Assembly: GCF_000478825.2 (NCBI RefSeq)
Contig: NZ_CP007542.1
Location: 1,302,001-1,366,000, forward strand
From: Synechocystis sp. PCC 6714
Lineage (GTDB): Bacteria; Cyanobacteriota; Cyanobacteriia; Cyanobacteriales; Microcystaceae
DNA length: 64,000 nt
Reading direction: 5' to 3'
Position numbers and translations under genes: made by a program. Below are positions 1 through 64,000 of this stretch, piece by piece (position 1 is the stretch's first letter; the number at the start of each line of letters is the position of its first letter). A model generated the notes under the pieces. The model saw nothing but the letters and a program-made list of their open reading frames with translations. It did not search any database and had not been told where the DNA came from.

Positions 1-1067
1 TCAGGGCTGGGAGATTCCGTTGGTGTAGGCTCAGGGCTGGGAGCTGGGGTTGTGGTTGGTGAGGGTTCTGGCTCAGGTTGGGTTTGGGGTCTGCAAGGAA
101 AAGGAACTATGCCAGGTTCACCGGGAAAAACAATAATTCCGGGTGCTCCAGGAAAAGTGCTAGGGGGACAATTTGGTGCTTCTGGTGTGTCGATCGCTGG
201 TGCTATACCTGCCTTAATTAATCCATCTAAAGTAGGAATAAATAGATTATTAATAACAGGAACAGCTTGGGGTAAAGGTGTAGGCTGGGGGATTATGTCA
301 TCTAGATTATTCTCGACAAAATCCCTAACGCTATTGAATAGAGAATCAAATAAATCTCCCGTAAATTCTCCAATTGCTTCGATAATGTCATCTACGATTG
401 ATTTACCGTCTTGCCTTCTTACCCGTATATTTCTTATTTCTGCTTTTCCTCCCCAGTATCCGTTGTAATAGCATCCCGTGCTTACTTGATCTTTATTTGG
501 CCCTGATTCAACTGTCCATGAGGCAAAATTTTGACTGTAATCATTTTTCCCATTCAATATTAGTTTTCCTACCGGACCATTTATTACTACTTGTGATATT
601 TGCCATCCTCCGCTAACCTCTATCACTCCTACATAAGGGTGCCATAATCTAGTTCTGCATTCTGCGGTGAAAATATAAGTTTTATTTGTTTTGCCCGTCC
701 ACTGACTGCAATCAGCATTTAGACAAATAGTAGCTAAGGCATTTCTCAACGGGTCGCCATCTAAATTAACATCTACAGTATTTCTATTAACTAAATCAGC
801 AAGCTTAATTGCACTTCCTGTCACTAAGCCCGTTCTAGTAATTTCCCAACCTAATTGACTTGCACATATAGCATTGGCTACACAAGCATCCAAAGAAGTA
901 ACAAAAGCTTCTGCGGGTCGATTACTAACTCCAATAAAGATAGAAATAGTCATTAAAAACAGAACAAAAAAAGAAACAATTCTATTGGTTAGCTTTCGTC
1001 TGTTCTTGTATAAACTCTTCTTAAACTTATTAAAAATAATGGGTAACTTATAAAAAGCAGATTTCAT
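1..1067 (-). CDS. pIII-like adsorption protein, C-terminus cut by window edge
   Basis: This is an open frame of at least 355 codons running off the left edge. It starts with ATG at 1067-1065 behind a strong AGGAGG (1075-1080) seven bases upstream. The product begins with basic residues and a long hydrophobic segment (about residues 28-48) followed by a signal-peptidase-like AEA site near residue 54. A cysteine-containing globular region follows, with cysteines in the motifs ACVANAIC, ICLNADC, AECR and TGCYY. After this come an amphipathic stretch, a short collagen-like part (PGAPG, PGEPG) and a Pro/Thr/Ser/Glu linker that is still open at the edge. It sits directly after the coat gene, where filamentous phages keep gene III. 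The pilus- or receptor-binding role is inferred from position and architecture; no homology can be claimed. The C-terminal membrane anchor would lie outside the window. Confidence 0.7.
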   Translation of the reverse strand, partial: MKSAFYKLPIIFNKFKKSLYKNRRKLTNRIVSFFVLFLMTISIFIGVSNRPAEAFVTSLDACVANAICASQLGWEITRTGLVTGSAIKLADLVNRNTVDVNLDGDPLRNALATICLNADCSQWTGKTNKTYIFTAECRTRLWHPYVGVIEVSGGWQISQVVINGPVGKLILNGKNDYSQNFASWTVESGPNKDQVSTGCYYNGYWGGKAEIRNIRVRRQDGKSIVDDIIEAIGEFTGDLFDSLFNSVRDFVENNLDDIIPQPTPLPQAVPVINNLFIPTLDGLIKAGIAPAIDTPEAPNCPPSTFPGAPGIIVFPGEPGIVPFPCRPQTQPEPEPSPTTTPAPSPEPTPTESPSP

Positions 1068-1108
1068 AAGCTACCCTCCTAGTAATTTGCTCTGGCTAAA
1101 ATCAGCAA

Positions 1109-1339
1109 TTAACCTTTGGTTGTCATGCGGTTGACTTGCTTAACAGCAATACGGAAGCCCATAGCAGTCATAACGATTGCGGCCACTCCGGCAGTTACTC
1201 CACCAATGGCGCTTACGGTATCAGCTACAGCAGAGGTGTCAGCTTTGGCAACAGTGGGAATGGTCAAGCTGGCTAGAATAGCACTTCCGATTAGGATTTT
1301 CTTGTCAAAATCGCTTAATTGAAGTTTGAAAGATTGCAT
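1109..1339 (-). CDS. pVIII-like major coat protein precursor
   Basis: This 76-residue protein is predicted to form the shaft of a filamentous virion. It has a basic N-terminus, a hydrophobic signal segment ending in TVAKA, and a mature part of about 43 residues. The mature part starts acidic (DTSAVADTV), continues with a Gly/Ala/Val/Ile/Met membrane span and ends basic (RIAVKQVNRMTTKG). This acidic-hydrophobic-basic layout with a cleavable leader is diagnostic of inovirus major coat proteins. I chose ATG 1339 because GGAG lies nine bases upstream; an in-frame TTG at 1354 would overlap that ribosome-binding site. It lies 42 bp upstream of the pIII-like gene on the same strand. Major coat proteins are too short and divergent for confident homology, so the call rests on architecture and context. 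Confidence 0.85.
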   Translation of the reverse strand: MQSFKLQLSDFDKKILIGSAILASLTIPTVAKADTSAVADTVSAIGGVTAGVAAIVMTAMGFRIAVKQVNRMTTKG

Positions 1340-1428
1340 TGGTTTAATCTCCAATAAAGAATAGAGCTTAGCTTTCGGCTAAACAAACCCTCCCAACTAC
1401 CCACTGTTATTAAATTCTGATTAATTGG

Positions 1429-1572
1429 CTAAATCTTATAGAAAAAGTAAGCCGCTACAGTAAGGGCTAAAGTAGTGCCAAAAATAACTAAACCTGCGCT
1501 AGTTCCCCACTCATAACCAGACTGTAAAGTGCTGTTTATCTGGCTTAAATCAGAATTGGCTAAAATCAACAT
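1429..1572 (-). CDS. Tiny single-span membrane protein (pVII/pIX-like position)
   Basis: This 47-residue protein starts at ATG 1572 and stops with TAG at 1431-1429. A polar N-terminal half (MLILANSDLSQINSTLQSG) precedes one hydrophobic span (residues about 25-44) and ends KI. Its start is two bases beyond the stop of the next upstream small gene, so the two are probably co-translated. Filamentous phages carry very short membrane proteins (pVII, pIX) between the ssDNA-binding protein and the major coat gene, which fits this position. The role as a minor tip protein is inferred; the sequence itself shows only a small membrane protein. Confidence 0.6.
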   Translation of the reverse strand: MLILANSDLSQINSTLQSGYEWGTSAGLVIFGTTLALTVAAYFFYKI

Positions 1573-1574
1573 AC

Positions 1575-1733
1575 TTAACCTCTGGTAAAGGATTTAACAA
1601 CAAATACAATGACCATAACTCCCATTAAAGCGGTAGCATACTTAGCGCCTTCAGTTAAGATTTTAGCGGCGGTTTCCTGTCCAAAATTACTGGGTAAATT
1701 TAGATTGGTAGCGTAATAAAATTGATAAATCAT
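1575..1733 (-). CDS. Tiny single-span membrane protein (minor coat candidate)
   Basis: This 52-residue protein has an N-terminal polar part, an amphipathic helix (QETAAKILTEGAKYATAL) and a hydrophobic stretch (MGVMVIVFVV) with a basic tail KSFTRG. It resembles a coat protein without a cleavable leader, so a second coat subunit is possible. The ATG at 1733 overlaps the TGA of the upstream gene in an ATGA junction, showing translational coupling. It sits with three other tiny membrane-protein genes between the 202-residue protein and the pVIII-like gene. Family membership cannot be assigned from sequence alone. Confidence 0.6.
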   Translation of the reverse strand: MIYQFYYATNLNLPSNFGQETAAKILTEGAKYATALMGVMVIVFVVKSFTRG

Positions 1734-1927
1734 AATCTGTAAATAATTCCAGTAAGAAAAGATAAACTGCCATGGATTACTACAGCCTTAAAAAGACTTA
1801 TGGCTAAATTCCAGTGTTCAGCTATACATAGAGTGTCAATTGTGGTGTTAGGGTTTCCTGCTCCGGGGTTAGCATTTGGATTTTGTGCTAATAACAAAAT
1901 TCCGTCAAAAATGTGGCTTATATCCAT
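1730..1927 (-). CDS. Small membrane protein, unknown
   Basis: This 65-residue protein starts at ATG 1927, with AGGAA upstream in a region overlapping the end of the previous gene; a TTG ten codons earlier is less likely. It shows a short hydrophobic N-terminus (IFDGILLLAQ) that could act as a weak signal, a linker rich in Asn, Pro and Gly, and a C-terminal hydrophobic segment from about residue 41 to the end. It overlaps the upstream gene by ten bases and the downstream one by four, so it belongs to the prophage morphogenesis operon. A minor virion role is plausible but unproven. Confidence 0.5.
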   Translation of the reverse strand: MDISHIFDGILLLAQNPNANPGAGNPNTTIDTLCIAEHWNLAISLFKAVVIHGSLSFLTGIIYRL

Positions 1928-2133
1928 ACGTATTTCCTGATTACGATTACAATCCAAGCGGTGGTGTACATTGATAGAAATGGGGCTGAAAAAGTAGCTT
2001 CAATGGCTTGCTGTAGGCTTGTAACTTTTTCGATGTAGTTCGTGCAATCCTGATAATACGCATCGGAACATCCGGTAATGATTAGAGATCCGGTGTATAA
2101 GCTTAAGCTTGTCCATAGTGTGCGGTTCCTCAT
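1918..2133 (-). CDS. Small membrane protein with lipobox-like motif
   Basis: This 71-residue product is read from ATG 2133. A basic start (MRNR) precedes a hydrophobic run ending LIITGC, which fits a lipobox, followed by a polar region with two more cysteines and a C-terminal hydrophobic span (SMYTTAWIVIVIRKYVWI). It could be a small lipoprotein or a two-span membrane protein. The start overlaps the end of the 202-residue gene region only slightly, and the end overlaps the next gene. The Shine-Dalgarno sequence is weak, so translational coupling is likely. Function is unknown. Confidence 0.45.
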   Translation of the reverse strand: MRNRTLWTSLSLYTGSLIITGCSDAYYQDCTNYIEKVTSLQQAIEATFSAPFLSMYTTAWIVIVIRKYVWI

Positions 2134-2137
2134 GGGA

Positions 2138-2746
2138 CTAGGCGGCAAGGTCTGCCATGTTTAATTGCTCGATGGGATTCATGTCAGCAATGCGTTCCAT
2201 TTCTTGTCCTTTGGTATCACGGACAGATTTAAACTCTGCTTCATACCAACCGGGGATAAATTGGAGGTTGTTAAAATTCCAATGTTCAAAAGTTTCCTCA
2301 ATTGCCAGATAGCCATAAGCTTTCCCCTTTTCGCTTAAAGCTTCCATCTCTCCCATAGGGTCAATTAAATAGGTGACAAGGCCTTTCCATTGCTCCATCT
2401 TGACCATCTTTGCTCCAATCAGAAGAATCTCCTCTCGTTCGGGAAACTTGATCTTCTTAAGCAAATTGGCTCTGATGGGGATTAGGTTGTAGCCTTTTTC
2501 GCCTAACTTTTTCTTTGGAGTGCGTCGGCGCTCAATTTCATAGATTCCGGGTGCATCTGAGAAATCTTCGATCCTTAAAGCAGAATTTCTGAGGTTAATT
2601 CTCATAGGTTGATAACCCTTGATTACCCCGTCGTTAGTTCGTTCAAGATTCATCACTTGGATAAAACCAGACTTGATGGTTTCCCCTTCGATGACATATT
2701 CCTCTTGGGAAGCGCCAATAACTAAATATTTGGAAGTACTAAGCAT
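2138..2746 (-). CDS. Hypothetical protein in the ssDNA-binding (pV) position
   Basis: This 202-residue soluble protein overlaps the end of the replication initiator gene by eight bases, so it is translationally coupled to it. In filamentous phages the gene after the initiator normally encodes the single-stranded DNA-binding protein (pV). The N-terminal 75 residues contain alternating beta-type stretches such as GFIQVMNLE, PMRINLRN and GIYEIERRR, compatible with an OB-like fold. The rest is mixed alpha/beta and longer than classical pV (about 87 residues). I see no diagnostic motif, so the ssDNA-binding role is inference from position only. Confidence 0.6.
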   Translation of the reverse strand: MLSTSKYLVIGASQEEYVIEGETIKSGFIQVMNLERTNDGVIKGYQPMRINLRNSALRIEDFSDAPGIYEIERRRTPKKKLGEKGYNLIPIRANLLKKIKFPEREEILLIGAKMVKMEQWKGLVTYLIDPMGEMEALSEKGKAYGYLAIEETFEHWNFNNLQFIPGWYEAEFKSVRDTKGQEMERIADMNPIEQLNMADLAA

Positions 2747-3692
2747 AGGGTTGTTCTCGTTGTTCTTGTAGGTAATTAATCCAAGCTAAATGGTGTTCTT
2801 GGAGCCTTTCGCTAGAGCGTTCGGCTATGCGGCTAATACTTTTAGTAAATTCAGTCTGTCCGAGACCGAAATACATAACAGCAAAAGTGGGCCCTGCTTG
2901 TCGCTCCAACCAATCCAAGGCTCTTTCTAGGGTGGGTTCGTCTCTGGGCTTTCTGAGCCGGCATTGGCCAATCTCTTTGACAAACTGCTCCCAAAATCGG
3001 TATCTCTTATCGTGGTTACTGTTGCTCCCAGGCTTAATAAAATCAAGAGTTCCGGTTAAAAACTTTCCTCCTGCTCGAATATCTCTTTTTTCGATAATCT
3101 CATCGGCACAAAATTCCGCATAATCTCCACGCAGTAATAATTCCCAACGGTCGGCGGGGATACCGTGCATAAATTCAGCGTTGTAGAATTTGACGATCTT
3201 TTCAGAGCTACCAAAAATACAAGTCCCTATTGGTTCCTCTCCCTTGACTGCCTTAGACTCGATAAATTTAAAACTATCTAAGCCTTTGTAGTGCTTCTTT
3301 TCTGCTAGGGCTTGTATCTTTTTTTGGCTGATGCGCCGCTTTTCGTCATCAATGGCAATGTCAATGCGGGTAAGCTTTTTAAGCCTCTCTTTGATAAGCT
3401 CTAAGCTCTTTAACTGATCCGTAAACTCCCAGCAAATAGTACCGGGAAACTGTAAATGGCAGTCGATGTAATCATCATGGACGGTAAAGCCTCCCCATAA
3501 TCCCTTAACTGAGCGAATACGGTTGTTAAACTTTCTGCCAATAGTCACTCCTTCCTGGTCAAAAAAACATTTGTCCCCTGTGACCATGCCCGCTTGTACT
3601 TCCTCCAAAAAGCTCTCCAACTGGCGAAACTCTGAAAAACGGGCCATGCCTTGCAGGTAGTCAATGCCAATGCTGAGGTGCTTAGGGGCCAT
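2739..3692 (-). CDS. Phage replication initiation protein (Rep_trans/RstA-like)
   Basis: This 317-residue protein is predicted to nick the double-stranded replicative form and start rolling-circle replication. It has the pattern of the replication-initiation-factor family of filamentous phages and related plasmids: an N-terminal HLSIGIDYLQG, a central beta-strand motif LTRIDIAIDDEK with alternating acidic residues, and a later FYNAEFMHGIPADRWELLL corresponding to the tyrosine / R-x-E region of the family. ATG 3692 is used. The gene begins the leftward operon, with 223 bp of non-coding sequence upstream. The exact nicking tyrosine cannot be assigned by eye. The assignment to this broad family is fairly secure; the subfamily is not. 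Confidence 0.72.
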   Translation of the reverse strand: MAPKHLSIGIDYLQGMARFSEFRQLESFLEEVQAGMVTGDKCFFDQEGVTIGRKFNNRIRSVKGLWGGFTVHDDYIDCHLQFPGTICWEFTDQLKSLELIKERLKKLTRIDIAIDDEKRRISQKKIQALAEKKHYKGLDSFKFIESKAVKGEEPIGTCIFGSSEKIVKFYNAEFMHGIPADRWELLLRGDYAEFCADEIIEKRDIRAGGKFLTGTLDFIKPGSNSNHDKRYRFWEQFVKEIGQCRLRKPRDEPTLERALDWLERQAGPTFAVMYFGLGQTEFTKSISRIAERSSERLQEHHLAWINYLQEQREQPYA

Positions 3693-3915
3693 AACTGGGT
3701 AAAAGAGAATAAACCAATAAAAAATTTCACGGGCGTGCTAACAGCCCTCTAGAAATACCGGGATTCAATGCCAGCCACAGTAAAAAAAAAGTCCCATCGC
3801 CGCAATAGGACAAATGAAACTGGATAACTAAGCCTTATAACCTGACTGCTAATGCCGAGACCAACAGCGTTAGCGCCCGATTTAAGCCTGTTTAAGTAAC
3901 TTTCTGTCGTTCTCT
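3693..3915. other. Non-coding gap with hairpin; candidate origin or terminator
   Basis: No gene is visible between the replication initiator and the repressor, both leftward. An inverted repeat, GCTAATGC (3848-3855) and GCGTTAGC (3867-3874), forms an 8-bp stem with one G-T pair and an 11-base loop. It may be the terminator of the repressor gene or part of the rolling-circle origin, which filamentous phages keep in such gaps. There is also a homopolymeric A9 run near 3781-3789. Confidence 0.35.
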
Positions 3916-4218
3916 TTATTTCCCCCCCAATCTTCTCGATAGCTCCCGCACCCGTGTAATTAAATCATTTGTCTTAGTCATCTGATTATTTAAATCTTCT
4001 ACTGATTTTTCTAACTCTGTCGCTAATTCTGCTAAGTCCTTAGCGGCTATGGCTAGTGTTACTGTACTGGAATTGATTAATGTCTCTAAATAGGTACTGT
4101 GCTTCATATCTGCGGCGTGGGCTCCGATGCGGATCATCTCAACGGTGCTGGGCTTGAGACTAAACCCTTTGACGATGCGGGTTTCACCACTACCTAACTT
4201 TCTACCTCTTTTAGCCAT
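3916..4218 (-). CDS. Ribbon-helix-helix-type repressor candidate
   Basis: This 100-residue basic protein begins MAKRGRKLGSGETR. It continues with a beta-strand (VKGFSLKP) and two helices (STVEMIRIGAHAAD, HSTYLETLINSS) in the spacing of a MetJ/Arc-type ribbon-helix-helix domain. The C-terminal half (residues about 55-95) is a heptad-like coiled coil, suitable for oligomerisation. It is divergent from the recombinase unit and faces three direct TGTAAA repeats plus a consensus promoter. It is therefore a good candidate for the immunity repressor of the prophage, in the position RstR-like repressors hold in other filamentous phages. Function is inferred from fold pattern and location. Confidence 0.6.
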   Translation of the reverse strand: MAKRGRKLGSGETRIVKGFSLKPSTVEMIRIGAHAADMKHSTYLETLINSSTVTLAIAAKDLAELATELEKSVEDLNNQMTKTNDLITRVRELSRRLGGK

Positions 4219-4232
4219 AGTTTTTTCCTTTT

Positions 4233-4259
4233 TGTAAAGAAATGTAAAACTTCTGTAAA
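4233..4259. promoter_or_regulatory. Three phased TGTAAA direct repeats (operator candidate)
   Basis: TGTAAA occurs at 4233-4238, 4243-4248 and 4254-4259, that is every 10-11 bp on one face of the helix. The array lies between the start of the repressor gene and the rightward consensus promoter. Ribbon-helix-helix repressors typically bind cooperatively to such short phased repeats, so this is probably the autoregulatory operator. Confidence 0.5.
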
Positions 4260-4273
4260 TTCTTTATAAAAAT

Positions 4274-4301
4274 TTGACAAGTAGTTTTTTTTTTTTATAA
4301 T
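4274..4301 (+). promoter_or_regulatory. Consensus sigma-70-type promoter for the recombinase unit
   Basis: A perfect TTGACA (4274-4279) and a perfect TATAAT (4296-4301) are separated by 16 bases consisting largely of T. It would drive the 94-residue gene, the structured leader and the recombinase. The strength expected from full consensus suggests that it needs repression, and the adjacent TGTAAA repeats fit this. Confidence 0.7.
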
Positions 4302-4352
4302 ACACCACGTCGAACATAGCATAAATTTTTGCCCTTTGCCTAGGTCTTACCT

Positions 4353-4637
4353 ATGTCTCCTCCTGATATAGATTCCTCTACCCACTACTTCTGCTCTTGT
4401 GGTGCTCGTCTTGGGTCTCCAGACTTTGATGGGCTATGGTCTGCGGAGCATAATACTTTGTGTCCTTGGGTTCGAGACCATGCTTCTAGGATTGTTAATG
4501 CTTTAGAGATTGATGATCCTATTCATATTGATCAGGTTCTTAGTGATGTTATTGCTAATTCTCCTTCTTATATTTCTCATGTTTCTCCTCTTCGTAGTAA
4601 AGATATAGAATCTCTTCTTTTTTTTATTTTTATGTAG
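4353..4637 (+). CDS. Small Cys/His protein, unknown
   Basis: This 94-residue product starts at ATG 4353, about 50 bases after a consensus -10 box. It contains a possible metal site: FCSCGARLG near residues 13-21, then HNTLCPWVRDH near residues 33-43. The composition is otherwise mixed, with a hydrophobic C-terminus. The codon use is T-rich like the recombinase downstream and unlike the core genes. It is the first gene of the rightward phage unit, so it may be an accessory to excision or regulation. I do not recognise a family. Confidence 0.5.
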   Translation: MSPPDIDSSTHYFCSCGARLGSPDFDGLWSAEHNTLCPWVRDHASRIVNALEIDDPIHIDQVLSDVIANSPSYISHVSPLRSKDIESLLFFIFM

Positions 4638-4644
4638 ATAGTTA

Positions 4645-4860
4645 ATCCTTCCCTACTGACCTCTGAGCTTAGGTTGAGGGGTCACTAGGGACGGAGTAGC
4701 TTCCCGTCTCATCGGTTAGTTAGCTAATAGAATGATTTACAAGAAAGTTGCTTTATTGCCTCGCCCCTTTATGTCGGACTATTAACTAGCTAGCTACCCA
4801 ATAAGCTTAAGAGTAAACTGTCTTGTATTTATAGGTTTCTGGCTTCTATTGGGATTAATT
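4645..4860 (+). ncRNA. Candidate bridge-RNA-like structured leader of the IS110-type recombinase
   Basis: The gap before the recombinase is rich in pairing. Stem 1 joins 4650-4661 with 4680-4691 (12 pairs, one mismatch). Stem 2 joins 4715-4730 with 4779-4794 (16 positions, two G-U pairs and one mismatch) around a 48-base loop. Stem 3 joins 4797-4803 with 4847-4853 (seven pairs) around a 43-base loop. Established knowledge: IS110-group elements encode a non-coding bridge RNA in the flank upstream of the recombinase, with a 5' hairpin and two internal loops that read target and donor DNA. The layout here is the same in kind. Loop 1 holds GCCCCTTTA (4763-4771), complementary to 6380-6388 beyond the recombinase; loop 2 holds AGAGTAAA (4810-4817), repeated at 6376-6383. 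These short matches could be chance. Confidence 0.5.
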
Positions 4861-4900
4861 TAAAGCTAACTTTCTCTTTCCTATTGGAGACAATTTAATA

Positions 4901-6316
4901 ATGAGAATTGCAGGTCTTGACATTTGTAAAGGCTACGCTGTGGCATGGATTCTTGATGAGCTTCCTGCTGATCCTAAGCAAGTTTGGAAACACGGCTTTA
5001 GGTCACGGTTCAAAAAGCCATCTGATGATCCTTATACCTTCTGGTTTTGCCATGATGTTTATCGCACTCAAGATGGTGAAAGGGTTTTAGATGTGCGGGG
5101 TATTGATACTTTCCTCAGTTGGGAGGTTGATGCTATTGCCTTAGAACCTACGGGCCTTCATTACTCAATGTTCATTTCTAAGGTTTGTGAATCTCACGGT
5201 ATTAAGGTTTTCTGGGTGAATCACCATAGCTGTAGAAACTGGCGACAAACCCACGGACTACCAGATAAGAATGATATTGCTGATGCTTATGCGCTCTGTG
5301 CTTATACTCAAACCTTTAAAGATTACTGGCGCTATTTCATCCGTTTTGAGAATGGGTCAATTGCTAAAATTCGGGACTTATATCACTTAAGAAAATTTTG
5401 TATAAAGATGTCTGTTAAGGCTTCTAATCGGGCCCAGCATCATCTAGCCTTTGATTTCCCTGAGTCTGCTTCTCTCTACTCCGATCCTGTTGGTAAAGCT
5501 TCTGATGGTCGTAGGCCATTGCTTTCTGTAGTTGCTGGTCATGAGCGGGGTACTCGTAGGTCTCCTTGGGTCAATCGTCTTAATAATTCCATTGCTAGGG
5601 AATATGGCATAGAGCTTTCAGATCCTTCTATTTATCTTGCTGGTTTGACTGATGACTTTGATTTAAAGGTCAATGAAATTAACAGCAGGCTCTCTGAGCT
5701 GGTTTATTCTCCCCAGTTTGCGGGTTATAACTTTGTCTTTGATCGATTTAATTTTGGTGTTCCTTTGCGGGGTCTACTTCTTACTCTTATTTATCCCTTC
5801 TCTGAGCGTTTTACTGGTTCTTCTCTTCCTGCGTTTAAACGTCGTATAGGGTTGGCAAGGGTAGAAACGCAGTCAGGGACTAGCATCAAAGGTTCTAAGA
5901 CTGGTTCTAGTTCTTCTATTTGTCGGGCTGAGTTCTATTGCTGGGTTAGTTCCCAGTTCAAGCTTGGTGCTAAGACTCAATACTCTGAACAGTTGCAAAG
6001 GATTAAGGACTATCACGATGAGAAAACCGCTCAGCTAAAGGCAGATCCTGAAAAGTTGGCTTTGCAGGCGGCCGCTAAATACCAAGCTCGTTTACGGTCT
6101 GAGATGTTTAACTCTCTCTCGTCTTCTGGTCTGATGACGGTTAATCAGGTTAAAGCTCTGCTCTCGGAAATTGACTGGTCTGCTAAGGTGCCTGCTGGTA
6201 TGGCTAAAAATAATCTAGTAGGTAACTTGGTCATTAACAAGACTGGAGGCTACGCAGCTAAGCTTCTCTACCGTGCTCTAGATGAAGTTAGGGAGACTCT
6301 CGATATTACTGATTAA
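4901..6316 (+). CDS. IS110/Piv-type DEDD recombinase (prophage integrase/transposase)
   Basis: This 471-residue protein has the two domains of IS110-group enzymes. The N-terminal RuvC-like domain carries a DEDD set: D7 in GLDICKG, E82 in ALEPTGLHY, D125 and D128 in KNDIADAY. The C-terminal Transposase_20-type region contains AFKRRIGL and QSGTSIKG, with the presumed catalytic serine at S325. It is longer than typical IS110 enzymes (about 300-400 residues), with an insertion before the serine domain and a C-terminal extension. GGAGA (4886-4890) is a good ribosome-binding site for ATG 4901. Related Piv-like enzymes integrate some filamentous phages, and this gene lies at the end of one here. It probably integrates and excises the prophage. 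All catalytic residues are present, so the enzyme should be active. Confidence 0.85.
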   Translation: MRIAGLDICKGYAVAWILDELPADPKQVWKHGFRSRFKKPSDDPYTFWFCHDVYRTQDGERVLDVRGIDTFLSWEVDAIALEPTGLHYSMFISKVCESHGIKVFWVNHHSCRNWRQTHGLPDKNDIADAYALCAYTQTFKDYWRYFIRFENGSIAKIRDLYHLRKFCIKMSVKASNRAQHHLAFDFPESASLYSDPVGKASDGRRPLLSVVAGHERGTRRSPWVNRLNNSIAREYGIELSDPSIYLAGLTDDFDLKVNEINSRLSELVYSPQFAGYNFVFDRFNFGVPLRGLLLTLIYPFSERFTGSSLPAFKRRIGLARVETQSGTSIKGSKTGSSSSICRAEFYCWVSSQFKLGAKTQYSEQLQRIKDYHDEKTAQLKADPEKLALQAAAKYQARLRSEMFNSLSSSGLMTVNQVKALLSEIDWSAKVPAGMAKNNLVGNLVINKTGGYAAKLLYRALDEVRETLDITD

Positions 6317-6633
6317 TTCTGGCTTATAGGGGTCTTTTCTTAAGATCCCTTATTTAGTCTGTAAATTAGTGGATTAGAGTAAAGGGGCTTTGGGGCCTAG
6401 CTTAATCAAACTGATTTTTAGATTCAAGCATTTTCCCTAATTTTTCTGGGCAAAGGGTTCAACCTCTGTGGTCTGGGACAAAAATACTTTTAGTAAACCA
6501 GATTTCCTAGTTAGTAAAGGGTAAACCCCACTGATTAATCGGGAAAACCCGCCTTACTGACCATGGAGTTATGCTCCTAGAATTATGGTTGTAGCCCTCA
6601 CACAGCTAATCTACACTCGATATAGAAAATTTT
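6317..6633. other. Non-coding junction between prophage and clpB
   Basis: No gene is visible in these 317 bases. The stretch must contain the right attachment junction of the filamentous prophage and the clpB promoter region. It holds the hairpin just after the recombinase, the sequence TTAGAGTAAAGGGGC at 6374-6388 that partly matches both large loops of the structured leader, and a small CGGGAAAACCCG hairpin near 6540. I could not fix the junction without an uninterrupted relative for comparison. Confidence 0.5.
6328..6350 (+). terminator. Hairpin after the recombinase gene
   Basis: AGGGGTCTT (6328-6336) pairs with AAGATCCCT (6342-6350) through nine positions including one G-U, with a five-base loop. 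It begins 12 bases after the recombinase stop. There is only a short T-rich tail, so termination may be partial. Confidence 0.45.
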
Positions 6634-9252
6634 ATGCAACCTACAGACCCTAACAAATTTACGGAAAAAGCCTGGGAGGCGATCGCCAAAACACCGGAGA
6701 TAGCCAAGCAGTATCGGCAACAGCAAATTGAAACAGAACATTTACTCAAAGCTTTGTTGGAGCAGAATGGCCTGGCCAGTAGTATTTTCAATAAGGCGGG
6801 GGTGAGTGTGCCCCGGGTGCTCGACCAGGTGGATAATTTCATTGATCAACAGCCAAAATTAAGCAATCCCACCGAATCTATTTACCTAGGCCGTAGTCTC
6901 GATAAATTATTAGATAATGCCGAAAAAGCCCGCTCCAAGTATGGGGATGATTTCATTTCCATTGAACATTTAATGACCTCCTACAGCCAGGATGATCGTT
7001 TTGGCAAAAATTTATATCGGGACCTTGGCTTAAGCGATAGCAAACTAACAGATATTATTAAACAAATTAGGGGAACTCAAAAAGTGACTGATCAAAATCC
7101 AGAAGGTAAATACGAATCCCTCGAAAAATATGGACGAGACTTAACTGAATTGGCCCGGGAGGGTAAGCTAGATCCCGTCATTGGCCGGGACGAAGAAGTA
7201 CGCCGTACCATCCAGATCCTTTCCCGTCGGACTAAAAATAACCCTGTATTAATTGGGGAACCAGGGGTCGGTAAAACGGCGATCGCCGAAGGCTTGGCCC
7301 AAAGAATTATTAACCATGATGTACCGGAATCGTTGCGAGACCGGAAACTAATTTCCCTCGACATGGGAGCATTAATTGCCGGAGCCAAATACCGGGGAGA
7401 ATTTGAAGAAAGACTGAAAGCGGTACTTAAGGAAGTTACCGACAGCCAAGGGCAAATTATTCTCTTTATTGACGAAATTCATACCGTTGTCGGCGCTGGA
7501 GCAACCCAAGGGGCCATGGATGCGGGCAACTTATTAAAACCGATGTTGGCCAGGGGAGCTTTGCGTTGTATTGGGGCCACAACTTTGGATGAATATCGCA
7601 AATATATCGAAAAAGACGCAGCATTAGAAAGACGTTTCCAAGAAGTTTTAGTGGACGAACCCAATGTGTTGGATACCATTTCTATTCTGCGGGGATTAAA
7701 AGAACGTTATGAAGTACATCATGGGGTAAAAATTGCCGATAGCGCCCTCGTGGCGGCGGCCATGTTGTCCAATCGCTATATCAGTGACCGCTTTTTACCG
7801 GATAAGGCCATCGACCTAGTGGATGAAGCAGCGGCCAAACTAAAAATGGAAATTACCTCCAAACCGGAAGAATTAGATGAAGTAGACCGCAAAATTCTTC
7901 AACTAGAAATGGAGCGGTTATCTTTACAGCGGGAAAATGATCCTGCTTCCAAAGAGCGGCTAGAAAAATTGGAAAAAGAGTTGGCTGATTTTAAAGAAGA
8001 ACAGTCTAAACTTAATGGCCAATGGCAATCGGAAAAAACAGTTATTGATCAAATTCGTACTGTTAAGGAAACCATTGACCAAGTTAACTTAGAAATCCAG
8101 CAAGCCCAACGGGATTACGATTACAATAAAGCGGCGGAGTTACAGTATGGCAAGTTAACTGATTTACAACGGCAAGTGCAAGCCTTGGAAACCCAATTGG
8201 CAGAGCAACAAACCTCTGGAAAATCTCTGTTACGGGAAGAGGTTTTAGAGTCTGATATTGCTGAAATTATCTCGAAATGGACTGGTATTCCCATCAGTAA
8301 ATTGGTGGAATCGGAAAAGGAAAAACTACTTCATTTGGAAGATGAACTACACGGCCGAGTAATTGGCCAAGATGAAGCGGTAACTGCTGTCGCAGAAGCT
8401 ATTCAACGTTCCCGAGCTGGTCTTTCCGATCCCAATCGTCCTACGGCTAGCTTTATTTTCCTGGGCCCCACCGGGGTAGGGAAAACTGAGTTGGCTAAGG
8501 CTTTGGCGAAAAATTTATTCGATACCGAAGAAGCCCTGGTGCGAATCGATATGTCGGAATACATGGAAAAACACGCCGTTTCCCGTTTAATGGGGGCCCC
8601 TCCGGGTTATGTGGGCTATGAAGAAGGGGGACAATTGACGGAAGCTATTCGCCGCCGGCCCTACTCTGTCATTCTCTTTGATGAGATTGAAAAAGCCCAT
8701 GGGGATGTGTTTAATGTCATGCTACAAATTCTGGATGATGGTCGTTTAACCGATGCCCAGGGCCATGTGGTGGACTTCAAAAATACGATTATTATTATGA
8801 CCAGTAACCTGGGCTCCCAATATATTCTAGATGTGGCGGGTGATGATAGTCGCTATGAAGAAATGCGGAGCCGAGTTATGGATGTAATGCGGGAAAATTT
8901 CCGCCCAGAATTCCTTAATCGGGTGGATGAAACGATTATTTTCCATGGCTTACAACAATCCGAATTACGATCCATTGTTCAAATTCAAATTCAATCTTTG
9001 GCTTCCCGTTTAGAGGAACAAAAATTAACTTTGAAGTTGACGGATAAAGCCCTGGATTTCCTAGCCGCCGTGGGCTATGACCCCGTTTATGGAGCCCGAC
9101 CTTTAAAACGAGCAGTCCAAAAATATCTAGAAACGGCGATCGCCAAAGGTATTTTACGGGGGGACTATAAACCCGGCGAAACCATTGTGGTGGATGAAAC
9201 CGACGAACGACTGAATTTTCAAAGTTTAAAGGGGGATTTAGTCGCCGTTTAG
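6634..9252 (+). CDS. clpB: ClpB disaggregase
   Basis: ClpB is a cytosolic AAA+ chaperone that extracts polypeptides from aggregates with the DnaK system and is needed for heat tolerance. The 872-residue length is that of Synechocystis ClpB1. The N domain (about 1-145) is followed by AAA-1, with Walker A GEPGVGKT near residue 208 and the FIDEIH Walker B. The long coiled-coil M domain spans about 409-535. AAA-2 has GPTGVGKT near 611, the pore loop GYVGYEEGG and the Walker [11 protein letters not shown]. The M domain and lack of a ClpP-binding tripeptide separate it from ClpA/C. ATG 6634 gives the expected N-terminus [14 protein letters not shown]. The filamentous prophage ends just upstream, so its insertion lies near the clpB promoter and may affect its expression. 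Confidence 0.99.
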
Positions 9253-9272
9253 GGATTTCTGTTCCGTCAATT

Positions 9273-9297
9273 CGGGGAGATTGAAGCTAATCTCCCG
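9273..9297. terminator. Bidirectional terminator between clpB and the DUF4230 gene
   Basis: CGGGGAGATT (9273-9282) pairs with AATCTCCCG (9289-9297) with one bulged G. It lies between two convergent genes whose ends are only 34 bases apart and overlaps the end of the leftward one. It can serve both strands. Confidence 0.6.
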
Positions 9298-9976
9298 ACG
9301 CAAGACCACACGTGCTAGGAGTTGTGGTTCTAACTACCACTTGTTGGTGCCCCGTACTCCTCAACAAGCTGGTCACGGCTATTTCTGCCTGCTCGTTGGC
9401 TTGGTCCAGAATGCCTTGCTCACAGGCCGCTGCTGTGATTTTACTGAGGGTCTCTCGTTGGGCCAGGCTTTGTAACTCCGGTGCAGTGTCGGGTCCTAAA
9501 TTTAAAAATCCCCGGTCGTATTGGTAAATGCGAGAACGAGCTACGTCAACCTTCTGGTCTAAAATTTTGGGCGCAGGTAGGGTGACAATCAATTCTTCTC
9601 CCCTTCGCTCTATGTCCTGTTCATTTAACTGGGCCAGGTCAATGCCCGCTCGCACTTCTCCATAGCCAATATACAGTAAATTTGTCCGGCCTAGGGTGAG
9701 AGTACCCCATTGTCGTTCCTGGCTGGTGGGTACCACAGTCTCCATCGCAAAAACGGTGGTGGTTAGCTCGCTCACGGCTCGAATTTGTTGCACCACTAGG
9801 GTTGCAAGTTCCATATGGGCTTCACTGTTATTGATGCGGAACCAAGGGGCAATGGACTGTAATCCTTGGCTAATTCCCCCAATGGCGATCGCCATGGCGA
9901 ATAATAATCCTCCAGTGCCGAGCAATGGGGCTGACTTGAAAATTTTCTGGGGTAACTTTAGTGAAGAACGCACCAT
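9287..9976 (-). CDS. DUF4230 family membrane-anchored protein
   Basis: This protein of 229 residues is read from ATG 9976 (MVRSSLKLPQK). A frame open further upstream would add a stretch overlapping the mobile-element remnant, so I prefer the inner start. It has one N-terminal transmembrane helix (about residues 18-35) and a periplasmic domain. That domain has the DUF4230 pattern: a region starting VVQQIRAVSELTT, then a beta region with YIGYGEVRAGIDL and EELIVTLPAPKIL, and a C-terminal helical part with the ENAR-like QRETLSKITAAACEQG. DUF4230 proteins are of unknown function and common in cyanobacteria and Bacteroidetes. It is convergent with clpB. Confidence 0.8.
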   Translation of the reverse strand: MVRSSLKLPQKIFKSAPLLGTGGLLFAMAIAIGGISQGLQSIAPWFRINNSEAHMELATLVVQQIRAVSELTTTVFAMETVVPTSQERQWGTLTLGRTNLLYIGYGEVRAGIDLAQLNEQDIERRGEELIVTLPAPKILDQKVDVARSRIYQYDRGFLNLGPDTAPELQSLAQRETLSKITAAACEQGILDQANEQAEIAVTSLLRSTGHQQVVVRTTTPSTCGLASGD

Positions 9977-10080
9977 GACTGAAAACCTAAAAATTTCGAC
10001 GGGGGCATCGGTAGCTATGTCATATATTAAGTAAAGGAACTTTTGTTCCGATTTACCCATTTAATGGTCAAAAAGATTGG

Positions 10081-10170
10081 ATGGGTCTGGACAAATCTCC
10101 CACCAGAATTGGGCCCAGGGGTTTAGGAACGGCGATCGAATCTCATTACCGGGATGGCAGAGAAGACTAA
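10081..10170 (+). pseudogene. Remnant of the last gene of a sibling element
   Basis: This 90-base fragment reads MGLDKSPTRIGP then RGLGTAIESHYRDGRED and a stop. The last 17 codons match exactly the end of the holin-like gene at 30637-30831, and the DNA 3' of both continues into similar spaced repeats and then the att repeat. It therefore represents the right end of a related element left outside the present left att site. Whether the fragment is translated is unknown; it has an ATG at 10081 but no clear ribosome-binding site. Confidence 0.75.
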
Positions 10171-10172
10171 AT

Positions 10173-10200
10173 TTAGGGCAATTTTAGGGCAGTTTAGGGC
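10173..10200. repeat. Arm-type site array of the sibling-element remnant
   Basis: TTAGGGCA occurs at 10173-10180 and 10184-10191, with TTAGGGC at 10194-10200, at 10-11 bp intervals. The array occupies the same place relative to att as the TTATGCAA array at the right end of the intact element (30833-30868), but with a different base sequence. It is probably the integrase arm-binding region of the lost sibling. Confidence 0.55.
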
Positions 10201-10240
10201 TTAGGTCAGTTTCGAAAAATTCCACTGCTAGCGCCCAGAA

Positions 10241-10315
10241 GCCGAAACCCATGCTGTATATGGTGTTTTGATATGCCAGGAGGCGGACTTGAACCGCCGA
10301 CACGAGGATTTTCAG
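10241..10315. repeat. Left att copy (attL), 3' half of tRNA-Phe
   Basis: This is identical over 75 bp to 30901-30975. It covers the tRNA-Phe sequence from the anticodon loop to the 3' end and 33 bases beyond. Identity stops abruptly on both sides. Confidence 0.95.
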
Positions 10316-10386
10316 AACTCGTACAAGAATTATATCAAACTTTATTCATTAAGGCTTTCAGCGTTTTTAGGCTGAAGGCTTTTTGC

Positions 10387-10407
10387 TTTTATGCAAATTT
10401 TATGCAA
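10387..10407. repeat. Integrase arm-type sites inside the left end
   Basis: TTTTATGCAA occurs at 10387-10396 and 10398-10407, 11 bp apart, about 70 bp inside the left att. The same TTATGCAA word recurs four times (last two copies imperfect) next to the right att. Symmetric arrays of this kind are typical arm-binding sites of tyrosine integrases. Confidence 0.6.
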
Positions 10408-10452
10408 GTTTTTAGAGTGAGCAGAAACATTGACAATGGAGTATTTGGGGCT

Positions 10453-11568
10453 ATGCCAAGGCAAATTAATCCACGGGATAACAATGGAGGAATTTTGCTC
10501 CGGTGGTCGTTTAAGGGAAAAAGTTATAGTTTGACCCCGGTACCTGGGGGGCGGTTTGATAGTGCAATCGACATTAAGCGGGCCCAGTCCGTAGCTAATC
10601 TGATCAGTGCTGATATTGCCATGGGCCAATTTGACCAAACCTTGGCCAAGTATGGGGGCAGTCTCCACAAAACCCAGTTGGCGATCGACGATGCCCAGGA
10701 AAGATTAAAGCAATTACGCCAGCAACGCTCCGAAGCAGATTTGCGGGAATTGTGGGAAAAATACAAGGCTTTTAAGGCTCCCCAGTTGGCCCCCACTACT
10801 CTCAAGATTGATTACGGGCGACGGATGAATTTTTTAGGGAAGCTGGAAGATTCCAGGTTGTCCCAAGCCATAACCATTCGGGATTGGATTGTGGCCAACA
10901 CCACCACGGAACAGGCCAAGAAAATTCTGCAAAATCTAAATGCCTGTTGTGAGTGGGCGGTGAAGTCGGAGCTAATCGAACTTAATCCGTTTGTGGGCAT
11001 GGCGGGGCAGATTCACGTTAAGCACGATGAGGAGGACATTAACCCATTCAATCCGCTGGAAAAGGAGGCAATCATTCAGGGGTTTTATTCCAGCCCCCAC
11101 TATGGGCATTACGGGCGGTTGGTGGACTTCCTGTTTGCCACTGGTTGCCGTCCGTCTGAGGCTATTCCGTTGGAGTGGGGAGACTTGCGGGGAAATAAAT
11201 TAACTTTTCAGCGGACGTACAGCGATGGGGTGCTTTCCCCCCGGCTCAAGACCCAAAAAAAACGGACGATCATCCTTAATGAAAGGGCGATCGCCGCTGT
11301 GAGTTTCGACTCAGATCACTATATTTTTCCTTCACCAGAGGGGAAGCTTATAGATTGGCATAATTTTGCCAATCGTGCCTGGCCCAATGTTCTTGGACTG
11401 TTCCCAGAGATTGAATACCGCAACCCCAAGCAAACCCGCCACACTTTCATCACTGAACGGATTTTGGCGGGGGATTCCCCGGCGGATGTGAGCCGTTATG
11501 TGGGCAATTCACCGGGGACAATCTACAAAAATTACCTGGGGGCTAGTCGGAGCTATTCACCGGACTGA
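10453..11568 (+). CDS. Tyrosine-type site-specific integrase
   Basis: This 371-residue recombinase is read from ATG 10453 (MPRQINPRDNNGG); the upstream in-frame codons come from the tRNA and att sequence. An arm-binding/core-binding N-terminal part (to about 185) precedes the catalytic domain: arginine in ATGCRPSEAI, lysine in LKTQKKRT, the box-II arginine and histidine in KQTRHTF, and the tyrosine in IYKNYLG. The usual histidine before the box-II arginine is lysine (PKQTRH), and GH is GN (VGNSP), deviations also seen in other active phage integrases. It should integrate the element at tRNA-Phe. Its last codons, NYLGASRSYSP, are repeated twice or more downstream, each time with an in-frame stop. 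Confidence 0.93.
   Translation: MPRQINPRDNNGGILLRWSFKGKSYSLTPVPGGRFDSAIDIKRAQSVANLISADIAMGQFDQTLAKYGGSLHKTQLAIDDAQERLKQLRQQRSEADLRELWEKYKAFKAPQLAPTTLKIDYGRRMNFLGKLEDSRLSQAITIRDWIVANTTTEQAKKILQNLNACCEWAVKSELIELNPFVGMAGQIHVKHDEEDINPFNPLEKEAIIQGFYSSPHYGHYGRLVDFLFATGCRPSEAIPLEWGDLRGNKLTFQRTYSDGVLSPRLKTQKKRTIILNERAIAAVSFDSDHYIFPSPEGKLIDWHNFANRAWPNVLGLFPEIEYRNPKQTRHTFITERILAGDSPADVSRYVGNSPGTIYKNYLGASRSYSPD
11530..11563. repeat. Integrase 3'-end repeat, copy 1 (authentic end)
   Basis: These 34 bases encode NYLGASRSYSP, including the presumed catalytic tyrosine. The same sequence recurs at 11820-11853 with one mismatch and, shortened, at 12105-12129. Confidence 0.9.
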
Positions 11569-11819
11569 TCAAGAAAATACTCATTTCGCCAATTTGTTAA
11601 GACAGATATTGCTGATTTGTAGTCTTCTTCACTGTAGCCTTGCGACCGAGCTTCATCTGACAAATACTTTTCTTGTGCAAACTCTATGATTTCTTGATCT
11701 GAAACACTGCCTGCCATTTCAGCAAAAGCTTCAAGTAAGACAGGATTTGCAAACCCATAAACTTTTGCACAATGAATCAATTCGAGGATGTCGGATAAAT
11801 CAACGTTAATTGTTTTCAT
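11553..11819 (-). CDS. Small acidic protein, unknown (cassette gene 1)
   Basis: This 88-residue, mostly helical, acidic protein starts MKTINVDLSDILELIH and ends FLDQSGE. It converges on the integrase gene and overlaps its last 16 bases. Its start codon abuts the second integrase-end repeat, so its ribosome-binding site lies in that repeat. I recognise no family. It occupies one of several small-gene slots beside duplicated gene ends, so it is likely an accessory gene. Confidence 0.6.
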   Translation of the reverse strand: MKTINVDLSDILELIHCAKVYGFANPVLLEAFAEMAGSVSDQEIIEFAQEKYLSDEARSQGYSEEDYKSAISVLTNWRNEYFLDQSGE

Positions 11820-11853
11820 AATTACCTGGGGGCTAGTCGGAGTTATTCACCGG
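11820..11853. repeat. Integrase 3'-end repeat, copy 2
   Basis: This matches 33 of 34 bases of 11530-11563. Read on the plus strand in the integrase frame it gives NYLGASRSYSPG and a stop codon TAG, so it is a complete alternative C-terminus. On the minus strand it carries the stop of the next small gene. Confidence 0.9.
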
Positions 11854-12081
11854 GTTAGAGATTTCTCCATATTTTTTCCCGCAAAACGGACAGTAGGTAA
11901 AGCCAACGCTTTTTGGTTGGGCTAATTTAGGTTTTCGCCCATTTTCTAGTTGAACTAGGGGGATTGTTTGAATGAAATAGCACGGCCCTTTTTTCGGCAA
12001 AACAAGGGTTAAATTTTTGTCGCAAAGTTTTAACCCTTGGGGGGCTAGACGTTCATCAAGATTTTTTAGGCAATCACACAT
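11833..12081 (-). CDS. Small zinc-ribbon-like protein (cassette gene 2)
   Basis: This 82-residue protein has CDCLKN at residues 2-4 and a C-terminal TYCPFCGKKYG, a CxxC zinc-ribbon half, giving two cysteine pairs. The middle part (LAPQGLKLCDKNLTLVLPKK) is mixed beta. Such proteins are common small phage genes of unknown role. GAGGAT upstream of ATG 12081 serves as ribosome-binding site. Its stop lies in the integrase-end repeat copy 2. Confidence 0.65.
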   Translation of the reverse strand: MCDCLKNLDERLAPQGLKLCDKNLTLVLPKKGPCYFIQTIPLVQLENGRKPKLAQPKSVGFTYCPFCGKKYGEISNPVNNSD

Positions 12082-12104
12082 AATCTAATCCTCTTTTTTC
12101 GGGG

Positions 12105-12129
12105 TGGGGGCTAGTCGGAGCGATTCACC
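12105..12129. repeat. Integrase 3'-end repeat, copy 3 (shortened)
   Basis: These 25 bases match the 3' part of the integrase-end repeat with two mismatches. In the integrase frame they read GASRSDSP, then D and a TAA stop. The N-terminal tyrosine codon is lost. Confidence 0.75.
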
Positions 12130-12317
12130 TGATTAATCCCATGGTTAACGGAGGCGATACGTTTTTCGATTTTTTCGAGAGACGCATCAACTTTTATCTC
12201 TTGATGGACTAATTCGGGGGAACGATGCACAAATTCATACTCGGTTTTTTGCAAGCGACGCATACAGCGGAGATGCATGATCAGTTCAAATAATTCAAAT
12301 TGTTCATTATTTTCCAT
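12111..12317 (-). CDS. Small helical protein, unknown (cassette gene 3)
   Basis: This 68-residue protein is almost entirely charged helix (FELFELIMHLRCMRRLQ, then KVDASLEKIEKRIASV), suggesting a short coiled coil. The stop lies in repeat copy 3. It belongs to the leftward set of small genes between integrase and primase. Function is unknown. Confidence 0.55.
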   Translation of the reverse strand: MENNEQFELFELIMHLRCMRRLQKTEYEFVHRSPELVHQEIKVDASLEKIEKRIASVNHGINQVNRSD

Positions 12318-12321
12318 AGCC

Positions 12322-12420
12322 TTAATTCCAAGATTCCATGTAATTAACTAAATCGAGCATTTCTGCTTCTGTCAGTTCTACAAAGGTGGATTTTCCATAT
12401 TTATCGAGGCAATTCACCGG
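12322..12420 (-). pseudogene. Duplicated, diverged 3' end of the primase gene
   Basis: Read on the minus strand this gives CLDKYGKSTFVELTEAEMLD followed by LVNYMESWN and a stop. The authentic primase end reads CKERYEKSTFLEINESEQLD followed by LILYLKSKEA and a stop. The two align without gaps except for one extra residue at the authentic terminus, while the DNA has clearly diverged, so the duplication is old. The 67-residue gene at 12422-12625 lies exactly between this copy and the real primase end. Confidence 0.8.
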
Positions 12421-12421
12421 G

Positions 12422-12625
12422 CTAAAAGGGGATTTCTTTGCCCCACTCATCAACAATCCAGTTTCCCTCAGAAAAAATATAGGAGTTAACCCAAGGGCCT
12501 TCGCAGTAACATTGCCCTGGGCATAGAGACTCCCAGAAAAAATATTCCGGCCAGACTGGAAAGCGAAACTCCAAGTCGAACATTAAAATTGCCCATGTAC
12601 AGAAAGCTGTTAAGAAGTTTTTCAT
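12422..12625 (-). CDS. Small aromatic protein with hydrophobic start (cassette gene 4)
   Basis: This 67-residue product starts MKNFLTAFCTWAILMFDLEF, a possible weak signal or membrane segment. It continues with an aromatic, cysteine-containing part (SLCPGQCYCEGPW). It begins four bases after the primase stop on the same strand, so it could be translated from the primase mRNA. It is flanked by the true and the duplicated primase 3' ends. No family is recognised. Confidence 0.5.
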   Translation of the reverse strand: MKNFLTAFCTWAILMFDLEFRFPVWPEYFFWESLCPGQCYCEGPWVNSYIFSEGNWIVDEWGKEIPF

Positions 12626-12629
12626 CGGT

Positions 12630-15590
12630 CTAAGCCTCCTTAGATTTTAGATAAAGAATTAAATCAAGCTGTTCTGACTCATTAATTTCCAAAAAAGTCG
12701 ATTTTTCATATCTTTCCTTGCAAATCCGCTGTAATTGCCAGGGATTCAATTGCAGGCGATCCATTTCGGCTTTTATCTCAGATGCCGTGAGCTTCTGATC
12801 CTCGGTTAATTCCACTTTTTTACCGTTGGAAATTTCTGGTGAGGTATAAACCCCCTCAAATTGCTTCACCTGCTTCACCAGCCTATCTGGCAAGGGTTTC
12901 AGACCGTCAACTGCTTCACTAATTGCTTCACCAACTGCTTCACCAACTTTTTGACCTCCCCTTTTTTCTTCTTCTTCTTTTTTTTCTGGTGAAGAGGAAG
13001 TGAAGGAAAGTGAAGACATTGGTGAAGCTGTAACCCCTATGGAATAAGGCAGTGAAGCTGGTGAAGCAGTTTTATTTAGTTTGAGTCCAGCAAGATAAAA
13101 GCTACCTTTTTTATCTTTGTCGATCGTCTCCCGTTGCTTGGTAATTTTTGGGAATAATTGGCTGAAAGCATCGAAAATTTGGTTGGCTCCCTTGATAGGA
13201 CGGTCAAAACGCTTTAATTGCTCATGCCAGATTAATTTAGGTCGTCCTTTGTCCGTCTCAGGCTGAATTACTTCTAAAGTTCCGTTAGCTTCATACCATT
13301 CCCGCAGGATTAACCACAAATCAGAGATGTAAATTTTCTCGCCCTGGGCTTCAACGATGCCCATTTCCTCCACAAATTCCCAAAGGTGGTTAGATTTTTT
13401 GCGGATCTCTTGGAAGTAATGGTCAAGCCCTTCGTAGGGAATGCCATCTTGGGCGATCGCCGGAATCTCGGCAAGGACACGATTGAGGAAAGCCGGGGAA
13501 ACATTTTCCACCACCCATTGGGGGTCGTATTTAAAGCGGGGGTCAGCCTGCATTTCCCGTGAATCTGCGGGGTTTGGGTTGCGCTTGAAGGATTTCTGGA
13601 AGCGAATCACACAAAACCGTGAGGTCATGGCATTGAGGGAACCATCCATCCTGGGGGCTTCGTTGACGTTGAAGAAAAAGACGGCGTTGGGCTTGATCGT
13701 CCTTTCGTCCCGGCCTTTGGGGTTAATTTTGACTTGCTCCCCAGAAATCAGACGGAATAGGGATTTCAGCTTTTCTACTTTGTATTGGTCGCTGTTTTCC
13801 GATGCCCAGCTCACTAATGCCCCATCTAAGTCCGCCAGGCCACCGATTTGGCCTTGCTCAAATTGGTAAAAGTTATTCAGGGCGGTATCGACCATGAACT
13901 GTCCAAAAATCTGTTCCACCACCAACCGCAGAGAATCCTTCCCGTTTTCCCCTACCCCTTCCAAAAACAGAGCACGGGGGCGGCCGGTGAAGCGGCGGAA
14001 ATTTTCTAGATCAAACGCCAGGGCAACAGAACGCAGGAAAATGGTCTGCTCTTCTGGGGAAATGCAACTTAAAAGGCGATCGCAGTTTTCGGGGTTGGCG
14101 TTGGGGTCATATTTGACGGGGGAGCAATAGGTATAAAAAACTTTGGAGGTGTGTGGTTCGATTACCGCCTTGGGGACTGATTTTTCCCATTGGATAATCA
14201 GCCGACCATTGGCCAAATTTATCCCTGGTGGATTGATTAGCTCCTCCTTAACCCGTTTGCGCTTCAGTGTCCACTCATAGGCACCGTTGATCGATTGTGG
14301 AGATAGATGGGCGGCAACCCATTTTCCATACTTCCCCTTGACAGGGTTTTGATAGGCCCATTCGATTAAAAGGGCTTCGGCTTCGGCACGGCTAAATTTT
14401 TCGTAGTATTGTCCGTTGTAGCGGTATAGGGAAAGCTTAGTGTCATCCCCAAAGCTGATATATTCCGCATCGAAAAAGCAGTCTAGGTAAGCTTTTTCCT
14501 TCCAAGAAACAGCCGGATCTCTGTAGGATTCCCCTTTGCCTTCCTGGCCCGGTATGCCCTCATCGTCATCGTAGTATTCACTGGGTTCCTGCAATGGGAT
14601 GGTGGTGGTTACTTCAACTTTTTTGGCCCCTGGTTTGGCCTCCGATTTCATTGAATCTTTCCACCACTGGGGATAATCCCAGCCGAGCATTGTTCTGGCA
14701 TGGTGAACCAGAGTGCCAATGCCAAAGTCCCCGGTACTGCTGGGAATAATTTGTTGCCAGTTCCGTTCCGGGGAATGGCCCGTCATGAGCATGATCGCTT
14801 CTGGTTCAGAAAATATATTTTTCAGGGCCACGGCAATTTCCCTGTATTCCGCATAGGTTCCACTATCCGGCACCGTTGGCGGTAAAAATTCCAAAATTTC
14901 CAGGGCTAGTTGTTTGTCCCTTTCCAAATCATCTAAGGGGCTACTGACGGAATGTTTAATTTTTGGCGATCGCCTCGCTGGCTTTTGTATGGGGGGGACT
15001 AAGGGAATTTGTAGAGTCCAATCCTTTGCCGCCAAAGCTTGCTCAATTTCGGCTTTGCTATAGCGGCGATCGGTGGGATTGATCAGCTCACACTTGACCG
15101 GCTCTTCCCCTGGCTTGATATGCCAACCCCCAGCAACCCTCAAAACACGGCTGGGATTTTTCAGAGTGCGATCGCCATCCAAGAAATTTAGTAAGTTAGC
15201 CTGAAGAATTTTCCAGTCTTCAACGGGGATAGGCTCTTTTAAAACCCAATAAGAATGGATGGATTTGCGTGTTTTAACTTGAAAGGTAGGCTCTAGGAAA
15301 TTAATCTTTTCCCAAAAGTCTTCTTGCTCCTCCATGGGGCGATCATCCCACTCAGCAAAAAAGGCTCGACAGGTTTTAATATCCTTGTCAGATTGACCCT
15401 GACCATTTACTACAAAATACAGTCCCTTTTCTGGATTTTGCTCTTGAATAATACAGGGCAAAATTTGCTTAGTTTTGGAGGCGTAACCCTTGCTACCCTT
15501 GGGCGGAAACTGTCTATAAAAAATAGTGTCCCCGTCTTTATAGCCCAAAGCTTTTAGCTGTAAGTAATGTTGCGTAGTATCAATTTGCAT
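12630..15590 (-). CDS. PrimPol-helicase fusion (P4/D5-type replication protein)
   Basis: This 986-residue replication protein starts at ATG 15590 (MQIDTTQHYLQL). The N-terminal archaeo-eukaryotic-type primase shows the metal motif FFAEWDD (about residues 83-89) and the S-x-H motif SIHSYW. A linker domain is followed by a superfamily 3 helicase with Walker A-like EGVGENGKDS near residue 545, an acidic LADLDGALVSW and the asparagine motif FFFNVNEAP. The Walker A serine/threonine is replaced by aspartate (GKD), which is unusual. A variable low-complexity region (EEKKEEEEKRGG) and a small helical end follow. Such fusions initiate replication of P4-like satellites, phages and plasmids. It is the only replication gene of the element. 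Confidence 0.85.
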   Translation of the reverse strand: MQIDTTQHYLQLKALGYKDGDTIFYRQFPPKGSKGYASKTKQILPCIIQEQNPEKGLYFVVNGQGQSDKDIKTCRAFFAEWDDRPMEEQEDFWEKINFLEPTFQVKTRKSIHSYWVLKEPIPVEDWKILQANLLNFLDGDRTLKNPSRVLRVAGGWHIKPGEEPVKCELINPTDRRYSKAEIEQALAAKDWTLQIPLVPPIQKPARRSPKIKHSVSSPLDDLERDKQLALEILEFLPPTVPDSGTYAEYREIAVALKNIFSEPEAIMLMTGHSPERNWQQIIPSSTGDFGIGTLVHHARTMLGWDYPQWWKDSMKSEAKPGAKKVEVTTTIPLQEPSEYYDDDEGIPGQEGKGESYRDPAVSWKEKAYLDCFFDAEYISFGDDTKLSLYRYNGQYYEKFSRAEAEALLIEWAYQNPVKGKYGKWVAAHLSPQSINGAYEWTLKRKRVKEELINPPGINLANGRLIIQWEKSVPKAVIEPHTSKVFYTYCSPVKYDPNANPENCDRLLSCISPEEQTIFLRSVALAFDLENFRRFTGRPRALFLEGVGENGKDSLRLVVEQIFGQFMVDTALNNFYQFEQGQIGGLADLDGALVSWASENSDQYKVEKLKSLFRLISGEQVKINPKGRDERTIKPNAVFFFNVNEAPRMDGSLNAMTSRFCVIRFQKSFKRNPNPADSREMQADPRFKYDPQWVVENVSPAFLNRVLAEIPAIAQDGIPYEGLDHYFQEIRKKSNHLWEFVEEMGIVEAQGEKIYISDLWLILREWYEANGTLEVIQPETDKGRPKLIWHEQLKRFDRPIKGANQIFDAFSQLFPKITKQRETIDKDKKGSFYLAGLKLNKTASPASLPYSIGVTASPMSSLSFTSSSPEKKEEEEKRGGQKVGEAVGEAISEAVDGLKPLPDRLVKQVKQFEGVYTSPEISNGKKVELTEDQKLTASEIKAEMDRLQLNPWQLQRICKERYEKSTFLEINESEQLDLILYLKSKEA

Positions 15591-15598
15591 GGTATAAT
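15570..15598 (+). promoter_or_regulatory. Promoter facing away from the primase gene
   Basis: TTGCGT (15570-15575) and TATAAT (15593-15598) are separated by 17 bases on the plus strand. The only thing downstream before a terminator is about 100 bases of non-coding sequence, so the transcript would be a short RNA. Confidence 0.45.
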
Positions 15599-15604
15599 AT
15601 ATCT

Positions 15605-15703
15605 CAATTGTTACGGTAAAGTATTGCAAGGACACAACCGCAAGACAGTGTACAAACGGTGGTTCCATAGGAAAGGGAAGGTGTAAAAACCCTCCCTTTT
15701 TTT
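15605..15703 (+). ncRNA. Candidate countertranscript RNA opposite the primase leader
   Basis: A consensus-like promoter ends at 15598, and a hairpin with a T7 tail ends near 15703 (AAAGGGAAGG pairing with CCCTCCCTTT). Between them an imperfect stem-loop can form around 15636-15664. The RNA of about 100 bases would be antisense to the leader of the primase mRNA. Plasmid-like replicons often limit their initiator by such countertranscripts. The sequence shows promoter, stem-loop and terminator; the regulatory role is inferred. Confidence 0.4.
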
Positions 15704-15710
15704 GTGTTTA

Positions 15711-16049
15711 TTATTCTTCAGTAACTAAATGGGCATTGTGAGCCGCATCAGCCAGATAGGTATCAATCAAAAGGGCTGATTTGATTAGCGGAAAACTTGG
15801 AATGCCATTGGGAATAAATTCCCCAGCGTGGTAACTGGCATACTTGGCAGTTTGATGGATTGACCAGGCCCGCTCTAACCGTTGACCCTCGCTTGAGTCA
15901 AGGTGGAAGGCAAACCCATCTAACACGTTGACCCGATAGGGATAGACGTTGTTGGTGCAAACGGTGACCTGGGTAATGGTATCTAAGTTGAGAATCTTGG
16001 TCACGCCGTCGGGCAACTGACACCGGAAAAGTGAATAGTGGAGGTTCAT
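15711..16049 (-). CDS. Hypothetical protein, element early region
   Basis: This 112-residue protein is read from ATG 16049 (MNLHYSLFRCQLPDG); an upstream TG-type start would add six residues. It is a mixed alpha/beta soluble protein without a motif that I recognise. It lies upstream of the primase on the same strand and divergent from the XRE regulator, so it is probably a regulated early gene, under the palindrome at 16251-16269 or its own promoter. Its function is unknown. Confidence 0.6.
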   Translation of the reverse strand: MNLHYSLFRCQLPDGVTKILNLDTITQVTVCTNNVYPYRVNVLDGFAFHLDSSEGQRLERAWSIHQTAKYASYHAGEFIPNGIPSFPLIKSALLIDTYLADAAHNAHLVTEE

Positions 16050-16250
16050 AGGGAAAAAGGGGCACAATGCCCCATTGCAGTAGGAGATAACGGAGCGGTT
16101 CCCACAGATTCCCAGCGAAAAATATAATGGAATTATCCGCTTAGAAATAAGTGGGCTTTTTTGCTAGCCACGGCTAAACAGGAAAGAGGTGCAAATTCTG
16201 TCCCTGTTTAGCTTCTGGCTGTTTTCCCAAGTCTGATAAACCCAGGAGAA

Positions 16251-16269
16251 TTGTACGCTTTGCGTACAA
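16251..16269. promoter_or_regulatory. Perfect palindrome, operator of the XRE regulator
   Basis: TTGTACGC and GCGTACAA flank a three-base centre in a perfect 19-bp inverted repeat that ends 11 bases before the XRE gene's ATG. It is a typical dimer-binding site and suggests autoregulation; it may also control the divergent leftward early genes. Confidence 0.65.
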
Positions 16270-16280
16270 GATAAATTAAA

Positions 16281-16538
16281 ATGGAATATAGTAAGCAAGT
16301 CAAGCCCAAATATTCAAAAGTGCTCAGAGAATTTAGGCAAAAAAACAACTACTCTCAAACCAAGGTTGCAGAAGCCCTTGGAGTACGTCGGGCTACCATA
16401 AGCGATTGGGAGAATGGCAAATCATCAGCCCGTGACTTTCTGGCGGGGGTACGGTTTGCCATGCTTGCTCTAAAAGAAGGCATGGAATTGGAAGACTTGA
16501 TTATGTCCTATCCTGACCAGACCACGGAGCACGAATAA
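16281..16538 (+). CDS. XRE-family transcriptional regulator
   Basis: This 85-residue protein carries a Cro/CI-type helix-turn-helix at about residues 13-48: KVLREFRQKNNYSQTKVAEA, then LGVRRATISDWENGKS. The C-terminal rest is short and helical. It lies at the junction between leftward replication genes and the rightward structural operon, where a lysis/maintenance switch would be expected. A perfect palindrome just upstream is the likely operator. It is followed after four bases by a coiled-coil membrane protein gene, so the two form an operon. Confidence 0.88.
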   Translation: MEYSKQVKPKYSKVLREFRQKNNYSQTKVAEALGVRRATISDWENGKSSARDFLAGVRFAMLALKEGMELEDLIMSYPDQTTEHE

Positions 16539-16542
16539 GCTA

Positions 16543-16833
16543 ATGGCGACTATTGAGACAGACCTAAAAGAGATCCTTGGGGAATTCAAGCAGGAATTTG
16601 CCAAGATTGACCAACGCTTTGAGCGTATTGACCAGCGCTTTGAGCGTATGGAAGCTTCCCTGACAGAAATCAAGGTTTCCCAGGCCAAAATTGAAGAAAA
16701 GCTAGACTCTGTAGATTCCCGAGTCAAAAATCTGGAAGACAGTCAAAACAAGCAAATCTGGACATTGATTCTGGCTATTACTGGAGCCATTACAGCGGCG
16801 GTGATTAAGTTTGGCTTTTTTCCCAACCCATAG
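16543..16833 (+). CDS. Coiled-coil protein with C-terminal membrane anchor
   Basis: This 96-residue protein is a long coiled coil (residues about 5-70) containing two tandem seven-residue units IDQRFER. It ends with a single transmembrane helix (about 71-90, WTLILAITGAITAAVI). This architecture resembles the small XhlA/DUF-type membrane coiled-coil proteins common in cyanobacteria and phages. Some are lysis accessories, but here it is cotranscribed with the regulator. It could instead act in exclusion of other phages. The role is unassigned. Confidence 0.7.
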   Translation: MATIETDLKEILGEFKQEFAKIDQRFERIDQRFERMEASLTEIKVSQAKIEEKLDSVDSRVKNLEDSQNKQIWTLILAITGAITAAVIKFGFFPNP

Positions 16834-16854
16834 ATACCGAACCGTTCGGCATCT
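16832..16854 (+). terminator. Hairpin after the regulator operon
   Basis: AGATACCGAAC (16832-16842) pairs with GTTCGGCATCT (16844-16854) with one mismatch; the inner pairs form the loop. It starts at the stop codon of the coiled-coil gene. The tail is only modestly T-rich. Confidence 0.45.
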
Positions 16855-16923
16855 ATTTAGTATTTCCCTCAGTTACCGCTGGGGGGTTTTCTTTGGCCCG
16901 GTTACTCCACCGCTGGAGCTTCG
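16853..16923 (-). pseudogene. Duplicated 3' end of the 181-residue membrane-protein gene
   Basis: On the minus strand this reads QRWSNRAKENPPAVTEGNTK and a TAG stop. The authentic gene at 17123-17668 ends QRWSNRAKEKPPAVTED. DNA identity is high over about 45 bases (16867-16911 against 17129-17173). The 51-residue gene at 16959-17114 lies between the two copies. Confidence 0.8.
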
Positions 16924-16958
16924 TAAAATGTAAGTGTTGTTTTACCTAACGATCAATC

Positions 16959-17114
16959 ATGAACGCAAGAGATTTTTTATTGAAATGTCCAGACGGCGCA
17001 AAAATCGTTTCTTCTGGTCAGCTAACTGAAATGCAAATAGCCATGGCCAAAGCCGAGGATCGTTTTTTTGTTGATAAAGAAACCATGCTGGGTTGGGCAA
17101 TCGTTAAAGGCTAA
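16959..17114 (+). CDS. Small protein, unknown (cassette gene 5)
   Basis: This 51-residue protein (MNARDFLLKCPDGAKIVSSG, then a helical part ending GWAIVKG) starts at ATG 16959 and is convergent with the adjacent membrane-protein gene. It is flanked by the true and the duplicated 3' ends of that gene, as other small genes in this element are flanked by copies of the integrase or primase ends. Its sequence is not recognised. Confidence 0.55.
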   Translation: MNARDFLLKCPDGAKIVSSGQLTEMQIAMAKAEDRFFVDKETMLGWAIVKG

Positions 17115-17122
17115 ATTAATCC

Positions 17123-17668
17123 TCAGTCCTCAGTTACCGCTGGGGGTTTTTCTTTGGCCCGGTTGCTCCATCGTTGAATCTTGAAAGTCATTGCCGCCCC
17201 ATAAAACCAGACAATTCCTATAAAGGCTGGGAACTGTTCACTTTGCGCTATGCCTTTGAGAATTCGGCCTGCATTACTCCCCATCACCCCATGGTCTGCA
17301 CCAAAGGCATAAATCAAGAAGAAGGAAAAAGCCAATACTGCCCCCGTAACAATAAGTGAGAGTAGCCCCAATGGCACAATAAAAGCCCAACTCGCTAAAT
17401 AACACCAAAAGGCTTCCCACCAACTAGCTCCCCTGGGGAACCAAGACGGATTCTCTGGATCATCCTTTCCCCACAGCCAATCGTGAATAAATGCAGTGGA
17501 AAGAATGGGGAAAATTATTCCAAATCCAATTGTCACCGGGATTACCATTGAAGCAGACCCCATCCACTCAACAAAATCAAAAAAGGGTTTCCCTACAACT
17601 GCCCAGAGCATGATTAACAGACAAAGCCACAGGGCTTTTAGTAAGTCTTTCCAATGGGGAATAAACAT
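17123..17668 (-). CDS. Multi-span membrane protein, unknown
   Basis: This 181-residue integral membrane protein has about five hydrophobic segments: near residues 8-28, 40-62, 88-106, 108-125 and 145-163. There is a Trp/Pro-rich loop (DPENPSWFPRGASWWEAFW) in the first half and a basic, Pro-rich cytoplasmic tail. It lies alone on the minus strand between the regulator and the fibre operon. It might be a lysogenic conversion or exclusion protein. No family is recognised. Confidence 0.7.
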   Translation of the reverse strand: MFIPHWKDLLKALWLCLLIMLWAVVGKPFFDFVEWMGSASMVIPVTIGFGIIFPILSTAFIHDWLWGKDDPENPSWFPRGASWWEAFWCYLASWAFIVPLGLLSLIVTGAVLAFSFFLIYAFGADHGVMGSNAGRILKGIAQSEQFPAFIGIVWFYGAAMTFKIQRWSNRAKEKPPAVTED

Positions 17669-17782
17669 AATTTTTGGCGGTGGTAATTCCTAATCATAGA
17701 AATTTCCCTACAAATTTCAAAGCCCCCACTGGTAGCGTAATACAGCAAACCATTACACTTGATTTAGTGTTTTGGTTTCCCC

Positions 17783-19582
17783 ATGGTTGCAATCCCCACC
17801 GCCCAAGCCTTAGCCGATGCAAATATTGATTCCCTAGAAAGGTTAGTCGTGGCCCTGGGATTGCATTTTTCCCAATTGTTGGGCAATCTCCCCAGCACTT
17901 CGGCGGTTAGTCAGGCAGTAACCGTTTCCCTCCAACAGCGGCGAATATTTAACCAAGAAACCCAGGAGCAGGAAGAAACAACTACCATTAATTTCTCCTG
18001 TCGCTTCAACTTAGAAGGGGATTATGGAAACGACGGCGGGGAATTGCTTTCCAATGTTTTGCCGTTCCTGACTGGAATAGCTCCCACTTTCCCCCTCACT
18101 CCCCCCAGCCTGGAAACGGAACCGGCCCTGTCGTCCCTGGACATTCCTTCATTGACCACAGCCGAACAGTTAATGGTCTGGGCATTGCTCACCCTATCCG
18201 CTTCCCTCCACCCCAACAGCCGGGATTACATCCAAATTGACCCCCGCTATGGGGATTCTCAGCTACGCATTAACTGCCAACTACCAGGCGATCGCCAAGC
18301 CCTCGGATTATCCGGTTTCCAGTTAATTGCCGGGGTGCAACGGGTAGCCGGTCAATATGTGGAATTGAATTCTGGGGCCGTAGCGGCGATCGCCCAAGAT
18401 GCTTATGAAATTGCGGTAGATGAAGGATATTTGGGGACTAGGGCGGAATGGTTGGAAAGTTTAAAAGGTGAAGATGGGGAGCCTTCCACTGTTCCAGGTC
18501 CACCAGGGCCAAGTGCTTATGAAGTTGCAGTAGATGAAGGATATTTGGGGACTAGGGCGGAATGGTTGGAAAGTTTAAAAGGTGAAGATGGGGAACCTTC
18601 CACTGTTCCAGGTGCACCAGGGCCAAGTGCTTATGAAGTTGCAGTAGATGAAGGATATTTGGGGACTAGGGCGGAATGGTTGGAAAGTTTAAAAGGTGAA
18701 GATGGGGAACCTTCCACTGTTCCAGGGCCAACTGGTTCAGTGGAAGCGGCAGGTGCTTTAATCCTTGATTTGGTGCCAGAACCAGCTACCCCAGCCCCCA
18801 ACAAATTAACCATTTGGGCTTCTGCTCTGGATGGGCTGATCTACCAGAAAGATGAGTTTGGAATTATAAAGGCGATCAGTACGGGCGGCGGTGGTCGTGA
18901 ACTGTTGACCGCTGATAGAACCTATTACGTCAGGGCAGATGGAAGTGATAGCAATAATGGGTTAACCAATACTGCTGGCGGTGCTTTTGCCACGATTCAG
19001 AAGGCAGTAGAAATATTTAAAAAATTAGACATTAACGGTTGGAATCTAAAAATAAAAATATGCACAAATATAACTACCGCTAACACTATTCGTTTACCAC
19101 AAATGGTGGGTGGTGTACCAATTATAGAAGGAGATACTACAACGCCAAGTAATATAGCAATAACAGGAACCGCATCCAGTCTGGGTTCTTTGTTTTACGT
19201 AACAGGCGAATGGGTAATTGATGGTATAAAATTTATCACTACAGGTTCCGCTATGCGAGGAATAAACACAGTTGGTGGAAAACTTTCTGTCAATAATTTA
19301 AATATTGGAGCTACGACATCTCATGGTATTGTTTGTGAATTAAATGGTCTAATAAATGGCGTTTCATCTTCTATTGTTCGTAGCGGAAGTAATAATAGCG
19401 CAACTATTATTGCGCTACTTGGCGGAGTTATAAATTTGCTTTATTCCAACTTGAATATGAGTTCTGGCAGTGCCACTCATGCTTATAGAGTTTTATTGGG
19501 GGGTTGTATTGATATGTTTGGCGCAACTAGAACTGGTTCTATAACACAGCTTGAAGAGACGGGTGGACAAATAAGAGTCTGA
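17783..19582 (+). CDS. Fibre-like protein with collagen-type repeats and beta-helix end
   Basis: This 599-residue protein begins the rightward structural operon. The N-terminal 200 residues are a mixed domain. Residues about 207-320 are three near-identical 38-residue repeats of the form AYEVAVDEGYLGTRAEWLES, LKGEDGEPSTVPGPPGPS. This motif, with short collagen-like GPPGPS joints, is frequent in phage tail-fibre proteins. The C-terminal part after a YYVRADGSDSNNGL segment looks like a parallel beta-helix (repeated short strands with Asn and Gly turns), as in host-binding or depolymerase fibres. It probably forms a trimeric host-binding fibre. The base composition drops towards AT in the C-terminal half, a sign of domain exchange. 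Confidence 0.8.
   Translation: MVAIPTAQALADANIDSLERLVVALGLHFSQLLGNLPSTSAVSQAVTVSLQQRRIFNQETQEQEETTTINFSCRFNLEGDYGNDGGELLSNVLPFLTGIAPTFPLTPPSLETEPALSSLDIPSLTTAEQLMVWALLTLSASLHPNSRDYIQIDPRYGDSQLRINCQLPGDRQALGLSGFQLIAGVQRVAGQYVELNSGAVAAIAQDAYEIAVDEGYLGTRAEWLESLKGEDGEPSTVPGPPGPSAYEVAVDEGYLGTRAEWLESLKGEDGEPSTVPGAPGPSAYEVAVDEGYLGTRAEWLESLKGEDGEPSTVPGPTGSVEAAGALILDLVPEPATPAPNKLTIWASALDGLIYQKDEFGIIKAISTGGGGRELLTADRTYYVRADGSDSNNGLTNTAGGAFATIQKAVEIFKKLDINGWNLKIKICTNITTANTIRLPQMVGGVPIIEGDTTTPSNIAITGTASSLGSLFYVTGEWVIDGIKFITTGSAMRGINTVGGKLSVNNLNIGATTSHGIVCELNGLINGVSSSIVRSGSNNSATIIALLGGVINLLYSNLNMSSGSATHAYRVLLGGCIDMFGATRTGSITQLEETGGQIRV
18401..18742 (+). repeat. Three tandem 114-bp repeats in the fibre gene
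   Basis: Units begin at 18401, 18515 and 18629 and encode 38 residues each. DNA identity between units is very high, so the array is recent or is kept uniform by gene conversion. It would let fibre length vary by unequal recombination. Confidence 0.9.
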
Positions 19583-19591
19583 TTGAATCCT

Positions 19592-19792
19592 ATGTTCTTC
19601 GATTATCCCAACTACGATCGCCTATTTGCCCAGAAGATTGCTGGGGCAGTGGGAAGCGTAATCTCCCAAGCTCTGGGCGATCACTCTTTTTTCACCGGGG
19701 GCAGTGAGATTCCCTACACGTTTATTGAGAGAACAGAGCTAGGTGTACCCTGGGCGAAAAATTGGACAGAGCAGTGTTTTGAATCAGATTAA
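19592..19792 (+). CDS. Small protein paralogous to the next protein's N-terminus
   Basis: This 66-residue protein is read from ATG 19592, ten bases after the fibre stop. It shows the pattern YDRLFAQKIAGAVGSVISQA, LGDHSFF and then FIER..VPWAKNW. The start of the following 601-residue protein has the same pattern (YDILFAQKIQGQVMSLLTNA, LGSHGIF, FIDR..NPWCEDW). The pair suggests a shared docking domain, for instance on the same virion surface. Its stop overlaps the next start (TAATG). Confidence 0.7.
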   Translation: MFFDYPNYDRLFAQKIAGAVGSVISQALGDHSFFTGGSEIPYTFIERTELGVPWAKNWTEQCFESD

Positions 19793-21597
19793 TGAAATTT
19801 CTTGACCCCGACCAAACCTACGACATTCTATTTGCCCAAAAAATTCAGGGGCAGGTAATGAGCCTGCTTACTAACGCCCTCGGTAGCCATGGTATTTTCG
19901 GAGATTCCATCTGTTTTATTGACCGCATTGTGCCTAATCCCATTAATCCCTGGTGTGAAGATTGGTCTGCCAAAATGTTTGAATTGCTCAAGAAACTAAG
20001 CCGGACTTTTATTTTGGATGATGGCTATTTAAACGGATCTGCCTACGGTTTTGAGCCGGAATACCAGGCAGATTTACCGGATAGCCTCGACCTAGAGGAT
20101 TTTTTGCCACCGTCCATATTGACTGTTTCAATTCCGCCCAATTCAGAGGGGACAATCACCTGGCAGGAAATAGAAGGGGCGTTGACCTGGCAAGAAATAG
20201 TTGAACTAGTGACCGAGCAAAAAGTAGGGAAGGGCCAAACTTGGGAGGAAATAGAAGAAACACTGACTCAGGAAGAAATGGAAAGAATATTGTCGTGGCG
20301 GGAAGTGGAGGGGCGGGCCTCTTCCTATTGTGACAAGCTCATCAACCCGATTATCGTTACACGCCGACGGGGGCGATTTTTCCGTAATGGGACAAAAGAG
20401 TCTCAAACCTACGAATTTCCCACCGCTAATTGGCTCCATAATTCAGTCTGCTTTGATGGGGTGGAACTTGAATTAACGTCCACTGAAGCTCAGCTTTTGC
20501 TTTATGACCAGATGGACAGTTTCCTGGGTTATCTCTGGGATGAATTGGGCATTCCTAATGATTGCAAGGTGTTAACAGGATGTTCCGCAAAATTAACCAG
20601 CACATTTAGAATACACACTTTCCCAAGAGATTATCCGGTTTATTTCTCTCAAGGCAATCTTCCCAGCCCGCAAAGTCACGTAATTGAATATAATCAGCCC
20701 TTATTTAATTCTGTCCCTAATTCATATTTTTATGTATCGTTAATAATTAATGGGGAAAATATGGGTAAACCCATAACTACTATTTACGATAAACAAAACG
20801 ACAAGCTGGAATTAGTAGTGTGGTGGAACAAGGATTATTTTACAAACTTAATAGAAAATGGGGAAGATCCTTTTGCGGTAGAAATATCAACGCAGTTTAA
20901 TTCTCAACCTATATCAGGCACAGTATTAAAATTAAGCAGTGAAATGAAAATATCTTCTAATCAAGGCTATTCTTTCTTAAATCAAGGCTATGGAGCAACC
21001 CTAGATTTGTCTCCGACGGGAGTTACATTAGATTGGTCTATTCCCAATACAGCTTATACTGTTAATTCTTCAGAGTCGCTAGGAACTATTGTTAGCGAGA
21101 TAGAAAATGAGGTGGGTGGATTTGTGTTATTTCATGCTTCCAATGACAAACAATGGCGAGTTAACACAATATTTAAATCTTCTCATTTACTGCCAACGGA
21201 TTTAAATTTATTTGATTCTGGTGAGGTGGCTTTGATGCTGAATGATTGGCAGGGCTTCTCTGATATTTTGCAATATACTTCTGATTCCACTTACGGAACA
21301 GGTGCCCCCTCTTGGAATGTTGTTTTCCCCGGTTGGATTAATAGCTATGCCCCTGGCCCTGTAGGCTATGCCACCTGGAAGGAATTTGAATTAAAGCACA
21401 TTATCAAAATAAAAATTAATTATAACGAAATAATGCAAGAGCCTAATATTTCAATTGAGCCATTTCTTTCTACCTCTGAAGTAGCTTATGAATTTACCGA
21501 TAATCTTGCTTATGCGTTTACTCCCCCCAGTAGCTACCTTTTTGAAACCATGAATAGCTCTGTTTTTCTTGTCAGGAGTTTTGCCCACAATGGCTAA
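19792..21597 (+). CDS. Large structural protein candidate, unknown
   Basis: This 601-residue protein has an N-terminal docking-like domain shared with the preceding small gene. A repetitive acidic stretch follows (residues about 123-172), with four or five degenerate copies of TWQEIEG/TWEEIEE/SWREVEG. The rest is a beta-rich region with many Asn, Ser and Tyr residues, like a baseplate or spike protein. It starts one base inside the previous stop codon and ends overlapping the next gene. It is not assignable to a known family by reading. Confidence 0.65.
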   Translation: MKFLDPDQTYDILFAQKIQGQVMSLLTNALGSHGIFGDSICFIDRIVPNPINPWCEDWSAKMFELLKKLSRTFILDDGYLNGSAYGFEPEYQADLPDSLDLEDFLPPSILTVSIPPNSEGTITWQEIEGALTWQEIVELVTEQKVGKGQTWEEIEETLTQEEMERILSWREVEGRASSYCDKLINPIIVTRRRGRFFRNGTKESQTYEFPTANWLHNSVCFDGVELELTSTEAQLLLYDQMDSFLGYLWDELGIPNDCKVLTGCSAKLTSTFRIHTFPRDYPVYFSQGNLPSPQSHVIEYNQPLFNSVPNSYFYVSLIINGENMGKPITTIYDKQNDKLELVVWWNKDYFTNLIENGEDPFAVEISTQFNSQPISGTVLKLSSEMKISSNQGYSFLNQGYGATLDLSPTGVTLDWSIPNTAYTVNSSESLGTIVSEIENEVGGFVLFHASNDKQWRVNTIFKSSHLLPTDLNLFDSGEVALMLNDWQGFSDILQYTSDSTYGTGAPSWNVVFPGWINSYAPGPVGYATWKEFELKHIIKIKINYNEIMQEPNISIEPFLSTSEVAYEFTDNLAYAFTPPSSYLFETMNSSVFLVRSFAHNG

Positions 21598-22570
21598 TCC
21601 CTATTTAGTTGTTGTTGATTCCACCCCACCAAAAACCAGACTTTTTTTTGGCTCATCAGGGCCCGACAGCCCCGATTTCCCATTTAGCCTAGACCCCGAT
21701 CCAGACAAAGGTGACATTATGCCCGACAGCCAACGTATTAAGGAAATTCACGCCGCATTGGAAGCTGATCGCTATGGCGTTCACCCCAGCGATCCGCAGA
21801 AAAAACGATTTAACAATCTAGGTAGATATCTGGAAACCTTAGCCTATGCCACGGGTATAGCCTTCAACGCAGATGGAAAAAACATTCCCCAGCCAGAATC
21901 CAACTGGGTTGATGCTGATTACATTAAAACCATTAATGCCAATCAATCCCTGCGAAATGGGCAATTTGCCGTTCGTGAAGTCACCGACGCTTACGGGCAA
22001 CGAATGGTGTGTGATGCGTTGTTTGAGGTAAGGGCACGGCAAGTCAGCACTACCACTGATTCTGACGGCAATTTGCAAATTGCCGAGACTTCTCCAGGAG
22101 GCGCCATGCGGGTTCCCCATATCGGAGGGATTTTTGACACCATAGCGGACGACCTGACCAAGTTTTGGGGCGGCGGGGACATTATGGTCCCCAAGGTAGA
22201 TGGAACCGGGGTTGTGTATTACGACAGCATGGGGGAATGTTTGGCGGATTGCCTCTATATGCTGGGCTCCCACTCCAAATCAATAAATGAGTTGCAGAAT
22301 CAGAGCATCAAAACAGTTTTCCTTTTGCAAGAAATTTTTAGAGCTTTGGGTCTTCCTTGCCACGTTGCCACAGTTAAAGGAGAAGGTGGAGTAATGCCCT
22401 GCCCTGAATTAGACGAAAAATCCCCTACCTTAACTAGCCTGCTGGGGCTAGTTTTAATCAATTTAAGTCGAGTGGTAGGAGCCTCCATTGCTTTTCGGGA
22501 AGACAATTTTGCACCGCCCCCGCCATCGGGGCCAGACCCCGATCCAGGCGTTGGTGGAGTTAGTGCTTAA
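21590..22570 (+). CDS. Structural operon protein, unknown
   Basis: This 326-residue protein is read from ATG 21590 (MANPYLVVVDSTPP), which overlaps the end of the previous gene by eight bases. It has Pro/Asp-rich stretches at both ends (SLDPDPDKGD, PPPPSGPDPDPG) around a mixed alpha/beta core. A helical region (QSIKTVFLLQEIFRALG) lies in the third quarter. The rigid acidic ends look like linkers between virion parts. Function is unknown. Confidence 0.65.
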   Translation: MANPYLVVVDSTPPKTRLFFGSSGPDSPDFPFSLDPDPDKGDIMPDSQRIKEIHAALEADRYGVHPSDPQKKRFNNLGRYLETLAYATGIAFNADGKNIPQPESNWVDADYIKTINANQSLRNGQFAVREVTDAYGQRMVCDALFEVRARQVSTTTDSDGNLQIAETSPGGAMRVPHIGGIFDTIADDLTKFWGGGDIMVPKVDGTGVVYYDSMGECLADCLYMLGSHSKSINELQNQSIKTVFLLQEIFRALGLPCHVATVKGEGGVMPCPELDEKSPTLTSLLGLVLINLSRVVGASIAFREDNFAPPPPSGPDPDPGVGGVSA

Positions 22571-22586
22571 ACACAGGTAAAAAACT

Positions 22587-24509
22587 ATGGGACTGAGTAC
22601 TTTTCTCTGGGGTTGGAAAATTGGCAATACGATCGCCGATTTTTTCACCCCGCAATTAATGACTGTTGACGAAGAACGGCGGGCCATTGAAGAAGCGGAA
22701 CGACAAAAGACCAATCAATATCTCCCACCAAAAGCCTATGAGAAAGTGGGAGACACAGAATATAAAGTTCCTTTGCCCCCGCCACCAGAAATACCGCCAC
22801 TAGGAAAGAAATTTTACCCATCGCCTACCATACAAACAACGGCAACTGTTGAGGAAGCTTACTATCAGCCCGATCAAGGGGGATTCCCTAATTGGTGGCA
22901 ATGGCTCCCTGGCCCATGGCACACCGCATTTAATTACCTTCGCAAAAAAGCGGCTGTTCACCAACCCAGTGCAGTTAAAGGGCTTTTCCAGTTTGGACGG
23001 TTGATGGTAGATAACCATTCTGAGTATCCCTTGCAAATGCCCGAATGGGATTACATGGTGGGTGCTGGCGACTCTCAAGCGGCCCTTCAGTCCTCTGCTG
23101 ATGCTTTTGCTTGGTGGCTAGCAAAAAATGGAGGAGCACCAAATCCAGGCCCTCAAGTTGGAGACTTTTATGACCAAGGAGCATTGCTGTGGGCGGTGGA
23201 TTTACGAGCCTATAACCAGGGTTTGGCGTTGATGTACGGTATCCAGGCCCCCGCCGATGCTTTTGCCAATATGTGGATTAGAAGCCGAAATGCCCTTTCT
23301 ATGATTCCCAGGGGAACAACCTATCAATCCCTGGAAATTACCCCTGTATCTGCCGTTAATCAGCGCAATTATTACGAATGGCAAGGGGAAGTTGATTCTG
23401 CTGTTGGCGGGGCTGGATTGGCGACAAGCATTTCTAATCTAATGCAGGGCTTAGAAAATTCGGTCCCTCGGATTGTTTTGGAAAACAGTGGGGGAGGAAT
23501 CAAGCAGATCCAAAGGGCCCTAGCTTCTGACCAATTTCCTTTCAACGTTCCGATTAGCTTGCTATTGGAACCAGAAGATATTAAAGGGAAAACCGATGAA
23601 GAAATATATGAAAAAATCGAATCTATCCCCCAATTGCTATTGTGGCTGACCAAAGCTTTGGATGAGTTGATCGGCAAATTCCCCATCACCATGGAGATTG
23701 CAGAAAATGACCTGTTAGACATGGATGACGAATTTGAAAAGTGGGAAAGCTCCCCCCCTCCTGGCATTTCCGATCTGCCCTTTTATCTCCGAAATGACAA
23801 AATGGTTAGCTATCGGAGATCTAACGGATTAATTGTTAAAACAGTTAAAGTACCTAATCTGGCAGAGGCGATCGCCGAAATATTAGGGATTAATCTGGCA
23901 GAAAAAACCACCAACGATTTGGCGGTGGAAATGCTCACTCGCACAATGACTGAAATAGGCAGTACAAAAGCGGTGGCAGTCAACGCTAATGCCTGGATTG
24001 AAGCGGTGGCAGATTATCTAGGCTTTGAATCTAAGGATGTTACGCAAAATGTTGAGTACACCTACAATCCATTATTGCAACCAAAAGAAAGTCAGCCTAT
24101 TAGTTGGCAACAACTTCTTAAGCCCACGGAAGTGCCCACGGCTATGCCTCAATTTAGTGACAAGTTAACTTTTGAAGCTAAATTTGAGCTAATTAAAGAA
24201 ATTCATGCCATTGTGAAAGCCGCTTTAACTGAAGGCATTGGAAAAAGCAATGGGCAAATGCTTTCTCGCTTAAAAGATTTTGCCAAGGAAATGGGCATTA
24301 CTCCCAAGGTTCCAGACAGAAATAACGATGGTGAATCAGATCAGCAAAGAGAAAAAGACGACTTTGATCGCTTCCTAGAAGATGTGGAATATGGCTTCAT
24401 TGGACAGGGAGCATGGGCCACCGACGGACAAACCAAACCCTATGGGCGAGAATTGGGACAACGCCCACGAATAAAACGGTTGGGTTCTCAAACTACAGAT
24501 TCGGCTTAA
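22587..24509 (+). CDS. Structural operon protein, unknown (640 residues)
   Basis: The N-terminus has a hydrophobic WGWKIGNTIADFF and a charged, Gln/Pro-rich segment. Residues about 100-260 are Trp/Tyr/Ala-rich, and a long helical part with acidic stretches follows, ending in a charged EF-hand-like DRNNDGESDQ near residue 577. No ATP-binding or portal motif is visible. As the second largest protein of the module it could be a portal- or connector-like component, but the sequence gives no proof. Confidence 0.6.
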   Translation: MGLSTFLWGWKIGNTIADFFTPQLMTVDEERRAIEEAERQKTNQYLPPKAYEKVGDTEYKVPLPPPPEIPPLGKKFYPSPTIQTTATVEEAYYQPDQGGFPNWWQWLPGPWHTAFNYLRKKAAVHQPSAVKGLFQFGRLMVDNHSEYPLQMPEWDYMVGAGDSQAALQSSADAFAWWLAKNGGAPNPGPQVGDFYDQGALLWAVDLRAYNQGLALMYGIQAPADAFANMWIRSRNALSMIPRGTTYQSLEITPVSAVNQRNYYEWQGEVDSAVGGAGLATSISNLMQGLENSVPRIVLENSGGGIKQIQRALASDQFPFNVPISLLLEPEDIKGKTDEEIYEKIESIPQLLLWLTKALDELIGKFPITMEIAENDLLDMDDEFEKWESSPPPGISDLPFYLRNDKMVSYRRSNGLIVKTVKVPNLAEAIAEILGINLAEKTTNDLAVEMLTRTMTEIGSTKAVAVNANAWIEAVADYLGFESKDVTQNVEYTYNPLLQPKESQPISWQQLLKPTEVPTAMPQFSDKLTFEAKFELIKEIHAIVKAALTEGIGKSNGQMLSRLKDFAKEMGITPKVPDRNNDGESDQQREKDDFDRFLEDVEYGFIGQGAWATDGQTKPYGRELGQRPRIKRLGSQTTDSA

Positions 24510-24511
24510 TT

Positions 24512-26098
24512 ATGAGTAGCCTTAACCTATCCCTAAGCAACTTAAATTCTGGCAAGATTCGTACCTTGGCTACCAGAACCCTGGATGGCATTCGGGCGAT
24601 CGGCGGCGCAAAAACTCAAAACGAAGATGAAGACGGCAACGTGCTAGTCAGAATTTTCAACAAAGTTAACAAGCTTGGGGCAGGAGTTTCTGGCTTTCTT
24701 CTTAATGCCATTGGCGGGGGGCTTCAGTGGACGTTCACCAGCATCATGACCCAAGTTCAAATGGGGGTGCGTTATCTGTGGAATTTTAACTGGAATGCCA
24801 CTGATGCAGAGTTGGATCAACAGTATGTAACTTACATGACTATGTTGGCGGGAACCCTTGGAGGAACTATTGGGAATGCGGTGGGGTGGGCAGTTTGCGG
24901 GGCTGGGCCTGGGCTGATCATGATGAAATTCAATAAGCTTCTGGCGTTGCGAGTGTTGAAAGAGGTAGGGGAAGAGGCCCTTAGTGAACTTGTGAATAAC
25001 TTGCGGATGCTGGTTCAACAGTCGGCCCAACTGGTTTTTCGACAAACCCTAATCACTTCCTACAAAAATGGGCGGAGATTATTAAAAGAAATTCTGTTAG
25101 ACCCTGATGGAAGAGGAAAAGTATTCCGAGATGCACTAGGAATTAACGCCAGCAGAGTTAAGGAGTGGGGAGAGAAAGGAACCAAGCCATGGACTTTTGC
25201 CCTTGCCCTAGACAATTGGATTGAGTCAATTAAAAACCCAATAATCCAAAACTTCACCGAAGAATTAATTGAAGAATTTTTTGATAGTTGCTCGGAGGCT
25301 TTCTATGTAGTCGCTAACACCGCCGACCAATACATGCTGGAGCAAAAGCTTAGCCAAACCACATTGTTAGGCGATCAAGAATTTGTAGAGATTACACCCA
25401 ATCGAGACTATGAAGAAGAAAAAATAATTATTGCCGGGCCAGCAGAATTGATTAAGCCCACCATTGTCCAGACCCTAGCTCAGCACCAGTTACTAGAGGA
25501 ACGTGATCTGGGAATGTGGGTGGGAGAACCTGTTAGACAAAATATAACCGGATCTCCCTTGCCGATTATGCTCCGAGTAATTTTGAGCGATCGCGAAGGG
25601 GTTTTAAGTGGAGCTAAACGAGTCCAAATCACTATTCCAGATGTGAGACGGGAGAAGCTGGGCTGGAATGAAATTAAATCAGCAGTGGGAGGAATAAATG
25701 GTTATATGTGGGGAGAATGGAAAACAAGTGCTCGTTTAGATGGGGGCCGAGAAATAAGCGTTTATACGGCATCAGAGGACGAAGGGCTAGACATGGTAGC
25801 CAAACTAGCCGTATTTAGTAACCAAGAAATTATAGGGATTACTTCAGTTAGAGAGCGTAGGGAAGGCGCAAGAAAAAGACTAGATGCTTTACGAAAAAAA
25901 CCAACAAGAATTTATCCCTACGGGTTTACCATCCTGAACCAGCAAAAAGTAATCAATGAAGAAGCAGGGACAGCAACTCTGTCAGGGGTTTACCAGCGGC
26001 GCAAAACTTCTCTCATTCCTCTATGGACAGACACTCAACCCACCGGATATTCAGAGTTAGTTGCAGAATTGTTTAGGTCGCCGGGGGCAGATGGATAA
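24512..26098 (+). CDS. Membrane-active structural protein candidate (528 residues)
   Basis: The start at ATG 24512 (MSSLNLSLSNLNSGK) lies two bases after the previous stop. Residues about 45-180 hold several amphipathic or hydrophobic Gly/Ala-rich helices (GVSGFLLNAIGGGLQWTF, MLAGTLGGTIGNAVGWAVCG, GPGLIMM). Long helices and then a C-terminal beta domain follow. This resembles internal or membrane-penetrating virion proteins that help DNA delivery. It is an inference from composition; the protein might equally be a tape-measure-like component. Confidence 0.6.
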   Translation: MSSLNLSLSNLNSGKIRTLATRTLDGIRAIGGAKTQNEDEDGNVLVRIFNKVNKLGAGVSGFLLNAIGGGLQWTFTSIMTQVQMGVRYLWNFNWNATDAELDQQYVTYMTMLAGTLGGTIGNAVGWAVCGAGPGLIMMKFNKLLALRVLKEVGEEALSELVNNLRMLVQQSAQLVFRQTLITSYKNGRRLLKEILLDPDGRGKVFRDALGINASRVKEWGEKGTKPWTFALALDNWIESIKNPIIQNFTEELIEEFFDSCSEAFYVVANTADQYMLEQKLSQTTLLGDQEFVEITPNRDYEEEKIIIAGPAELIKPTIVQTLAQHQLLEERDLGMWVGEPVRQNITGSPLPIMLRVILSDREGVLSGAKRVQITIPDVRREKLGWNEIKSAVGGINGYMWGEWKTSARLDGGREISVYTASEDEGLDMVAKLAVFSNQEIIGITSVRERREGARKRLDALRKKPTRIYPYGFTILNQQKVINEEAGTATLSGVYQRRKTSLIPLWTDTQPTGYSELVAELFRSPGADG

Positions 26099-26113
26099 GC
26101 TCGCAAAATTCAA

Positions 26114-26356
26114 TTATTCTCCTTTTTTTAAATCAAGGGGGAACCAGGGGTTAGCTAACAGCCAGAATCTCTCCCTTTCAATTTCGGTGCGTACCTTTTG
26201 CTCTGACCAGCCAAATTCCCGGGCCACATTCCTAATTAAGTCTTTGCGCGGTTCATAGACGTATATTTTTCCATAACGCCATTTTTTGCGGCGCATACAA
26301 AGGCGAGTCTTGCGAGAAGAGCGGGCATAAATTGGTACAAGGCTAGATAGCGTCAT
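26114..26356 (-). CDS. Small basic protein on the opposite strand
   Basis: This 80-residue, strongly basic protein (RSSRKTRLCMRRKKWRYGK, then a helical EFGWSEQKVRTEIERERFW) may bind nucleic acid. It is the only leftward gene inside the rightward structural operon and splits it in two. The start near 26356 is uncertain. It could be an accessory insertion; the 3' ends of it and the 528-residue gene are only 15 bases apart. Confidence 0.45.
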   Translation of the reverse strand: MTLSSLVPIYARSSRKTRLCMRRKKWRYGKIYVYEPRKDLIRNVAREFGWSEQKVRTEIERERFWLLANPWFPLDLKKGE

Positions 26357-26479
26357 GGGACAGAACCATCATGTAACCCCTACGGGTTGTACGATCTCCA
26401 ATTATCTCCGATTTGCCCATAGTACGGGGTTTTACTGGCTACGATCGCCTTATAAATTCACCCATTGCCAGGAGGCAAA

Positions 26480-27124
26480 ATGCCGTTATCAACGAGGGGG
26501 CGCAAACGCAATGTGCCCATGGCAGTAAAAGTCAATACGACCCTAACCTATGGATTTATGAGTTCGGATCTATCCGCTATTCCGGGGGTTTCTGCGGGCG
26601 ACATAGCCGCAATTGGACAAACCGCGTTAGCTGGGGCTAGCGGGTTAGTAGTTTTTTCGCCTCGATCTCCTAAGCCGGCTCAGTTTCGTAAAAAGCTTTC
26701 CTCAGGTACACAAGGCAGTGTTACTGCCTACGGTGATGGCACTACGGCCGGAAATATAAACCGAGCCGCAGGCGCAGGCTGGAAAATGGCTAAAGGTGTA
26801 CGTCGCACTTCCTTTGGGAATACCCGGACACAAACGGCGATCGCCGTGCCTGTTAGTAACGGTTTGTTGGTAAAACGGTTTGTGCCTAACAGTGACGCGG
26901 GGAACGCAGGGCTATTGGGCTGGGATGTAACTATGTCTGCGGCCAATTTGGATAAACTGGTTGCCGCTCCCCAGGGGGCAAAATTGGCCCTTGTTGCTCA
27001 AGTTTCGGACAATTTCACCAAAACTTTGCCCGTAGCTAGCAGTAAAATTGCCGATGCTATTCAAGCGGGTTGGAAATTGGTGCAACCTGAATCCGGGTTT
27101 GAAGCAGTAGCGGCCGCTGAGTAA
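26480..27124 (+). CDS. Abundant-type virion protein candidate, paralog A
   Basis: This 214-residue protein is read from ATG 26480 behind AGGAGG at 26470-26475, a strong ribosome-binding site. It starts with a basic arm MPLSTRGRKRNVPMAV followed by a conserved core: YGF, DLSAIPGVSAGD, AAIGQ, GLVVFSPRSPKPAQF, KKLSSGTQGSVTAYGDG, AGWK and a second half ending AIQAGWKL. Its neighbour at 27130 shares this whole plan. Two adjacent paralogs with basic arms and no enzyme motifs suit coat subunits. A coat role is an inference. Confidence 0.6.
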   Translation: MPLSTRGRKRNVPMAVKVNTTLTYGFMSSDLSAIPGVSAGDIAAIGQTALAGASGLVVFSPRSPKPAQFRKKLSSGTQGSVTAYGDGTTAGNINRAAGAGWKMAKGVRRTSFGNTRTQTAIAVPVSNGLLVKRFVPNSDAGNAGLLGWDVTMSAANLDKLVAAPQGAKLALVAQVSDNFTKTLPVASSKIADAIQAGWKLVQPESGFEAVAAAE

Positions 27125-27129
27125 TAGCC

Positions 27130-27756
27130 ATGCCGATCGCCACTAGAGGAAGAAAAAGGGTAATCCGGGCGGTGCGCGTCAATCAGAATCTTCATTACGG
27201 ATTCAAAGGCGCGGATATTACTGCTATCCCTGGAATTTCCCAAGGCGATGCTACGGCCATAGGGCAAAAGGAAATTTCCCAAGGCTTAGGATTGGTGGTC
27301 TTTTCCCCCGATGCTCCAAGACCGGCACAATTTACCAAGAAAATTTCCAGCGGTTTGCAACGCAGTGTCACTGCTTTTGGCGATGGTTACACCAGCCAGG
27401 CGATCGCCAGGGCCATTGGAGCCGGTTGGAAACTGAAACGCCCCGTTTTCCCGCTTGTATTAGGAACAACGAAAAAGAGCAAGGAAATAGTAGTTAGCAC
27501 CACTAACAACCTATATTTTGCCTATTACGTGCCTTTAATCGATGCCACCGCCGAAAACGGAGCAACGCTAGGTTGGATCGCTAACGTTGGGCCAGTGACT
27601 CTTTCTAAGACAGCCCGGGCCCCCAAAGGCGTAAAAATCCCCCTGGTTACCAAAGATTCTCGGACTTTGCCCTGTTCCCCAGCCAAGCTGGGCAATGCCT
27701 TGGCTGATGGCTGGAAGATAACTAGAGCAGAAAGAGGACTCGCTAGCCTCACTTAA
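27130..27756 (+). CDS. Abundant-type virion protein candidate, paralog B
   Basis: This 208-residue paralog of the preceding protein is read from ATG 27130, five bases after its stop. Shared elements are MPIATRGRKR, YGFKGADITAIPGIS, GDATAIGQ, GLVVFSPDAPRPAQF, KKISSGLQRSVTAFGDG and two GWK motifs (GAGWKLKR, ADGWKITR). Each protein seems to be an internal tandem of two similar halves ending in GWK. The pair may build a heteromeric shell or a fibre array. Confidence 0.6.
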   Translation: MPIATRGRKRVIRAVRVNQNLHYGFKGADITAIPGISQGDATAIGQKEISQGLGLVVFSPDAPRPAQFTKKISSGLQRSVTAFGDGYTSQAIARAIGAGWKLKRPVFPLVLGTTKKSKEIVVSTTNNLYFAYYVPLIDATAENGATLGWIANVGPVTLSKTARAPKGVKIPLVTKDSRTLPCSPAKLGNALADGWKITRAERGLASLT

Positions 27757-27760
27757 TGCC

Positions 27761-27997
27761 ATGCCTGGACTAATTCTTACTCCTGGTGATCCCGGATTTG
27801 ACGAAATTCTTTACAGTTCACCCCCACCCGACGTTAAGCCCACCGATAACAATTTCTGTTATGTGGTGGGGGCCGATGGCATCCCTCGATCCATCACTGG
27901 CGATCGGGAATTAGAGGACTTCCTTTATGGAGGGGAATATGACTTGATGATGCAAACCTACGGAGAACCCGAAGGCTGGGAATTAGAGGAATGGTAA
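27761..27997 (+). CDS. Small acidic protein, unknown
   Basis: This 78-residue, highly acidic protein is rich in Asp, Glu, Pro and Gly (GDPGFDEILYSSPPPD, then EDFLYGGEYDLMM). It lies four bases after paralog B and one base before the next gene, so it is part of the operon. Acidic partners of basic-armed coat proteins often act as scaffolds or joints; this is speculation here. Confidence 0.6.
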   Translation: MPGLILTPGDPGFDEILYSSPPPDVKPTDNNFCYVVGADGIPRSITGDRELEDFLYGGEYDLMMQTYGEPEGWELEEW

Positions 27998-28504
27998 ATG
28001 GCTACTGATTACGCCGGGGAATGGATTTACAAGGGGACAGTAACGCCACGGTTTGACCAATGGACACAATTCCCTTTTGCTTCCAATGATGGCAATTCAA
28101 TTATTAGAATCACCGGCATTGGTGCCCGCCCTGACAAAATTATTAGCTACGGACATTTGCGCGTAGTTTACGATGTAGGTAACCTAAACTATTCCCCTTG
28201 GAGGCGTTTTTACTTCTCAGAAACACCGCAAATAATTAACCTTAACACCCCAGAGGAAGTCCTGATCAATCCCACCGTTATTCGCCATTTTCAAGTTAAG
28301 AAAACCTTAAAACGGGCATGGCGTAGGATAGGGACAGTGGAGGATGAACCCTGGGCAGTGAGCCTGGAAGGGTTAGCTCAAACAAATTTACCCGCCGACG
28401 TTTTAGCCGCATTAGACGGCGCTCCCACAAGGATAATAAACGCTGGAGGGTCAGGCAATATCGTAATTGTTTTAACTGCAACAGAGGAAACCACAAATGG
28501 CTAA
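27998..28504 (+). CDS. Structural operon protein, unknown (168 residues)
   Basis: The first half is beta-rich (EWIYKGTVTPRFDQWTQFPF, then IIRITGIGARPDKIISYGH), as in virion adaptor proteins. A basic segment VKKTLKRAWRRIG lies in the middle, and the end is Gly/Thr-rich. The last eight bases overlap the next gene. Family unknown. Confidence 0.6.
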   Translation: MATDYAGEWIYKGTVTPRFDQWTQFPFASNDGNSIIRITGIGARPDKIISYGHLRVVYDVGNLNYSPWRRFYFSETPQIINLNTPEEVLINPTVIRHFQVKKTLKRAWRRIGTVEDEPWAVSLEGLAQTNLPADVLAALDGAPTRIINAGGSGNIVIVLTATEETTNG

Positions 28505-28835
28505 GCCGTTACCGACTGATTTATTTCCCGGTTTTGAACTTCTTGAAACCGGAGACACCGCCGCCGCCGATTCTATCGCAATCCCCCTTACTGCTTTAGA
28601 AGGATTGACCACGACCGAAGCTAATCCTTTGACCGGAGATGGGCGGGAAATTATGCTTTCCCTTTTAGGTGCCTTGTACGACAACTACACCACTTTGCCC
28701 AGTCCATCGGCACGGATGCAGGTGACCCGAGGGGAAGCCATCACCGGAGACACCACCCGCCGTGTGGACTTTAGCGTTTCCATTGCTGTTCAAATTCCCA
28801 CCAGTACCTATCAAGTGTTGGCCGAACCTGCCTAA
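28497..28835 (+). CDS. Structural operon protein, unknown (112 residues)
   Basis: This small soluble protein has a conserved-looking pattern DLFPGFELLETGDTAAADSI, then GREIMLSLLGALYDNYTTLP, a central helix, and a C-terminal beta part (TRRVDFSVSIAVQIPTSTYQ). A similar helix-plus-strand plan occurs in the next protein (LEGKLAYALLNSLYEAM and SIEYEVLVNP), so they may be distant relatives. It starts inside the end of the previous gene. Confidence 0.6.
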   Translation: MAKPLPTDLFPGFELLETGDTAAADSIAIPLTALEGLTTTEANPLTGDGREIMLSLLGALYDNYTTLPSPSARMQVTRGEAITGDTTRRVDFSVSIAVQIPTSTYQVLAEPA

Positions 28836-28896
28836 TTAACTCCCCAATAGCACCATGGCTTTAATTCCTTCCCTAAAAACGGAGAGCTAACTTTTT

Positions 28897-29679
28897 ATGA
28901 TTACTTACCTTTCAGTTTTCCCCAATTCGATGGGAGCAGGGGTTGGGAATGGTGTTCCGGCGGGGCTTTGGATTGGAGCCAATGACTTAATTGGGTTGGA
29001 ATCGGCAGAATTATCTGATACAGGGGCGATTCTAGAGGGCAAGCTTGCCTATGCCCTTCTAAATTCCCTTTACGAAGCCATGATGCAAACCACCCCATTA
29101 GGTTTTCCAGAACCTACTAAGCTTCAACCTTTTGGGGTTGGGATTAATAAATTTACCGAGGGGGTGACCTTTGGAATACTGCGAATGCTCGATATTCGGG
29201 ATGGCACTGTTACTCTTCCCCCTGCTCCTACCTTTGGGAGTAATTTGGGGACGGGGAAAATCACCTTTGAAGATATTTGGCCAGCGGCCGCCTTAGTGGC
29301 CAATGAAGGGGCTGTTTCTGCTCCCGGAGTAATCATCCCCAACAGCATAATCACCAGCTATGGGGGAACTGTTCCTAACACGGTTTCTGACGATGCCCGG
29401 GAATGGGTAGCGGCTTTGATTGTGTTTCTAATCCATCGCATTGGAATAAGAACGGCTTCCACTGCTAGTGCAATAACCAGAAGAACAGATCCTTTAGCAG
29501 TTAGACCGACAGGGCTAAGCGTTCCCCAGGAATATTACGACGCTGGGAATCCCACCGCAGGAATAACCAGTTCTGATCTGCCTTTTCTCCGATTAATTAG
29601 AGAAACCTATTCCATTGAATACGAAGTTTTGGTTAATCCTGACACTCAAACTTTAGAAGTAAACATCGCCACCAGCTAG
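28897..29679 (+). CDS. Structural operon protein, unknown (260 residues)
   Basis: The protein starts MITYLSVFPNSMGAGVGNGV, contains a helix EGKLAYALLNSLYEAM near residue 48, a central loop region rich in Gly and Pro and a C-terminal beta end. It is preceded by 61 non-coding bases, the largest gap after 26479 in this operon. There is no known motif. It lies next to the lysis genes, so it is probably the last virion protein. Confidence 0.6.
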   Translation: MITYLSVFPNSMGAGVGNGVPAGLWIGANDLIGLESAELSDTGAILEGKLAYALLNSLYEAMMQTTPLGFPEPTKLQPFGVGINKFTEGVTFGILRMLDIRDGTVTLPPAPTFGSNLGTGKITFEDIWPAAALVANEGAVSAPGVIIPNSIITSYGGTVPNTVSDDAREWVAALIVFLIHRIGIRTASTASAITRRTDPLAVRPTGLSVPQEYYDAGNPTAGITSSDLPFLRLIRETYSIEYEVLVNPDTQTLEVNIATS

Positions 29680-29681
29680 CC

Positions 29682-29897
29682 ATGGATGAAAGACAACACG
29701 AACACCATCGCCAGAGCGACGAGTGGGTAAAAACTTCTTTGGTAGCAACGGTAATCACTGTGGTTATCGGAGTAGTTGGATTCAGTATTCAGATCACCAA
29801 TTTGACCAGAGTGTATGAGCAGAGACAGACAACCGTGGAGGTCAAGCTCCAAACATTGCTGGAAGACCTAGCGGAATTGAAACAAACTTTAAAATGA
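29682..29897 (+). CDS. Small membrane protein, holin-like
   Basis: This 71-residue protein has a His-rich polar N-terminus (DERQHEHHRQSDEW), one transmembrane helix (residues about 20-38, LVATVITVVIGVVGFSI) and a charged coiled-coil tail. Its stop overlaps the endolysin start in an ATGA junction. Small one-span proteins coupled to endolysins usually are holins or spanin-like helpers, so a lysis role is likely. Confidence 0.65.
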   Translation: MDERQHEHHRQSDEWVKTSLVATVITVVIGVVGFSIQITNLTRVYEQRQTTVEVKLQTLLEDLAELKQTLK

Positions 29898-30640
29898 TTA
29901 ATTCCATTTACCCCGTCAAGCATCCCGTCAGCCTGGACAAATTGACGGATCAGGATCTGCTTCAACTCCAGAAATGGCTATTGGCGGCAAAATTTAGCCC
30001 TGGCCCATTAGATGGGGATTTGGGGCCACGGACGATAGAAGCTTGGGCCCAATTTAAGGAATCAGTCCATCTCCATGACCCTGACCAAATTGATCTGATT
30101 GGCCCCAGTAGTTATTCAGCATTGAAAGCGGCTGTTAAACGGCAGGAAGAGGGCAGATACCACGATTTCAGCACTAAACAAGGCGTTATTGATGCGATCC
30201 GCTGGGAATGCAATCAGCACGGACTTATTTACAAAAATCAGCAAGCCTATGTCCTGGCAACTACTCAACACGAAACTGCTTCAACATTTCGCCCTTTGGA
30301 AGAATACGAAAAAGGAAAGGGACGGAGCTATGGCAGACCAGACCCCCAGACTGGCAAGACTTATTACGGCAGAGGATTCGTACAGCTCACTTGGCGGTCA
30401 AATTATGAGCGATACGGAAAAATCCTGGGTATCGATCTGGTCAATAAACCAGAATTGGCTTGTGAACCTAATGTTGCGCTATTCATCTTGGTTCACGGCA
30501 TGAGAAACGGTAAATTTACCGGCCGCAGTTTGCCGGAGTTTGTTAACGCCACCAAATCAGACTTTTACAATGCCCGTCGGGTGGTGAATGGGATGGATCG
30601 GGCCGGGGCGATCGCCGAGTTAGCAAGGAAGTATTTATGA
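29894..30640 (+). CDS. Endolysin: peptidoglycan-binding plus lysozyme/chitinase-like domain
   Basis: This 248-residue protein should cleave peptidoglycan to release particles. Residues about 16-85 form a PG_binding_1-type domain (LLQLQKWLLAAKF, LDGDLGPRTIEAW). The catalytic part follows a glycoside hydrolase 19 / lysozyme pattern: LATTQHETASTFRP with presumed catalytic E127, then YYGRGFVQLTWRSNYERYG, typical of this superfamily. There is no signal peptide, so export needs a holin, and putative holins overlap the gene on both sides (ATGA junctions at 29894 and 30637). This is the clearest phage hallmark in the operon. Confidence 0.88.
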   Translation: MINSIYPVKHPVSLDKLTDQDLLQLQKWLLAAKFSPGPLDGDLGPRTIEAWAQFKESVHLHDPDQIDLIGPSSYSALKAAVKRQEEGRYHDFSTKQGVIDAIRWECNQHGLIYKNQQAYVLATTQHETASTFRPLEEYEKGKGRSYGRPDPQTGKTYYGRGFVQLTWRSNYERYGKILGIDLVNKPELACEPNVALFILVHGMRNGKFTGRSLPEFVNATKSDFYNARRVVNGMDRAGAIAELARKYL

Positions 30641-30831
30641 GAGATCTAGATCCTGAATGGGCCAGTTTGGCCCAGATTGGTATCGGGGTGACCTTAGCAG
30701 TGGCCACAGTTTTTTTGCCCATTGAGAGATCGGAAGGTTTGATGGGGATGGCCAATTTTTTGGCCGGAATGGGGGCCAGGGGATTAGGCACGGCGATCGA
30801 ATCCCATTACCGGGATGGCAGAGAAGACTAA
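30637..30831 (+). CDS. Small membrane protein, second holin-like candidate
   Basis: This 64-residue protein starts in the ATGA overlap with the endolysin. It has a hydrophobic stretch (SLAQIGIGVTLAVATVFLPI), a second weaker one (GLMGMANFLAGMGARGLG) and a charged end ESHYRDGRED. It resembles a short two-span holin. Its last 17 codons are preserved exactly in the remnant at 10081-10170, showing that related elements carry the same final gene next to att. Confidence 0.65.
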   Translation: MRDLDPEWASLAQIGIGVTLAVATVFLPIERSEGLMGMANFLAGMGARGLGTAIESHYRDGRED

Positions 30832-30832
30832 T

Positions 30833-30868
30833 TTATGCAAGTTTTATGCAAGTTTATGCGATATGCAA
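30833..30868. repeat. Integrase arm-type sites at the right end
   Basis: TTATGCAA at 30833-30840 and 30844-30851, TTATGCG at 30854-30860 and TATGCAA at 30862-30868 lie 8-11 bp apart beside the right att. The same word occurs twice at the left end (10387-10407). Confidence 0.65.
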
Positions 30869-30900
30869 GTTTTCAGAAACTCCACCCGTAGAGTCTGAGT

Positions 30901-30975
30901 GCCGAAACCCATGCTGTATATGGTGTTTTGATATGCCAGGAGGCGGACTTGAACCGCCGACACGAGGATTTTCAG
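30901..30975. repeat. Right att copy (attR) within tRNA-Phe
   Basis: This is identical to 10241-10315 over 75 bp; most of it is the 3' half of the functional tRNA-Phe gene. The tRNA is intact on this side, so integration did not destroy it. Confidence 0.95.
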
Positions 30976-31006
30976 TCCACTGCTCTACCAACTGAGCTAT
31001 CCCGGC
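30934..31006 (-). tRNA. tRNA-Phe (GAA)
   Basis: The 73-base gene reads GCCGGGATAGCTCAG at its 5' end and CCTCCTGGCA at its 3' end. The acceptor stem pairs GCCGGGA with TCCTGGC (one G-U). The D arm has AGCTCAGTTGGTAGAGC, the anticodon loop CTGAAAA gives anticodon GAA, and the T arm has GGTTCAAGTCC. CCA is not encoded, as is usual in cyanobacteria. It is the attachment site of the 20.7-kb element. Confidence 0.97.
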
Positions 31007-31163
31007 TTTTTTAGCGCATTAACAACATACCAAGAAGTATCACCCTTGACAAGCTCTTTGAACAAATCCATAAACCGGGGTGTTAACTCCCCGATCGCCA
31101 GGGGTTATGGGAGTGTGGCAGAATAGAGGGCGGACAATCTGTCAACAGAGAAACTAAACAGCG

Positions 31164-32642
31164 ATGCAGATCCGCGGAACCGACTACACAGCTTTGACTT
31201 GGCAGGGGGATGCCCTCGCCCTAGGATTTTTTGAAAATGCGACGGAAATCACTGGGGATCTGGCCCAACTAGACGATCGCCTGGAAGGGGTGTTACGGGA
31301 ATTGATCGAGGAAAAGGAATTTAAAGGCAAAGCGGGACAGAAGTTAGTGGCCCGGGTGGGTAGTAAAACCCCGGTGAAAAGGTTGATACTGGTAGGTCTA
31401 GGGGAAATTGAAAAATTTGATAGCCAGGTTTTAGGAGAGGCGGCGGCGGCGATCGCCCGGTTAGCAAAGGGTGAAAAAGTAAAAACCCTGGGGGTGAGTT
31501 TGCCCCAACGGGAGCACGATCAAGCGGTAACAGCGGGCATTTTAACGGAAGGTATTTTATTGGCCTTGCATCAGGACAATCGTTTTAAGTCCGATCCGGA
31601 AGATAAGGAAATTAAACTGACTACGGTGGAATTGCTGGGTCTAGGGGAGCAATCAACGGCCATTGGCAAAGCAGAAAAAATTGTCTCTGGGGTCATTCTG
31701 GCCCGGGAAATGGTGGCTGCTCCGGCCAATGCGGTGACCCCTCTAACCTTTACGGAAATTGCTGCGGAGTTGGCCCAAACCTATGGCTTGGAACTGGAAG
31801 TGCTGGGGCAGCAGGAGTGTGAAGCCCTGGGCATGGGAGCATTTTTAGGCGTTGCCAAAGCTTCCGAGTTGCCACCACAGTTTATTCACCTCACCTACCG
31901 CCCCGCTAACCCGGCGAAAAAATTGGCTATTGTTGGTAAAAGTCTTACCTTTGACTCCGGTGGTTTAAACATCAAAGGGGCCGGCAGTGGCATTGAAACG
32001 ATGAAAATGGACATGGGGGGCGGCGGTGCTACCCTAGGAGCGGCCAAGGCGATCGCCCAACTGAAACCCAATGTGGAAGTGCATTTCATCTGTGCCGCCA
32101 CGGAAAATATGATCAGCGGTAAAGCCATGCATCCTGGCGATATTCTCACCGCTTCCAACGGTAAAACCATTGAAGTTAATAACACCGATGCGGAAGGTCG
32201 TCTGACCCTGGCCGATGCCCTGGTTTTTGCAGAAAAATTAGGCGTAGAGGCGATCGTCGATCTAGCTACCCTCACCGGAGCTTGTATTGTGGCCCTGGGG
32301 GATGACATTGGCGGTTTGTGGAGTCCCAACCAAGCATTGGCCGATGAGTTGAAAACAGCAGCAGAAAAAGCAGGGGAAAAATTCTGGCAAATGCCCATGG
32401 AAGCCAAATATTTTGATGGTTTAAAATCCCCCATTGCTGATATGAAAAATACGGGGCCCCGCTCTGGCGGTTCCATTACCGCGGCGTTATTTTTGCAACA
32501 GTTCATCAAGGAAACCCCCTGGGCCCATCTGGACATTGCTGGCCCCGTGTGGACAGACAAACAAAATGGCGTACATAATGCCGGAGCCACGGGCTATCCG
32601 GTAAGAACTCTGGTGCAATGGGTGTTGGGATTAGGGGAATAG
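31164..32642 (+). CDS. pepA: Leucyl aminopeptidase (M17)
   Basis: This cytosolic metallopeptidase, 492 residues, removes N-terminal amino acids and takes part in peptide turnover. The family signature [14 protein letters not shown] lies at about residues 338-351. The metal and substrate residues are in [15 protein letters not shown] and [13 protein letters not shown]. The N-terminal macro-like domain covers about residues 1-170. Length and order are standard for M17 hexameric enzymes. ATG 31164 follows the tRNA-Phe promoter side by about 150 bases, which should contain the pepA promoter. Confidence 0.97.
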
Positions 32643-32769
32643 TTTTCCTCACTAATCTTTACGCCCGCATTTTCCCAGACTGAATCTGACTCCTGGTCCA
32701 AGCACTGGTTGGCTGACAAAATCTGTTTGAAAATGGGTAAAGCCATAGACCCCGATCGCCATATCCTAT

Positions 32770-32830
32770 GGACGTTGACATCCTCCCTAGGCTAAAGGCG
32801 AAGGATTCCTACGAAGCAAACAGATTTAAC
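32770..32830 (-). ncRNA. Candidate omega RNA 3' scaffold of TnpB
   Basis: TnpB nucleases use a guide RNA that spans the 3' end of tnpB and the right end of the element, with the guide taken from flanking DNA. Here the minus strand after the tnpB end gives a hairpin (GAATCCTTCG...GGAGGATGTCAA) near 32775-32812, after which host sequence begins. The scaffold is inferred from this arrangement; the 5' limit within tnpB is unknown. Confidence 0.4.
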
Positions 32831-34011
32831 TGAATAGCTTTTCGGTGGGTTGACGCTTCACAGGATGCCGCTACCGAAGTAGTCTGATGGTTTCCTCCAC
32901 GTCCGTTTTGGGTCTCCGAATGTCCTCCGGCGACCAGTATATTTGTTGCGGCATTAATATCTCTGTCGTGGTTTGCCCCACAGAAAAGGCAAGTCCATTC
33001 ACGGATATTTAACTCTTTTTTGCCGCCAATTTCACCACAACAGGAACAACGTTGAGAAGTCGGTTCCCAACGAGAGATGATCCGAAAGTCCCTACCATAC
33101 ATTTCTGCTTTGGCTTCTAACATAGTGCGAAAGCTACGCCAACCAAGGTCAGAAATGGCACGGGAAAGACAACGATTTTTCATCATCCCGGCGGTGTTTA
33201 AATCCTCCAAAATCACCGTTTGGTTTTCACGGATCAATCTGGTGGACAATTTATGCAAAAAATTGGTGCGGGTATCTTTTACCTTTGCATGAACTTTTGC
33301 AACCCTTAACCGTGCCTTTTCCCGTCGTTTACTGCCCTTTTGTTTACGGGCAAGATTGCGCTGGCACTTCCTGAGTCGGTTTAACTTCGCCTTTAAGGGC
33401 TTGGGGGATTTAATCTTTTCCCCTGTACTTAAAGTGGCAAAGTCAATGATGCCCAGGTCAATCCCTACAGACTGCCCATTGTCGGACAACTGTTCTGGGT
33501 TAACTTCAACAACAAAGCTCAAAAAGTACCGATTAGTCGCATCTTTGATTACCGTTACTGAACTAGGTTTTGATGGGAGAGGACGACTCCACACCACATC
33601 AAGAAATCCAATTTTGGCAAGGTAAATTCTGTCATTGTCTTTGAGGGTAAATCCTGAGTTAACAAAAGTAGCAGATTGTTTTGATCTTCGACTCTTGAAC
33701 TTAGGGGGATTAACCTTTTTGCTCCTGCGTTTTCCTTTAACAGAATCAAAGAAGTTTTTATAGGCTGTACTGAGATTCCTAATGGACTGTTGCAATGGAA
33801 CAGCCGAAACATCAGTCAACCATTTTCTTTCCTCCGTTTGCTTGCATTCTGTTAATCGTTTAGACAGAGCATTGTACGAGGGTAATTTCTCTGAATCTTT
33901 GCAAAAAGCTAAAGCATCATTCCAGACCACACGGACGCAACCGAACAACTGAGCTAAACTCTGTCGCTGTTGGTCTGTTGGGTAGAAACGGTATTGATAC
34001 CTTAACTTCAT
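32809..34011 (-). CDS. tnpB: TnpB RNA-guided nuclease (OrfB, IS605 type)
   Basis: This 400-residue protein has the RuvC-like catalytic set: D185 in VGIDLGIIDF, the glutamate in VILEDLNTAGM and the aspartate in NHDRDINAATN. The zinc finger CSCCGEIGG...CLFCGAN lies between the last two motifs. The N-terminal helix-turn-helix-like part begins MKLRYQYRFYPTDQQ. TnpB cuts DNA matching the flank sequence and so helps keep the element in the population. All catalytic residues are intact. It is divergent from tnpA with 51 bases between starts. Confidence 0.95.
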   Translation of the reverse strand: MKLRYQYRFYPTDQQRQSLAQLFGCVRVVWNDALAFCKDSEKLPSYNALSKRLTECKQTEERKWLTDVSAVPLQQSIRNLSTAYKNFFDSVKGKRRSKKVNPPKFKSRRSKQSATFVNSGFTLKDNDRIYLAKIGFLDVVWSRPLPSKPSSVTVIKDATNRYFLSFVVEVNPEQLSDNGQSVGIDLGIIDFATLSTGEKIKSPKPLKAKLNRLRKCQRNLARKQKGSKRREKARLRVAKVHAKVKDTRTNFLHKLSTRLIRENQTVILEDLNTAGMMKNRCLSRAISDLGWRSFRTMLEAKAEMYGRDFRIISRWEPTSQRCSCCGEIGGKKELNIREWTCLFCGANHDRDINAATNILVAGGHSETQNGRGGNHQTTSVAASCEASTHRKAIQLNLFAS

Positions 34012-34018
34012 TGCTTGC

Positions 34019-34047
34019 GCTAAAATGGGTATGTATCTGATTTTAGC
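34019..34047. promoter_or_regulatory. Inverted repeat between divergent tnpB and tnpA
   Basis: GCTAAAAT (34019-34026) and ATTTTAGC (34040-34047) form a perfect inverted repeat in the short shared promoter region. It may be a regulatory site or a recognition hairpin for single-stranded DNA. Confidence 0.4.
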
Positions 34048-34062
34048 TTAGACAACCCCAAA

Positions 34063-34464
34063 ATGACAACTAATTTGCGTAGGGAGAGAAACAGTGTATC
34101 TAGCTTAAAAATTCACTTGGTTTTTGTCACCAAGTATCGTCGTCAAGTCCTAACTTCAGAAGGGCTTGCTATACTAGAAAAGTCGTTTAATGATGTCGCA
34201 AAGAAGATGAATTTCCAAGTGATTGAATTTAATGGCGAGTCAGATCATGTTCACGCTTTAATTGAGTTTCCACCTAAGCTATCTGTGTCGCAAATAGTCA
34301 ACGCCTTAAAAGGTGTCTCTAGTCGTCGATATGGACAAGCAAACCTCCCTAAACCCTATGGCAAAGATTCTTTGTGGAGTCCTTCTTATTTCGCTTCTAC
34401 TGTTGGTGGTGCTCCTATCGAAATGCTCAGACTCTACATACAAAACCAACTAAAGCCCTCCTGA
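34063..34464 (+). CDS. tnpA: IS200-type Y1 transposase TnpA
   Basis: This 133-residue HUH enzyme moves the element as single-stranded DNA. The HUH motif is DHVHALIEF (H62, H64), and the nucleophilic tyrosine is Y125 in LYIQNQ. The start KIHLVFVTKYRRQVL is characteristic of the family. Its stop overlaps the terminal hairpin of the element, so the gene is full length and probably active. Confidence 0.95.
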   Translation: MTTNLRRERNSVSSLKIHLVFVTKYRRQVLTSEGLAILEKSFNDVAKKMNFQVIEFNGESDHVHALIEFPPKLSVSQIVNALKGVSSRRYGQANLPKPYGKDSLWSPSYFASTVGGAPIEMLRLYIQNQLKPS

Positions 34465-34522
34465 AGGAGGGGGTTTTAAACCCATTTTTCTGATAACCTT
34501 ATGGTGGCCCTAAAACTAACAA

Positions 34523-35527
34523 TTATGGCGCTATTGGCCCAGATGCTATTACGCCAACAGTAGATGACTCCGCTGAACAAGACTCTCCGGAACAGGGATT
34601 CACCTCCACAATCACATGGGCTAGGGAAGAAATGTGGCTCAGTTGTTGTTTGTAGTATTCCGGGCTTTGGGGAAAGTGGGTGACTAAGGCAATGGTGCCA
34701 GCTAGATAATTCTCATTGAGATACCAAACATGGAGGTCCATGACGCGGGTGTCAGTATTGGCTTCCAGGGCCGTCAGAATTTCTAATTGAATTTTTTTGT
34801 CCACCGAACCATCAAGGAGAATGGCACTGGTGTCATTCACTAAACCATAGGCCCATTTGATAATCACCGCCGCTCCCACTAGCCCCATGGCCGCATCCAG
34901 CCAAACCCAGCCCCAAAATTTACCAGCTACTAGGGCAACAATGGCGAGGACGGAAGTTAGGGCATCAGCTAATACATGGAAATAGGCTGCCCGGAGATTA
35001 TGGTCTTGGTGTCTATGGTGGTGATGATCATCATGATGTTCGTGGTGGTGCCCATGGTGGTGATGGTCGTCACGGTCTTGTAACAGCCAGGCACTAACAA
35101 GATTAACCAATAGCCCCAGAATAGCCACGGCGATCGCCTCGGAAAATTGAATGCTATGGGGAGAAAAAAAACGACCAATAGACTCAAAAGCCATCAGAAA
35201 GGCAATTACCCCTAGGGCCACCGCGCTGGCAAATCCCCCCAAAACACTGACTTTGCCGGTGCCATAGGTATATCGGGGACTAGTGGCATAGCGACGGGCG
35301 TATTGATAGGCGAACAAAGTAATGCCAAAGGCCGCAACATGGGTGGCCATGTGCCAACCATCCGCCAATAGGGCCATGGAACCAAACACGGTGCCTGCAA
35401 TGATTTCTGCCACCATGGTGACAGCGGTGAGCACCATAACAATTTTGGTATTTTTCTCGGCGTGGCTTTGGTGTTGGTTGGCAAAATCATGGGAATGTTG
35501 CCAGGACTCTGGGGTGTGGAAATGCAT
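34523..35527 (-). CDS. Cation diffusion facilitator (DmeF-like divalent metal exporter)
   Basis: This 334-residue inner-membrane protein exports divalent cations by proton antiport. It has six transmembrane helices, with metal-site residues in ALLADGWHMATHVAAF (helix 2) and HVLADALTSVLAIVA (helix 5). A long His/Asp loop (about residues 150-180, HHHHGHHHEHHDDHHHH) lies between helices 4 and 5. The C-terminal cytoplasmic domain is typical. The His-rich loop and HxxxD pattern suggest a Co/Ni/Zn-type exporter of the DmeF group. Specificity cannot be read from sequence alone. It lies next to the IS605 insertion. Confidence 0.9.
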   Translation of the reverse strand: MHFHTPESWQHSHDFANQHQSHAEKNTKIVMVLTAVTMVAEIIAGTVFGSMALLADGWHMATHVAAFGITLFAYQYARRYATSPRYTYGTGKVSVLGGFASAVALGVIAFLMAFESIGRFFSPHSIQFSEAIAVAILGLLVNLVSAWLLQDRDDHHHHGHHHEHHDDHHHHRHQDHNLRAAYFHVLADALTSVLAIVALVAGKFWGWVWLDAAMGLVGAAVIIKWAYGLVNDTSAILLDGSVDKKIQLEILTALEANTDTRVMDLHVWYLNENYLAGTIALVTHFPQSPEYYKQQLSHISSLAHVIVEVNPCSGESCSAESSTVGVIASGPIAP

Positions 35528-35641
35528 AGTTAATCAACCCGGCTCAAGGTTAAATCCGATTATGCCATGGAAAAAAGGGAGAATTTAACAATAAATAAAA
35601 ATGTTCTCTTATCTATCAAAAGAGGGAGAGAAACAGCTTTA

Positions 35642-35669
35642 TTGAGCCTTGCCCAGCAATGGATACAAT
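35642..35669 (+). promoter_or_regulatory. Promoter candidate upstream of sufE
   Basis: TTGAGC (35642-35647) and TACAAT (35664-35669) have a 16-base spacer and lie about 150 bases before the sufE start. The rest of the gap from 35528 to 35826 shows no gene that I would defend. Confidence 0.4.
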
Positions 35670-35826
35670 GGGTAACAGCCCAGAATGGGTTTGACTAGTC
35701 CTTGGTTCCCCCAACCCCGGAGGAAATCCACATAATGGCCATTATTGCCGGGGCTTTAGTAGGTTGCTCTGGGGGCCAGAATCGGACTTTATCAGCAGGT
35801 TATCAATTATTTTTTCTGACTTCGCC

Positions 35827-36270
35827 ATGGTCAACGCTACTTTACCCCCTAATCTTGCCAAAATTGTCGAGCGCTTTCAACGGCACACTGACCCCAAAAA
35901 ACGTTATGAGCAGTTGCTGTGGTACGGCAAAAAGCTAGAGCCGATGCCAGAGGAGGGGAAAATTCCCGCCAATAAGGTGCAGGGCTGTGTTTCCCAGGTT
36001 TTTATCACCGCCGATCTCGAAGATGGCAAAGTCATCTACCAGGGGGACTCCGATGCCCAATTGGTTAAAGGTTTGGTGGCTTTGTTAATTCAAGGTTTGA
36101 ACGGTTTAACCCCCCAGGAAATTGTCGAGTTAACACCGGATTTCATTGAAGCGACGGGTTTACAGGTTAGCTTGACCCCCAGTCGGGCCAACGGTTTTTA
36201 CAACATTTTTAAGATGATGCAGACCAAGGCGATCGCCTTTCAGTTGGGTCAGTCCTATGGGGAAAGTTGA
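35827..36270 (+). CDS. sufE: SufE-like cysteine desulfurase activator
   Basis: This 147-residue protein is read from ATG 35827 (MVNATLPPNLAKIVERF). SufE accepts sulfur from the SufS desulfurase for iron-sulfur cluster assembly. The acceptor cysteine is C54 in KVQGCVSQVF. Other family marks are RYEQLLWYGKKLEPMP and the C-terminal LTPSRANGFYNI. An in-frame extension of 21 residues upstream is less likely. The gene overlaps the following kinase gene by 14 bases, so they are cotranscribed. This neighbourhood of sufE and a sugar kinase also occurs in Synechocystis PCC 6803, as far as I recall. Confidence 0.93.
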   Translation: MVNATLPPNLAKIVERFQRHTDPKKRYEQLLWYGKKLEPMPEEGKIPANKVQGCVSQVFITADLEDGKVIYQGDSDAQLVKGLVALLIQGLNGLTPQEIVELTPDFIEATGLQVSLTPSRANGFYNIFKMMQTKAIAFQLGQSYGES

Positions 36271-37534
36271 GAAGTCTAAACTTTTCCTTGGTTTAGACTT
36301 TGGTACATCCGGGGCCAGGGCGACAATTATTGATCAGCACAAACAATTAATTTGGCAGAACAAAATCCGGTTCCAGCAAGTTCCTGGTTTGCAATTAGCC
36401 AGCATTTGGCAGGAAAGTTTATTTCATCTTTTGGACCAAATCCCCGTTGAACTAAGTAGCCAGATTCAGGCGATCGCCATTGATGGCACTTCCTCCACTG
36501 TTTTGTTGTTGGATAGCCAGGGCAATGTTTTAATGGAGCCTCTTTTGTATAACGATGACCGGGGCAAGGAAGTTAAACATTTATTGTCACAAGTAGCTCC
36601 GCCGGATCATTTAGTACAAAGTGCTACTTCTAGCCTGGCTAAATTGCTTTGGTACTCCCAACAATCGGAATTTCAGCAAGCTCATTACTTTTGCCATCAA
36701 GCAGATTGGTTAGCAAGTTTACTCCACGGTAGCAGATCGGTTAGTGATTATCACAATGCCCTCAAACTGGGCTACGATCCCCAGCAATTAACCTATCCTA
36801 ATTGGTTAAAAAATGCCCCTTGGTTTTCCCTTTTACCTCCAGTAATTACCCCTGGCAGAGTAATTTCTCGGTTATCTTCTAGCATTGTCAATGCAAAAAA
36901 GTTTGCTAAAAATTGTTTAGTTTGTGCCGGTACTACGGACAGCATTGCTGCTTTTTTGGCCAGTGGCGCAACGCAACCAGGGGAAGCAGTGACTTCTTTG
37001 GGTTCCACTTTGGTGCTGAAGTTACTAAGTGACAAACCAGTAACGAATTTAGCCAGCGGCATTTATAGCCATCGTTTGGGCGATTTATGGTTAACAGGGG
37101 GAGCTTCCAATGCTGGGGGAGCGGTGTTGCAACATTATTTTTCGTCGGCACAGTTAACGGCATTAAGTGCCCAAATTAACCCCCATCAACCCAGTGGTTT
37201 AGATTACTATCCCCTTTTGCAACCGGGGGAAAGATTTCCCATTAATGATCCTAATTTATTACCCCGATTGGAACCCAGACCAGGGGATGATGTGGCATTT
37301 TTACACGGTTTGTTGGAAAGTTTGGCTCGCATTGAAGTCCAGGGCTATGAAAAGTTGCAAAAGTTGGGAGCAACAACCTTAACAAAGGTGTTTACTGCTG
37401 GGGGGGGAGCACATAATTTAACTTGGCAAACCATTCGGCAAAATTTGCTCCAGGTTCCGGTACAAAAATCCGCTCAGTCTGAGGCAGCCTATGGTTCTGC
37501 TTGCCTAGCCATAAATAGTCAATCTTGGGAATAA
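36257..37534 (+). CDS. FGGY-family sugar kinase (ribulose/xylulose kinase-like)
   Basis: This 425-residue kinase has the two-domain actin-like ATPase fold of FGGY proteins. The N-terminal phosphate loop is FLGLDFGTSGARATIID, the catalytic region AIAIDGTSSTVLLLD and the C-terminal nucleotide site CAGTTDSIAAF and FTAGGGAHN. It is shorter than bacterial xylulokinase (about 480-500). The closest functional analogues are the cyanobacterial/plant XK1-type kinases that prefer D-ribulose. Substrate assignment is therefore tentative. It is translationally coupled to sufE, although the two functions are unrelated as far as known. Confidence 0.88.
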   Translation: MGKVEKSKLFLGLDFGTSGARATIIDQHKQLIWQNKIRFQQVPGLQLASIWQESLFHLLDQIPVELSSQIQAIAIDGTSSTVLLLDSQGNVLMEPLLYNDDRGKEVKHLLSQVAPPDHLVQSATSSLAKLLWYSQQSEFQQAHYFCHQADWLASLLHGSRSVSDYHNALKLGYDPQQLTYPNWLKNAPWFSLLPPVITPGRVISRLSSSIVNAKKFAKNCLVCAGTTDSIAAFLASGATQPGEAVTSLGSTLVLKLLSDKPVTNLASGIYSHRLGDLWLTGGASNAGGAVLQHYFSSAQLTALSAQINPHQPSGLDYYPLLQPGERFPINDPNLLPRLEPRPGDDVAFLHGLLESLARIEVQGYEKLQKLGATTLTKVFTAGGGAHNLTWQTIRQNLLQVPVQKSAQSEAAYGSACLAINSQSWE

Positions 37535-37599
37535 AGTTGAATGGTCGTCCCTAAATGGTTGCCTACAATATAATCAACCAAACCCTATACCCCAATTTT

Positions 37600-37809
37600 A
37601 TGAAGCTGAAAGTATTAGTCTGGCAAGAACAAGACCAATGGTGCGCTTCTGTTCCCGCCCTACCCGGTTGCCACACTTGGGGGAATAGTTACGATCATCT
37701 GATGGAAATGGTTAAAGAGGCGGTGGAAGGATGGCTTGAAGTTGCTAGTGAGCAAGAAGAGGCGATCGCCTATGGGAGTATAGGCGTTTATCACTACGAT
37801 CACAGATAA
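37600..37809 (+). CDS. HicB-like antitoxin domain protein
   Basis: This 69-residue protein is read from ATG 37600. It shows the HicB/UPF0150 fold: LKVLVWQEQDQWCASVPALP, GCHTWGNSYDHLMEMVKEAV and EGWLEVASEQ. No HicA toxin (short dsRBD-like protein) lies next to it, so it is an orphan antitoxin or a stand-alone regulator. It marks the left border of the small-gene island. Confidence 0.75.
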   Translation: MKLKVLVWQEQDQWCASVPALPGCHTWGNSYDHLMEMVKEAVEGWLEVASEQEEAIAYGSIGVYHYDHR

Positions 37810-37810
37810 T

Positions 37811-37963
37811 TTAATCACTTTCATGAGCAGCACATCCGTAGCAGAAGTCATCACCGGGAATTGGAGGACGATTACAAAAGCGACAGGTTTTAGAATAAAC
37901 ACTGAGAGAAATAATTTGTTTTTGAATATGTTTGGGAGATCTGGATTTTTGGAATTTAGGCAT
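37811..37963 (-). CDS. Small zinc-ribbon protein
   Basis: This 50-residue protein starts at ATG 37963 (MPKFQKSRSPKHIQKQ) and contains CRFCNRP and CYGCAAHE, two CxxC knuckles 11 residues apart. It is basic at the N-terminus and may bind nucleic acid. Its stop is one base from the stop of the convergent HicB-like gene. It lies 81 bases downstream of the DUF4258 gene on the same strand, so both may form one operon. Confidence 0.6.
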   Translation of the reverse strand: MPKFQKSRSPKHIQKQIISLSVYSKTCRFCNRPPIPGDDFCYGCAAHESD

Positions 37964-38044
37964 GGTAATGGTGCAGTTTAAAATATTGAATTTTTTACAG
38001 ATTTTGAAGATAAAAGTAACAATTTTTAATTTAGTTGTAGGAAT

Positions 38045-38398
38045 TCAACGGGCACGTTGTTTTGTTTTGGTGTGCCAGTAAGCGGTGATGATTTCGGGTG
38101 TAGATTCCGTAGAGCGACAAACAACTCGTAGTCCCCGAAGAGAATCAGCGAACTTGGCGTAGGGGGTTTTGCTCAAAGTGCGGTCTGTCAAGGTGAAGCG
38201 TACTGCGCCGTAGCTATAATCTTTATTTCCATAGGTCAGAGCCACTTTAATCATGTCGTCGTTGATCGCACGCTGTTGTTGGCGGCGTTGCAAGTGATTC
38301 TTGTCTTTGTGAGAATTAAACGAGTTAAGAGTTTGACAGGGAACGATGTTGTTATCCTGTTGAATTAGTTGATTAATAATGGTGGATTGTTTGCTCAT
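38045..38398 (-). CDS. DUF4258 protein (possible toxin-type)
   Basis: This 117-residue protein has a variable Gln-rich N-terminus followed by the DUF4258 core: HLQRRQQQRAINDDMIKVAL, TYG.....YGAVRFTLTDRTL, RGLRVVCRS and PEIITAYW. DUF4258 is found in toxin-antitoxin-like gene pairs and is related to BrnT/RelE-like folds. Which gene, if any, is its antitoxin is unclear; the downstream zinc-ribbon gene is one candidate. The stretch has lower GC than the core genes. Confidence 0.7.
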   Translation of the reverse strand: MSKQSTIINQLIQQDNNIVPCQTLNSFNSHKDKNHLQRRQQQRAINDDMIKVALTYGNKDYSYGAVRFTLTDRTLSKTPYAKFADSLRGLRVVCRSTESTPEIITAYWHTKTKQRAR

Positions 38399-38699
38399 AG
38401 GATTAAAGTTGGGGGTAAATTGGATTAGTGACTCAGGCAGTTTAAATAGTCATGTTTTTTCTTTCACTGGCCCATCACCAGGTTGGGAACCTTCTCTCAG
38501 GGGTCTTGGGGGTTTGCCCTCTCGGTCTTTGGTTTTCTGCCCTCGACAATTCCAGATTAAGTATTTCAATCCTCAGAAACCAGTGCTGTTAAATGAACTT
38601 AAGCATCGTCTTAACTTCACTTATTTTCACTAAACGTCACTGGGCAGATACCAGAGTTTCTTGGTAGATTGAGAAGCACACGGGATTTTGAACGACAAA
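38399..38699. other. Non-coding gap before the NACHT gene
   Basis: These 301 bases separate the divergent DUF4258 and NACHT genes. They must contain both promoters. I see only short inverted pieces (for example CAGGGG..., TTGCCCTC) and no convincing gene, tRNA or strong consensus promoter. Confidence 0.4.
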
Positions 38700-41600
38700 A
38701 TGAGCGAACAACCCAAACAACGCCGTAAGCGTAGTTATCCTGTCAAACCTGAAGTATTGCCTCTGTTGGAAAAAACAATGAGGGAAAAGGGTTTTGTGTA
38801 CACTACGCAAGAGCAAATGTATGAAGAATTGTACGAAAAGACAGGGAGAGCAATAAGTATTGATACAATCAAAAACTTTTTTAACCCACAATTTGGACGT
38901 AATCCAGAAAAGAATACGATTCAAACTATTGCCACTACTCTTGGATGGATGCCGGAAGACTTGGTAGAAGAATGGGTTGCTCCAACAAAAATCAAGAAAA
39001 TATCAACAAATAATTCAGAAGTCACCATAGATATTTCCATTTTCCAGAGAATGCTCGATAAGCAAATTAATAACTTGACATTCAATAATTCTTTTTTAAC
39101 TGAAAAACTAATTAAAACAGCGGATATCTATGTTCCTCTAGGACTAATTGAACGCAAAGAAAAATCAAAACATGGAGAAGTTAAACCTGAACAAGGATCA
39201 GCCTTATATCGGGCGAATGAGTATGAAATTTCCCGTAAATTTGAAAATGATCAATTTTTGACTGAGGTATTGCTCCAAAGAGATAGCCCCAAAAGTCAGG
39301 GTCGAAGGATAGCTATTATTGGGGAACCAGGATCTGGTAAGTCAACCCGCTTACAACAAGTTGCTTTATGGCTAATAAAGCAATCATCAGAAAATCATGT
39401 GATCTGGATTTCATTAGCTGATCTTAGAGGTTGTTCCTTAGAAAATTATTTACTTCGAGTATGGTTAAAAAATGCCTTGAGTAAATTAGAAAGCAGTAAA
39501 GAAGACCAAGAGGAATTAGTTGAAATATTTAATCAGGGTAATGTCTGGTTATTGCTTGACGGGATTGATGAAATGGGATTGTTGGAAAATCCCTTAGCTT
39601 GGGTTAATCGTCAACTTTGTGGTTGGCTTGATCAAGCCAAAATTATTACAACATGTCGAATTAATATCTGGGATGGCAATCGTCAAGCCTTAAATGGGTT
39701 TGATGTTTATCGCAATTTAGATTTTTCTGACTATCAGCGTGATAAATTCATTAATATTTTTTTAGATAATAAAGAACTATCTGAGGGGCTAATAAATGAA
39801 TTAAATAAACCAGGAAAAGAGAGAATTCGTGATTTAGCCCGAAATCCTCTGCGTTTAAAGTTAATTTGTTGGTCATGGCAAAAACGACAAGGAACATTAC
39901 CCAATACTAAAGTAGAACTTTACGAAGAATGCGTTGAAAAGTATTATGATTTGAAACAAGAGCCTTCAACTACACTGACTCAACGAAAGGAGTTAAATAG
40001 AGCTTTAGGAGAGTTAGCAAAACAGGCTTTGGACCGGGATGATTTTCGGTTTCGCATGACTGAAACACAAGTAAGTCAGGTTTTAGGTGAATCAGATCAA
40101 GGATTATTTAAGCTAGCTCTAAATTTAGGCTGGCTAAATGAAATTGGAGAGGCAGAGGAAAATCATAAAAAAATTTATGCTTTTTTACATCCTAGTTTTC
40201 AGGAGTATTTTGCAGCAATTACCATTGATAATCCTAGCTTTTTCTTTCATCACGATAATGAAAAACCTAACCCATTCAAAAACATTAATGGACAACAATG
40301 CCAATACCGTATTTTTAGAAGTCAATGGAAAGAAGTTTTTTTACTATGGATGACAAGAAGTAATATTGCAAATGAGGTACAAGAAAGTTTAAGATATTCT
40401 CTTATTAACTTTAATGATGGATGTGATGGTTTATTTGCCAAAGATTATATTCATATTTTGATAGATGAACTTATCGGAATAATAGCTACATCATATCCAG
40501 GACATGATCAAGATTGGGATAAGTTAGAGAATGTGATACAAAAAACGAAAAAAATAAAAGATATTTATTCTTGGAATTCTGGAATCAAGGATTTGTTTTT
40601 TTATAAAACTTTTTATAATTTGGGTATTTGGATTCATGATTTTAAGAAGTGTAAAATTCATTATTCTTCTCAGGTACTTGAACAAAAATCAGTCACGGTA
40701 AGTTTTGTATCAAAGCTAAAAGAAGACAATTATTATGGTCATAGATTTTCTATGATATTTTTGCTGGATAGCTTTTATGCCAAAAATTATAAGCAACATT
40801 ATGAGCGAATAAGGGACATAAATATAGTTTTTGAAGATCATGTAAATAAAATTCTTTTGTCAAAAGATCTCGCTTTTTTATGCGATATTATTGGCGGAGG
40901 AACCTTTGAGCGCGGGCTTGCAATTAGACAATTGACAGAATTAGTAAGCTTTAAACAAGTTAGCATTATAAATTTACTTGATGAATATCAATTAAAAGAA
41001 CGGAATGACATTTTCTTGTCTTCACTAATTTATATTTTAGGCGATGTTTTTTGTATAACCAATATTCGAGAAGTCAGAGAAGAAGTAATTGATACTTTAC
41101 TCACACTAGATTTCAACGGTAGAGAAGAACCAACACTAAGCTTTTTGCTAGCATTTATCAAGATCATTCTTGAAGACTTTGTTATACATGGTTTAATTAT
41201 CAAAGATAAACTATGCATTATTGTTAGATTATTAAAATCAATATATTTAACAAATTTTGGTCACAACAATGAATTATTACATATAATATCTGAGGATTTA
41301 CTTAGGATATTGTCTAATCAAATGTCATATCCTGAGTTTTATAATGCATGGAATAATGAATTTATTAAACTACAATCTCAGCAAGAATTTCTTGATGAGC
41401 AAATTAAAAGCTCTCCCTATTCACTCTCAATCAAAACTGAAAACTTGAACTCTATTGTTGACAAAATAAAATTATTGCAACGTTTTAAAAAACGTATTTT
41501 TCAGTCTTTACCCTTAGAGATTAAGCCTCAAATTCAAATAATATTTGGTCAACCAACTCAAAACATAGAAGTAATTGCTGAAGATTTAGTTGATCAAATA

Positions 41601-41741
41601 GAAGACATTTTTATAGAAATAAAAGATCAATTAAAAATCAATGATCTTGTATTATTTCTGGATAACCGACAACCTAGTCAACTACTTTTAGAAACCTGCG
41701 ATCAATTTAATGATCTTGTCAAAATTGAATGGAATCGCTAA
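38700..41741 (+). CDS. NACHT-domain NTPase with N-terminal DNA-binding-like domain (defence candidate)
   Basis: This 1013-residue protein is read from ATG 38700 (MSEQPKQRRKRSYPVK). Residues 1-90 form a basic helical domain with KNFFNPQFGRNPEKNTIQTI, like helix-turn-helix modules fused to cyanobacterial NACHT proteins. The NACHT NTPase has Walker A GEPGSGKSTRL near residue 208, Walker B VWLLLDGIDEMG near 282, sensor CRINIW and the PLRLKLICWSW motif. A winged-helix region ending HPSFQEYFAA and a long C-terminal helical sensor domain follow. Bacterial NACHT proteins are known antiphage sensors. The gene is AT-rich and free of HIP1 sites, so it was probably acquired. The trigger is unknown. Confidence 0.85.
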   Translation: MSEQPKQRRKRSYPVKPEVLPLLEKTMREKGFVYTTQEQMYEELYEKTGRAISIDTIKNFFNPQFGRNPEKNTIQTIATTLGWMPEDLVEEWVAPTKIKKISTNNSEVTIDISIFQRMLDKQINNLTFNNSFLTEKLIKTADIYVPLGLIERKEKSKHGEVKPEQGSALYRANEYEISRKFENDQFLTEVLLQRDSPKSQGRRIAIIGEPGSGKSTRLQQVALWLIKQSSENHVIWISLADLRGCSLENYLLRVWLKNALSKLESSKEDQEELVEIFNQGNVWLLLDGIDEMGLLENPLAWVNRQLCGWLDQAKIITTCRINIWDGNRQALNGFDVYRNLDFSDYQRDKFINIFLDNKELSEGLINELNKPGKERIRDLARNPLRLKLICWSWQKRQGTLPNTKVELYEECVEKYYDLKQEPSTTLTQRKELNRALGELAKQALDRDDFRFRMTETQVSQVLGESDQGLFKLALNLGWLNEIGEAEENHKKIYAFLHPSFQEYFAAITIDNPSFFFHHDNEKPNPFKNINGQQCQYRIFRSQWKEVFLLWMTRSNIANEVQESLRYSLINFNDGCDGLFAKDYIHILIDELIGIIATSYPGHDQDWDKLENVIQKTKKIKDIYSWNSGIKDLFFYKTFYNLGIWIHDFKKCKIHYSSQVLEQKSVTVSFVSKLKEDNYYGHRFSMIFLLDSFYAKNYKQHYERIRDINIVFEDHVNKILLSKDLAFLCDIIGGGTFERGLAIRQLTELVSFKQVSIINLLDEYQLKERNDIFLSSLIYILGDVFCITNIREVREEVIDTLLTLDFNGREEPTLSFLLAFIKIILEDFVIHGLIIKDKLCIIVRLLKSIYLTNFGHNNELLHIISEDLLRILSNQMSYPEFYNAWNNEFIKLQSQQEFLDEQIKSSPYSLSIKTENLNSIVDKIKLLQRFKKRIFQSLPLEIKPQIQIIFGQPTQNIEVIAEDLVDQIEDIFIEIKDQLKINDLVLFLDNRQPSQLLLETCDQFNDLVKIEWNR

Positions 41742-41828
41742 ACATTTTTATATGGTAAATTATATCAAGTCACCAATTAAAAATGAAGCATTTTTATCAA
41801 AGAAGTTAACTTGTACGGTAAATATATA

Positions 41829-42053
41829 ATGAAAACTATTGAATTCACGGCTAAAATTAATCAAGGAATGATTGCCATTCCCAAAGAATATGATCAAGAA
41901 CTTCAAGAAGAATTAGAAGTAGAAGTTACTGTTAAACCCAAACGAAAAAAACGTTTAATGGATCGACTTGCAGAAAATCCGGTTTCTGTCGAAGGATGGC
42001 GTAACCTAACAAGAGATGAAATCAACCTTAATATTAATCGTCACTTGAAATGA
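41829..42053 (+). CDS. Antitoxin-like small protein
   Basis: This 74-residue protein is read from ATG 41829 (MKTIEFTAKINQGMIAIPKE). It has a beta-hairpin N-terminus with the AbrB-like pattern of 'I.IP' and a charged C-terminal tail (PKRKKRLMDRLAENP, then RDEINLNINRHLK) like antitoxins that wrap around a toxin. No toxin gene follows; the next sequence is a DUF2442 fragment. It is thus an orphan or decayed module. It lies 88 bases after the NACHT gene. Confidence 0.6.
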   Translation: MKTIEFTAKINQGMIAIPKEYDQELQEELEVEVTVKPKRKKRLMDRLAENPVSVEGWRNLTRDEINLNINRHLK

Positions 42054-42066
42054 TTTGTAGCAAAAA

Positions 42067-42117
42067 GGGTCAGACTTAGACCCCTATGTATTATATGAAG
42101 TGATTAGCCAATCTCCG
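42067..42117 (+). pseudogene. DUF2442 gene fragment
   Basis: These 51 bases read GSDLDPYVLYEVISQSP, matching GADLDPDVLYEVITRSP near the end of the intact DUF2442 protein at 42725-43000. Nothing upstream belongs to the gene. It is a remnant of a second copy, overlapping the end of the leftward membrane-protein gene. Confidence 0.75.
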
Positions 42118-42568
42118 TTTGGGGCGTTTCCGTTGTCGAGTCATTCCCCTTGCCCCACTGTTTGGTAATAGCCCCCGTGATCAGATGGGACAGCAGACCA
42201 ATAGGGCCAGCGAATAAACATAAAATGAGGGAATGGACTGTCCAAACTCCTGTTTCCCGTCCCTGCCAATAAATCCAGCGACCCACAAACAAATCCATCA
42301 CCAGATAGTGGACCCAACCCACTGCCATAATTTTTTCGTCAGCAAAAGCTTGGGCAATAGCCGATAATTCCGGACTGGCCAACGCCGCCGCCGATTCGGA
42401 ACCCAAGGAACCGATAAATAAAAATAGATAAACCGCAGCTAAAATGGCGATCGGGATCAGGGACTTCATCACCTTTTCCGTCCATTGCCACCGTGGTAGT
42501 AGAATCATCAAGCCCCAAAACGGCAATACAAATAGATTGCTTAGATTAAAAAGTAGTTCGGTAGCCAT
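42104..42568 (-). CDS. DUF4281 (ABA4-like) membrane protein
   Basis: This 154-residue membrane protein is read from ATG 42568 (MATELLFNLSNLFVLPFW). The family signature region AVGWVHYLVMDLFVGRWIYW and GPIGLLSHLITR-like GPIGLLSHLIT near the end are clear. It has about four transmembrane helices. DUF4281 includes the plant neoxanthin factor ABA4, which belongs to the same family; cyanobacterial members are not well characterised. The last 14 bases overlap the DUF2442 fragment. It appears to be a core gene embedded in the island. Confidence 0.85.
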   Translation of the reverse strand: MATELLFNLSNLFVLPFWGLMILLPRWQWTEKVMKSLIPIAILAAVYLFLFIGSLGSESAAALASPELSAIAQAFADEKIMAVGWVHYLVMDLFVGRWIYWQGRETGVWTVHSLILCLFAGPIGLLSHLITGAITKQWGKGNDSTTETPQTEIG

Positions 42569-42724
42569 TTTCAATAACAGTTGCTTACCAACAAGTCGAT
42601 AGAACAATTTAGAGTATAAAAGAATTTACAGAATCATGCCGTGCAGGCGATCGCCTTATGTAGCAGACAGGCATCTATCAAGCTCTGTCGTAAATGCAAA
42701 AAAAATCAACAATTCGAGTAAGCC

Positions 42725-43000
42725 ATGCTACAAGACATTGTCGCTGTTAACCCTCTCAAAAACTACAAGCTTTATTTACGATTTGAAGACAATCAAGATG
42801 GAATAGTTGACATTAAAAAACAAATTGAATTTACAGGTGTATTCGAACCACTTAAAGACCTTGAATATTTTGCTCAAGTCAAAATCAATCCGGAACTTGG
42901 AACTATTCAATGGCCCAATGGAGCAGATTTAGACCCCGACGTGCTGTATGAAGTAATTACCCGATCGCCGTCTCCAAGCCCCTTAAATCTTGAAGTTTAA
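42725..43000 (+). CDS. DUF2442 protein
   Basis: This 91-residue protein has the DUF2442 plan: VAVNPLKNYKLYLRFEDNQD, GIVDIKKQIEFTGVFEPLKD, then GTIQWPNGADLDPDVLYEVI. Genes of this family are usually paired with DUF4160 genes in toxin-antitoxin-like modules, but no partner is present here. A fragment of a second copy lies at 42067-42117. Confidence 0.85.
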   Translation: MLQDIVAVNPLKNYKLYLRFEDNQDGIVDIKKQIEFTGVFEPLKDLEYFAQVKINPELGTIQWPNGADLDPDVLYEVITRSPSPSPLNLEV

Positions 43001-43051
43001 GGAAGGGGAAAAAGGCTTTTAACTAAACCTAAACCAGCTTATGATTAAGCA

Positions 43052-44080
43052 ATGGAAAAGCTTACCATCACTCGACCCGACGACTGGCACCTGCACCTAC
43101 GGGATGGAGAGGCCCTAAAAGCGGTTCTGCCCCACACTGTCCGTCAATTTGCCAGGGCGATCATCATGCCCAATTTAAAGCCTCCGGTGCGTTCCGTCAC
43201 TGATGCGGCCGCCTATCGGGAAAGGATTCTCGCCGCCATGCCTGCGGGGAGCCAGTTTGAACCGCTGATGACCCTTTATCTGACGGATAATACCAATCCC
43301 AAAGAAATTATTGCGGCTAAAGCGTCCCAGTTTGTTAAAGCCGTGAAATACTATCCCGCTGGAGCCACCACCAATTCTGACTTTGGCGTTACGGATATCA
43401 GTCGGTGTGATGCAGTGCTGGAAGCAATGGAACGGGTGGACTTACCCCTATTACTCCACGGCGAAGTAACGGATAGCCATATTGATATTTTCGACCGGGA
43501 AAAAGTTTTTATTGAAAAGTATCTAATTCCCCTTAGGGAAAAATTTCCTCGACTGCGGGTGGTGCTGGAACATATTACTACCTCAGATGCAGTGCAATTT
43601 GTTTTATCTGCTAGCAATATTGCCGCTACCATTACCCCCCAACATCTACTATTCAGTCGCAATGCTTTATTCAAAGGTGGCATTTGTCCTCATTTTTATT
43701 GCCTGCCAATTTTGAAGCGGGAAGAACATCGTTTGGCATTGCTACAGGCGGCTACTTCTGGTAATCCTAAATTTTTTCTGGGCACCGATAGTGCTCCCCA
43801 TGCCCGCAATAGTAAAGAGAGTTTTTGTGGTTGTGCTGGTTGCTATTCTGCCCTCCATGCCATGGAGTTATACGCCGAAGCTTTTGAAAGTGTTAATGCC
43901 TTGGATAAACTGGAAGCCTTTGCCAGCTTTTATGGCCCAGATTTTTATCAATTGCCCCGTAATATAGAACAAATTACGTTGACGAAAATCCCTTGGCGTA
44001 TTCCCGCTGAATTGCCCTTCCCTGAGTCTGGGCTGGTGCCACTACGGGCCGGCGAGGAAATAACTTGGCAAATGGTGTGA
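43052..44080 (+). CDS. pyrC: Dihydroorotase
   Basis: PyrC closes carbamoyl aspartate to dihydroorotate in pyrimidine synthesis. The 342-residue length and the start [14 protein letters not shown] (H13, H15) are typical of the class II (E. coli-type) enzyme. Other zinc ligands are in [11 protein letters not shown] (carbamylated lysine), LLLHGEVTD and VLEHITT, and the catalytic aspartate is in [14 protein letters not shown] 43052 is appropriate. It lies alone between the small-gene island and a methyltransferase gene, so no pyrimidine operon is visible. Confidence 0.96.
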
Positions 44081-44158
44081 TCCAAAAAGGTGGAGTGCAG
44101 TGAAAATTATTGATAGTAATTAAATGGATTTGCTTTTTCTTTTCACTGAGCCACAATC

Positions 44159-44971
44159 ATGACCTACTTTGCCAGCGATTTTCAAGATTTAGATAACTCT
44201 GGAAATATTGAAAACTTTATCAGTTGTCTGGAATTACAACAGTCACTAGACCTGTATAAACATTACAAACAAAAAACGTTTGAGAAAATGCAGTTAAAGC
44301 CCGGTGATTCAGTGCTGGAGGTGGGATGTGGCACCGGCAATGACGCACTTTTGTTAGCTAATTATGTCGGAGAAACGGGTAAAATTACAGCGGTGGACCG
44401 CAGTCAATTTATGCTCAAACAGGCAAAGGAACGGGCAAAAAAATCCACCACTGAGTTTGCCTTTGTCTTAGCTAACGCAGAGCAATTACCCTTCCCGGAT
44501 TACACTTTCACTGCGGCCAGGGTTGACCGAACCCTACAGCATATGTCCCATCCCCAGCAGGCGATCGCCGAAATGACCCGAGTTGTGCAATCCAATGGTT
44601 GGGTGGTGGCCTTTGAACCGGACTGGGAAACATTGGTCATAGATTCAGACCAGCGGGGCATAACCCGTGCATTGGTTAATTTTTGGTGTGATAACTTTCC
44701 TTCTGGCTGGGTGGGTCGCTATCTATTTAAATATTTCCGGCAAGCAGACTTAACTGACATTACGGTAGAACCCGTTACCATTTCCCTAACCGAGTTTGAG
44801 TTGGCCGATAAAATTTTAGACCTATCTCGGACGGTAGAAAAAATTAGCAAACAAGAAATAATTAGCCAGGATGATCTTACACTTTGGCTCAGGACTATTA
44901 ATCAAAGTGACCGGACTGGGCAGTTTTTCTGTGCTTTTACTGCATTTTTAGTCAGTGGCAAAAAACCTTAG
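44159..44971 (+). CDS. SAM-dependent methyltransferase (class I)
   Basis: This 270-residue enzyme has the Rossmann methyltransferase core: motif I DSVLEVGCGTGNDALLLA near residues 50-67, the acidic residue in ITAVDRSQFML, FVLANAEQLPFPD (motif II region) and RTLQHMSHPQQAIAEMTRVV. It is the Methyltransf_11/ubiE-like type, but the C-terminal part differs from UbiE. Substrate is unknown; small molecules are more likely than nucleic acids. It lies 78 bases after pyrC on the same strand. Confidence 0.88.
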   Translation: MTYFASDFQDLDNSGNIENFISCLELQQSLDLYKHYKQKTFEKMQLKPGDSVLEVGCGTGNDALLLANYVGETGKITAVDRSQFMLKQAKERAKKSTTEFAFVLANAEQLPFPDYTFTAARVDRTLQHMSHPQQAIAEMTRVVQSNGWVVAFEPDWETLVIDSDQRGITRALVNFWCDNFPSGWVGRYLFKYFRQADLTDITVEPVTISLTEFELADKILDLSRTVEKISKQEIISQDDLTLWLRTINQSDRTGQFFCAFTAFLVSGKKP

Positions 44972-45095
44972 GTCTTCACCAGTATTAAAGATCAAAATTT
45001 TTATATTTGCTTAATTGTCTGGCCACCATCATTGTCCATTAAGTAATATCACTGAACATAGCTATTTTTCTAACCTTCTCTGACTTTCAAACTAG

Positions 45096-45122
45096 TTGTT
45101 TTTACTGTTGTTTCGTTATAAT
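45096..45122 (+). promoter_or_regulatory. Promoter candidate for the giant surface protein
   Basis: TATAAT at 45117-45122 is preceded by TTGTTT at 45096-45101 with a short 15-base spacer. It lies 115 bases before the giant gene, in a 265-base gap without other features. Confidence 0.4.
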
Positions 45123-45236
45123 AGCGGAGAGCAAAGAGGGAATCGGCGAAAAAGCAAAGTAGTATCTCAGTATTGAGTGGGCAAGCCAAGTTAAAGCCAC
45201 TGGTTTTGCCTGTTTTCCCAGCAATTAACCGAACTT

Positions 45237-48200
45237 ATGACTATCAATTTGGCCGATCGCCTTTCTGCGCTCACTACGGATTCAGCAGGTACTACCCACA
45301 TTGTTTGGGTCGAGAATTCCTTACTCTGGCACGCTGTTTATAACGTTAATTCCGGTACTTGGGAGAACGCCCAGGCGATCGCCGACGTGGGCAATCAATC
45401 CCTCACCAGCTTGAACTTGATTGCTAATGATAAGTTAATCCAACCCACTAGTGGAGAAAGCAGTGCCGCCCCAGCCCCAGGACTCGTGGTGGTTTATCAG
45501 CAGGGCAGTGGCAATGACAGCAATCTTTTTTACACCGCCGCCCGCTATAACTCCGGGGGCAGAACCCAATGGTTAGCCACTCCCCAAGCCCTAACCGCTG
45601 ATTCCGTAGGAGATTTGGCCCCCAGGGCGATCGCCGAAGAAAATGGCACCGTGTTTGTGGTTGGGCAAAAGGTCAATGTGGACAGTGCTAACAATCAAGC
45701 CATTCGAGAAGATACCGATCTTTATTATCAAAGTTTTACTATCAATCAAAATCAGTTTAGCGGCAATGTAAACTTATTTACAGCTTCCGTTGATGGTGTT
45801 ACTCAGAGCAGTTCTTACAATTATCTAGGTCGTAATCTCAACGCCCCTGCGGCTAATTACACCGTTCTGAGTGAAGGGGAACAAAATTTCCTTGGCAATA
45901 AACCTAGCTACCAAGGATTAGGGCAAAACTGGAACGCATCCAGTGATTTTAACCTCAACGGCTTATCTTTAATACTGGCAAAAAAATTAGGTCAACAACC
46001 CGATAAAGTCCTAGAAACAATCTTTGGCCCTTTAATTCTTTCTGTCTCTTTACAGGGTTCATCCGGCAATAATCCCGAGTGGAGTTTGTTTGGGGGCGGT
46101 GAGGCAACCAATGGACGGCTGCTACTGAATGCCCTAGCTACCATAGGCAGAAAACAAAGGCGGAATATTGGTAATAACGAGGATAGTAATCGTTTTGATA
46201 AATGGAGAAGACAAGGAAGAGGGGCCCTAAGCAAAGACTCCAAAGATGGGTTTGATCTGTCTTTTACCCTATCTTCTCTATACAGCTACGGCAATAGTAA
46301 TGGTAATTCAGCTGGAAAGTTACCACTCTACGTTGAAACCGGAGGAGCACTAGCTAGTTTTGCAGCCTCCATTCCTTTGTTTGGCTTTGACGACATATTA
46401 GACCTTGGTTTAAATGCTAATTTTGGTCTATTTTTTAATGCCGGTGTTGCTCTGCAATGGCAAGTGGAACCAAAAGATCCAAATACATATTCTCCCCTAC
46501 TAGCTCCCTATCTTGACTTAAGCGGCAACACGGATCGTTTATTAGTTACTGATTCTCTCTCTTTATTGCCGGGTTTTTCCCAATCCACAGCAGCCCTAGC
46601 ATTAATCTCCAATCTGGAAGCGGCTTTTGCCTCCATTAATCAAAATAGCTCCGTGGAATTGGAATCTTTATTGTTGGGAATTCCCGTTACCTTAGGGTTT
46701 GAAGGCAGTATAGAAGTTCCCTATATTTTTAAGCTTTTTGGTTCCATTGGCTTTTTTGCCGATGGCACGTTTACTTTGAAAGGGGATACGCCATCTTCAG
46801 TAACCGTCGGTGCCCCCTATAATATTAACGTTAATTTGTTGGGCTTTCTGAGTGCAAGATACGCAGGTTTTCCCACTTGGACACAGGTTTTTCCCACATT
46901 TTTGCCGATAGAAAATCCCCAAACTAATTTATCCTCCGCCGTTGATTCAGTTGCCAGTGTAGATGGCTTTCTCCTAACAATTAACCTTTCCCAATCCCTA
47001 GCCCCTAATACTAATCTTACCCCCACAGAATTTACTGTTACTGTTACTAGCCCCGGTGGCCAAATATCCACTATTCCCGTCTTTGGAGTAGTTTTACAAA
47101 CTGATGCCCAAACTAATACCAGTCAGGTTGTTTTACGACTAGAAAAGGAAATCCCTTACACCACCCTGAATGATCAACCTTTTGCTAATGTAGTAGTTAG
47201 TTACTCGGGCAATCAACTAGGCAATTTTACCAGTAGTCCTGTTGCTATTAATTCTGCCGATACTCTCATTTATACTTACAATCCCACCAGTGGTACAGGC
47301 AATAGCTATAGCCAAGCAAATCAACAGATTGTTATCGCTTTTAATGGTGAATTAGATACGGATATTGTTCCGTCACTAGATGAGTTTATTGTGACTAATG
47401 GTAATAATGGTAATAATCAAATAGTCAATACTGCTAGCATTACCCTCAACTCTAAAAGTATTGTTTTAACCCTTGCTTCTGGTTCAACTATTGCTTTGGG
47501 GGAAAACTACACTGTTCAATATAATCCTGACCCAAATAGTTCCAGTAAACTACAAACCGCCAACCAAGAGGCGATCGCCGCTTTTTCCGTCAGTAACACC
47601 ACCCCTCCCACCGCTAGGGGTCTAATTAACCGCACTTTTGCGAGTTCCGCTAATGTTCAAACCCAACCTGTTCTCAGTAATTTAACCAGTGATTTTGCCC
47701 AGGATAGTTCCCCCGCCTTAGCCCTCACCAGTCAAGGGGACATATTACTGGCTTGGAGCAGTGACACACCCCCCATTACCCCGATTTCTGTTTTAGCAGA
47801 GGGAGACTACCTCTATTTAGTCTTTGCCGATAACCTTAAAAACGATTCAGCCAATCCCCCCAGTAATGATCAATTTACGATTAAAACCAGTGATGGTAAT
47901 TCAGCCAATCCCACTAATATTTCCCTGTCGCAAAATACAATTATTCTGACCATTGGCAATGGTATTGATCTTACCCAAATCACTGAGGTTAGCTATGGTT
48001 TAAGTGGAACAAATCTGGGTAATAATCTCTATTTATCTGACGCTACCAACACTGAATTTTGGGTTCCAAATTTTACCAGTGCTGTTCAAGTTTCTAGCAG
48101 TGTTACCACCGCCCCTACCACTCTGCAAGGGTCAGTAATTTCCAATTTAATTACTATTCCCTTCAGTCAAACTTTAAATAGCAACAGTATTCCCAATGGT

Positions 48201-51200
48201 AATCAGTTTACCGTTGTTGTCAATGGTGATACTAACAGCCCAGTTAATGTCACTAGTGTCACCGTTGCCGATACTTCCGTCACCCTGGTATTAGCCAATA
48301 TTATTGGCCAGGGTCAATTGGTGTCCGTCACCTATAATCCTAACTCCAATGGAGAAAATAATTTAGTTAGCAATGCCAGCACTCCCCAGACTGTTCAGCA
48401 ATTTACCGCCAATAATTTTTTAACAACAGCATCCAGTACCGGCACGGTTATTAAAACAGCCTTTTCTCCCTTTGGTGACAGTGGTATTTCATCCATTACA
48501 ACCATTCCCGGCACTAGCGGTATTAACTCCGATGTTGTCGCAACTTTGTACACCAATCCCACCACGAACATAGCCCAAAATATTGTGGCTTGGGTTAACG
48601 TGGATAGTTCCGCTTTAGCACTGAAATCGGTTCCGGGACAAAACTATAATTCCGATGAAGCAGAATTAATTAATACCGCCCTCAGTCAATCAGACATTTA
48701 CTATTCTGTGCTTGGTCCCGATAATCAATGGAGCTTGGCCGCCCCCATCGTTTCTAACCAGACTGGTTCTAATAATTCTGGTCAAGATCAAAAAGTAACT
48801 TTGGGAATTGGCCCAAATGGCAGTTTATTAGCGGCTTGGTTAAATACCCAACTGGACAGTAATAATAATCCCAATACCACTATTCAATTAGCAAGTTTTG
48901 ATGGCACCAGTTGGACAAGTCAAACTACCTTAGGGGGAGCTAACTCAACCATTGCTCCTAATAGTTTTAGTGAATTAACTATTAGCTCTATTAATGGTCA
49001 ACCAGCTATCTTTTGGACAGAAAGTCAGCCCGCTTCTTACAGTAATTTGGTCTTCAACGAAAACCCTTTACTTTATCTACGACTGGGGGAATTAAACGGC
49101 ACAACAGCGGTCAATGAAGGGCAATTATCTCTGGCAGGAAATGGCACCTACAGCGCAAGTGGAGTTGGCCTTGGTCAAGTGGGAGCCCTGGAAAATACTG
49201 ATACCAATACGGGAGACTTTAACCCTGCAGCATTATTTAATGGCGGTAGCGTCACAATTAATTCTCCTATATCCATTCCTGTTCAGGGCTTTTCCGTTGA
49301 ATTTTGGTTCAAGCTGCCGACGGCGGGGGGTCTAGTTAATTTAGTCGATTTAGCAGGGGTTTTTGACCTGAGTTTAAATGGAGAAATTCTAACTTTTGCT
49401 CTCAATAATAGTGCTAATTCCCAAATTACCCAGACGATTACCACTAACCATTGGCATTATGTGGCGGGAATCTATGACCCCGTTGATGACATTCTGACTC
49501 TTTATGTAGATGGGCAACTGGCAGGTAGTTTAGAAAATGTTGTTTTTGCCAATTTGCCCCAGTCGGGAACGTTAACTTTAGCGGGCAATGGTGGGCCAGT
49601 TTATTTGGATGAATTTGCCTTTTATAACTCGGTTCTTTCCCATACTTCCACGAGTCCTAGCTCCGGTTCCCCCAGTGATAATTTATTGAGTTTAACCGGC
49701 AGTCAATTGGTGGACGGCGTTTTGGGAGTGAACGAAATTGGTGGTCGCTACGAAGCCCGCTTTTTTGAACCAGTAACGGCGGGGCCAGAAACCTATTACA
49801 GCGTTTGGGATAGTAACAGTAATAGCTGGCAAACTCCCACAAATATTGATCCCATTGATGAAGTAATACCCACCATTTTATCGGCGGCGAATAACCCGAT
49901 TTGGGACATTGTTTCCGCTGACTCAGCTCCCAATAACAATAGTCAAATTGCGCCTAATGGTAATCCTGATGCCATTTTTCAAGTTAATTTAACCGGGCAA
50001 CAAGGCCTTGAGATTGTTGGTGTTTCCGTTACCACAGCTAATAAACAACTTTGGAGTGTGGGTACGGATGGCACGGAAAATCCCCTCGGTGGTTGGCAAC
50101 TAGGGGTGGTTTTAGCAGAAAACGCAGATACGACAACGCCCCAGCTAGAGTTTATTTCCGGCGATCGCCTGCTGAATAGCCTGAATCCCACGTCTAGTTT
50201 TTCCCATCGGGTGATGGGGGCAACGGAAACCTTGACTATTTTTGTGGATACGGAGGGTAGTCCCCTCACTTCCTCCGCCACGGTTAATGTTTACCTCCAG
50301 GGGGTAAAAGATCCGGTTCAATTTATGTCCCTTTCCCCTTTGCCTAATCAGGGCGGCCCGGTCTCTACTAACGCTCTGGACTATTTAGGCAATCAGGTGT
50401 TGGGCATCGCAACGGTAAAAGAAGCCAATGATGCTTCCCTTTCCCTGGTGGACAGTGGTTTTGTGGTTAATACCGACAATCCGGCGATCGCCGCAGTTAT
50501 GGCCAGTGGTTTTAGTAACGGGGATTTAGCCTATGTGGCGGTGGGCAATCGGGGTTATACCAGCCAGGGAAACTCGGTGGGGGGCACAATCCAGCTTTTA
50601 TTTGCCGGGGGCCAAGTTTTAAGCCAACAGTCCACTAATCCCTTAACAACAACAAATTTATCCGGTAATCCTGATGGTGTACTAATTACGGGCATTACCG
50701 ACGGGGGCGATATTAACAACAATGTGCCCATGGCCCTGGTGACGGGGAATTTAGACGGGGATGGCATTGATGATTTGGTGATCGGTGACGCTAACTACAA
50801 CGGGGGAACGGGGCGCATTTACGTCATTTACGGCAAATACCTTGAAAGTCTGAAGGGTCAAAATCAAACCATTAATCTTAGTAATGCTAGTCAGTGGAGT
50901 AGTGATCAGGGTGTGGTCATTGACGGCATAGATACGGGCGGTGGAGCTGGTTTTTCCCTGGCGATCGGCAATTTCACTGGTAATGGCCCCCAAATTGCCT
51001 TTGGTGCGCCCTTTGCCCAAAACAGTGATGGAGTTGCAGTGGGTAAGGTCTATCTCGTTTCCCTCAGCAGTCCCAGTCAACTTTCCCCAATCCACACTGG
51101 GAAAACGTTTAATCTGACCAATCCCCAAAATCCAGCCCAGACCATTACCGTTGGGGAAACGGCGGGTTACAGCTTGGGGGTTTCTCGCCACATTACCGGT

Positions 51201-54200
51201 GGTCCTCTTACTTTTACCAACAATGTCACCGATGACTTATTTATTGGTTCCTCCACCTATGGGGTGAACATCAATAACCAATGGGTAGGCAAAAGTGCCT
51301 TACCAACCGGCAACCAAGGTAATTACCCCGATAACATCATGATCGCCGCTGGGGCAGTTCATGTTTTTTCCCAACCCAGTGGTCAATCCTTTGGCAAAAT
51401 CGCTACCTACACCGGGCCCAATGTTCCCGCCGCCAATGGAGTAGGAGCCAACTATTTGGCCGGAGCGGCGATCGCCCTGGGGGACTTTACGGATTTAGAT
51501 GGGGACGGTCAACAGGATTTGGCCATTTCGGCCCTGGGGGTCAATGGCAGTGCTGGAGCGGTCTATGTGCTGAGTGGGGACAAGGCTGTGGCCTCCAGTT
51601 CTGACCAAGCCCTCAACGAAGTCAGTCATCTGACCATCAATGGTGGCATTGCTGGGGGTAAAGCAGGGATAACCATCATGGCTCCGGGAGATGTGAACGG
51701 CGATGGTTACCAGGACTTTTTAATTACCGCTCCCCAGGCCAGCAACGGTACAGGGCAGAGTTATTTATTATTTGGCCCCTTAGATTTATCCGAAGTGGGG
51801 CGACAATTCGATCTCAGTGCGACGGGCAGTGACAGCAAAAACGTGTTCTTGCTCAATGGCAGTCTCCCTAATCAGTTGGCAGGAACAGCGGTAACTAGGT
51901 TAGGTAATATCACGGGAAAAACTGGCACCAATAACAATCCCATTGATAGCTTTCTGATCAGTGCTCCCAACGCTCAACAGTTTTATGTAGTCTATGGTCA
52001 GCCCTGGTTAGCCGACGATGGCAGTCTCAATTTAGCCGATGTCGCCTCTGATAATGGTTTTGTAATTGACGGCAATTTGATAGGCAATCCTCCTACGACC
52101 TTTGAGACCACTTCTCAGTATATTGACACTACTCCAGCCATGCTGGTTAATGGCACAACCCTATATCTGGCCTATAAAGGTTTCGGTGGCAATAACCAAA
52201 TTTATTTCACCGCCAGTACCAATAACGGTCAAAGTTGGAATTGGGAAGTACAGTTACCTCAGGCCGCCCAAACAATCTTTCCCCCAGCGATCGCCTTTTT
52301 TAACAATGTTTTATATCTAGCCTATGTGGATAGTTCTAATCAACTTTATATCATCACCAGTCAAGATGGAGGACAAAACTGGAATTCTCCCACTCCGATA
52401 GAGCAACAATATTCTTCGGTGCCACCAACTTTAGTGGTTTATCAAGGAACCCTATCTCTGCTCTTTGCCGCCAATAACAGTAATTCCAATGTTTTGCAAC
52501 TTTACTTAAACAGCAGTAATGAGTGGATTTACGCCGGCGAGATTGGCAGCAATCAAACCGCCATCAGTGCCATTAGTGCGACGGTGTTAGGAGATACCCT
52601 CTACCTCGCCTATAAAGGGGGAACCATCGCCAATCCCAATGCCGACGATTTTCTAACTTCTACCAATAACCCTGACCTTTCCGCTTCCGATTGGAATAGT
52701 ATTCCCATTCCTGGAGTTAGTTCCCAGGGCGGCCCTAGCCTTACCAATGATGGCCAAAATCTCTATCTGAGCTACGTCGATACCACTAGCAATCAGCTTA
52801 ATCTCGTTAGTTCCAACAATGGCAGTAATTGGTCACCGCCCCAAGTTATCAACAACAGTATTACCCAAGCTCCCCCGGCCATTACTTTTGCCAACAATGA
52901 ACTTTATCTAAGCTATCCGGGCCCCCAAGGTTCCCAAGAAATCAATGTCACCAGTTTTCCCCTTCCCTTCACAGGAAATATTGTCGGCAACGGTAGTTTA
53001 GTCCGCTTCCTGGGGGATGTTAACGGTGATGGCTTTGCCGATGTTTTTTCCGGGGGAAATAATGCCGGAGCAATTATTTTTGGTAACAGCACCAAAGATT
53101 TATTAACGACGGCCAGTGGCAGTGAAGATTTACTGATTTACGTTCCCAATGCCACCCTTCGGGACTTGATTAGTTTGGGGGATTTCAACGGCGATGGTTT
53201 TAAGGATTTCGGGATTTTAGATAGTAACAGTAATTTTTATGTTGTTTTGGGAGATACCAGCCTTGGGGACTTAAAAACATTAAGTATTACCTCCAGCTCT
53301 TCCCCTGTGGTCATTAACCAAGTGGGGGGAGTGACAAAATCCATGGCCATTGGGGACTACAACGGCGATGGTTATGATGACGTACTACTGTGGGGAGATA
53401 ACGGCAATCAGGTGGCCTGGGGTAACGAAACTGGTAGTCTCAACAGTTTTACCAATGTTGATTATCCCGAAACCCAAACATCCGCCACCGGGGTTGATCT
53501 CAATGGGGATGGTTATACAGAGATTGCCATTGGTAGCGATCGCCGGGAAATAGCGGGACAGATTTCCACCGCCGGTAGTTTTTCCCTCCTGCCCACCCCC
53601 ACTAATGCTTCCGTCATTGATACCCTAGCTGGAGCTAACCAATTAGAAAATATTGGTGATTTCAACGGGGATGGCATCGCCGATTTAGCTGTCCTAGCTT
53701 CCAACTACTATGCGGCGGCGATCGGGGAACCGAATAATCTGCCCAACTATTTAAGTCGCCCCGGCAACCAAGGGGGTGTTTTCATTTATTACGGCACTAC
53801 CCAGGGTTTAAACAGCAGTGCCCAACCCGATGTAATTCTTGCCGCTCCCTTTACTAATCCCAATGGACAAATAAGTACATATCAACTTTCCCACATTGCC
53901 CGAGCAGGAGATGTTAATGGGGATGGTTTTGATGATTTATTAATCAGTTCCCCCTACACCGTTGATGCAGAAAATAACCAGGGAAGTGTGTTTGTCGTCT
54001 TTGGTGGGGAAGAATGGAATAGTCAACCCTTCGATCTAGGTCAACTGCGGGCTAACCAATCCCAGGGTTCCAGTGTCCAAGGTTTTGCCATTGACGGCCT
54101 GCCGGACTCCCAAGCCGGTATTGCCATCAGTGGTGGCAGTGATATTAACGGTGATAGTTTTGCTGATTTTATTATCGGTGCCCCTGGTCAACAAAATTTG

Positions 54201-57200
54201 CAATATAACCAGCAGAGCGTATTTATAGAAAATGGTCGAGATAACATCGACCAAGATTATACATTTATCTATTATTTCGACGGTAGTCAGACTAGTATCC
54301 TTGGCAATCCAGAGTGGAACGAGACGGACAACAGGACTAATCAAATTTCAACCAATTGGAATAATCCCGGTCAACCTCCCCAAGCTATCATCGGTCAATC
54401 CAACGGCGACATTTGGTACTATCCCGGTGGCACTGGCCAAGACTGGCAAAAATGGGGCAAATTTTCAGAGGCGATCGCCGAACTGGCGGTGAACTGGAAC
54501 ACGGGAGACAATCCCCAAATCGTTGCGGGGTTAGCAGGCAAAGGGGGTATTGAATACTATAACGGTTCAACCTGGGTCAACAGTGGCCCTTACCAGGGAG
54601 AAGGTTGGCGATCGGCCATTACCCAGATGGCAGTGCAATGGGGTAGTGATGGCGCTCCCGCGCAAATTGTAGTGGGGCTACAGGATGGGGCCGTTATTTA
54701 CTACAACATCCAATCTGGCTGGCGAACTCTCAATAATTTTGGCAAAGGCGTTACCCAATTATCAGTACAGTGGCAGGAAAACGCTAATCCTAATATTGTG
54801 GTTGGTCTGGATAACAGCGAAGTGCAATATTACCAAGGCAATAACAACACTTGGACTCAATTCCACGACGATGGCTGGGTTTATCCGGTGCAACAAATGG
54901 CAGTACAGTGGACAAGTCCCAATGCTCAACCTTTAGTGGTAGTCGGCCTGGGGGATAATAACGGCAATAATGGCACCGTTTGGTATTACCAAGGTTCCGG
55001 TGGCCAGGGGGGCTGGACTTTGTTATCTGGTCTGCCCTCCGGAGCGGCGATCGCCCAAATGGCCGTGCAGTGGAATGTTAGCCCTAGTCCCACTTCCTCT
55101 AGCAATGTCAGCAATTTAAAAATTGTTGTTGGTCAAGCGGATAGTACGGTCAGTTACTATAACGGCTCTGGCTGGACTGCCACACCAGACATTAACTCCC
55201 CAAGTTCCCCCTTGAATGCCATGACCGTACAGTGGAGTGCTGATGGCCAGCCCCAGATTACGGCGGGCTTAGGGGATACCCAAAATCAAAACGGCGAACT
55301 TTGGTATTTACCGAACCCTGGTCAGTCTTGGCAACAGCTTCAGGGTAATTCCCCCGTCACCCAAATTGATAGTTTATGGACAGAATCTCTCGTTCCCAAT
55401 AGTCAAGCCGATAACCTGAGCTATGTTTTCTTTGGCAGTGATTTTAACCAGACTGTAAATCAAACTGGAACCATCGGTGATGATGTGATGCTGGGAAGTC
55501 CCACGGGGGAAAGTTTTCTGGCGGGCCAAGGGGATGATCAGATTTACACCAAAGGTGGGTTAGATGTGGCCTATGCGGGCCCTGGGGATGATTGGGTTTC
55601 CGTCAGCGATACCTATTTTCGACGGCTGGATGGGGGAACCGGGTTTGATATTTTGGCTTTGCAGGGCTACAACGGCCAAAATTGGGATATTACTACCCTT
55701 TCACCGGGACTTAGATTGAGGGATTTTGAAAGCATTGATATTCGGGATTATGGGGCCAATCAGTTAACCCTTAATTCCCTAACAGTCACTAATTTATCCA
55801 GTGACAATACCCTCGTTGTGTTAATGGATGAAAGTGGCGATAGTCTGCAATTGAGCAATGACTTTAGTGCGGATGGAACGATTTATCAATATGGGCAAAG
55901 ATTTTATCAATATAAATCCAATAATTCTGCTGCCATTGTATTAGTTAACCAACCAACGGTACCGAGCTTTACCGCTCCAAATCAGAATACCCCCCAGCTT
56001 ATTTTACCCAGCGGTAATGGAACGGCTAATGGCAATAATTTAATTGACTCTGACCAAAGTTTATTTACTTTTTCTGATCCCAATGCTCCCACCAAATTAT
56101 TTGTTTCCAATCCCATTACTTCCGAAGCCAGAGAGGAAGTAGATTTTGTCATTGAGCGAACAGGGAATTTAGACAAATATGTTTTAGTTAGTTATCTCAC
56201 CCAAGACTTGGACGGCAAAGCAGGTAATCGCTATTTACCCGTGGCAGGACAGCTAATATTTAATCCTGGGGAAACGAAAAAAACAGTCAATGTTAAAACT
56301 CCCAATGATGGTATTTACACTGGCGATCGCCAATTTGGGTTATTGGTTTCTTTAGTGAATGAAAGGTTACAGTGGGGCAACTGGGGAGAAACTTTTTCCG
56401 TAGTGGGGGATGCCAATGGCGCACAAATCCGCAATTGGAATTATCTGACGGAAGAATTAGAAAATGGCTTAATGGCAGGGGCAATTAATTTTTCTAGCAC
56501 TGTTGACGATGGTTATGGTGAAATTAACCTCAACGTTAATGGCTTGACAGAATTTAACGACTTTTTGGGCTATGATCCCCTCACCCAAACCTATCAATCC
56601 CTGATGCTTAATGGCATGACCGGGGCTAAATTTACCACCTTTAATAGTCAAAATAATCCCCAGGCAGTGGCAATTCAACTGTGGGATGGCGATCGGGGTG
56701 ATGCAGACGGTTTAACCAATGGTTTGGTAGAAACTAAAGGTTATTTGAGCCGGGTAATTCCGGGCTTGCTCACCAATGATAATCGAGTTTTTTGGGCTCC
56801 CACCAATGCCGATGGGCAAGTGCAATTACGGTTAATCAGTAGCCCTAATCAAAATTATGAACTGGGCTGGATTGCGGTAGATAATGCTGATGGTTTAATC
56901 AATGGTTTGCGACCTGATGATCCTGGCTATGAAGCGGCAGCTTTAGCCCGCAAGCAAATCATTTTCAATAGTCAAAGCAGTGCTTCTACCAAGGCCTTAA
57001 CCCGTAGTTTAGCCCAGCAAAGCTTCAGTGATGTGGATAAGCTGATTGAAACAGAATCGCAACTTTTTGGTAGCTTTAGTAATTCCAATTTAGAAGCTAA
57101 TCGTTACTATTTACTCTACAGTCAACAGGGCTCCCAGACAACTTTTTCTATTAACGCTCCTCCCACCGTAGAAACGGATAGCCGGGGTTATCATCAACTG

Positions 57201-57755
57201 AATTTTGATGGTATTACCGCTGAAATTGGCTCCAAAACCTTGGTGGTACCGGGCCCATTGGGTCAATCCGTCACTGCGGAAGTTTCCATCAGTCGGGCCG
57301 GAGCCTATGACAATTTCATTGCCCTGTACCAAGTTGACAGTCTCACTGGGGGATTGGATGTTAATGGCGATCGCCAAATTGATCTCAAACCCGGCGATCC
57401 AGGTTATACCGAAGCGGCATTAGGCCGTGCCCAAGATCCCTTAACTGGTGTCAGTTTAACTGCCCCTGATGGCTTTTTTAGCACCAGCCAAGAAACGATT
57501 AAATTATTGGGCAATGGTATGTACGGTGTGGTTATTATTCCCAATGCCACCATTTACCAAGTTTTAAACCAGAATCCTACTAACGATCCTAATCTTGGCC
57601 CCGTTGCCCTATTCTCTTTCAATGGAGCTAACCCCACCGGCATCAGTCAAGTGGCTCGTCTAGGTAGTAATCTTTTCGGCTTTGAAGATATGGTCGGTGG
57701 CGGAGATCGGGATTATAACGACTTGATTTTACAATTGGAATTTTCACCTTTGTAA
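45237..57755 (+). CDS. Giant cell-surface protein: SwmB-type, LamG, FG-GAP, RTX, Calx-beta, DUF4114
   Basis: This 4172-residue protein is one uninterrupted frame. There is no N-terminal signal peptide. Approximate order: N-terminal unknown region; SwmB-type repeats (562-1062, PSLDEFIVTNGN, TPTEFTVTV); LamG-like (1269-1468, EFWFKLP, LYVDGQLAG); FG-GAP/integrin repeats (1805-2188 and 2582-2998, GDLDGDGIDDL-like motifs); BNR-like segment (2288-2575); tectonin/lectin-like repeats (3002-3381, WYYPGGTGQDWQKW); RTX-like Ca-binding (3402-3468, AGQGDDQIYTKGG); Calx-beta (3615-3708); DUF4114 end (DRDYNDLILQLEF). Such proteins leave by type 1 secretion and sit on the cell surface, binding calcium. Possible roles are cell-cell contact, S-layer or motility. 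Related giant proteins occur in Synechocystis and marine Synechococcus. Confidence 0.9.
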   Translation: MTINLADRLSALTTDSAGTTHIVWVENSLLWHAVYNVNSGTWENAQAIADVGNQSLTSLNLIANDKLIQPTSGESSAAPAPGLVVVYQQGSGNDSNLFYTAARYNSGGRTQWLATPQALTADSVGDLAPRAIAEENGTVFVVGQKVNVDSANNQAIREDTDLYYQSFTINQNQFSGNVNLFTASVDGVTQSSSYNYLGRNLNAPAANYTVLSEGEQNFLGNKPSYQGLGQNWNASSDFNLNGLSLILAKKLGQQPDKVLETIFGPLILSVSLQGSSGNNPEWSLFGGGEATNGRLLLNALATIGRKQRRNIGNNEDSNRFDKWRRQGRGALSKDSKDGFDLSFTLSSLYSYGNSNGNSAGKLPLYVETGGALASFAASIPLFGFDDILDLGLNANFGLFFNAGVALQWQVEPKDPNTYSPLLAPYLDLSGNTDRLLVTDSLSLLPGFSQSTAALALISNLEAAFASINQNSSVELESLLLGIPVTLGFEGSIEVPYIFKLFGSIGFFADGTFTLKGDTPSSVTVGAPYNINVNLLGFLSARYAGFPTWTQVFPTFLPIENPQTNLSSAVDSVASVDGFLLTINLSQSLAPNTNLTPTEFTVTVTSPGGQISTIPVFGVVLQTDAQTNTSQVVLRLEKEIPYTTLNDQPFANVVVSYSGNQLGNFTSSPVAINSADTLIYTYNPTSGTGNSYSQANQQIVIAFNGELDTDIVPSLDEFIVTNGNNGNNQIVNTASITLNSKSIVLTLASGSTIALGENYTVQYNPDPNSSSKLQTANQEAIAAFSVSNTTPPTARGLINRTFASSANVQTQPVLSNLTSDFAQDSSPALALTSQGDILLAWSSDTPPITPISVLAEGDYLYLVFADNLKNDSANPPSNDQFTIKTSDGNSANPTNISLSQNTIILTIGNGIDLTQITEVSYGLSGTNLGNNLYLSDATNTEFWVPNFTSAVQVSSSVTTAPTTLQGSVISNLITIPFSQTLNSNSIPNGNQFTVVVNGDTNSPVNVTSVTVADTSVTLVLANIIGQGQLVSVTYNPNSNGENNLVSNASTPQTVQQFTANNFLTTASSTGTVIKTAFSPFGDSGISSITTIPGTSGINSDVVATLYTNPTTNIAQNIVAWVNVDSSALALKSVPGQNYNSDEAELINTALSQSDIYYSVLGPDNQWSLAAPIVSNQTGSNNSGQDQKVTLGIGPNGSLLAAWLNTQLDSNNNPNTTIQLASFDGTSWTSQTTLGGANSTIAPNSFSELTISSINGQPAIFWTESQPASYSNLVFNENPLLYLRLGELNGTTAVNEGQLSLAGNGTYSASGVGLGQVGALENTDTNTGDFNPAALFNGGSVTINSPISIPVQGFSVEFWFKLPTAGGLVNLVDLAGVFDLSLNGEILTFALNNSANSQITQTITTNHWHYVAGIYDPVDDILTLYVDGQLAGSLENVVFANLPQSGTLTLAGNGGPVYLDEFAFYNSVLSHTSTSPSSGSPSDNLLSLTGSQLVDGVLGVNEIGGRYEARFFEPVTAGPETYYSVWDSNSNSWQTPTNIDPIDEVIPTILSAANNPIWDIVSADSAPNNNSQIAPNGNPDAIFQVNLTGQQGLEIVGVSVTTANKQLWSVGTDGTENPLGGWQLGVVLAENADTTTPQLEFISGDRLLNSLNPTSSFSHRVMGATETLTIFVDTEGSPLTSSATVNVYLQGVKDPVQFMSLSPLPNQGGPVSTNALDYLGNQVLGIATVKEANDASLSLVDSGFVVNTDNPAIAAVMASGFSNGDLAYVAVGNRGYTSQGNSVGGTIQLLFAGGQVLSQQSTNPLTTTNLSGNPDGVLITGITDGGDINNNVPMALVTGNLDGDGIDDLVIGDANYNGGTGRIYVIYGKYLESLKGQNQTINLSNASQWSSDQGVVIDGIDTGGGAGFSLAIGNFTGNGPQIAFGAPFAQNSDGVAVGKVYLVSLSSPSQLSPIHTGKTFNLTNPQNPAQTITVGETAGYSLGVSRHITGGPLTFTNNVTDDLFIGSSTYGVNINNQWVGKSALPTGNQGNYPDNIMIAAGAVHVFSQPSGQSFGKIATYTGPNVPAANGVGANYLAGAAIALGDFTDLDGDGQQDLAISALGVNGSAGAVYVLSGDKAVASSSDQALNEVSHLTINGGIAGGKAGITIMAPGDVNGDGYQDFLITAPQASNGTGQSYLLFGPLDLSEVGRQFDLSATGSDSKNVFLLNGSLPNQLAGTAVTRLGNITGKTGTNNNPIDSFLISAPNAQQFYVVYGQPWLADDGSLNLADVASDNGFVIDGNLIGNPPTTFETTSQYIDTTPAMLVNGTTLYLAYKGFGGNNQIYFTASTNNGQSWNWEVQLPQAAQTIFPPAIAFFNNVLYLAYVDSSNQLYIITSQDGGQNWNSPTPIEQQYSSVPPTLVVYQGTLSLLFAANNSNSNVLQLYLNSSNEWIYAGEIGSNQTAISAISATVLGDTLYLAYKGGTIANPNADDFLTSTNNPDLSASDWNSIPIPGVSSQGGPSLTNDGQNLYLSYVDTTSNQLNLVSSNNGSNWSPPQVINNSITQAPPAITFANNELYLSYPGPQGSQEINVTSFPLPFTGNIVGNGSLVRFLGDVNGDGFADVFSGGNNAGAIIFGNSTKDLLTTASGSEDLLIYVPNATLRDLISLGDFNGDGFKDFGILDSNSNFYVVLGDTSLGDLKTLSITSSSSPVVINQVGGVTKSMAIGDYNGDGYDDVLLWGDNGNQVAWGNETGSLNSFTNVDYPETQTSATGVDLNGDGYTEIAIGSDRREIAGQISTAGSFSLLPTPTNASVIDTLAGANQLENIGDFNGDGIADLAVLASNYYAAAIGEPNNLPNYLSRPGNQGGVFIYYGTTQGLNSSAQPDVILAAPFTNPNGQISTYQLSHIARAGDVNGDGFDDLLISSPYTVDAENNQGSVFVVFGGEEWNSQPFDLGQLRANQSQGSSVQGFAIDGLPDSQAGIAISGGSDINGDSFADFIIGAPGQQNLQYNQQSVFIENGRDNIDQDYTFIYYFDGSQTSILGNPEWNETDNRTNQISTNWNNPGQPPQAIIGQSNGDIWYYPGGTGQDWQKWGKFSEAIAELAVNWNTGDNPQIVAGLAGKGGIEYYNGSTWVNSGPYQGEGWRSAITQMAVQWGSDGAPAQIVVGLQDGAVIYYNIQSGWRTLNNFGKGVTQLSVQWQENANPNIVVGLDNSEVQYYQGNNNTWTQFHDDGWVYPVQQMAVQWTSPNAQPLVVVGLGDNNGNNGTVWYYQGSGGQGGWTLLSGLPSGAAIAQMAVQWNVSPSPTSSSNVSNLKIVVGQADSTVSYYNGSGWTATPDINSPSSPLNAMTVQWSADGQPQITAGLGDTQNQNGELWYLPNPGQSWQQLQGNSPVTQIDSLWTESLVPNSQADNLSYVFFGSDFNQTVNQTGTIGDDVMLGSPTGESFLAGQGDDQIYTKGGLDVAYAGPGDDWVSVSDTYFRRLDGGTGFDILALQGYNGQNWDITTLSPGLRLRDFESIDIRDYGANQLTLNSLTVTNLSSDNTLVVLMDESGDSLQLSNDFSADGTIYQYGQRFYQYKSNNSAAIVLVNQPTVPSFTAPNQNTPQLILPSGNGTANGNNLIDSDQSLFTFSDPNAPTKLFVSNPITSEAREEVDFVIERTGNLDKYVLVSYLTQDLDGKAGNRYLPVAGQLIFNPGETKKTVNVKTPNDGIYTGDRQFGLLVSLVNERLQWGNWGETFSVVGDANGAQIRNWNYLTEELENGLMAGAINFSSTVDDGYGEINLNVNGLTEFNDFLGYDPLTQTYQSLMLNGMTGAKFTTFNSQNNPQAVAIQLWDGDRGDADGLTNGLVETKGYLSRVIPGLLTNDNRVFWAPTNADGQVQLRLISSPNQNYELGWIAVDNADGLINGLRPDDPGYEAAALARKQIIFNSQSSASTKALTRSLAQQSFSDVDKLIETESQLFGSFSNSNLEANRYYLLYSQQGSQTTFSINAPPTVETDSRGYHQLNFDGITAEIGSKTLVVPGPLGQSVTAEVSISRAGAYDNFIALYQVDSLTGGLDVNGDRQIDLKPGDPGYTEAALGRAQDPLTGVSLTAPDGFFSTSQETIKLLGNGMYGVVIIPNATIYQVLNQNPTNDPNLGPVALFSFNGANPTGISQVARLGSNLFGFEDMVGGGDRDYNDLILQLEFSPL

Positions 57756-57899
57756 AATAAGTAAAAATAAATTGTCCTAAAATGTTTAACTTTAGTTTTT
57801 TGCATAACTTAATCCAACTTAGTAAACGTAGTTTAGTCCACAATTTATTCCACTGATTGACACTACAGCGACGTAACTTTTCTAGACAACTTATGGATA

Positions 57900-58634
57900 A
57901 TGAAACTATTGTCAAATGAGCAGTTCATTGCCGGTGTGTTATTCAGTGGGGTAGCTGGTTTTATCGATGCAGCTAGCTTTTTAGGGCTCAATGGTCTCTT
58001 CACTTCTCACATCACGGGAAATCTGGTCATCGCAGCAACGGAAATCATTGGGGTAGGGGGAAAAGCTTTATGGGTTAGGATTGCAGTCATTCCGGTTTTT
58101 ATGTTTGCTGTACTCTTGACCACTGTCCTCGCCCGTCGCCACCAACTACGGCTAGCCCATTTAATTAGCTTGGAAACTTTGGTCTTATTGCTGTTTACAA
58201 TCACCGCAGTTGCCTTGGATCCAACTAACCATAAATCAGCTAATAACTTACCACTATTTGTGACTGGTTCTCTGGGGGTATTTTCCATGGGAATGCAAAA
58301 TGCACTAATGCGGGAATCCCTGGGTCGCATTGCTCCCACCACTGCCATGACCAATAATTTAACTCAGTTCACTATGGATTTGACATTGATTAGCGGATTG
58401 CAAAGTCATGCTCGACTACAACTATCCTTTCAAGATCTTGATGCTTCCCGCACCAGATTAATCAAATTTGGTAGCTCCTTGCTTGGATTTACTATCGGTG
58501 CTGTCTACGGTGGAGTATTAACCGCTAAGTTTGGCTTAATTTCCCTATGTTTTCCCCTGATCTTGATGATATTTTTATCGTTCAGAGTGGAGTTGGTATT
58601 TGGAAACACTAGCCTTGATGACAAGATAAAATAA
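57900..58634 (+). CDS. DUF1275 (YoaK-type) membrane protein
   Basis: This 244-residue integral membrane protein starts at ATG 57900 (MKLLSNEQFIAGVLFSG). Family marks are AGFIDAASFLGLNGLFTSHI, TGNLVIAATEI and the GMQNALMRESLGRIAPTTAM region. It has about six transmembrane helices. DUF1275 proteins are of unknown function, possibly transporters. It follows the giant gene after 144 bases with no visible link. Confidence 0.88.
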   Translation: MKLLSNEQFIAGVLFSGVAGFIDAASFLGLNGLFTSHITGNLVIAATEIIGVGGKALWVRIAVIPVFMFAVLLTTVLARRHQLRLAHLISLETLVLLLFTITAVALDPTNHKSANNLPLFVTGSLGVFSMGMQNALMRESLGRIAPTTAMTNNLTQFTMDLTLISGLQSHARLQLSFQDLDASRTRLIKFGSSLLGFTIGAVYGGVLTAKFGLISLCFPLILMIFLSFRVELVFGNTSLDDKIK

Positions 58635-58732
58635 AAGGTCAAAGCAAAGGTCTTGCATGCTATCAAAGAATCTGGATACTGTTCTAATTGCCTAATTCAT
58701 TGGGATGCACTAGTAAAAACATAGCTGAAACA

Positions 58733-61700
58733 ATGTCCCCGATCTACCTAAATTTATTGCAATCAACCTCCTATCAGGTGGGGGGGAGCTTGGCCGCCAA
58801 CCATCCCAGCTACAGTCAACGGGAGGCGGATAAAGAACTATTGGCCCAGTTGCGGGGGGGCAAATTTTGCTATGTGTTCAACTGCCGGCAGATGGGCAAA
58901 TCTAGCCTACGGGTGCGTACCATGCATCAACTCCAACAGGATGGGGTGGTGTGTGTGTCCATTGACATTACCAGTTTGGGCACCGAAGCTGACCCACAGA
59001 AATGGTATAACGGCATTATTACCCAGCTTTACCTTGGTTTGCCTTTGGCGGGGAAGGTGGCCCTCAAGCCCTGGTTACGGGAGCGGGAACAACTCAGCCC
59101 GATCCAGAAGTTACGGGAATTTGTTGAAGCAGTTATTCTTCAGACCATTGGCGATCGCCAGATTGTCATTTTTATCGATGAAATTGATAAAGTATTGAGT
59201 CTGCCCTTTTCCCTGGATGACTTTTTTTCCTACATTCGTTTCTGCTATAACCAACGGGCTGATGACCGCGAATATAATCGCCTGAGTTTTGCCCTGTTTG
59301 GGGTGGCCACCCCTTCAGATTTAATTGATAACAAAACCCAAACGCCATTTAACATTGGCCAAGCCATTGCCCTAACAGGTTTTACCCTGACGGAAGCTCT
59401 GCCCCTGAGTGCTGGTTTGCCGGTGGACGAAGTTAGCGCCCAGGAAATTTTAAGGGAAATTCTAGTTTGGACAGGGGGTCAACCATTTTTAACCCAGAAG
59501 GTCTGTGAACTGGTGGCGGAAGCTTTACAGGAAGGGGATTTAGATTTCCAAGCTCAAACTATTCCTACTACCATTGCTCAACTGATTGAAGAAAAAATTA
59601 TCCGCCATTGGGAGTCTAACGATGAACCAGTGCATTTCCGCACCATTGGCGATCGCCTATTGAAAGATGAGGCCCGTAGTGGACAACTGTTGGGACTGTA
59701 CCAAGAAATTTTGCATCGGGGTTTTATCCCAGCGGACGATAGCGTCGAGCAAACCGTGTTACGTCTAACGGGACTGGTGGTGAAAATTGAGGGACAATTG
59801 CGACCCTATAACCCCATTTACCAAGCAATTTTTAATGCCCAATGGGTGAGCAAGGAACTGAACAAACTCCGGCCCTACGGCACCAACCTCCAAGCCTGGA
59901 TCAATTCCGACTACCAAGACTCCTCCCGGTTACTGCGGGGGGAAGCCCTACGGGAGGCATTGGCCTGGGCCAGCAGTAAAAACCTCAGCGGGGTGGATTA
60001 CCGCTACCTCAACGCCAGCCAAAATCAGGAACAGGAAGCTTCCCTAGCCGCCAACCAAATTTTGACCCAAGCTAACGTCAAGGCCAAACGGATGATTAGT
60101 TTTGGCATTGTGGTGCTGATGATGTCCCTGGGGGGGTCGGCGATCGCCTTGAGCCAGGCCTACTTTGCCACTCTCAAACAACAACGGAGCCAACAGGGTA
60201 CGGAGTTGCAACGGCTAGGCACCAGCGCCCAGCGGCAATTTACCTTTGATCAAATTCCAGGATTGGTGACAGCTTTGGAAGCGGGGCATCAACTCTATCA
60301 CCTGGTCAAAGCGGACGAAACCCTGAGCCAATATCCCGCCACCAGTCCTTTGGTCAGTTTGCAAAAAATCCTTAGTCAAATTGCCGAAAAAAATATTCTC
60401 ACAGGGCATAGGGATGGGGTCACTAGTGTGGCCATCAGCCCCCACAAGAATTTGATTGCTTCCGCTTCCCGGGATGGGGCGGTGCGGCTTTGGACTCCCC
60501 AGGGGGAATTTTTGCGGGAATTCACCGGCCATACAGGTAGTCTATACCGGGTGGCTTTTGCCCCCAATGGCAAGATTTTCGCCACCGCTGGTCAAGATCA
60601 AACGGTCAAAATTTGGGACCTAGACGGTAATCTACTCCAAACCCTTAGGGGCCATCAAGATTCTGTCTACAGCGTTAGCTTTAGCCCCGATGGGGAAACA
60701 TTAGTCTCCACTTCCCGGGATCGTACTGTGCGCCTTTGGCATTGGCGATCGGGAAAAACTTTGACTGTGCTGGCCGGGCATACCAAGTCCGTAGATGATG
60801 CCCAATTCAGCCCCGACGGCCAAACCCTAGTTAGTGTCTGTCGGGATGGGCAAATCCGCCTCTGGAATTTACAGGGCAATCTCATTCGTCAATTTGGTTT
60901 ACCGGACGTGGCTTTTTTTGGGGTGAGTTGGCATCCCCAGGGAAATTTGCTGGCAGTAGCGGGGGACGATGGCACCGTCAGGCTCTGGAATACCCAGGGA
61001 GAGATTAAAGCAACCCTATCGGGCCACGATGAGTTTGTCACCAGGGTTGTTTTTTCCCCCGATGGTAAGCACTTATTTTCCAGTAGCAGTAATGGTAGTG
61101 TGATCCACTGGTCCAGCGGTGGCAAAATGCTGAAAAAATACCAGAGTTACCCGGAGGCAATTTTTGGTTTGGACCTGGCTCGCAATGGTACCCTGCTGGC
61201 CATTGGCGCGGAAAATAATTTGGTCAAGTTGTGGGATATGACTCCCAAACCGGATCTGATTAGTCTCAATTTGCCCGGCATGCTTGGGGCTGTGGCGGAA
61301 AATGCCAATACCAACACCATTGCTTTGGCCATGGAAAATGAGCCCTTGATTTTGTTCAATACAGAGAATCAAAGCCGACAGGTTTTATCCGACACTAGGC
61401 AAAACTTTGATCGCCTACAGTTCAATGCCGATGGTCAATGGTTATTGGGGCAACGGGGTCGGGAATGGCAACTGTGGCGACGCCAAGCCGAGCTTAAACA
61501 GGTCAAAGTCTGGAGAACGGACATCGGCCGTGTTTACGATGTGGCCCTACGTACCAGCCCCCAATCCCCCCAGTTGGCGATCGCCATGGCCAGTGGCAGC
61601 GGAGAAATTTGGCTTTGGCAGGGGGAATATAACGAATATAAAAATGGTGATAGGGTTGATGGGGTTGAATTGGAAGACCCCATGGCTCTGGCCCTGGGTA

Positions 61701-62299
61701 ACAACGTGCAACGCAAAGAACCTATCCGTAGTACTAGCATTCACCCCACCTTGCCTCAATTAGCGGCTGGGGATGAACAGGGTAATCTCACCCTCTGGAA
61801 TTTCGACGGCAGCCTGATTAAAAGTATTGTCGCCCACGGTGATCGCCTCAATCAACTGCAATACAGCCCCAATGGCAAGTATTTGCTCAGCGCTGGAAGG
61901 GAAGGCACCGCCAAAATTTGGACTGTGGACGGCGAACTATTGCATACCCTGAGAAGTGACCCCCTACCCATCGACCAAATTGCCATTAGCCCCGACAGCC
62001 AATGGATTGCCACCGCCGCCAGTGATGGCATGGTTAGACTATGGGATCAACGGGGCAACCTGCGGGGAGAATTTACCAGTGCCTCCAGTTCATTATTGGG
62101 ACTAGGCTTTAACGAGGAAGGGCAATGGTTGCTTGCAGTGGGCCAGAACGGTGACCTCCAAAGTTGGCCCGTCACCCCAGAAAAAGAACGCCTCCGACAA
62201 CTGGTGGAACAGGGCTGTAACTGGTTAAAAGACTACTTAGCCACGGAAAGTCAGCCAGACCAATCATATTCCCCTGAATTCTGCCATGGTGACTGGTAA
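58733..62299 (+). CDS. AAA-like ATPase with membrane span and WD40 repeats
   Basis: This 1188-residue protein is read from ATG 58733 (MSPIYLNLLQSTSYQVGG); an in-frame TTG lies 15 codons earlier. The AAA_35-type N-terminal module has the variant P-loop FNCRQMGKSSLRVRTM near residues 45-60 and the acidic IVIFIDEIDKV. One transmembrane helix (about residues 452-475, SFGIVVLMMSLGGSAIALS) leads to about twelve WD40 repeats with GH...D...WD/LW periodicity, such as LTGHRDGVTSVAISP and FTGHTGSLYRVAFAP. This fusion is a large cyanobacterial paralog group. It may sense or scaffold at the membrane. Partners are not visible in the neighbourhood. Confidence 0.88.
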   Translation: MSPIYLNLLQSTSYQVGGSLAANHPSYSQREADKELLAQLRGGKFCYVFNCRQMGKSSLRVRTMHQLQQDGVVCVSIDITSLGTEADPQKWYNGIITQLYLGLPLAGKVALKPWLREREQLSPIQKLREFVEAVILQTIGDRQIVIFIDEIDKVLSLPFSLDDFFSYIRFCYNQRADDREYNRLSFALFGVATPSDLIDNKTQTPFNIGQAIALTGFTLTEALPLSAGLPVDEVSAQEILREILVWTGGQPFLTQKVCELVAEALQEGDLDFQAQTIPTTIAQLIEEKIIRHWESNDEPVHFRTIGDRLLKDEARSGQLLGLYQEILHRGFIPADDSVEQTVLRLTGLVVKIEGQLRPYNPIYQAIFNAQWVSKELNKLRPYGTNLQAWINSDYQDSSRLLRGEALREALAWASSKNLSGVDYRYLNASQNQEQEASLAANQILTQANVKAKRMISFGIVVLMMSLGGSAIALSQAYFATLKQQRSQQGTELQRLGTSAQRQFTFDQIPGLVTALEAGHQLYHLVKADETLSQYPATSPLVSLQKILSQIAEKNILTGHRDGVTSVAISPHKNLIASASRDGAVRLWTPQGEFLREFTGHTGSLYRVAFAPNGKIFATAGQDQTVKIWDLDGNLLQTLRGHQDSVYSVSFSPDGETLVSTSRDRTVRLWHWRSGKTLTVLAGHTKSVDDAQFSPDGQTLVSVCRDGQIRLWNLQGNLIRQFGLPDVAFFGVSWHPQGNLLAVAGDDGTVRLWNTQGEIKATLSGHDEFVTRVVFSPDGKHLFSSSSNGSVIHWSSGGKMLKKYQSYPEAIFGLDLARNGTLLAIGAENNLVKLWDMTPKPDLISLNLPGMLGAVAENANTNTIALAMENEPLILFNTENQSRQVLSDTRQNFDRLQFNADGQWLLGQRGREWQLWRRQAELKQVKVWRTDIGRVYDVALRTSPQSPQLAIAMASGSGEIWLWQGEYNEYKNGDRVDGVELEDPMALALGNNVQRKEPIRSTSIHPTLPQLAAGDEQGNLTLWNFDGSLIKSIVAHGDRLNQLQYSPNGKYLLSAGREGTAKIWTVDGELLHTLRSDPLPIDQIAISPDSQWIATAASDGMVRLWDQRGNLRGEFTSASSSLLGLGFNEEGQWLLAVGQNGDLQSWPVTPEKERLRQLVEQGCNWLKDYLATESQPDQSYSPEFCHGDW

Positions 62300-62521
62300 C
62301 TATTGGCTTCAGTCCACTGCTTATCTGGAATTGGCAAGGTGAAATGGTACTATTTCTGTCCTATTCCAAAGGCCTTTGTCCCTGAACAGGCCCGGGTATT
62401 TAAGAAGGCATCAGGCTATTTTGTAATGATCACTCCGCTCCGCGTTCCCCGTTGCTGTTTTTCCATTGTTCCGTCCTCGGGATAGGGGATAATTTAGACG
62501 AGAACATTAGGGAGCTTGACC

Positions 62522-62770
62522 ATGCAGAAAGCCGATGAATTTGCCATTCACCTATTTTTGACCAATGGTCATCGGGAGGAGGTGCGCTTCATGACTATTC
62601 AGGATTTTCAAAAATGGTACAGCAATGAAGTTGTGCCCAGACATGACTCCCAGGAATTTATCAATGTGCCGATTAAAAATGTCCAGGGTGAGTATATGGT
62701 GGTGCGGCCCTCGGCCATTGTGGCCATCCGAGTGGAGCCAATTTTCTTTGGCAGTGTGGAGCGTATGTAG
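62522..62770 (+). CDS. Conserved hypothetical protein upstream of ntcA
   Basis: This 82-residue protein is read from ATG 62522, seven bases after GGAG. It is a compact alpha/beta protein (ADEFAIHLFLTNGHREEVRF, FQKWYSNEVVP, YMVVRPSAIVAIRVEP). A similar small gene is adjacent to ntcA in related genomes, as far as I recall, suggesting a conserved neighbourhood. The gene ends 73 bases before ntcA, and the likely ntcA promoter lies in between. Its function is unknown. Confidence 0.75.
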   Translation: MQKADEFAIHLFLTNGHREEVRFMTIQDFQKWYSNEVVPRHDSQEFINVPIKNVQGEYMVVRPSAIVAIRVEPIFFGSVERM

Positions 62771-62779
62771 TCAATTGTG

Positions 62780-62785
62780 TATAAT
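62780..62785 (+). promoter_or_regulatory. -10 element of the ntcA promoter
   Basis: A perfect TATAAT lies 58 bases upstream of the ntcA ATG. No convincing -35 box is present at the usual distance, as is typical of promoters activated by a CRP-type protein. I could not find a full GTAN8TAC NtcA box; the nearest is GTA-N9-TAC at 62779-62793, which has one base too many. Confidence 0.45.
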
Positions 62786-62842
62786 CTCGATACAGAATGG
62801 GGTTTTGCACTTCCCTTGATGCCCCCATTACCGTGAGTGTCA

Positions 62843-63520
62843 ATGGACCAGTCCCTAACCCAAGATCGCCCTCTAGCGGCAGTTTTCCGACGCTTAGGCA
62901 ATGAGTTGATGCCCCCGGTGGTGGAAACTTTTGAGCGCAGTAAAACAATTTTTTTCCCCGGCGATCCGGCGGAGCGGGTTTATTTTTTGCTCAAGGGGGC
63001 GGTGAAGTTATCTCGAGTTTACGAGGCCGGTGAGGAAATTACCGTCGCTCTGTTGAGGGAGAACAGTGTTTTTGGGGTACTATCCTTAGTGACAGGGCAA
63101 CGTTCCGACCGTTTTTACCATGCGGTGGCGTTCACTCCGGTGGAGTTACTTTCTGCTCCTATTGAACAGGTGGAACAGGCCCTTAAGGAGCATCCTGACC
63201 TGTCATTGCTGATGTTGCAAGGGCTTTCTTCCCGCATTTTGCAGACGGAAATGATGATTGAAACCCTAGCTCACCGAGATATGGGTTCTCGTTTAGTTAG
63301 CTTTTTGTTAATCCTCTGTCGGGATTTTGGCGTACCGGCTCCAGACGGCATTCGCATTGACCTCAAGTTGTCTCACCAGGCGATCGCCGAAGCCATTGGT
63401 TCTACGAGGGTGACGGTGACCCGCTTGTTGGGGGACTTGCGGGAAGGCAATATGATCTCCATCACAAAAAAGAAAATTACTGTGCATAATCCCGTTGCTC
63501 TCAGTCAACAGTTTACCTAG
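62843..63520 (+). CDS. ntcA: Global nitrogen regulator NtcA
   Basis: NtcA is the CRP-family activator of nitrogen assimilation genes that senses 2-oxoglutarate. The 225-residue length from ATG 62843 equals that of other Synechocystis NtcA proteins. The N-terminal cyclic-nucleotide-type domain includes [20 protein letters not shown], and the C-terminal helix-turn-helix is [20 protein letters not shown], nearly invariant in cyanobacteria. It is followed after nine bases by the DUF3084 gene, forming an operon-like pair. No substitutions in the DNA-recognition helix are seen. Confidence 0.98.
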
Positions 63521-63529
63521 CCCATCCCT

Positions 63530-64000
63530 ATGACCAGTGCTTATATTCTGGTTCTTTCTGTCCTAATTTTGGGCGGTATCATTGCTGCGTTGGGGGATCA
63601 TTTAGGCAGTAAGGTGGGCAAAGCTCGCCTGCGCTTATTTAAACTCCGCCCCCGACAAACAGCGGTGGTGCTGACGGTGATCACTGGCACTCTAATTTCT
63701 GCTTCCACCTTGGGTATTCTCTTCACTTTCAGCAAGTCCCTACGGGAGGGAGTATTTCAACTGGACGACATTCTTGGTCAGCTGAGGGTGGCCAAGGCAG
63801 AATTGGAGGAAGCGAGTCGGGCAAAGGAAGAAATTGAGTCGGAACTGAGTGCGGTGCGCCAAGAACAGCAGTTGGTACAGGAACGGAGTCGGGAGTTGGA
63901 CCGGAACTATAACCAAGCGTTGCAACTATTGCGGCGGGTGTCCCAGCAGTCCCGCAATCTGCGTCGAGAAGTGGCTAATCTTTCCACGGAGAGGGCAGAG
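63530..64000 (+). CDS. DUF3084 protein, C-terminus cut by window edge
   Basis: The first 157 codons are in the window, from ATG 63530 (MTSAYILVLSVLILGGIIAA). Two N-terminal transmembrane helices (about 5-22 and 45-65) enclose a basic loop (KVGKARLRLFKLRPRQ). A long coiled coil follows (from about residue 78, LGQLRVAKAELEEASRAKEE). This is the DUF3084 plan; the family is almost restricted to cyanobacteria and lies next to ntcA in Synechocystis as I recall. It may be a membrane-anchored structural coiled-coil protein. The function is unknown. Confidence 0.85.
   Translation, partial: MTSAYILVLSVLILGGIIAALGDHLGSKVGKARLRLFKLRPRQTAVVLTVITGTLISASTLGILFTFSKSLREGVFQLDDILGQLRVAKAELEEASRAKEEIESELSAVRQEQQLVQERSRELDRNYNQALQLLRRVSQQSRNLRREVANLSTERAE

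What the first reader, a model, noticed from the sequence alone, without database searches (positions are those of the whole stretch)
4645..6316. Bridge-RNA-like leader upstream of a filamentous-prophage IS110-type recombinase
Seen: between the 94-residue gene and a DEDD recombinase (D7, E82, D125, D128, S325) lie 263 non-coding bases with one compact hairpin (4650-4691), a 16-bp stem with a 48-base loop (4715-4794) and a 7-bp stem with a 43-base loop (4797-4853). Known: IS110-group enzymes use a bridge RNA encoded in the 5' flank, with a 5' hairpin and two guide loops. Inference: this phage may use programmable RNA-guided integration. Loop 1 bases 4763-4771 are complementary to 6380-6388, and loop 2 bases 4810-4817 recur at 6376-6383, both in the non-coding junction after the recombinase; a 9-base match in 317 bp could be chance. 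The enzyme is also longer than usual IS110 transposases.
Basis: partly seen in the sequence, partly recalled or inferred. Interest (0 to 1): 0.9.

Follow-up and report, generated by a model that had tools for sequence, protein, structure and literature searches.

The report
RNA-guided integration of a filamentous phage
A virus resident in a cyanobacterium appears to carry a small guide RNA whose two loops spell out both the place where it inserted and its own ends, so that it would integrate by RNA guidance instead of by a protein that reads DNA.

Summary
Two congeneric genomes with the empty site fix the ends of the 12.9-kb inovirus-type prophage: the right end is window 6380 with core 6381-6383, the left end lies 5' of the window. 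Loop 1 of the 263-nt leader holds TTACAAGAAAG (left half of the empty site plus core) and GCCCCTTT (reverse complement of core plus right half). Loop 2 holds AGAGTAAAC and TTATAGGTTT, which match the joined phage ends in the same manner. This is the IS110 bridge-RNA code. No shuffled leader (0 of 20,000) and no random host/phage site pair (0 of 50,000) scores as well. Four relatives (elements of 9-18 kb, no inovirus gene detected) have homologous leaders with guides matching their own, different, junctions. Seventeen aligned leaders covary (20 of 27 pairs changed on both sides). The modelled recombinase matches IS621/ISCro4 bridge-RNA complexes first. IS110-type recombinases in filamentous phages and bridge RNAs in insertion sequences are known; a bridge RNA guiding a virus was not listed in six searches of an open-licence library. 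Transcription and recombination are untested.

The parts
4274..4301 (+). sigma-70 type promoter (TTGACA-16-TATAAT, 12 of 12) reading towards ORF94, leader and recombinase
   Evidence: consensus match only, and the number of such sites in the region (2) does not exceed shuffles (mean 4.2)
4353..4637 (+). 94-aa ORF of unknown function just upstream of the leader
   Evidence: no Pfam or PHROG match at E 0.1
4640..4701 (+). 5' hairpin of the leader RNA
   Evidence: a 5' hairpin with covariation is seen in the aligned leaders
4714..4796 (+). target-binding hairpin/loop of the putative bridge RNA
4737..4747 (+). left target guide TTACAAGAAAG, identical to left half + core (+1 base) of the empty host site
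4763..4770 (+). right target guide GCCCCTTT, reverse complement of core + right half of the empty host site
4797..4853 (+). donor-binding hairpin/loop of the putative bridge RNA
4810..4818 (+). left donor guide AGAGTAAAC, identical to the right end of the phage + core (+1 base of the joined left end)
4829..4838 (+). right donor guide TTATAGGTTT, reverse complement of core + left end of the phage
4901..6316 (+). IS110-family DEDD recombinase, 471 aa
6328..6350 (+). terminator-like hairpin after the recombinase
   Evidence: consensus match only
6376..6388 (+). attR: left donor AGAGT, core AAA (6381-6383), right target GGGGC; end of the prophage
1..6380 (.). part of the 12.9-kb prophage that lies in the window; it begins at G000:C1:1295492, left of the window
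2739..3692 (-). replication initiator (Rep_trans PF02486)
   Evidence: E 5e-20
1109..1354 (-). candidate major coat protein (81 aa)
   Evidence: weak: phrog_6548 major coat protein, E 0.026

Best explanation
The leader encodes a bridge RNA. The phage recombinase binds it (inferred). Its first loop pairs with both strands of the host site TTACAAG-AAA-GGGGC. Its second loop pairs with both strands of the joined phage ends AGAGT-AAA-CCTATAA. The recombinase then exchanges strands at the shared core and integrates the circular replicative form (inferred from IS621). Shown here: the exact ends, the four guide-DNA matches, a leader structure conserved with covariation, guides that change with the junctions in relatives, and an IS110-type enzyme with intact catalytic residues. 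Not shown: transcription, RNA-protein binding, recombination.
For: Empty sites in 2 congeneric genomes fix the ends without reference to the leader. Guide matches beyond the 3-base core are 7+5+5+7 bases; 0 of 20,000 dinucleotide shuffles of the leader reach that total. 0 of 50,000 random host/phage site pairs with a shared core reach it; over the 11.5-kb empty-site locus the true attB is the best target, and the joined ends are the best donor on the plus strand of the phage. The 15-mer TTACAAGAAAGGGGC occurs once, without mismatch, in each of the two genomes with the empty site and not in the other 3 of 5. In a 5 x 5 comparison of leaders with junctions the true pairing is the best of 120 permutations (partly circular for the relatives, see the report). 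For G412 the target was confirmed by an empty site in G436 and by the split host gene. Right-target guides match 5 or more bases in 8 of 15 further loci where a right end could be placed. Structure: 90.4% of cells paired against 69.8% in shuffles, 20 of 27 pairs with changes on both sides, 0 of 500 shuffles as good. The top 7 Foldseek PDB matches are IS621/ISCro4 bridge-RNA complexes.
Against: No transcript or biochemical data. In one search, 5 of 15 loci with a right end show 2 or fewer matching bases (three of these five with an intact recombinase frame), and 2 of 17 show no right end. One of the 8 positives (L083) is the same insertion site as G336. The C-terminal Pfam domain PF02371 is not detected in this protein at E 0.1, though it is in two relatives. 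The right-donor guide of relatives (GGGAGATTC) fits their left end (GAATCCCC) only with a bulge or mismatch, and exact patterns built on it did not find their left ends (0 of 2 genomes; two unrelated matches). The covariation was counted on a structure predicted from the same alignment, in which the window's own target hairpin is poorly aligned.
Confidence: 0.92

Rival explanations
1. The leader repeats the att sequences at the DNA level: it is a recombinase-binding or regulatory DNA region that resembles the att site, or a relic of an earlier rearrangement, and no RNA guide is involved.
For: No RNA data exist here; the matches are short (8-11 bases).
Against: Each loop holds one half-site direct and the other reverse-complemented, in the bridge-RNA order, inside hairpins; the stems covary in 17 leaders. 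The guides change together with the junctions in other elements.
Confidence: 0.05
2. The leader is an ordinary 5' untranslated region or attenuator of the recombinase gene, and the matches are chance.
For: It lies directly upstream of the gene; one Rfam hit far below threshold (SNORD26, 27.4 vs 44 bits).
Against: 0 of 20,000 shuffles and 0 of 50,000 random site pairs; guide-target matches in other elements.
Confidence: 0.01
3. The bridge RNA worked in the past but this copy is now inert, or the phage was integrated by another enzyme such as the tyrosine-recombinase-like protein encoded at 10273-11568.
For: A protein with a Phage_integrase match just below the curated cut-off (26.4 vs 27.1 bits) is encoded 3.9 kb outside the prophage.
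Against: The catalytic residues are intact, all four guides match the present ends, and the shared core is only 3 bp. The tyrosine-recombinase-like gene lies beyond clpB, outside the prophage ends.
Confidence: 0.05

Closest known systems
IS110-group insertion sequences with bridge RNA (IS621; PMC11208160, passages read; PMC11208158, search listing and abstract start only)
   Same: DEDD/serine recombinase; guide RNA encoded 5' of the gene; [quoted passage not shown] shared short core
   Different: The mobile unit is a 12.9-kb inovirus-type prophage. The RNA lies inside the element, about 1.5 kb from the right end and 11 kb from the left end, downstream of a complete promoter-like site. Core AAA, not CT (CT recalled). 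Enzyme 471 aa, against 315-455 aa in the passages of PMC11187229 on IS110 transposases.
seekRNA of IS1111/IS110 elements (PMC11187229, passages read)
   Same: same RNA-guided principle and enzyme family
   Different: insertion sequences; no word beginning with 'phage' or 'filamentous' occurs in its main text
Filamentous phages with IS110-type recombinases: Thermus phiOH16, Zuza8, Zuza27 and Neisseria Nf (PMC11437467, passages read)
   Same: inovirus with an IS110-type enzyme at one end of the provirus
   Different: enzymes of about 300 aa in the Thermus phages. No guide RNA appears in the passages read; the leaders inspected here do show donor-loop-like matches. The Neisseria phage was not examined here.
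TIGR-Tas (PMC12045711, passages read)
   Same: RNA-binding Nop-type domain related to IS110; TasR is among the weaker fold matches (rank 10, E 0.01)
   Different: not a recombinase; guide arrays, not a bridge RNA

Membership tests
IS110 recombinase family | DEDD RuvC-like domain (PF01548) | tested here: met
   31.7 bits against cut-off 29; D7, E82, D125, D128 invariant in 16 sequences including this one
IS110 recombinase family | C-terminal Transposase_20 domain (PF02371) with catalytic serine | tested here: inconclusive
   PF02371 not detected in the window protein, detected in aligned relatives L046 and L002; S325-G326 invariant
IS110 recombinase family | fold of solved bridge recombinases | tested here: met
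   AlphaFold2 mean pLDDT 79.7, pTM 0.67; chains of 8wt9, 9t56 and 8wt6 are the top 7 matches, E 2.8e-5 to 6.6e-5, TMt 0.57-0.64, rmsd 8.9-11.8. By sequence alone, two matches at E 0.29 and 0.77, neither a recombinase.
Bridge RNA system | structured non-coding RNA with target and donor loops next to the gene | tested here: met
   structure and covariation only, no transcript
Bridge RNA system | loop complementarity to both strands of target and donor around a shared core | tested here: met
Bridge RNA system | RNA expressed and bound by the recombinase; RNA-guided recombination | not testable with these tools
   needs RNA sequencing, binding and recombination assays
IS110 insertion sequence (one-gene element) | short element carrying only the recombinase gene (recalled) | tested here: not met
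   element is 12.9 kb with phage genes
Inovirus (Tubulavirales) | replication initiator and pI/Zot-type assembly ATPase | tested here: met
   PF02486 E 5e-20; phrog_197 E 2e-10 and phrog_1675 protein I of M13 E 3e-7; PF05707 just below cut-off, 19.9 vs 20.3 bits
Inovirus (Tubulavirales) | small coat protein and adsorption protein | tested here: inconclusive
   phrog_6548 major coat protein only at E 0.026; the 848-aa protein has no match at E 0.01
Inovirus (Tubulavirales) | filamentous virions are produced | not testable with these tools
   needs induction and microscopy

The most novel reading that the evidence does not exclude
RNA-guided lysogeny is a general strategy of filamentous phages. 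The viral genome carries a bridge RNA that names its own ends and the host site, so the integration site can shift by mutation of a few loop bases. The cyanobacterial phage and, on separate weaker evidence, Thermus phages phiOH16, Zuza8 and Zuza27 would be two independent branches of it.
Probability: 0.65. Interest if true: 0.92.

Novelty: new variant of a known kind. Interest (0 to 1): 0.85.

Why it matters
If it works as inferred, a virus would choose its integration site by RNA guidance, where known phage integrases recognise att sites by protein-DNA contacts (recalled). It would explain how IS110-type recombinases of filamentous phages find their sites, and predict integration sites directly from phage sequence. 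The relatives, 9-18 kb elements with natural guide/target pairs, suggest that bridge recombinases move far larger cargo than one-gene insertion sequences.

Tried and rejected
Searches that led nowhere: viral contigs with the recombinase alone, with alignment A2, with Rep and with the Zuza8 transposase gave no confirmed relative. The recombinase has no tblastn match at E 1e-5 in 50,697 phage records and one partial match in 72,556 plasmid records. Rfam gave only a sub-threshold snoRNA hit, taken as chance. Rep has no match at E 1e-8 in the 290 other genomes of the order that searched. Twelve window proteins or parts of proteins were compared by tblastn (E 1e-3) with the loci then held: none but the recombinase had a hit, so no inovirus gene was detected beside the relatives' recombinases in the stretches held. 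Exact left-end patterns that assumed perfect right-donor pairing failed. The true left ends were then found with a 16-mer (left-target guide plus an assumed right donor) allowing 4 mismatches, which is partly circular. A search by the shared right-donor motif AATCCCCAG, a motif first read from those same left ends, gave the same four ends, each with 6-7 matching left-target bases, and one other site with 0. In that of the 14 further loci had no such motif; the other 3 had a downstream or unrelated one (L081 its attP-like junction, L083, L088), so it tested no further left end.

A first version of the scoring script placed the core wrongly for the relatives and was replaced. G382's empty site was not found in G441.

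Not analysed: leaders and junctions of G008 and G024 (fragments of close relatives, G008's with two stops) and of G006, G014, G021, G022, G027, G029, G031, G033, G034, G035 and G052. G055's leader was folded and aligned but its junction was not tested. L096 was left out (no leader of this type seen).

Full report
Observation. The 263-nt gap between the 94-aa ORF and the recombinase (window 4638-4900) folds as described: a 5' hairpin at 4640-4701, a stem with a large loop at 4714-4796, and a 7-bp stem with a loop at 4797-4853 (MFE -77.8 kcal/mol, z -3.1, 1 of 200 shuffles as stable). The recombinase (4901-6316) is a 471-aa DEDD_Tnp_IS110 protein. D7, E82, D125, D128, S325 and G326 are invariant in an alignment of 16 sequences, this one included.

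Element. The genome has 3.74 Mb in 4 contigs. It looks like Synechocystis, a name that is recalled and comes from no call; the named relatives are cyanobacteria. The prophage carries a Rep_trans replication initiator and a pI/Zot-type assembly ATPase (PHROGs 197 and 1675); its coat protein is only weakly recognised. I call it inovirus-type on this basis.

Ends. Two of the four other genomes of the genus, G003 and G004, have the empty site. attB in G003 reads GCTTACAAG-AAA-GGGGCTTTGG. attL reads GCTTACAAG-AAA-CCTATAACTTT. attR reads GGATTAGAGT-AAA-GGGGCTTTGG. The prophage thus spans G000:C1:1295492-1308380 (12,889 bp plus a 3-base core), and its right end is at window 6380. These ends come from the genome comparison and do not use the leader. 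In G001 and G002 homology begins only about 240 bases beyond the site, so they say nothing.

Guides. Loop 1 holds TTACAAGAAAG (4737-4747), the left half of attB plus core, and GCCCCTTT (4763-4770), the reverse complement of core plus right half. Loop 2 holds AGAGTAAAC (4810-4818), the right phage end plus core, and TTATAGGTTT (4829-4838), the reverse complement of core plus the left phage end. The arrangement (left guide on one strand, right guide on the other, a target loop and a donor loop) is that described for IS621 bridge RNA (PMC11208160, passages read). Beyond the core the matches are 7, 5, 5 and 7 bases. Of 20,000 dinucleotide-preserving shuffles of the leader, 0 reach the total of 24; the best reaches 16. 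Of 50,000 random pairs of host and phage positions with a shared 3-base core, 0 reach it and the best reaches 18; 7 of these draws had a target score of 12, the score of the true attB itself, which was among the positions drawn. Over every position of the 11.5-kb empty-site locus, both strands, the true attB scores best (12; next 10). The joined phage ends (12) outscore every interior phage position on the plus strand (best 11, leader excluded). With up to 1 mismatch, the 15-mer TTACAAGAAAGGGGC occurs without mismatch once in G003 and once in G004, at the empty site, plus once in G003 with 1 mismatch, and not in the other 3 of 5 genus genomes; the control pattern read backwards had 4 such matches (2 in G000, 2 in G001).

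Relatives. The recombinase has a match in 16 of 58 near genomes, its own included, in 5 of 386 phylum genomes at E 1e-30, its own included, and at 18 loci of genome contigs. Four were studied fully: G412, G382, G336 and G053. Each has a noncoding leader of 285-304 nt upstream. Their right ends were placed by the left-donor motif (so the left-donor match is by construction there). It lies 68, 50 and 114 bases past the stop in G412, G382 and G336 (G336 has an early stop), and at the stop itself in G053. The right-target guide then matches the host DNA beyond, a different sequence in each. Their left ends were found 9.2-18.4 kb away. For G412 both ends are independently confirmed by the congeneric empty site in G436 (CTAGCAGGAAATCAAG) and by the host gene split in G412. 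For the other three the left end was first located with the guide itself, so their left-target match is partly by construction. A search by the shared motif AATCCCCAG, first read from those ends, returns the same ends with 6-7 matching left-target bases. In a 5 x 5 table of leaders against junctions the true pairing is the best of 120 permutations (97 against 83 for the next; target halves alone 57 against 43). For each of the five leaders 0 of 20,000 shuffles reach the total; for the target halves alone 3 of 20,000 do in G382 and 0 in the others. The fully independent parts are all four halves in the window, both target halves in G412, and the right-target half in G382, G336 and G053.

Wider test, misses included. 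Of 17 genome-contig loci given to (the 18th, L096, was left out for lack of a leader of this type), 15 have a right end by the left-donor motif (14 by an exact 8-mer, L093 by a 6-mer; in L090 it lies about 1.1 kb past the gene; in L087 and L094 two candidates exist and the better is counted). Of these 15, 8 match the right-target guide by 5-6 bases (one, L083, is the same insertion as G336), one by 4 (L094), one by 3 (L084), and five by 2 or fewer (L081, L085, L087, L089, L093). Two have no right end (L095, L097). Of the five with 2 or fewer, L089 and L093 have interrupted frames (192 and 168 codons) and L081, L085 and L087 intact ones (461-466 codons); L095 and L097 have short frames too, L095 at a contig end. 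In L081 the sequence after the left donor is the right donor (AAAGTGAATCCCCAGAGAG), which is what a circle or tandem junction would show; the contig has no exact terminal overlap of 20-200 bases.

RNA structure. RNAalifold on 17 leaders gives 27 pairs in 5 helices. 20 pairs have changes on both sides, 90.4% of cells pair against 69.8% in shuffles, and the covariation score is 0.53 against 0.18, with 0 of 500 shuffles as high; slid structures fall to 27-57% of cells paired. The structure was predicted on the same alignment, which favours it. In the window leader the alignment of the target hairpin is poor, so the window's own fold rests mainly and on the guides.

Protein fold. AlphaFold2 with the 16-sequence alignment gives mean pLDDT 79.7 and pTM 0.67; residues 322-336, around the serine, are poorly modelled. 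The first seven Foldseek matches in the PDB, the only ones at E 0.001 or better, are IS621 and ISCro4 recombinases in bridge-RNA complexes (E 2.8e-5 to 6.6e-5), followed by Nop-type and TIGR-TasR proteins. A sequence search of solved structures gave nothing meaningful.

Expression (consensus only). A 12-of-12 sigma-70 site lies at 4274-4301 upstream of ORF94, leader and recombinase, and a terminator-like hairpin at 6328-6350. The counts of such sites (2 and 3) do not clearly exceed shuffles (means 4.2 and 2.3).

Mechanism. Shown: ends, guides, conserved RNA structure, family and fold of the enzyme. Inferred from IS621: RNA binding, synapsis of circular phage DNA with the host site, strand exchange at the core, and excision by the reverse reaction.

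What is known. IS110-type recombinases in filamentous phages are reported for Thermus and Neisseria phages (PMC11437467, passages read). The Zuza8 transposase has a tblastn match in 30 phage records, 12 of them named Inovirus. Bridge RNAs and seekRNAs are reported for insertion sequences (PMC11208160, PMC11187229, passages read). Six full-text searches of the open library (the listings show the best 12-20 hits) listed no paper, by title and abstract start, on a bridge RNA in a phage; preprints and most subscription journals are not held, so this is not proof of absence. A seventh search, on cyanobacterial inoviruses (12 of 23 papers listed), listed none on such a phage.

Extension. In three Thermus filamentous phages the region upstream of the transposase holds donor-loop-like matches to a site just downstream of it, around GTAGT-CT: left halves 10 of 10, 10 of 11 and 10 of 11 bases (Zuza8, Zuza27, phiOH16), and right halves 7, 7 and 7 bases (8 in Zuza27 and phiOH16 if the neighbouring T is counted). 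Each site is matched best by its own phage's leader in a 3 x 3 table. The site lies on the minus strand in Zuza8 and Zuza27 and on the plus strand in phiOH16. I picked these sites by looking for the matches, and no integrated Thermus provirus was examined, so this is a lead.

Noticed in passing
L099, L100, L101 (Thermus phages phiOH16, Zuza8, Zuza27): Leaders upstream of the IS110-type transposase carry paired donor-guide-like matches to a GTAGT-CT site just downstream of the gene, different in each phage and matched best by its own leader; a possible second case of bridge RNA in filamentous phages.
   Followed up: partly
L035:1198-15873, L048:8534-17726, L047/L078, L074:1053-19500: The relatives are 9-18 kb elements that by eye share uncharacterised genes and a second small tyrosine-recombinase-like gene (Phage_integrase tested in L035 only, E 1e-12); L035 also has an endolysin-like protein (PHROG 10051). 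They may be an undescribed phage-like or integrative class moved by a bridge recombinase.
   Followed up: partly
window 10273-15668: A tyrosine-recombinase-like gene (10273-11568; Phage_integrase 26.4 bits, just below the cut-off 27.1) followed by small genes and a 1012-aa ORF that looks like a primase-helicase (by eye, no family search) suggests a second integrated element close to the prophage, beyond clpB.
   Followed up: no
L081:4754: Contig of 8.8 kb carries the predicted joined-end (attP) sequence AAAGTGAATCCCCAGAGAG, consistent with a circular or tandem form of one relative.
   Followed up: partly
L031:10524-13067: 848-aa protein with a very long Pro/Ser/Asp-rich repeat region in the prophage, between the candidate coat gene and the pI gene; possible adsorption protein (by eye).
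   Followed up: no
L045:1360: The recombinase of G336 ends early at a stop codon about 20 residues before the usual end; that copy may be inactive.
   Followed up: no
window 4846-4911: Sub-threshold Rfam match to a C/D snoRNA (27.4 vs 44 bits), of interest only because bridge RNAs are said to carry box C/D-like motifs (PMC12045711, passages).
   Followed up: no
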